Part shown: positions 1 through 17,294 of the stretch, in pieces
Numbering within the stretch: position 1 is the stretch's first letter
Layout: the number at the start of each line of letters is the position of its first letter
Assembly: GCA_024681875.1 (NCBI GenBank)
Contig: JAILAA010000114.1
Location: forward strand, 1 to 17,294
Origin: Prevotella sp.
GTDB lineage: Bacteria > Bacteroidota > Bacteroidia > Bacteroidales > Bacteroidaceae
Direction: 5' to 3'
DNA length: 17,294 nucleotides
The notes under the pieces: generated by a model
What the model was told of the DNA's origin: nothing
The model's database searches: none
The model's input: only the letters and a program-made list of their open reading frames with translations
Translations under genes and position numbers: made by a program

Positions 1-111
1 AGCCCCGACGGGGCGACGGAATAGTCTGCCGCCCCGTCGGGGCTTGTCGGTGGTGGGTTTCCACATACAGGGGCGCTGCCCCTGCCTGTATTCCGTCGCC
101 CCGTCGGGGCT
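1..111. repeat. Nested GC-rich palindrome cluster (REP-like)
   Basis: Positions 1-23 and 89-111 are perfect inverted copies of each other. Inside lie three copies of a 13-bp hairpin of the form GCCCCGNCGGGGC (2-14, 31-43, 98-110). A further hairpin lies between the outer arms: CAGGGGC (68-74), loop GCT, GCCCCTG (78-84), flanked by ATACAGG (65-71) and CCTGTAT (85-91). The element may continue to the left of the window. It carries no convincing gene. It resembles dispersed palindromic intergenic elements, but that identity is inference; role unknown. Confidence 0.8.
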
Positions 112-162
112 GACAACTAACCTATATCGCGACGGATTCAGGTTTTTTCAACCGCACAGCAC

Positions 163-238
163 GATTTTTGTCCGACCGCTTCGGATTTTTGTCCGACCGC
201 TTCGGATTTTTGTCCGACCGCTTCGGATTTTTGTCCGA
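163..238. repeat. 21-bp tandem repeat, 3.6 copies, hairpin-forming
   Basis: A 21-bp unit repeats exactly at 163-183, 184-204 and 205-225, with a partial fourth copy at 226-238. Each unit contains TCCGA and TCGGA, so TCGGA-TTTTTG-TCCGA hairpins can form at 181-196, 202-217 and 223-238. The same arms can instead pair across CCGCT (for example 171-185), giving mutually exclusive folds. The region lies just beyond the 3' end of the LacI-family gene, so it may be transcribed from that gene. Because 21 bp is seven codons, an open frame crosses it, but it looks like a by-product of the repeat. Confidence 0.85.
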
Positions 239-279
239 AACCTTCTGACTCTTTTTCGGACGATTGATGGTGTTCTCTC

Positions 280-1302
280 CTATCCCGAATTTTTTGCAGA
301 TGTCTGGCGGATGACAAGCTGCTGAGGAACTATCTCGCGGTAGACACGCTGGTCGCCGCCGATGTGGCGCAGCAGCAGTTGGCAGGCACGCTGCCCCATG
401 AGCGCCGACTGGTCGACAATAGCTGACAGCTGCGGCGTGACGTAGCAGGCGTGCTCATCATCGGTGAATCCGATGAGCGCCACGTCCTTCGGAATAGCCA
501 GTCCCAGCTGCTTGATGGCCGTGAAGGCCGCAAAGGTGATGATGTCGTTGAAAGCCAGGATAGCATCGGGGCGGTTGTCGCTCTGCAGGAGCTGCAACGT
601 GTTCTTCAGGGCCAAGTCATAGTCGATGCGGTCACATACAACGATGTTTCTGTCAATAGGAATCCTGCTTTCGCGCAGCGCCTCTAAGTAGCCGTGTTTG
701 CGTCGCCGCACCATGTCGAGGTGCTGTGGTCCGCCGATGAAGGCGATGCGGCGCGAGCCCGTGTCGATGAGGTGCTGCGTGGCCTGCTGTGCTGCCTCGT
801 CGCCGTTTGCAGTGACGGTGCTGAACGTATCGGTGAGGCAGGTGCGGCCGAAGAAAACCAAAGGAATGCCCATGCGCTGAATCTCCTCAAAGTGCTCGTA
901 TGTGGTGGTGTCCTGCGCCAGGCAGGCGATGATGCCCTCTACGTGCAGCGAGTTGAAGTTGTCGACGATGCGAGCCTCAGCCTCTTTGCTCTCATGGCTA
1001 TTGGCACTGATGACGCTATAGCCTGCGCGGGTGGCCTCGGCCTCAATGCCGTCGAGCACGGAGGCGTAATAATGTGTGACAAGGTTGGGCACGACGACAC
1101 CGATGACTTTTGGTGCCTCTTTACGCAGGCTCTGGGCAAAGGGGTTAGGACGATAGTTCAGCTCCTTGGCCAGTGCCTGCACCCTCTGCTGCATCTCCTG
1201 CCCGATTTCAGGACTGCCGTGCAAGGCGCGGCTAACCGTGGCGATGCTTACGCCTAGTTGCTGGGCAATGTCTTTCAATGACGTTCTGCGCTGCTGTTTC
1301 AT
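280..1302 (-). CDS. LacI-family transcriptional regulator
   Basis: This 340-residue protein has the full LacI/GalR architecture. An N-terminal helix-turn-helix with hinge helix (about residues 6-60) carries the motif LKDIAQQLGVSIATVSRAL, followed by the LNYRPN hinge region. A periplasmic-binding-protein-like effector domain (about 60-335) includes IGVVVPNL, the DGIEAEA helix, FIGGP and the ALIGFTDDE segment. It should bind DNA as a dimer and respond to a sugar or related small molecule; the ligand cannot be read from sequence. I chose the ATG at 1302 because a good Bacteroidota promoter lies at 1329-1360; an in-frame ATG at 1359 would put the start on the -33 element and operator. The gene stands alone in its transcription unit, facing away from any visible target. 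The operator overlapping its own promoter suggests autoregulation. Family assignment is firm; regulon unknown. Confidence 0.95.
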   Translation of the reverse strand: MKQQRRTSLKDIAQQLGVSIATVSRALHGSPEIGQEMQQRVQALAKELNYRPNPFAQSLRKEAPKVIGVVVPNLVTHYYASVLDGIEAEATRAGYSVISANSHESKEAEARIVDNFNSLHVEGIIACLAQDTTTYEHFEEIQRMGIPLVFFGRTCLTDTFSTVTANGDEAAQQATQHLIDTGSRRIAFIGGPQHLDMVRRRKHGYLEALRESRIPIDRNIVVCDRIDYDLALKNTLQLLQSDNRPDAILAFNDIITFAAFTAIKQLGLAIPKDVALIGFTDDEHACYVTPQLSAIVDQSALMGQRACQLLLRHIGGDQRVYREIVPQQLVIRQTSAKNSG

Positions 1303-1328
1303 CTTTGCGTTCTCTGACAATTTGCCGA

Positions 1329-1360
1329 CAAAAGTACGCAAAAAAAACGAATTACGCAAA
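1329..1360 (-). promoter_or_regulatory. Bacteroidota-type promoter of the LacI-family gene
   Basis: Read on the minus strand, a TTTG -33 element (1357-1360) is followed after exactly 20 bp by TACTTTTG (1329-1336), a perfect match to the TAnnTTTG -7 consensus of Bacteroidota. The -7 element ends 26 bp before the ATG at 1302, leaving a short leader. It occupies the 74-bp gap between the regulator and the upstream DUF5686 gene, whose stop is at 1377. Confidence 0.75.
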
Positions 1361-1370
1361 CGTTTACGTA
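1353..1370. promoter_or_regulatory. Probable LacI-family operator
   Basis: TACGCAAACGTTTACGTA is an 18-bp inverted repeat with one mismatched pair and a central CG, the usual form of LacI/GalR-family operators. It covers the -33 element (1357-1360) of the regulator's own promoter, so binding would block RNA polymerase. A longer inverted repeat surrounds it: AAAAGTACG at 1330-1338 and CGTACTTTT at 1367-1375. That the adjacent regulator binds here is inference from position and form. Confidence 0.65.
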
Positions 1371-1376
1371 CTTTTT

Positions 1377-3932
1377 TTAGAACGTAGTGCGTATCATGAA
1401 GCGCACGCCCTGCTTGTTGGCTGATGAACGGTATTCGCCATCAAGGTAGTTCAGGCGTCGCACATACTCCACGTGCAGCAGTTTTAAAATGTTATGTATG
1501 CCGAAGGAAGCCTCAATATATGGTGTCTTTGAATTCATGACGTGCGAGCCTTCAGGAAAATCCATCAGGATGCTGTTGCCTGCGTTCTCGGTCAGGAAAG
1601 GATTGTTTTTGTCGGTCAACTGGCCCCAGAGACACTTCACCGACAGCCATTCTCTCCACTTCAGCTTTCGCAGCAGCGGTATGCGGTTGAACACCTTGCC
1701 GTTGAGGTCCCAGTCAATCATGAGCGAGGCGTAGCGGTCGTTGAGGAACTCCATGTTGTTGATGAGGTTGAAGGTCTGGTCCTCGAGGATGTAGCCCAGG
1801 TTGGCAACGGGCATGATAAGCAACGGGTAGGGCACGCGGTTCCACTGGGCACCGAACTTCAGGCGGGTGTCAATCTTTCCCCAGTTCATGGGCAGCCACG
1901 CGCGTTTGTAGAACTCACCCTCAGTGAAGTTGTAGTTGTACTGTCCACCCAGCACGCCGTTGAAGCCCATGGTGTGCTGCAGGCGGAACACGGGTGCCTC
2001 AAGGTTGAGGGGCCAGCGATGCTGCTTCGTGTTGATGAAGGTCTCACCGGGCGCGTAGCGGATGCCCACGGTGCCTTCGGTGTAGCGTATGTGGTTGAGG
2101 GGCGTCTCAGCGTTGAGCGGTTTCAGCTCGATGTTGCCTACGGGCGCCACACGCTCGGTCTTGGCCTCGGCGAACACCTTGAAGCCCCATTCCTGCTCGA
2201 AGTCGAAGTTGAAGGCCTGCCGGTTGTAGAGGAACATCTTGTCGATTTCAGTCACCTTGACCGAAGTAAACATGTTGTCCTTGTCGGTCTGGATGAACTT
2301 GTCGCTGGGCAGCGCCACGTCGCGCATGGACTGGAAGCTGATGGTCTGCCTGGGGAATTCTCGCGGCAGATAGCCCGGCCGGTTGAACGCCCAGATGGCC
2401 TCGGCGTCGTAGTAATTCTGGTGCGAGGCAATACCGCGTGCCACATATCCTTTCAGGAAGAGATGCGGATGTAGGTTGGCTGTTGTCTGTGCACTGGCTC
2501 GGAAACGGATGTCGTCGTAGAAGTTCTGCGACACAATGGTGTTCACAGGGCCTATGTCAATTTTGCTGGGGTGTTCTTTCGAACCCGTTTCGACGAAATT
2601 CTCTATGAGCGCTTTCAGTCCGAAGAGGATATACTTGAAGCCCTTCAGCTCCTCCATGTGCTTGATGAGCTGGTCGATGCTGCTTTCGCTCTTGGTCAGC
2701 TCCACCTGACGGTACTGATTCCAGAAGTCGTCGTCTTGCATCTCGGCATAGGCGTCTTTCAACACACTTTTCCTGCCGCGTAATAGCGAGTTGGGAATCT
2801 CTTCGAAGGAGAAGTCTGTGCGGCGTGTTGTCCTGATGACAATGAATTTCGAGAAGAACTTGGCTGCCATCAGCTCCACGAACATGTCGTCGACAGTGAG
2901 CACCCACTCGCCGTTCTCCAGCTGTGTGAACTCTTGAAGACATTTCATGTTCTCCACCCAGTTCACGTCGCTGGTCTTGGGAATTGTCAGCTCGCAGCGC
3001 TTCACCTGATAGCTGCTATCGGCTAGAATGTAGATTTGTCCCCTGAAGCCGAAGTCCTGCGGATTGTTCGGTATGAAGTCGAGCATGATGCACTTGTCGC
3101 TGCCCACATAGAGCGTGTCGCTGATGTAGAAACGGTAGAACTGTATGGCATCCTTGCCGATGGGGCTGGTGAAGGGATACTGGAAGAGACGCACGTTGTC
3201 CTCGTAGATGTCGATGTCAGTAAAAACGTCCTTGAGCACGCTATTCAGGATGTCGCCCGTCTGGAACAGGTCGTTGATGCCTGTGGAGTTTTGCCCCTTG
3301 ATAATGCTCTTCTCGGCGTGCGGATCCTTTCTGTATATTTTCTGTGCGACGGTTTCCTCGACGCTCATCGGCAGGATGAGCTTCTGGTTGTATTGGCACA
3401 CCTCAATCTGATTCAGCAGCCACTGGTGTTTGTGGAACATCCTGGAGTTGAGGTCGGGCTCAGTAAGGTCGTTCAGGGCCAGTGTGATTTTCTGATAATT
3501 ATTGTACTGGTAGAAATCGTGGTTTTTCAGCTCAGTCCGTTTCTTTGCAGCAATGACCTTCTTCATCAGCTCTACGGCAGGGTTGTCCTTCCTGCTGTAC
3601 TTCGACTTGCGCTTTGACTTCACGCTCACCTCGCTGAGCTGCTGTGTATCGGCTTTGAGCCTCACTACGATATGGTCGGGCGTCTGCCGGGTGATGTTGA
3701 TAACTTGCGGAATATAACCCACTGAGCTGACGGTAAGGCGCCAGCCTTGGTGGCGTTCAATGGTGAACTTGCCTTCTTCGTCGCTGGCCACGGCTACTTT
3801 GTTGCCGCGATAGATGGCACTGGCGTAAGGTACTGGAAGCCCGCTTTTATCGTCTATGATTTCTCCCGTTATCTGTGCCATAACCGTTTGCACCAAAAAC
3901 ACAAGCAGGAAGGCAATGATGGAACGTTTCAC
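1377..3932 (-). CDS. DUF5686 outer-membrane protein with carboxypeptidase-like regulatory domain
   Basis: This 851-residue protein begins with a signal peptide (about 1-19, cleaved near VMA-Q). A carboxypeptidase-regulatory-like beta-sandwich follows (about 20-95, with GEIIDDKSGLPVPYASA and SVGYIPQ), then a long region typical of DUF5686 from about residue 110 to the end. The last residue is Phe after a strand-like segment (RFMIRTTF), as in outer-membrane beta-barrels. The family is common in Bacteroidota and its function is not established; it resembles TonB-dependent receptors in its N-terminal domain but I see no plug domain. The start is GTG at 3932: an in-frame TAA lies five codons upstream and the signal peptide begins directly at MKRSIIAFLL, so no ATG alternative fits. 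It is transcribed divergently from the lipid gene cluster. Length and domain order are normal for the family. Confidence 0.88.
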   Translation of the reverse strand: MKRSIIAFLLVFLVQTVMAQITGEIIDDKSGLPVPYASAIYRGNKVAVASDEEGKFTIERHQGWRLTVSSVGYIPQVINITRQTPDHIVVRLKADTQQLSEVSVKSKRKSKYSRKDNPAVELMKKVIAAKKRTELKNHDFYQYNNYQKITLALNDLTEPDLNSRMFHKHQWLLNQIEVCQYNQKLILPMSVEETVAQKIYRKDPHAEKSIIKGQNSTGINDLFQTGDILNSVLKDVFTDIDIYEDNVRLFQYPFTSPIGKDAIQFYRFYISDTLYVGSDKCIMLDFIPNNPQDFGFRGQIYILADSSYQVKRCELTIPKTSDVNWVENMKCLQEFTQLENGEWVLTVDDMFVELMAAKFFSKFIVIRTTRRTDFSFEEIPNSLLRGRKSVLKDAYAEMQDDDFWNQYRQVELTKSESSIDQLIKHMEELKGFKYILFGLKALIENFVETGSKEHPSKIDIGPVNTIVSQNFYDDIRFRASAQTTANLHPHLFLKGYVARGIASHQNYYDAEAIWAFNRPGYLPREFPRQTISFQSMRDVALPSDKFIQTDKDNMFTSVKVTEIDKMFLYNRQAFNFDFEQEWGFKVFAEAKTERVAPVGNIELKPLNAETPLNHIRYTEGTVGIRYAPGETFINTKQHRWPLNLEAPVFRLQHTMGFNGVLGGQYNYNFTEGEFYKRAWLPMNWGKIDTRLKFGAQWNRVPYPLLIMPVANLGYILEDQTFNLINNMEFLNDRYASLMIDWDLNGKVFNRIPLLRKLKWREWLSVKCLWGQLTDKNNPFLTENAGNSILMDFPEGSHVMNSKTPYIEASFGIHNILKLLHVEYVRRLNYLDGEYRSSANKQGVRFMIRTTF

Positions 3933-3977
3933 TGTATGATCTGTTTATTCTTTTAACAAAAAAAATTGAAGTGAGTG

Positions 3978-3985
3978 CAAAGGTA
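3978..3985 (-). promoter_or_regulatory. -7 promoter element of the DUF5686 gene
   Basis: On the minus strand this reads TACCTTTG, a perfect TAnnTTTG match, 45 bp before the GTG start at 3932. The expected -33 position holds only an A/T-rich run (TTTT on the minus strand), so that element is weak. It shares the 166-bp AT-rich gap 3933-4098 with the divergent promoter at 4083. Confidence 0.55.
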
Positions 3986-4082
3986 ATGAATAGTTCTGAA
4001 ATAAAAAGCTCTGTATTGGAAACTTTTTGGCGCTTTTATGTTTTTTTTAAACAAATCTCAAGGACTTTTCGAAAAAAAAAGC

Positions 4083-4090
4083 TAATTTTG
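4083..4090 (+). promoter_or_regulatory. -7 promoter element of the lipid operon
   Basis: TAATTTTG matches the Bacteroidota TAnnTTTG -7 consensus exactly and sits only 8 bp before the ATG at 4099. With transcription starting a few bases beyond the element, the mRNA would have almost no 5' leader. No clear TTTG is seen at the -33 spacing. No purine-rich ribosome-binding site lies before the start codon. Confidence 0.6.
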
Positions 4091-4098
4091 CATTTTAT

Positions 4099-4575
4099 AT
4101 GGAGCGTCCACCAAAATTGCCCGTGATTGTCGGTACGGGATTTGGAGCCGGATTCTGGCCGTTAGGGCCGGGGACGGCGGGGGCAGTGGTAGCCACGGCT
4201 ATGTGGCTTTGTCTTCATGTCTGGTTGCAGGGATGGGGACTGGTAGCTGTCGTCGGTACACTTGTCGTCTTGTTTACTATGCTGGGCACATGGGCAACGG
4301 CCCGGCTGGAGCCTTTCTGGGGAGAAGATCCTCAGCGCGTGGTAGTGGATGAGATGGTAGGCGTATGGATACCGCTTCTGCTGGCTTCTGGCTGGCAGTC
4401 GGCGCTGGCAGCCTTGGTGTTGTTTCGCTTCTTTGACATTGTCAAACCGCTGGGCATCAGGTCGCTCGACCGGCGTCATGGTGCTTTTTGGGTGATGGCA
4501 GACGACATACTGGCAGGCGTCTATTCTGCACTTGTGTTAGGCATCATAATTCTGGTAACAGGATGGGAAGGCTGA
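4099..4575 (+). CDS. pgpA: PgpA-family lipid phosphatase (candidate PI-phosphate phosphatase)
   Basis: A 158-residue membrane protein with the PgpA signatures: GTGFGAGFWPLGPGTAG (residues 12-28), the acidic motif DPQRVVVDEMVG (77-88) with the conserved Asp84-Glu85, and the C-terminal MADDILAGVYSA. The family removes the terminal phosphate from phosphatidylglycerophosphate at the inner membrane. Here the neighbours (CDP-alcohol phosphatidyltransferase, GtrA-like and AUR1-like proteins) match the inositol-lipid cluster of Bacteroides thetaiotaomicron, where a phosphatase acts on phosphatidylinositol phosphate; that substrate is therefore my preferred inference. Ordinary PgpA function in phosphatidylglycerol synthesis remains possible. 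It is the first gene of the plus-strand run and its ATG lies 8 bp after a -7 element, suggesting a leaderless message. The few residues before the first motif leave no later start. The last 13 bp overlap the next gene. Confidence 0.88.
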   Translation: MERPPKLPVIVGTGFGAGFWPLGPGTAGAVVATAMWLCLHVWLQGWGLVAVVGTLVVLFTMLGTWATARLEPFWGEDPQRVVVDEMVGVWIPLLLASGWQSALAALVLFRFFDIVKPLGIRSLDRRHGAFWVMADDILAGVYSALVLGIIILVTGWEG

Positions 4576-5024
4576 GGCGCGAGGTGTGGACATTCTGCAA
4601 GGCACAGCTGTCGGCACAGGTAGCTACGCTGGTGGACTTCAGCGTGTCGTTCATTCTTGCAGCCGGAATGGGAGTCTGGTACGTGACCGCATCCTTCCTC
4701 GGAGCGCTGAGCGGCGGCATTGTCAACTGCGCCGTTAACTATCGCTGGGTGTTCCGTGCGGGAATGCTGAAGAAGCGATACGTGGTGCTGAAGTATTTCG
4801 TGGTGTGGACGGGCAGCATCCTGCTGAACACACTGGGTACGCATCTGCTGACAGAGTGGACGGGCCAATACTTCATCTTCCCGAAGATGGTAGTGGCTGT
4901 GTCAATAGCATTGTTGTGGAACTATCCTATGCAGCGTGTCTTCGTCTATCGAGACAACAGGATGAACGAGCGGCTTGGCCAGTTTAAGGAACATAGAAAA
5001 CAAACAGAGAAGAATGAACTATAG
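4563..5024 (+). CDS. GtrA-family small membrane protein
   Basis: A 153-residue protein with four predicted membrane segments and the GtrA pattern: a first pair of helices ending in the NYRWVF motif (about 58-63), then two more helices ending in WNYPMQRVFVYR. GtrA-like proteins are thought to help move lipid-linked sugars or other polar-headed lipids across the inner membrane. In this cluster it could assist movement or presentation of an inositol lipid, but that is inference from position. I chose the ATG at 4563, overlapping the phosphatase stop by 13 bp, because the upstream extension in this frame has no family resemblance. Its 3' end overlaps the next gene by 11 bp, indicating translational coupling. 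The charged tail after the last helix (about residues 128-153) is ordinary. Confidence 0.85.
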   Translation: MGRLRREVWTFCKAQLSAQVATLVDFSVSFILAAGMGVWYVTASFLGALSGGIVNCAVNYRWVFRAGMLKKRYVVLKYFVVWTGSILLNTLGTHLLTEWTGQYFIFPKMVVAVSIALLWNYPMQRVFVYRDNRMNERLGQFKEHRKQTEKNEL

Positions 5025-5673
5025 AGACTTCTTGCAGAAAATAATCTACAATATCATCAACCCTGTCATAAAGTTGATGATTAAATTGCATATCACTCCA
5101 AATGTCGTCACCGCCCTTGGATTCCTGGGTAACATTGCCGCCACAGCATTCTTTATCGTGGCTGCACGGCGGATGGCAGCGTCGTCCCAGGATGCTTTTT
5201 GCCTGATAGGGTGGGGTGGAGCCATTATCCTTTTTGCAGGACTCTTCGACATGATGGATGGCCGTCTGGCCAGAATGGGCGGTCTTTCTACCACTTTCGG
5301 TGCTCTTTGGGATTCCACGCTTGACCGCTACAGCGAGTTAGTGTCGCTTTTCGGCATTTGTCTGGTATTCCTGTTGTCCGGCGACAAGTGGTTCTGGATG
5401 GGTGTCGTCACCTTTGTTGCCATGGTCGGCTCTGTGATGGTGAGCTATGTGCGTGCCCGTGCCGAAGGCTTGGGCATAGAGTGTAAGGTGGGACTGATGC
5501 AACGCCCTGAGCGTGTCGTCGTCACGGCAGTGGCGGCCATTGTCAGCGGTTTCACACACAATCTGTGGTGGCTGGCTGGAGGTATGTTGCTGATCGCTGT
5601 CCTGGCCAACGTGACAGCTTTCTGGCGTATTGCCCATTGCTACAAGATTCTAAACGAGCGAGATGGCAAGTAA
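5014..5673 (+). CDS. CDP-alcohol phosphatidyltransferase, candidate phosphatidylinositol-phosphate synthase
   Basis: A 219-residue integral membrane enzyme carrying the complete CDP-alcohol phosphatidyltransferase signature: Asp79, Asp82-Gly83, Ala86-Arg87, Gly96, Asp100 and Asp104. It would move a phosphatidyl group from CDP-diacylglycerol onto an alcohol, with metal bound by the Asp residues. The later segment SYVRARAEGLG, six residues further QRPERVVV, closely resembles the SYIKARAE...ERPER region of mycobacterial phosphatidylinositol-phosphate synthase, which supports inositol-1-phosphate as acceptor. Gene order with a PgpA-type phosphatase and an AUR1-like enzyme agrees with this. Phosphatidylglycerophosphate synthase is the main alternative. 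The ATG at 5014 follows the purine-rich AGAGAAG, and ATGAACTATAG joins its start to the upstream stop. It overlaps the next gene by 11 bp. Confidence 0.85.
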   Translation: MNYRDFLQKIIYNIINPVIKLMIKLHITPNVVTALGFLGNIAATAFFIVAARRMAASSQDAFCLIGWGGAIILFAGLFDMMDGRLARMGGLSTTFGALWDSTLDRYSELVSLFGICLVFLLSGDKWFWMGVVTFVAMVGSVMVSYVRARAEGLGIECKVGLMQRPERVVVTAVAAIVSGFTHNLWWLAGGMLLIAVLANVTAFWRIAHCYKILNERDGK

Positions 5674-6616
5674 TATTAAGCTTTTCGACCTGTCTACGCT
5701 GACGCGCCGTGAGATAACCGTTGTCCTGACGGCGTCGCTGCTCTTTCTGGTGTTCCAGATTACGGTGGTGGGCATCCTGCCGACGCATTTCCTGATGGTG
5801 GCCCTGTTCCTACTGTTCTACTTTGCCCATCCCTTGAGTCGCAAGATGGCCATTGCCTTGCTGCCATTCATCGCTTTCGAGGTGTGCTATGACTGGATGC
5901 GCCTGTATCCCAACTACAGGGTGAACAGCGTTGACATCAAGCCTATCTATGAGGCCGAGCTGAGTCTTTTCGGCATCACTTCTGAAGGGACGACCATGAT
6001 TCCGGGCGAATACTTCATGCTCCATCACAATGGTGTGGCCGACTTCCTTTCGGGCTGCTTCTATCTGTGTTGGGTGCCGCTGCCCATTTTTTTCGCCATT
6101 GCTCTCTTTTTTATGGGAAAGAGCCGCCGTTGCGTGCACTTTACGCTCTGCTTCCTCTTTGTCAACTTAGTGGGCTTCGTCATCTACTACATTCATCCCG
6201 CTGCACCGCCCTGGTATGTGTTGGAGCATGGCTTTGAGCCGGATTTCTCTACGCCGGGCAACGTGGCAGGTCTCATCCGCTTCGACGAGATGGTAGGCAT
6301 CCCCGTATTCCAGAGTATCTACGTGGGCAACTCCAATGTCTTTGCTGCCGTTCCTTCGCTACATGCGGCCTATATGTTGATTACTACTATCTACGCTGCA
6401 CGTTACAAGGTAACGAGGGTCATCTTTGCCATCGTTACTGCAGGTATCTGGTGGACGGCCGTTTATTCCTGCCATCACTATATCATTGATGTCATCTTGG
6501 GCATTGCAACTGCCGTCGTGGGATTCCTGCTGTTTGAAAAGGTGCTGATGAGGACTAAGAAGATGCGCGCCCTGACGGACAGCTATGCGGCTTACATATT
6601 GTATAAAAGAGTGTGA
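5663..6616 (+). CDS. AUR1-like PAP2 protein, candidate inositol phosphorylceramide synthase
   Basis: A 317-residue protein with about six membrane helices and the motifs of the eukaryotic AUR1 branch of the PAP2 superfamily: VCYDWMRLYPNY (about 74-85), YYIHPAAPPWY, AAVPSLHAAY with His234, and CHHYIIDVILG with His272 and Asp276. These correspond to the catalytic His-His-Asp triad of Aur1, with nearly the same spacing (38 residues between the His residues here). Such enzymes transfer phosphoinositol from phosphatidylinositol to ceramide; in Bacteroides an AUR1-like protein is placed in inositol sphingolipid synthesis. The clustered synthase and phosphatase would supply the phosphatidylinositol. 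Substrate assignment is inference; a ceramide-directed enzyme with another head group is possible. Its start overlaps the upstream stop by 11 bp, and the next gene begins 4 bp after its stop. Confidence 0.85.
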   Translation: MASNIKLFDLSTLTRREITVVLTASLLFLVFQITVVGILPTHFLMVALFLLFYFAHPLSRKMAIALLPFIAFEVCYDWMRLYPNYRVNSVDIKPIYEAELSLFGITSEGTTMIPGEYFMLHHNGVADFLSGCFYLCWVPLPIFFAIALFFMGKSRRCVHFTLCFLFVNLVGFVIYYIHPAAPPWYVLEHGFEPDFSTPGNVAGLIRFDEMVGIPVFQSIYVGNSNVFAAVPSLHAAYMLITTIYAARYKVTRVIFAIVTAGIWWTAVYSCHHYIIDVILGIATAVVGFLLFEKVLMRTKKMRALTDSYAAYILYKRV

Positions 6617-6620
6617 AGGC

Positions 6621-8162
6621 ATGAACACGATAGCGCACCATCTGCTACAGCTGACTATTGCCCTGTTGGCATTCTTTGCCAACAGCCAGGCAGTCATGGC
6701 TCAGACTGAGCTGAGGATGGAGGCGCAGTCCACCATCAGTAGTGGCGACTTCACTCCCTTGTGGCTGAATGCCAACCGCTATGGCTTGAGCTCGTTTGAC
6801 AAGAGCAACGGCTATGTGCGTGCCGGGCTGTTTCATACTCCTGTCGACACGCTGAAAAACTGGACACTGGGCTATGGCGTTGACTTGGCTGTGGCTCACC
6901 ACTATAGCAGTACACTCATTGTACATCAGGCTTACACCGACATCGGATGGAAACAGTGGCTGCTGACCATAGGCTGCAAGGAACAGCCCTTGGCGATGCG
7001 CAACCAGCAGTTGAGCAGTGGTGCCCAGACACTTGGTGTCAATGCCCGTCCTGTGCCGACGGTGCGACTGTCGCTGCCAGATTACTGCACGGTACCCTAT
7101 ACCCGCGGTTGGCTGTCGGTGAAGGGGCACATGGCCTATGGTCGTCTGACCGATGACAATTGGCAAGAAGATTTTTCTGATAAGATCAACAAGCACTCCA
7201 GCGGCACACTCTACCACAGCAAGGCGGGCTACATGCGCATTGGCAATCCGCGGCGCAGCTTTAATCTGGAACTAGGCCTTGAAATGGGATGTCTCTTTGG
7301 CGGCACCACTCACAGAATGGTAGACGGGCAGATGGCTGATCTGAAGAACAGAAGTGGAATAGGTTCCTATATCAACGCCTTTATTCCCAGCGGTGGCGAG
7401 ATTGACGAGGGGGAATACAGAAACCGCGAGGGGAACCATCTGGGCAGCTATCTCATCAGAGCCAACTTCGACAGACCGCGATTCAGCCTGGGCCTTTATG
7501 CTGACCACTTTTTTGAAGACCACTCACAGATGTTCTTTGTCGACTACGATGGCTATGGTCAGGGTGAAGAGTACCAGAAATGGAAAGAAAACCGCTGGCT
7601 GATCTATGAACTTCACGACATCATGCTAGGCATGGACCTACGGCTGAAACGCTGTCGCTGGCTTAACGCCCTGACCTTCGAGTATATCTACACCAAGCAC
7701 CAGAGCGGTTCTGTTAATCACGACCGTACAAGAGAGATTTCCGACCACGTTGCAGGCATGGACGACTACTACAACCACTACCTCAACTCTGGCTGGCAGC
7801 ACTGGGGACAGGTTATGGGCAACCCGCTCTACCGCTCTCCGCTCTACAATACTAATAGCACCATACGTGTGGCTAACAACCGTTTCTGGGCATGGCACGC
7901 AGGTATTGCCGGCCATCCGCTGGCCGGGGTGGAGTATCGTTTGATGGCCACGCTGCAGAAAGGATGGGGCACGTATAACAATCCATTGCCTGACCCCGAG
8001 CGCAATACCAGCATCATGGCCGAAGCCGGATATACCGTGCCCGATGGTGCAAACTTGTCAGGATGGAGCATCAGGGCAGCCTGGGGGGTAGACCATGGCC
8101 ATTTGCTTGGCAACAATATGGGTGTGCAACTGACCATTGCCCGCAGGTTGCTGTTGAAATGA
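6621..8162 (+). CDS. Wzi-like capsule assembly outer-membrane protein
   Basis: A 513-residue exported protein. The signal peptide (about 1-27) ends at VMA-Q. The mature part is rich in amphipathic, aromatic strands (for example MRIGNPRRSFNLELGLEMG and RFSLGLYADHFFEDHSQMFFVDYDG), as in outer-membrane beta-barrels, and resembles the Wzi family of Bacteroidota. Wzi of Escherichia coli is an outer-membrane lectin that anchors group 1 capsule at the cell surface. The ATG at 6621 was chosen because the signal peptide starts there and it follows the AUR1-like gene's stop by only 4 bp; an earlier in-frame ATG lies within the preceding gene. Its place in a lipid operon suggests the lipid and surface polysaccharide are managed together. 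No glycosyltransferase or capsule export gene is in the window, so a capsule role is inferred. Confidence 0.78.
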   Translation: MNTIAHHLLQLTIALLAFFANSQAVMAQTELRMEAQSTISSGDFTPLWLNANRYGLSSFDKSNGYVRAGLFHTPVDTLKNWTLGYGVDLAVAHHYSSTLIVHQAYTDIGWKQWLLTIGCKEQPLAMRNQQLSSGAQTLGVNARPVPTVRLSLPDYCTVPYTRGWLSVKGHMAYGRLTDDNWQEDFSDKINKHSSGTLYHSKAGYMRIGNPRRSFNLELGLEMGCLFGGTTHRMVDGQMADLKNRSGIGSYINAFIPSGGEIDEGEYRNREGNHLGSYLIRANFDRPRFSLGLYADHFFEDHSQMFFVDYDGYGQGEEYQKWKENRWLIYELHDIMLGMDLRLKRCRWLNALTFEYIYTKHQSGSVNHDRTREISDHVAGMDDYYNHYLNSGWQHWGQVMGNPLYRSPLYNTNSTIRVANNRFWAWHAGIAGHPLAGVEYRLMATLQKGWGTYNNPLPDPERNTSIMAEAGYTVPDGANLSGWSIRAAWGVDHGHLLGNNMGVQLTIARRLLLK

Positions 8163-8190
8163 CCCCATACACTAAGCACTAAGAAAATAG

Positions 8191-8631
8191 ATGAAAAAGA
8201 GTATACTACTGGCTTTCCTTACGCTGTTTTTGTCAGCATGTCATTTCGAGGTCTCCGATAACGGCGATCTTGACGGCTTCTGGCAGTTGTATAGCGAAGA
8301 CACGCTATCCTCAGGGCAGTCTGCCGATATGAGACAGAGCGGTATCTACTGGGCTGTGCAGATGCGCCTGTTGAGCATCGAAGCCAAGAAACAGAACATT
8401 CGTTTCCTGTTCCGCTTCACTCACGAAGGTTCCACGCTGCGCCTCTACGACCCTCGAGTGGATTTCCGTCCCAGCTTTGGCGAGAGAGCCGATACGGCTG
8501 TGACATGTGCCGACAGCCTGCATTTCCTTGGGCTGAACAGCCTTGACGAGTCGTTCTTCGTTGAGGAGCTTAACAGTTCGCGCATGACGCTGCGCAACGA
8601 CAGCTTACGCCTCTACTTTAGGCGGTATTGA
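8191..8631 (+). CDS. Small lipoprotein, lipocalin-like
   Basis: A 146-residue lipoprotein: Lys-rich start, hydrophobic stretch and lipobox LSAC with the acylated residue Cys17. After it comes an acidic short linker and a DGFWQLYS segment resembling the first strand of small lipocalin-like proteins of Bacteroidota (G-x-W-type), followed by alternating strand-like sequence to the end. I cannot name a specific family or ligand. It starts 28 bp after the Wzi-like gene and is the last of six co-directional genes, so it is probably part of the same transcript. It meets the peptidase gene tail to tail with 66 bp between them; I see no strong terminator hairpin in that gap. Confidence 0.75.
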   Translation: MKKSILLAFLTLFLSACHFEVSDNGDLDGFWQLYSEDTLSSGQSADMRQSGIYWAVQMRLLSIEAKKQNIRFLFRFTHEGSTLRLYDPRVDFRPSFGERADTAVTCADSLHFLGLNSLDESFFVEELNSSRMTLRNDSLRLYFRRY

Positions 8632-8697
8632 GCTTGTAGAGGTTTATTCAAATAATGGCGCAAATGCTGCTTATGAGCGTAAGTCCTGTAGTCTTTT

Positions 8698-10902
8698 TTA
8701 CTTCAGATAATCTTCGAAATACTGCGTGATGCGCTCATGCAGATGCACGCTGGCGTGCCCCGCCATGTTGTGGCCTTCGCCGGGATAGACAAAAAAGTCG
8801 GGCTGCGTGCCGTTTTCAATGCAAGACTTTAGGAACGATAAGGCGTGCTGCGGTACGACGGTAGGGTCGTTATAGCCGATAATAATCTGTAGCTTGCCCT
8901 TCAGATTCTTCGCTTTGCTGATGAGGCTAGTCTTAGCGTAGCCTTCGGGATTCTGCTGCGGTGTGTCCATGTAGCGCTCGCCGTACATCACCTCGTACCA
9001 TTGCCAGTCGATGACAGGTCCTCCTGCCACACCCACCTTGAATACGTCGGGATAGTTGGTCATCAGCGAGATGGTCATATATCCACCGTAGCTCCAGCCA
9101 TGCACGCCAAGGCGATTTATGTCAACGTAGGGCAGAGTGCGCAAGTATTCCACGCCCTTCATCTGATCCTGCATCTCCACCTGTCCGAGCTGTCTGAAGG
9201 TGGCCTGCTCAAAGTCGCGGCCACGATTCTCAGAGCCACGGTTGTCGAGGATGAACACGATGTAACCTTTCTGTGCCATGTATGTCTCCCACGAGCGCGA
9301 GGCCCAATGCCACGAGGCATCGACATTGTGAGCATGAGGACCTCCGTAGACGTAGACCACTGTGGGATATTTTTGCTCAGGATTGAAGTCGTGAGGCTTC
9401 ACCATGCGCCAATAAAGATCAGTTGTACCGTCAGCGGCCTTGATGCTGCCGTTCTCAAAAACGGGCTGCACATATTCGGCCCAAGGATCTGGAGCAGTGA
9501 GTAAATTTATACGTCTTTGCTTCATATACCGGCTCTTTGTACTGGTATATTGAAGGTTGATATCGTTTGGGGTGGTGGGAGTAGAGTATTTGTCGTAGAG
9601 CATCTGGCCTGAGGCCGATAGCTTGGCGCGATGCACACCTTCGCCATTGTCAAGCAGTGTACGGTAGCCGCTTGCCATGTCAACACTGTAGAGGTTGCGT
9701 TGTAGCGGATGTATCTCATTAGAAGCAATGATAACACTCTTCTGTTTCTCATTAAAGCCCAGCACATCGAGTACTTCCCATGGACCGCTAGTGAGCTGCT
9801 TTATCAGCTCCCCGTTTACATTATATATATAAATATGGTTATAGCCGTCCTTGCGGCTCTGCATAATGAACTGGCTGTTGTTCCATGGCAGGAACTGGAT
9901 GGGGTTGAGCGGCTCCACGTATTTGTCGCTGGTCTCACGGCAGAGTTCCGTCAGGCGCTCGCCTGTCACGGCATCATAGCTGACGAGGCGGCAGTCGTTC
10001 TGGTCGCGGTTCAGTTCGAACATGTAGATGGTCTTGGCGTCAGGACTCCAGGAAATATTGGTGAAGTAGCAGGTCTGCTCCAAGGCTGTTGCAGTAACAT
10101 CGACAGGCGGTGTCTTAAGATAGACGGTCTTTTTAGTTTTCAGATCGTAGACACCGATGGTGACAACGTGGGTGTTCATGCCAGCCATGGGATATTTGTC
10201 GGGTTCCATCTCTGCCTCTCGCGGGTCGATGTCCACCTGCGGATAGTCCGTCACCATGCTCTGGTCCATACGGTAGAAGGCGAGGCGCTGGCCATCGGGG
10301 CTCCAGAAAGTGCCTTTGTAGATGCCGAACTCATCGCGATGCACGCTTTTGCCGTAGACAATCTCGCGTGAGCCGTCGGTGGTGAGCTGTTGCATGTTGC
10401 CGTTGGCATCGACGACAAAGAGCTGGTTGTCTTCTACGTAGGCCGTGGCACGCGAGTCCTTGCTCCAGTCGTAGGCATCCTGGCCTGAAATGCTGTCCTG
10501 CCATACTATTTGCTTCGCCTTGAAGTCGACGAGCACGAAGGCGCGGCGGTTGCCCACAGCCACGATAGGCTTATCGGGATAAGGGAAGGTGGCATAAGTG
10601 AGTTGTCGTACCTGCGTCTTTTCACCGTCGCAGCCAGCCCACTTGTTTACTTGGTCAAGGGTGAAGAGCAGTTTTTTCTTCCCCGTCTTGGTGTCAATGG
10701 TGTAACATTCCTCCACGTCGGTCTGCACCAGCTGGTCGCCCCACCATGTGAGGAACAAGTTCTGCGGTCGTAAGCTGTGATAGTTGCGCCCGCCGAAGTT
10801 CAAATCCTCGAGGGTGAAGAGCTTCTTCTGTGCAGTCATAGGTAGGGCAAGGAGTATCAGGAGAAGAGCATGGGTGAGACGAGTGTATAGGGTGTTAATC
10901 AT
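8698..10902 (-). CDS. DPP-IV-like S9 family serine peptidase (exported)
   Basis: A 734-residue exported peptidase. A signal peptide (about 1-24, cleaved near TA-Q) leads into an N-terminal beta-propeller typical of dipeptidyl peptidase IV, including VHRDEFGIYKGTFWSPDG with the Glu that usually holds the substrate amino terminus, and EPDKYPMAG. The C-terminal alpha/beta-hydrolase domain has the catalytic triad Ser604 (GWSYGGYM), Asp679 (GYNDPT) and His711 (GEGHNM); spacings resemble human DPP-IV. It should remove N-terminal dipeptides (X-Pro or X-Ala) or tripeptides in the periplasm, feeding peptide uptake. The ATG at 10902 was chosen because the signal peptide starts there; the longer open frame upstream lies inside the methyltransferase gene in another frame. 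The start overlaps that gene's stop (ATGATTAA), so both are likely cotranscribed. Confidence 0.92.
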   Translation of the reverse strand: MINTLYTRLTHALLLILLALPMTAQKKLFTLEDLNFGGRNYHSLRPQNLFLTWWGDQLVQTDVEECYTIDTKTGKKKLLFTLDQVNKWAGCDGEKTQVRQLTYATFPYPDKPIVAVGNRRAFVLVDFKAKQIVWQDSISGQDAYDWSKDSRATAYVEDNQLFVVDANGNMQQLTTDGSREIVYGKSVHRDEFGIYKGTFWSPDGQRLAFYRMDQSMVTDYPQVDIDPREAEMEPDKYPMAGMNTHVVTIGVYDLKTKKTVYLKTPPVDVTATALEQTCYFTNISWSPDAKTIYMFELNRDQNDCRLVSYDAVTGERLTELCRETSDKYVEPLNPIQFLPWNNSQFIMQSRKDGYNHIYIYNVNGELIKQLTSGPWEVLDVLGFNEKQKSVIIASNEIHPLQRNLYSVDMASGYRTLLDNGEGVHRAKLSASGQMLYDKYSTPTTPNDINLQYTSTKSRYMKQRRINLLTAPDPWAEYVQPVFENGSIKAADGTTDLYWRMVKPHDFNPEQKYPTVVYVYGGPHAHNVDASWHWASRSWETYMAQKGYIVFILDNRGSENRGRDFEQATFRQLGQVEMQDQMKGVEYLRTLPYVDINRLGVHGWSYGGYMTISLMTNYPDVFKVGVAGGPVIDWQWYEVMYGERYMDTPQQNPEGYAKTSLISKAKNLKGKLQIIIGYNDPTVVPQHALSFLKSCIENGTQPDFFVYPGEGHNMAGHASVHLHERITQYFEDYLK

Positions 10903-12448
10903 GTCGACGATTGTTTTTGTTATAGCGTTTGCCGCCGCTGCGGTCGAAGTGCTCGTGCCCGCCACGGTTTTGGTTGTCGTTGAATTTGCCTGGTTTTCCG
11001 GACTTCCCTGAATATCCAGGTTTCCCGGAATGTCCGGAATAATCAGAGAAACGGGATTTACGTTCTTCTCCGTCCTCTTTCCACTTTCCTTTTTCCTCTT
11101 TTCTCCTTCCACCTTCCACTTTCCACTTTCCTCTTTCCTCTTTTCCGAAGTCGTGGCGGTGGAAGGTGAACGAGCGAATGTCGCCCTCTTCGTTCTCCTC
11201 CTGCTCGGTGAGGCGCTGCTTGAACTCTCGCTCTTTCTTGAAACGGTGGGTCTGTGCCATCTGGCGCTTCTCCTCGTCGGTCTTTACGATGCCGCCCTCG
11301 CTGCGGAACTGTTTCATCTTGCCGTCGAACATCTGGTATTTGCGCAACTCGCACTCCAGGCTTCCGTTGTAGAGGGGAATCTTGATGCTGGGCTTCAAGC
11401 CTATCTGCTCAAAGCATTCTTCGCGATAGCTCAGTATCCATGCATCGCCGCCCATGAACTGGTGCTTCAATCTTTCACCAATCATGCGGTAGGTCTCCAG
11501 CAGGTTGGGGGTACTGATGCGCTCGCCATAGGGCGGATTGGTAACGATAATGGCCTTGTCCTTGGGCTGCGTGAAGTCTTTGAAGTCCTGCTGCTCCACG
11601 GTGATGCAGTCGCTCAGTCCTGCGGCCTTCACGTTGGTGCGGGCCGTGTTGACGGCCTTGAAGTCGATGTCGTAGCCGTAGATATGGTGCTGGAACTCGC
11701 GCTCCTGCGAGTCGTCGTTATAGATGCGGTCGAAGAGGTCGGCGTCGAAATCAGGCCATTTCTCAAAAGCATATTCCTTGCGGAACAGTCCTGGGGCCAT
11801 GTTGCGTGCGATGAGGGCGGCCTCGATGAGGAACGTGCCCGAGCCGCACATCGGGTCGATGAAGTCAGTCTCGCCCTGCCAGCCCGTCATCAGGATGATG
11901 CCGGCGGCAAGCACCTCGTTGATGGGTGCCTCGACGCTTTCCTGGCGGTAGCCGCGACGGTGCAGACTCTCGCCGCTGCTGTCGAGACACAGTGTGCACT
12001 GATCCTCAGCCACATGTATGTGCAGACGCAGGTCAGGATTGGCTACGGAGATATTGGGGCGCTTGCCAGTGCGCTCGCGTAGCTGGTCGACAATGGCGTC
12101 TTTCACCTTGTAGCTGACGAATTTGGAGTGGCGGAACTCCTCGCTGAACACAACACTGTCGACGGCAAACGTCTTGTCGTCGCTCAAATATTCTGTCCAG
12201 TCGATTTTCTTGATTTCCTCGTAGACGTCATCGGCACTGCCAGCCTTGAAGCGGTGGATGGGTTTGAGAATCTTGATGGCCGTATGCAATTGGAAGTTCG
12301 CGCGATACATCATTTCCTTGTCACCCGTAAACGACACCATGCGTCTACCTATTTGCACGTCGTTAGCCCCCAGTTGAGTCAGCTCTTTAGCCAGGACGGG
12401 CTCCAGTCCCATAAATGTTTTGGCAATGAGCTCAAATGTTTGTTCCAT
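10895..12448 (-). CDS. rlmL: THUMP-domain class I RNA methyltransferase (RlmL-like) with long basic tail
   Basis: A 517-residue protein. The N-terminal half holds a THUMP RNA-binding domain (about 45-155). The methyltransferase domain has the SAM-binding DPMCGSGTFLIEAA (Asp198 onward) and the catalytic NPPYGER motif (Asn304 onward), as in RlmL/YcbY, which makes N2-methylguanosine in 23S rRNA (G2445 in E. coli). The second, RlmK-type domain of the E. coli fusion is absent, as usual in this phylum. Residues from about 382 form an unstructured, highly charged tail with lysine-rich simple sequence and a nonapeptide repeat. The ATG at 12448 is preferred because the promoter at 12473-12503 lies inside any longer reading, and the protein begins with the family-typical FELIAKTFMGLEPVLAKEL. 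The stop overlaps the peptidase start by 8 bp. Confidence 0.9.
   Translation of the reverse strand: MEQTFELIAKTFMGLEPVLAKELTQLGANDVQIGRRMVSFTGDKEMMYRANFQLHTAIKILKPIHRFKAGSADDVYEEIKKIDWTEYLSDDKTFAVDSVVFSEEFRHSKFVSYKVKDAIVDQLRERTGKRPNISVANPDLRLHIHVAEDQCTLCLDSSGESLHRRGYRQESVEAPINEVLAAGIILMTGWQGETDFIDPMCGSGTFLIEAALIARNMAPGLFRKEYAFEKWPDFDADLFDRIYNDDSQEREFQHHIYGYDIDFKAVNTARTNVKAAGLSDCITVEQQDFKDFTQPKDKAIIVTNPPYGERISTPNLLETYRMIGERLKHQFMGGDAWILSYREECFEQIGLKPSIKIPLYNGSLECELRKYQMFDGKMKQFRSEGGIVKTDEEKRQMAQTHRFKKEREFKQRLTEQEENEEGDIRSFTFHRHDFGKEERGKWKVEGGRRKEEKGKWKEDGEERKSRFSDYSGHSGKPGYSGKSGKPGKFNDNQNRGGHEHFDRSGGKRYNKNNRRHD
10988..11041 (-). repeat. Tandem nonapeptide-coding repeat in the methyltransferase tail
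   Basis: Residues 470-478 and 479-487 of the RlmL-like protein read YSGHSGKPG and YSGKSGKPG, a 27-bp in-frame duplication differing at one residue. The Gly/Ser/Lys/Pro composition suggests a flexible basic linker that could touch RNA; this is inference. Confidence 0.7.
11057..11146 (-). repeat. Purine-rich simple-sequence tract, in frame in the methyltransferase tail
   Basis: On the plus strand 11073-11146 is almost only C and T, with heptamer-like units such as TTTCCAC and TTTCCTC repeated many times. On the coding strand it gives residues about 435-464, rich in Lys, Glu, Arg and Trp (GKWKVEGG, GKWKEDGE). The strand asymmetry and base composition differ sharply from the rest of the gene. 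Reading frame is kept throughout. It resembles dispersed GGAAAG-type simple repeats, which would need a genome search to confirm. Confidence 0.75.
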
Positions 12449-12472
12449 TAAGTACAAAAGCTTTTCAGCGTG

Positions 12473-12503
12473 CAAAGTTAAGGAATTACGAGGAAAGAGC
12501 AAA
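12473..12503 (-). promoter_or_regulatory. Bacteroidota-type promoter of the methyltransferase-peptidase operon
   Basis: On the minus strand TTTG (12500-12503) is followed after 19 bp by TAACTTTG (12473-12480), a perfect TAnnTTTG element. It ends 24 bp before the ATG at 12448. It lies back to back with the -7 element of the kinase gene (12544-12551). Confidence 0.75.
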
Positions 12504-12543
12504 AGAAAAATGCTTATTTCTTTTCTGATTGGAAAAAACTTTG

Positions 12544-12551
12544 TAAATTTG
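12544..12551 (+). promoter_or_regulatory. -7 promoter element of the histidine kinase gene
   Basis: TAAATTTG is a perfect TAnnTTTG match, 6 bp before the ATG at 12558, implying an almost leaderless mRNA if that start is used. The -33 region is only T-rich. In-frame ATG codons at 12579 and 12597 would leave a leader of usual length. Confidence 0.6.
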
Positions 12552-12557
12552 CACGCG

Positions 12558-13799
12558 ATGAGCCAGATATTGTGTTTAATGTCTTCTTTCAGTAGCATGG
12601 TCCTCTTGGGACTGATGATTGTGGCCTGCCTGATTTTTGTCGGGCTCATTGTGTGGCAGCGCCGACAAGGCCGCGACTTGCGTTATGAGCTGGCGCAGTT
12701 GGACAAGCTGAAGGAGAACAACATCGAGTCGGAATTTGTGCTGCGCGCCATGCATCTCACTACGTGGCATCTTGATCCGAAAACAATGGCCATCACCTTC
12801 GACAGTGACTTCCGAGAACATGCCGAGTGGGGAATGCCCCATGATGAGAATGTGTTCTATAAAGATCTGCAGCAGCAGTTGGTTCCCGAGGATGCAGAAC
12901 GCGTGAGCAAGGCACTGCTTGACATCTGCGAGGGACGCAGTGAGAACTATCACACAGAGTATCGTATGCGCATCCCCAACACCGACAGATATTATTGGGA
13001 GGAGAGTTTCGCCACCATCACCGAGCGCGATTTCGAGGGCAAGCCAATCGGCATCGTTGGTACTTCCATGAACATCGATGACCGTAAGCAGATGGAAGAG
13101 GCTCTTGTCGATGCCCGCAACCGTGCTGAGGAGAGTGACCGTCTGAAGTCCGCATTTATTGCCAACATTAGCCACGAGATACGCACGCCTTTGAACGCCA
13201 TCGTGGGTTTTACGAGCGTGTTGCCCGACATCAGCGACGATGCCGAGCGCCGCTCGCTGCTTGACCTCATTCACGAGAATACGCAGAAGTTGCTACGTAT
13301 TATCGACGACGTGGTGAACATCTCGAAGATAGAGTCGGGTCAGGATCAGATGGTGCTGACCAGTTTTGAGCTGAACATGACGCTGACCGAACTTGCTGAG
13401 CGATACCGTCAGGAACTGAAGCCTACTGTGCAGATGAACACGCAATTCGCCTGCGAGCAACAGACTGTGACTACCGATTTGAAACGTTTCTCAGAAGTGA
13501 TTCGCAACTTGCTGTCCAATGCCGTGAAGTTTACGCCGCAGGGCACCATCACTGTGGGCTATGACGCACCTGTCGATGGTCGCATCCATGTCTGGGTGTG
13601 TGACACGGGCGTAGGCATCTCGGAAGAAAACCAGCAGCATGTATTCGAGCGTTTCTTCAAGGTCGACGAGTTTGTGCCTGGTGCTGGCTTGGGCTTGAGT
13701 ATCTGCCATACAATGGCCTACAGCATGGGTGGAACGGTGAATGTGCATTCACATCTTGGCGAGGGATCTGTGTTCACACTTGATATCCCTGTACAATAG
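12558..13799 (+). CDS. Membrane sensor histidine kinase with PAS domain
   Basis: A 413-residue kinase. One membrane helix (about 14-34, VLLGLMIVACLIFVGLIVW) is followed by a short coiled region and a PAS/PAC domain (about 60-180, ending GIVGTSMNIDDRKQMEEAL). The HisKA domain carries the phospho-accepting His206 in FIANISHEIRTPLNAIVGF. The ATPase domain shows Asn317/Asn321 (NLLSNAVKF), Asp349 (DTGVGI), ERFFK and GAGLGLSI. It would autophosphorylate and pass phosphate to a response regulator; none is fused or adjacent, so it is an orphan. There is almost no extracytoplasmic part, so the signal is probably cytoplasmic or within the membrane. I use the ATG at 12558, but 12579 or 12597 are possible given the promoter at 12544. 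The sulfatase-maturase-like gene follows after 30 bp in the same direction. Confidence 0.9.
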   Translation: MSQILCLMSSFSSMVLLGLMIVACLIFVGLIVWQRRQGRDLRYELAQLDKLKENNIESEFVLRAMHLTTWHLDPKTMAITFDSDFREHAEWGMPHDENVFYKDLQQQLVPEDAERVSKALLDICEGRSENYHTEYRMRIPNTDRYYWEESFATITERDFEGKPIGIVGTSMNIDDRKQMEEALVDARNRAEESDRLKSAFIANISHEIRTPLNAIVGFTSVLPDISDDAERRSLLDLIHENTQKLLRIIDDVVNISKIESGQDQMVLTSFELNMTLTELAERYRQELKPTVQMNTQFACEQQTVTTDLKRFSEVIRNLLSNAVKFTPQGTITVGYDAPVDGRIHVWVCDTGVGISEENQQHVFERFFKVDEFVPGAGLGLSICHTMAYSMGGTVNVHSHLGEGSVFTLDIPVQ

Positions 13800-13829
13800 G
13801 CTCTTACATTATTCATTTGAGCGTAGCAC

Positions 13830-15041
13830 ATGTCTACCTTTGCCCCTTTTGCCCGCCCGCTTTATGTGATGGCCAAGCCAGCAGGCAGTTGCTGTAATTT
13901 GCAGTGCAGGTATTGCTATTATCTGGAGAAGAAACAACTGTACCCCTCTCATGGGTCATCGCTGTTCATGGATGACCGTACTCTTGAAGCCTATATCCGA
14001 CAATATATTGAGGCGCAGACTCAGCCGCAAGTGCTCTTTGTGTGGCACGGAGGCGAGCCGCTCATCCGTCCGCTGAGTTTCTACAAACGCGTGTTGCAGT
14101 TGCAACAGCGCTATGCACGCGGCTGCATCATCGACAACTGCCTTCAAACCAACGGCACGCTGCTTAATGACGAGTGGTGTGCGTTTTTTCGTGAGCATAA
14201 TTGGCTTGTTGGCATCTCTATCGACGGCCCGCAGGAGCTGCATGATCAATACCGCCGTTCCTCCCGCCCCTCATTCCATGATGTGATGCGCGGTATACGG
14301 CTGCTACAGAAACATGGCGTGGAGTGGAATGCAATGGGCGTAGTGAACAACAGCAACGCCGATCATCCACTTGAGGTCTACCATTTCTATAAGGAGATAG
14401 GTTGCCGCTATATTCAGTTCACCCCCATCGTGGAGCGCTTGTGCTCACATGCTGATGGTCGTCACCTTGCCACAATGGCTGATTCCCTCGCCTCTTCAAT
14501 GGCTGACTTCTCTGTCCGTCCTGGGCAGTACGCGCGGTTCTGCTGCGACATCTATGATGAGTGGGTGCGCCACGACGTGGGGCAGGTCTTTGTGCAGTTG
14601 TTTGATTCCACTCTTGCCTGTTGGGCCGGTGAGACACCCAGCCTCTGCTCTATGTGCCCCACCTGCGGACACGCCGGAGTGATTGAGTATAATGGCGACG
14701 TATACTCATGTGACCATTTCGTGGCTCCCGAATACCTGTTGGGCAATATCCACCACGACACTATCACCTCAGTGATGTACAGCCTCCGACAGGCGCAGTT
14801 CGGGCGCGATAAACATGACCGTTTGCCTCGGCAGTGTATGAATTGCCGGTGGCTCTTTGCATGTAATGGCGGCTGCCCCAAAGACCGTTTCTGCCATACC
14901 ACCGATGGCGAACCTGGACTCAGTTTCCTGTGTGAGGACTATCGCCAGTTTTTCGCCCACGTTGCCCCGTCGATGGATTTTATGAACAACGAACTGCAGC
15001 ATGGGCGTGCGCCCGCCAACGTGATGGAATGGATACAATGA
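13830..15041 (+). CDS. Radical SAM/SPASM anaerobic sulfatase-maturating enzyme
   Basis: A 403-residue enzyme. The N-terminal radical SAM motif is Cys22-x3-Cys26-x2-Cys29 in CNLQCRYCYYLEK, followed by HGGEP and the SIDGP segment. The C-terminal SPASM region supplies many Cys for two further iron-sulfur clusters: CSMCPTCGHAG, YSCDHFV, CMNCRWLFACNGGCPKDRF and CEDY. The start PLYVMAKPAGSCCNLQCRYCYY and overall length are those of anaerobic sulfatase maturases, which oxidise an active-site Cys or Ser of sulfatases to formylglycine in the cytoplasm. Such sulfatases let gut Bacteroidota use sulfated mucin or plant glycans. No sulfatase lies in the window, which is common because one maturase serves many. 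A peptide-modifying SPASM enzyme is a less likely alternative. It meets xynB tail to tail 22 bp later. Confidence 0.9.
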   Translation: MSTFAPFARPLYVMAKPAGSCCNLQCRYCYYLEKKQLYPSHGSSLFMDDRTLEAYIRQYIEAQTQPQVLFVWHGGEPLIRPLSFYKRVLQLQQRYARGCIIDNCLQTNGTLLNDEWCAFFREHNWLVGISIDGPQELHDQYRRSSRPSFHDVMRGIRLLQKHGVEWNAMGVVNNSNADHPLEVYHFYKEIGCRYIQFTPIVERLCSHADGRHLATMADSLASSMADFSVRPGQYARFCCDIYDEWVRHDVGQVFVQLFDSTLACWAGETPSLCSMCPTCGHAGVIEYNGDVYSCDHFVAPEYLLGNIHHDTITSVMYSLRQAQFGRDKHDRLPRQCMNCRWLFACNGGCPKDRFCHTTDGEPGLSFLCEDYRQFFAHVAPSMDFMNNELQHGRAPANVMEWIQ

Positions 15042-15063
15042 CTATCTAATCAGAAGGGAATGT

Positions 15064-16065
15064 TTATTCGTTGATGACCTTCTGAATGGTACCGTCAGCA
15101 TTGTAGAATAGCTGTTGCACCTTCAGTGAACGCAGGTGTGTGACGTCATTGGAGGGCACACAGTCGTGGAAGAACAGATACCATTGTCCGCGATACTCCA
15201 CGATGCAGTGGTGCGTGGTCCAGCCGACGACGGGGTCAAGGATGACGCCCTGATAGGTGAAGGGACCGTAGGGGTTGTCGCCCGTAGCGTAGCACAGCAT
15301 GTGACTGTCGCCCGTTGAGTAGCTGAAGTAATACTTGCCATTGTACTTATGCATCCAAGAGGCCTCGAAGAAGCGGTGTGGGTCACCAGCCTTCAGGGGC
15401 TGGCCGTCTTTGTCGACAATGAGGACCTGACGAGGAGCCTCGGCAAACTGAAGCATATCGTCGCTCAGACGTGCCATCAGGCTTGGCAGGGCAGGCATGT
15501 CGGGAGCGGTGAAGAGCTGTGTCTTGCGGTCAGGGGCAGGACCTAGGTCGACACCTTCCTTCAGAACTTTCTGCGGAGCGACATTCCACTGGAGTTGTCC
15601 ACCCCAGAGACCGCCGTAATAGACATAGACCTGTCCGTCGTCGTCCTTGAAAACGCAAGGGTCGATGCTGTAGGCACCACGAATGGGATGCTCCTGAGGG
15701 ATGAACGGGCCCTCGGGCTTGTCAGCAATGGCAACTCCAAGATGGAAGACACCATTATAGTCCTTGGCAGAGAAAATGAGATAATACTTGCCGTCCTTCT
15801 CACAGACGTCGCTGTCCCACATCTGCTTCTCAGCCCAGGGCACCTGGTCTACATCGAGGATGACACCGTGGTCGGTGGCGGGGTCGGTCTCTACGTTGTC
15901 GAAAGAGAGAACGTGGTAGTCGCGCATCTGGAAGTGTCCGCCGTCATCGTCGAAGGCTGCGCCTGCCTCCCAGTCGTGTGAGGGATAGATATACAGTCGG
16001 TTGTTAAACACGTGGGCCGCGGGATCGGCCATGTAGTCTTGTGGGAAAAGATACCTTGCTTTCAT
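15064..16065 (-). CDS. xynB: GH43 beta-xylosidase/arabinofuranosidase
   Basis: A 333-residue five-bladed beta-propeller glycoside hydrolase of family 43. The three catalytic acids are visible: general base Asp14 (YMADPAAHVFNNRLY), pKa-modulating Asp135 (GAYSIDPCVF) and general acid Glu234 (RFFEASWMHKYNGKYY). It starts at the catalytic domain with no signal peptide and no accessory carbohydrate-binding or C-terminal beta-sandwich domain, so it is probably cytoplasmic and acts on short xylo-oligosaccharides. Position directly downstream of a GH10 xylanase matches the XynA/XynB pair known from rumen Prevotella, in which the GH43 partner has xylosidase and exoxylanase activity. Whether xylose or arabinose is preferred cannot be read here. 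The 49-bp gap to xynA is filled by an 8-bp repeat. Confidence 0.9.
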   Translation of the reverse strand: MKARYLFPQDYMADPAAHVFNNRLYIYPSHDWEAGAAFDDDGGHFQMRDYHVLSFDNVETDPATDHGVILDVDQVPWAEKQMWDSDVCEKDGKYYLIFSAKDYNGVFHLGVAIADKPEGPFIPQEHPIRGAYSIDPCVFKDDDGQVYVYYGGLWGGQLQWNVAPQKVLKEGVDLGPAPDRKTQLFTAPDMPALPSLMARLSDDMLQFAEAPRQVLIVDKDGQPLKAGDPHRFFEASWMHKYNGKYYFSYSTGDSHMLCYATGDNPYGPFTYQGVILDPVVGWTTHHCIVEYRGQWYLFFHDCVPSNDVTHLRSLKVQQLFYNADGTIQKVINE

Positions 16066-16078
16066 AGTTTTATTATTT

Positions 16079-16118
16079 CGTTATGGCGTTATGACGTAAT
16101 TACGTTATCACGACTTAT
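16079..16118. repeat. 8-bp phased repeat between xynA and xynB
   Basis: Five consecutive octamers begin with CG: CGTTATGG, CGTTATGA, CGTAATTA, CGTTATCA and CGACTTAT (16079-16118). They include the perfect 12-bp palindrome ACGTAATTACGT (16091-16102 region). The tract fills most of the gap between the two xylan genes and runs into the last codon of xynA. It may affect mRNA structure or bind protein; no function is shown. Confidence 0.7.
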
Positions 16119-17230
16119 TTGTAAAGATCCATGATTTTCTGCACCACGGGCTTTGCCTTGTACTGGCGGTCGAAGAGCAAGGGGTAGTTGGTGCGTCCCT
16201 TTATGGGCCATCCGTTGAGCCAGGACCCTGCGTCGCTGATTCCCCAGAGATTGATGCGCGATATCTGGTGGCGGTGCTTATAGTAGATGTTGAAGAGTGC
16301 CATCCAGCGCTCTTCGAGCTCTTTCTCCTTAGCTAAAGGCAACGCGAGCGCATAGGGGTTGTACTTCTGCTGCATCTCATAGTTCTGACTGATTTCGGCA
16401 CCACCGAAGCCCTCAGGGTTTGGCAGCACATTGATGTCGAGCTCGGTCATCATCACCTTCACGCCACAGGCGGCAAAGGCATCTATCGACTTCTCGTACT
16501 CCTCGAGGTTAGGATAGTCGAGACCGTTGTGGCTCTGCATGCCCACGCCGTCGATGCGCAATCCCTTTTCCTTCAGACTCTTCACCAGCCGGCATACTGT
16601 CGCGCGCTTGCCAGGCTGGGCCATAGAATAGTCATTGTAGTAGAGCTCGGCATCAGGGTCGGCCTCATGAGCGGCACGGAAGGCAATCTCGATGAACTCC
16701 TCGCCCAGGAGCTTGTAGTAAGGCGACTGGCGGAACGAGCCGTCGTCGTTGACAGCCTCGTTCACCACATCCCATCCATGCACCTTGCCCTTATAGTGGC
16801 CTACCACCGTCTTGATATGATTCACTATGCGGTCGCGCAACAACTCCTTGGATGCAGGGCTGGCTGCATAGCCATTGGTGAACCACCAGTCGGGGGCCTG
16901 GGAGTGCCACACCAGGCAATGTCCCAGCACCTTCAGACGGTGTTGCTGGCAATAGCTGACAAATTTGTCGGCCACACGGAAGTCAAAGATGCCTTCGGCA
17001 GGAGCCAGCGACTCTGGTTTCATGCAGTTCTCGGCCACAGCACAGTTGAAATGCTTCTCGAGCACCGCGTCTGCCTCGGGCACCTGCCCATCGCTCTGCC
17101 ACTGGTTTACGGCTGCTCCTATGAGACAGTACTTGCCAATGGCATCTTTCAGACCTTGGGCCGCCGATGTTGTGTTTACAAGCAGGGCTCCGAGAAAAGC
17201 AGCTGCTATAGTCTTGATTCTAGTCTTCAT
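16115..17230 (-). CDS. xynA: GH10 endo-1,4-beta-xylanase (exported)
   Basis: A 371-residue family 10 glycoside hydrolase. A signal peptide (about 1-24, TSA-AQ) precedes a single TIM-barrel domain. The acid/base is Glu158 in GWDVVNEAVND and the nucleophile Glu263 in VMMTELDIN; HCLVWHSQAPDWWF and the C-terminal INLWGISDAGSWLNGWP are further family landmarks. It should cut internal beta-1,4 xylosyl bonds in xylan. There is no lipobox and no carbohydrate-binding module, so it may be periplasmic or released rather than a surface lipoprotein. xynB follows 49 bp later on the same strand, so the two are likely cotranscribed. The ATG at 17230 starts the signal peptide directly. Only 64 bp of upstream sequence is present, so a regulator or SusCD-like partner could lie beyond the edge. 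Confidence 0.94.
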   Translation of the reverse strand: MKTRIKTIAAAFLGALLVNTTSAAQGLKDAIGKYCLIGAAVNQWQSDGQVPEADAVLEKHFNCAVAENCMKPESLAPAEGIFDFRVADKFVSYCQQHRLKVLGHCLVWHSQAPDWWFTNGYAASPASKELLRDRIVNHIKTVVGHYKGKVHGWDVVNEAVNDDGSFRQSPYYKLLGEEFIEIAFRAAHEADPDAELYYNDYSMAQPGKRATVCRLVKSLKEKGLRIDGVGMQSHNGLDYPNLEEYEKSIDAFAACGVKVMMTELDINVLPNPEGFGGAEISQNYEMQQKYNPYALALPLAKEKELEERWMALFNIYYKHRHQISRINLWGISDAGSWLNGWPIKGRTNYPLLFDRQYKAKPVVQKIMDLYK

Positions 17231-17244
17231 ATTATAATATTTGT

Positions 17245-17252
17245 CAAAGGTG
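17245..17252 (-). promoter_or_regulatory. Weak candidate -7 element before xynA
   Basis: On the minus strand CACCTTTG differs from TAnnTTTG by one base and lies 14 bp before the ATG at 17230. A TTTC at 17274-17277 is 21 bp further upstream. The match is imperfect and the window ends close by, so xynA could instead be read from a promoter outside. Confidence 0.3.
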
Positions 17253-17294
17253 GGGAGATAGGAAACGAAGGTTGAAAGCGGCTCTGCGACATGG

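What the first reader, a model, noticed from the sequence alone, without database searches (positions are those of the whole stretch)
4099..6616. Eukaryote-like inositol sphingolipid pathway in one overlapping operon
Seen: PgpA-type phosphatase, GtrA-like protein, CDP-alcohol phosphatidyltransferase with a complete catalytic signature and a mycobacterial PIP-synthase-like ARAE/RPER segment, and an AUR1-like protein with the His234-His272-Asp276 triad, all joined by 11-13 bp overlaps. Known: Bacteroides thetaiotaomicron has an inositol-lipid cluster with these families. Inference: CDP-DAG plus inositol phosphate gives PI-phosphate, then PI, then phosphoinositol ceramide.
Basis: partly seen in the sequence, partly recalled or inferred. 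Interest (0 to 1): 0.72.

Follow-up and report, generated by a model that had tools for sequence, protein, structure and literature searches.

The report
Prevotella operon for inositol sphingolipids
A Prevotella-type bacterium carries a four-gene operon, already worked out in Bacteroides, that very probably makes phosphatidylinositol by a mycobacterium-like route and moves its head group onto ceramide with an enzyme related to yeast AUR1; it is a divergent but ordinary member of a known pathway.

Summary
PgpA-type phosphatase (4099-4575), GtrA-like protein (4563-5024), CDP-alcohol phosphatidyltransferase (5014-5673) and AUR1-like protein (5663-6616) overlap by 13, 11 and 11 nt; 74 of 80 related loci have all four in this order. 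They are a Prevotellaceae-type form of the Bacteroides thetaiotaomicron genes BT_1525-1522, whose pathway (inositol phosphate, PIP, PI, phosphoinositol dihydroceramide) was shown by knockouts in 2022 (PMC9246714, PMC8791184). The transferase matches mycobacterial PIP synthase; the last enzyme's profile finds only AUR1 among solved structures. Housekeeping PgpA/PgsA is disfavoured: 32 of 32 relative genomes have one PgpA-family gene. Corrections: only the last step is eukaryote-like, and inositol-phosphate synthase (MIPS) and ceramide genes are not in the window; MIPS was found in 31 of 37 relative genomes, on another contig in 16 of the 27 where both were located. New detail: a conserved promoter-like box before the first gene (23 of 25 loci); Wzi-family and lipocalin-like genes extend the operon in some relatives. 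GtrA is retained in most clusters and, with published mutant data, may carry PI across the inner membrane (untested). Ordinary overall.

The parts
1377..3932 (-). DUF5686 / CarboxypepD_reg_2 protein, divergently placed; a BT_1527-type neighbour (that name is inferred from the published description)
   Evidence: Pfam E 1.8e-37; a divergent homologue, 50-78% identical, lies beside PgpA in 24 of 80 loci
4083..4090 (+). TAATTTTG, a TAnnTTTG box like the Bacteroidota -7 promoter element, starting 16 nt before the first start codon; a very short leader is implied
   Evidence: 23 of 25 divergent loci (window included) have the box starting 13-18 nt before the PgpA ATG; 24 of 25 within 60 nt against 1.0 expected from mononucleotide shuffles. 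That this motif is the -7 element is recalled.
4099..4575 (+). PgpA-family protein, probable PI-phosphate phosphatase (BT_1525 type)
   Evidence: Pfam PgpA E 7e-37; one copy per genome in 32 of 32 relatives
4563..5024 (+). GtrA-like membrane protein (BT_1524 type), four long helices plus a C-terminal helix; proposed PI translocator
5014..5673 (+). CDP-alcohol phosphatidyltransferase, probable PI-phosphate synthase (BT_1523 type)
   Evidence: NCBIfam best hit PIPSynBT1523 274.7 bits, under its cut-off of 350; best solved relatives are CDP-DAG-inositol 3-phosphatidyltransferases 6h5a/6h53, E 3e-20; full motif in 77 of 77 relatives
5663..6616 (+). AUR1-like PAP2_3 protein, probable phosphoinositol dihydroceramide synthase (BT_1522 type)
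6621..8162 (+). Wzi-family protein (probable outer-membrane protein) continuing the operon; alternative start 6585
   Evidence: Pfam Caps_assemb_Wzi E 2e-15; same place in 12 of 80 loci, 11 of them on the same strand
8191..8631 (+). Lipocalin_8 protein with a lipobox-like N terminus (LSAC, by eye), probable lipoprotein
   Evidence: Pfam E 6e-33; also after Wzi in 5 of 80 loci

Best explanation
The operon makes inositol lipids. CDP-diacylglycerol and myo-inositol phosphate are joined by the CDP-alcohol transferase into PI-phosphate; the PgpA-family phosphatase removes the phosphate to give PI; the AUR1-like enzyme moves phosphoinositol from PI onto dihydroceramide. Inositol phosphate comes from a MIPS gene elsewhere in the genome, and ceramide from an unlinked serine palmitoyltransferase pathway. 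The GtrA-like protein may help PI reach the periplasmic side, where the AUR1-like active site appears to lie (inferred, held less firmly than the rest). Enzyme steps: shown in B. thetaiotaomicron for the homologues, inferred here by homology. One promoter at 4083-4090 probably drives the operon through Wzi and perhaps the lipoprotein.
For: Families and motifs; solved-structure relatives; AUR1 model and folds; gene order in 74 of 80 loci; knockout lipidomics of the B. thetaiotaomicron homologues (PMC9246714; PMC8791184); MIPS in 31 of 37 relative genomes; SPT-like hits of 365-386 bits in 27 of 32 genomes, with the PACA motif reported for SPT (PMC10865984) in 8 of 8 read; one PgpA per genome in 32 of 32; conserved promoter-like box.
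Against: Neither NCBIfam equivalog cut-off is reached. MIPS is not in the window, and 6 of 37 relative genomes, drafts of unknown completeness, gave none. Five of 32 genomes lack a full-length SPT-class hit (one of them has a truncated one), and no hit reached the curated cut-off of the model used, TIGR01825. No genome or lipid data exist for the source. The PgpA-family enzyme could also act on PG-phosphate; one group could not delete BT1525 (PMC8791184). The two groups disagree on whether BT_1524 affects inositol lipids.
Confidence: 0.88

Rival explanations
1. The transferase and phosphatase are the housekeeping PgsA/PgpA pair and make phosphatidylglycerol; the AUR1-like protein is a general lipid phosphatase.
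For: Pfam's PgpA family is named for PG synthesis; one PgpA-family gene per genome means it could serve PG too; PMC8791184 failed to delete BT1525.
Against: PgsA model TIGR00560 scores 32.9 bits against 274.7 for PIPSynBT1523 and 125.7 for PIPSynth; ARAE/RPER segments align with PIPS; the last enzyme matches AUR1 specifically; deletion of BT_1525 left other glycerophospholipids unaffected (PMC9246714).
Confidence: 0.05
2. The operon makes PI-phosphate and PI, but the last enzyme moves another head group, such as phosphoglycerol, onto ceramide.
For: Phosphoglycerol dihydroceramide is reported in P. copri, P. gingivalis and B. vulgatus (PMC9246714, legends); the window enzyme falls below the curated cut-off.
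Against: It shares order and sequence with the BT_1522-type enzymes, sits beside a PI-making pair, and aligns with AUR1 over about 260 residues.
Confidence: 0.06

Closest known systems
Bacteroides thetaiotaomicron inositol-lipid cluster BT_1526-BT_1522 (PMC9246714, PMC8791184)
   Same: Same four families in the same order, tightly packed, with a DUF5686-type gene nearby
   Different: MIPS is not between the DUF5686 gene and PgpA; the DUF5686 gene is divergent; a Wzi-family and a lipocalin-like gene follow; both scored proteins are below the NCBI equivalog cut-offs. The BT proteins themselves were not compared; close Bacteroides loci such as L058 were
Yeast AUR1 inositol phosphorylceramide synthase (9ivc, 9vj3, 9vj4)
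   Different: About 20% identity, rmsd 5.5-5.7; no Kei1-like partner was looked for; bacterial membrane
Mycobacterial PI-phosphate synthase (6h53, 6h5a)
   Same: Match over residues 6-206 of 219, complete CDP-alcohol motif, ARAE and RPER segments
   Different: Here coupled to a PgpA-family phosphatase and a sphingolipid end product. That the entries are mycobacterial is recalled; the listing gives the enzyme name only
Alternative B. vulgatus-type cluster (NTP transferase, CDP-alcohol transferase, HAD) of PMC9246714
   Same: Proposed there to make the same lipids in other Prevotella
   Different: None of its genes is seen in the window ORFs

Membership tests
BT-like inositol-lipid cluster (BT_1522/23/25) | CDP-alcohol transferase with DxxDGxxAR...GxxxDxxxD | tested here: met
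   Residues 79-104
BT-like inositol-lipid cluster (BT_1522/23/25) | PgpA-family phosphatase in the cluster | tested here: met
   Pfam E 7e-37
BT-like inositol-lipid cluster (BT_1522/23/25) | PI-DHC synthase related to AUR1 in the cluster | tested here: met
BT-like inositol-lipid cluster (BT_1522/23/25) | PI and phosphoinositol dihydroceramide made | not testable with these tools
   No strain or lipid data
Complete BT_1522-1526 locus including MIPS | MIPS adjacent | tested here: not met
   No MIPS match in the window by tblastn at E 1e-6. In relatives, 41 of 80 loci have it directly upstream of PgpA (one, L060, a contig-edge fragment), 8 divergent, 2 elsewhere in the locus
NCBIfam equivalogs NF052561 and NF052609 | Score over the curated cut-off | tested here: not met
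   274.7 under 350; 407.6 under 480
AUR1 / IPC synthase | H-H-D catalytic triad aligned with yeast AUR1 | tested here: met
AUR1 / IPC synthase | AUR1 fold | tested here: met
AUR1 / IPC synthase | Phosphoinositol transfer to ceramide | not testable with these tools
   No assay possible
GtrA-type lipid translocators | Moves a lipid across the membrane | not testable with these tools
   Pfam family match; fold match is weak

The most novel reading that the evidence does not exclude
The GtrA-like protein is a PI translocator: PI made on the cytoplasmic face is carried across by GtrA to the AUR1-like enzyme, whose catalytic loops lie on the periplasmic side, and in this lineage the same operon adds surface proteins (Wzi family, lipocalin-like lipoprotein) that handle or use the product. 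This would give BT_1524 a function and fit its deletion mutant, which has less IPC and more PI in total membranes without a matching rise in outer-membrane vesicles (PMC8791184).
Probability: 0.25. Interest if true: 0.6.

Novelty: new member of a known kind. Interest (0 to 1): 0.3.

Why it matters
It extends a proven Bacteroides pathway to a divergent Prevotellaceae-type branch in which the source of inositol phosphate is often unlinked, and where naming by curated models fails. The retained GtrA gene makes an open question testable: how PI reaches the IPC synthase. Loss of inositol lipids lowered fitness in gnotobiotic mice (PMC9246714, abstract), so correct calling of the pathway in Prevotella is useful.

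Tried and rejected
Housekeeping PgsA/PgpA: rejected on model scores and PgpA copy number, with the limit that 11 of 32 genomes have three or more CDP-alcohol transferases.

MIPS in the alternative cluster: of 17 MIPS surroundings fetched, 16 lie on another contig than the cluster and one (L116) is the cluster itself; none of the 17 has a match to the NTP, CDP-alcohol, HAD or 280-aa proteins. Some are short (3.8-9 kb). L033, not among the 17, does have MIPS after that set.

Foreign origin by base composition: G+C 0.532 for the four genes against 0.533 for the window, no sign.

Capsule link through Wzi: only suggestive. PMC9246714 ties capsule gene expression to inositol phosphate, not inositol sphingolipids (section 8). 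Of 32 genomes, 27 have one Wzi-family match, one has a second weak one and 4 have none, and it is away from the cluster in many.

Against GtrA as translocator: the BT_1524 deletion looked normal by thin-layer chromatography (PMC9246714), and no GtrA was found in the cluster in L079, L158 and L159.

PDB sequence searches with PgpA and GtrA gave no match at E 1. Sigma-70-type promoter scan: 4 sites found, 3.7 expected.

Literature: (20 of 31 papers listed) shows BT1524 in only the two B. thetaiotaomicron studies; the words 'flip' and 'leaflet' occur in neither main text. One search (GtrA, flippase, phosphatidylinositol) listed 4 papers, none on this by title. Not in those searches does not mean not in print: subscription papers are mostly absent and no preprints are held. 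One search (ceramide phosphoethanolamine, Bacteroides, CDP-ethanolamine) found no paper; (Wzi, Bacteroides, inositol) listed 4, none on this by title.

Full report
What is there. No genome is held for the window. Its AUR1-like protein is closest, among one-per-species genomes, to Prevotella or Prevotellaceae assemblies (L001-L003, 68-71% identity; one titled water-buffalo rumen). Four genes lie on the + strand: PgpA-family phosphatase 4099-4575, GtrA-like protein 4563-5024, CDP-alcohol phosphatidyltransferase 5014-5673 and a PAP2_3 protein 5663-6616. The overlaps are 13, 11 and 11 nt. A Wzi-family gene starts 4 nt later and a Lipocalin_8 gene follows. Upstream, a DUF5686 gene points the other way.

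Context in relatives. The best 80 of 503 relatives found were kept and examined. All four genes in order on one strand: 74 of 80. PgpA and GtrA overlap in 66 of 75 clusters (window included), usually by 13 or 16 nt; GtrA-PIPS in 29 of 76; PIPS-AUR1 in 50 of 77. MIPS lies directly upstream of PgpA in 41 of 80 loci (one a contig-edge fragment), divergently in 8, elsewhere in the locus in 2; loci that end early count as misses. Of 37 genomes searched, 31 have MIPS; G003, G004, G026, G030, G033 and G037 gave none. Of the 27 genomes with both MIPS and PgpA located, 11 have them on one contig and 16 on different contigs. In G007 and G008 the separate MIPS stands beside a second DUF5686 gene. Unlinked MIPS was already noted for P. 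copri (PMC9246714, section 10).

Other genes of the pathway. TIGR01825 was used to look for serine palmitoyltransferase: 27 of 32 genomes have a full-length hit in the 365-386 bit class, G006 a truncated one, and G001, G007, G025 and G032 none; no hit reached that model's own cut-off of 535.4 bits. Eight of this class were read and all 8 carry the PACA motif; two readable members of the other, 440-bit class do not. The motif is described for SPT in PMC10865984 (results, part 1). PgpA family: exactly one copy in 32 of 32 genomes. CDP-alcohol transferases: two in 19, one in 2, three or more in 11 of 32; ten of those 11 (all but G003) include a longer type of 316-393 aa, and G003, G027 and G034 also have unidentified hits of 164-207 aa. 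In 301 genomes drawn from the family of G008, 38 match the PI-DHC synthase model, 17 over the cut-off; 34 score above 280 bits and 4 are weak.

Promoter. In the 25 loci with the divergent DUF5686 arrangement (window included), 23 have a TAnnTTTG box starting 13-18 nt before the PgpA start codon and 24 have one within 60 nt; 1.0 is expected from mononucleotide shuffles. In the window it is at 4083-4090. That this is the Bacteroidota -7 element is recalled; if so, the leader is only a few bases long.

Wzi and lipocalin. Wzi follows AUR1 in 12 of 80 loci, reversed in one (L013); Lipocalin_8 in 5 of 80. Seventy-five loci had at least 1800 nt of downstream DNA. On a tree of PgpA, PIPS and AUR1 from 34 chosen loci and the window (FastTree) the other Wzi loci lie in two groups apart from the window; L002 and L003, the nearest, lack it, and L001 ends too soon to tell. 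Early presence with losses is my guess; separate gains are not excluded, and several supports are low (0.10, 0.18, 0.42, 0.43). Twenty-eight of 32 genomes have a Wzi-family match, 27 of them only one.

Verdict. The finding is real and correctly read, but the pathway is published. What is new is small: a divergent member without adjacent MIPS, a conserved promoter-like box, and the Wzi-lipocalin extension.

Sources seen. PMC9246714: abstract and outline, sections 6, 8, 10 and extended-data legends, passages. PMC8791184: abstract and outline, sections 6 and 8, passages. PMC10865984: abstract and outline, results part 1 of 2. All others: search listings only.

Noticed in passing
L025:10001-14303, L026:3551-6871, L033:10001-15947, L034:71-3371, L035:9947-13616: Five of 80 loci carry the BT-like cluster (L034 only its cut end) and, directly beside it, genes fitting the description of the 'alternative' inositol cluster: a CDP-alcohol transferase and a protein of about 280 aa in all five, an NTP transferase in four (no hit in L035), a HAD protein in three (Pfam of four of these proteins, the 280-aa one without a hit). 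PMC9246714 says that almost every species with MIPS has one of the two clusters; its B. vulgatus proteins were not compared here.
   Followed up: partly
L158:5015-10060, L159:6068-7178, L021:9980-10891, L027:4375-5364: In two genomes (G021, G027) the AUR1-like gene stands apart from PgpA and PIPS, which have no GtrA between them (in L158 a 1196-aa frame lies there instead); their MIPS is also divergent (55% against 60-65% identity to L058 in the other Prevotella-type genomes).
   Followed up: partly
L161:1977-5853, L164:5201-8272, L160:3358-5379, L163:4107-6302: A longer CDP-alcohol transferase lies beside a membrane protein and, in L161 and L164, an aminotransferase-like gene (with an NTP-transferase-like gene in L161). 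This could be a head-group route for other ceramide lipids; all names but the transferase are by eye.
   Followed up: no
L162:4319-7220: NTP transferase, an aminotransferase resembling 2-aminoethylphosphonate transaminase (by eye) and a CDP-alcohol transferase in a row, a possible phosphonolipid set.
   Followed up: no
32 relative genomes: 21 of 32 genomes show at most two CDP-alcohol transferases, leaving no obvious PgsA for phosphatidylglycerol; the second enzyme was not identified beyond its size.
   Followed up: partly
window 8698-12649: A DPP4-like peptidase and an rRNA-methyltransferase-like gene (by eye) follow on the - strand. A DPP4 homologue lies downstream of the cluster on the + strand in about a dozen of 80 loci, so this part of the contig has been rearranged.
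   Followed up: no
window 280-1359 and 15064-17230: A LacI-family regulator next to the DUF5686 gene, and at the other end two glycoside-hydrolase-like genes (GH43- and GH10-like by eye).
   Followed up: no
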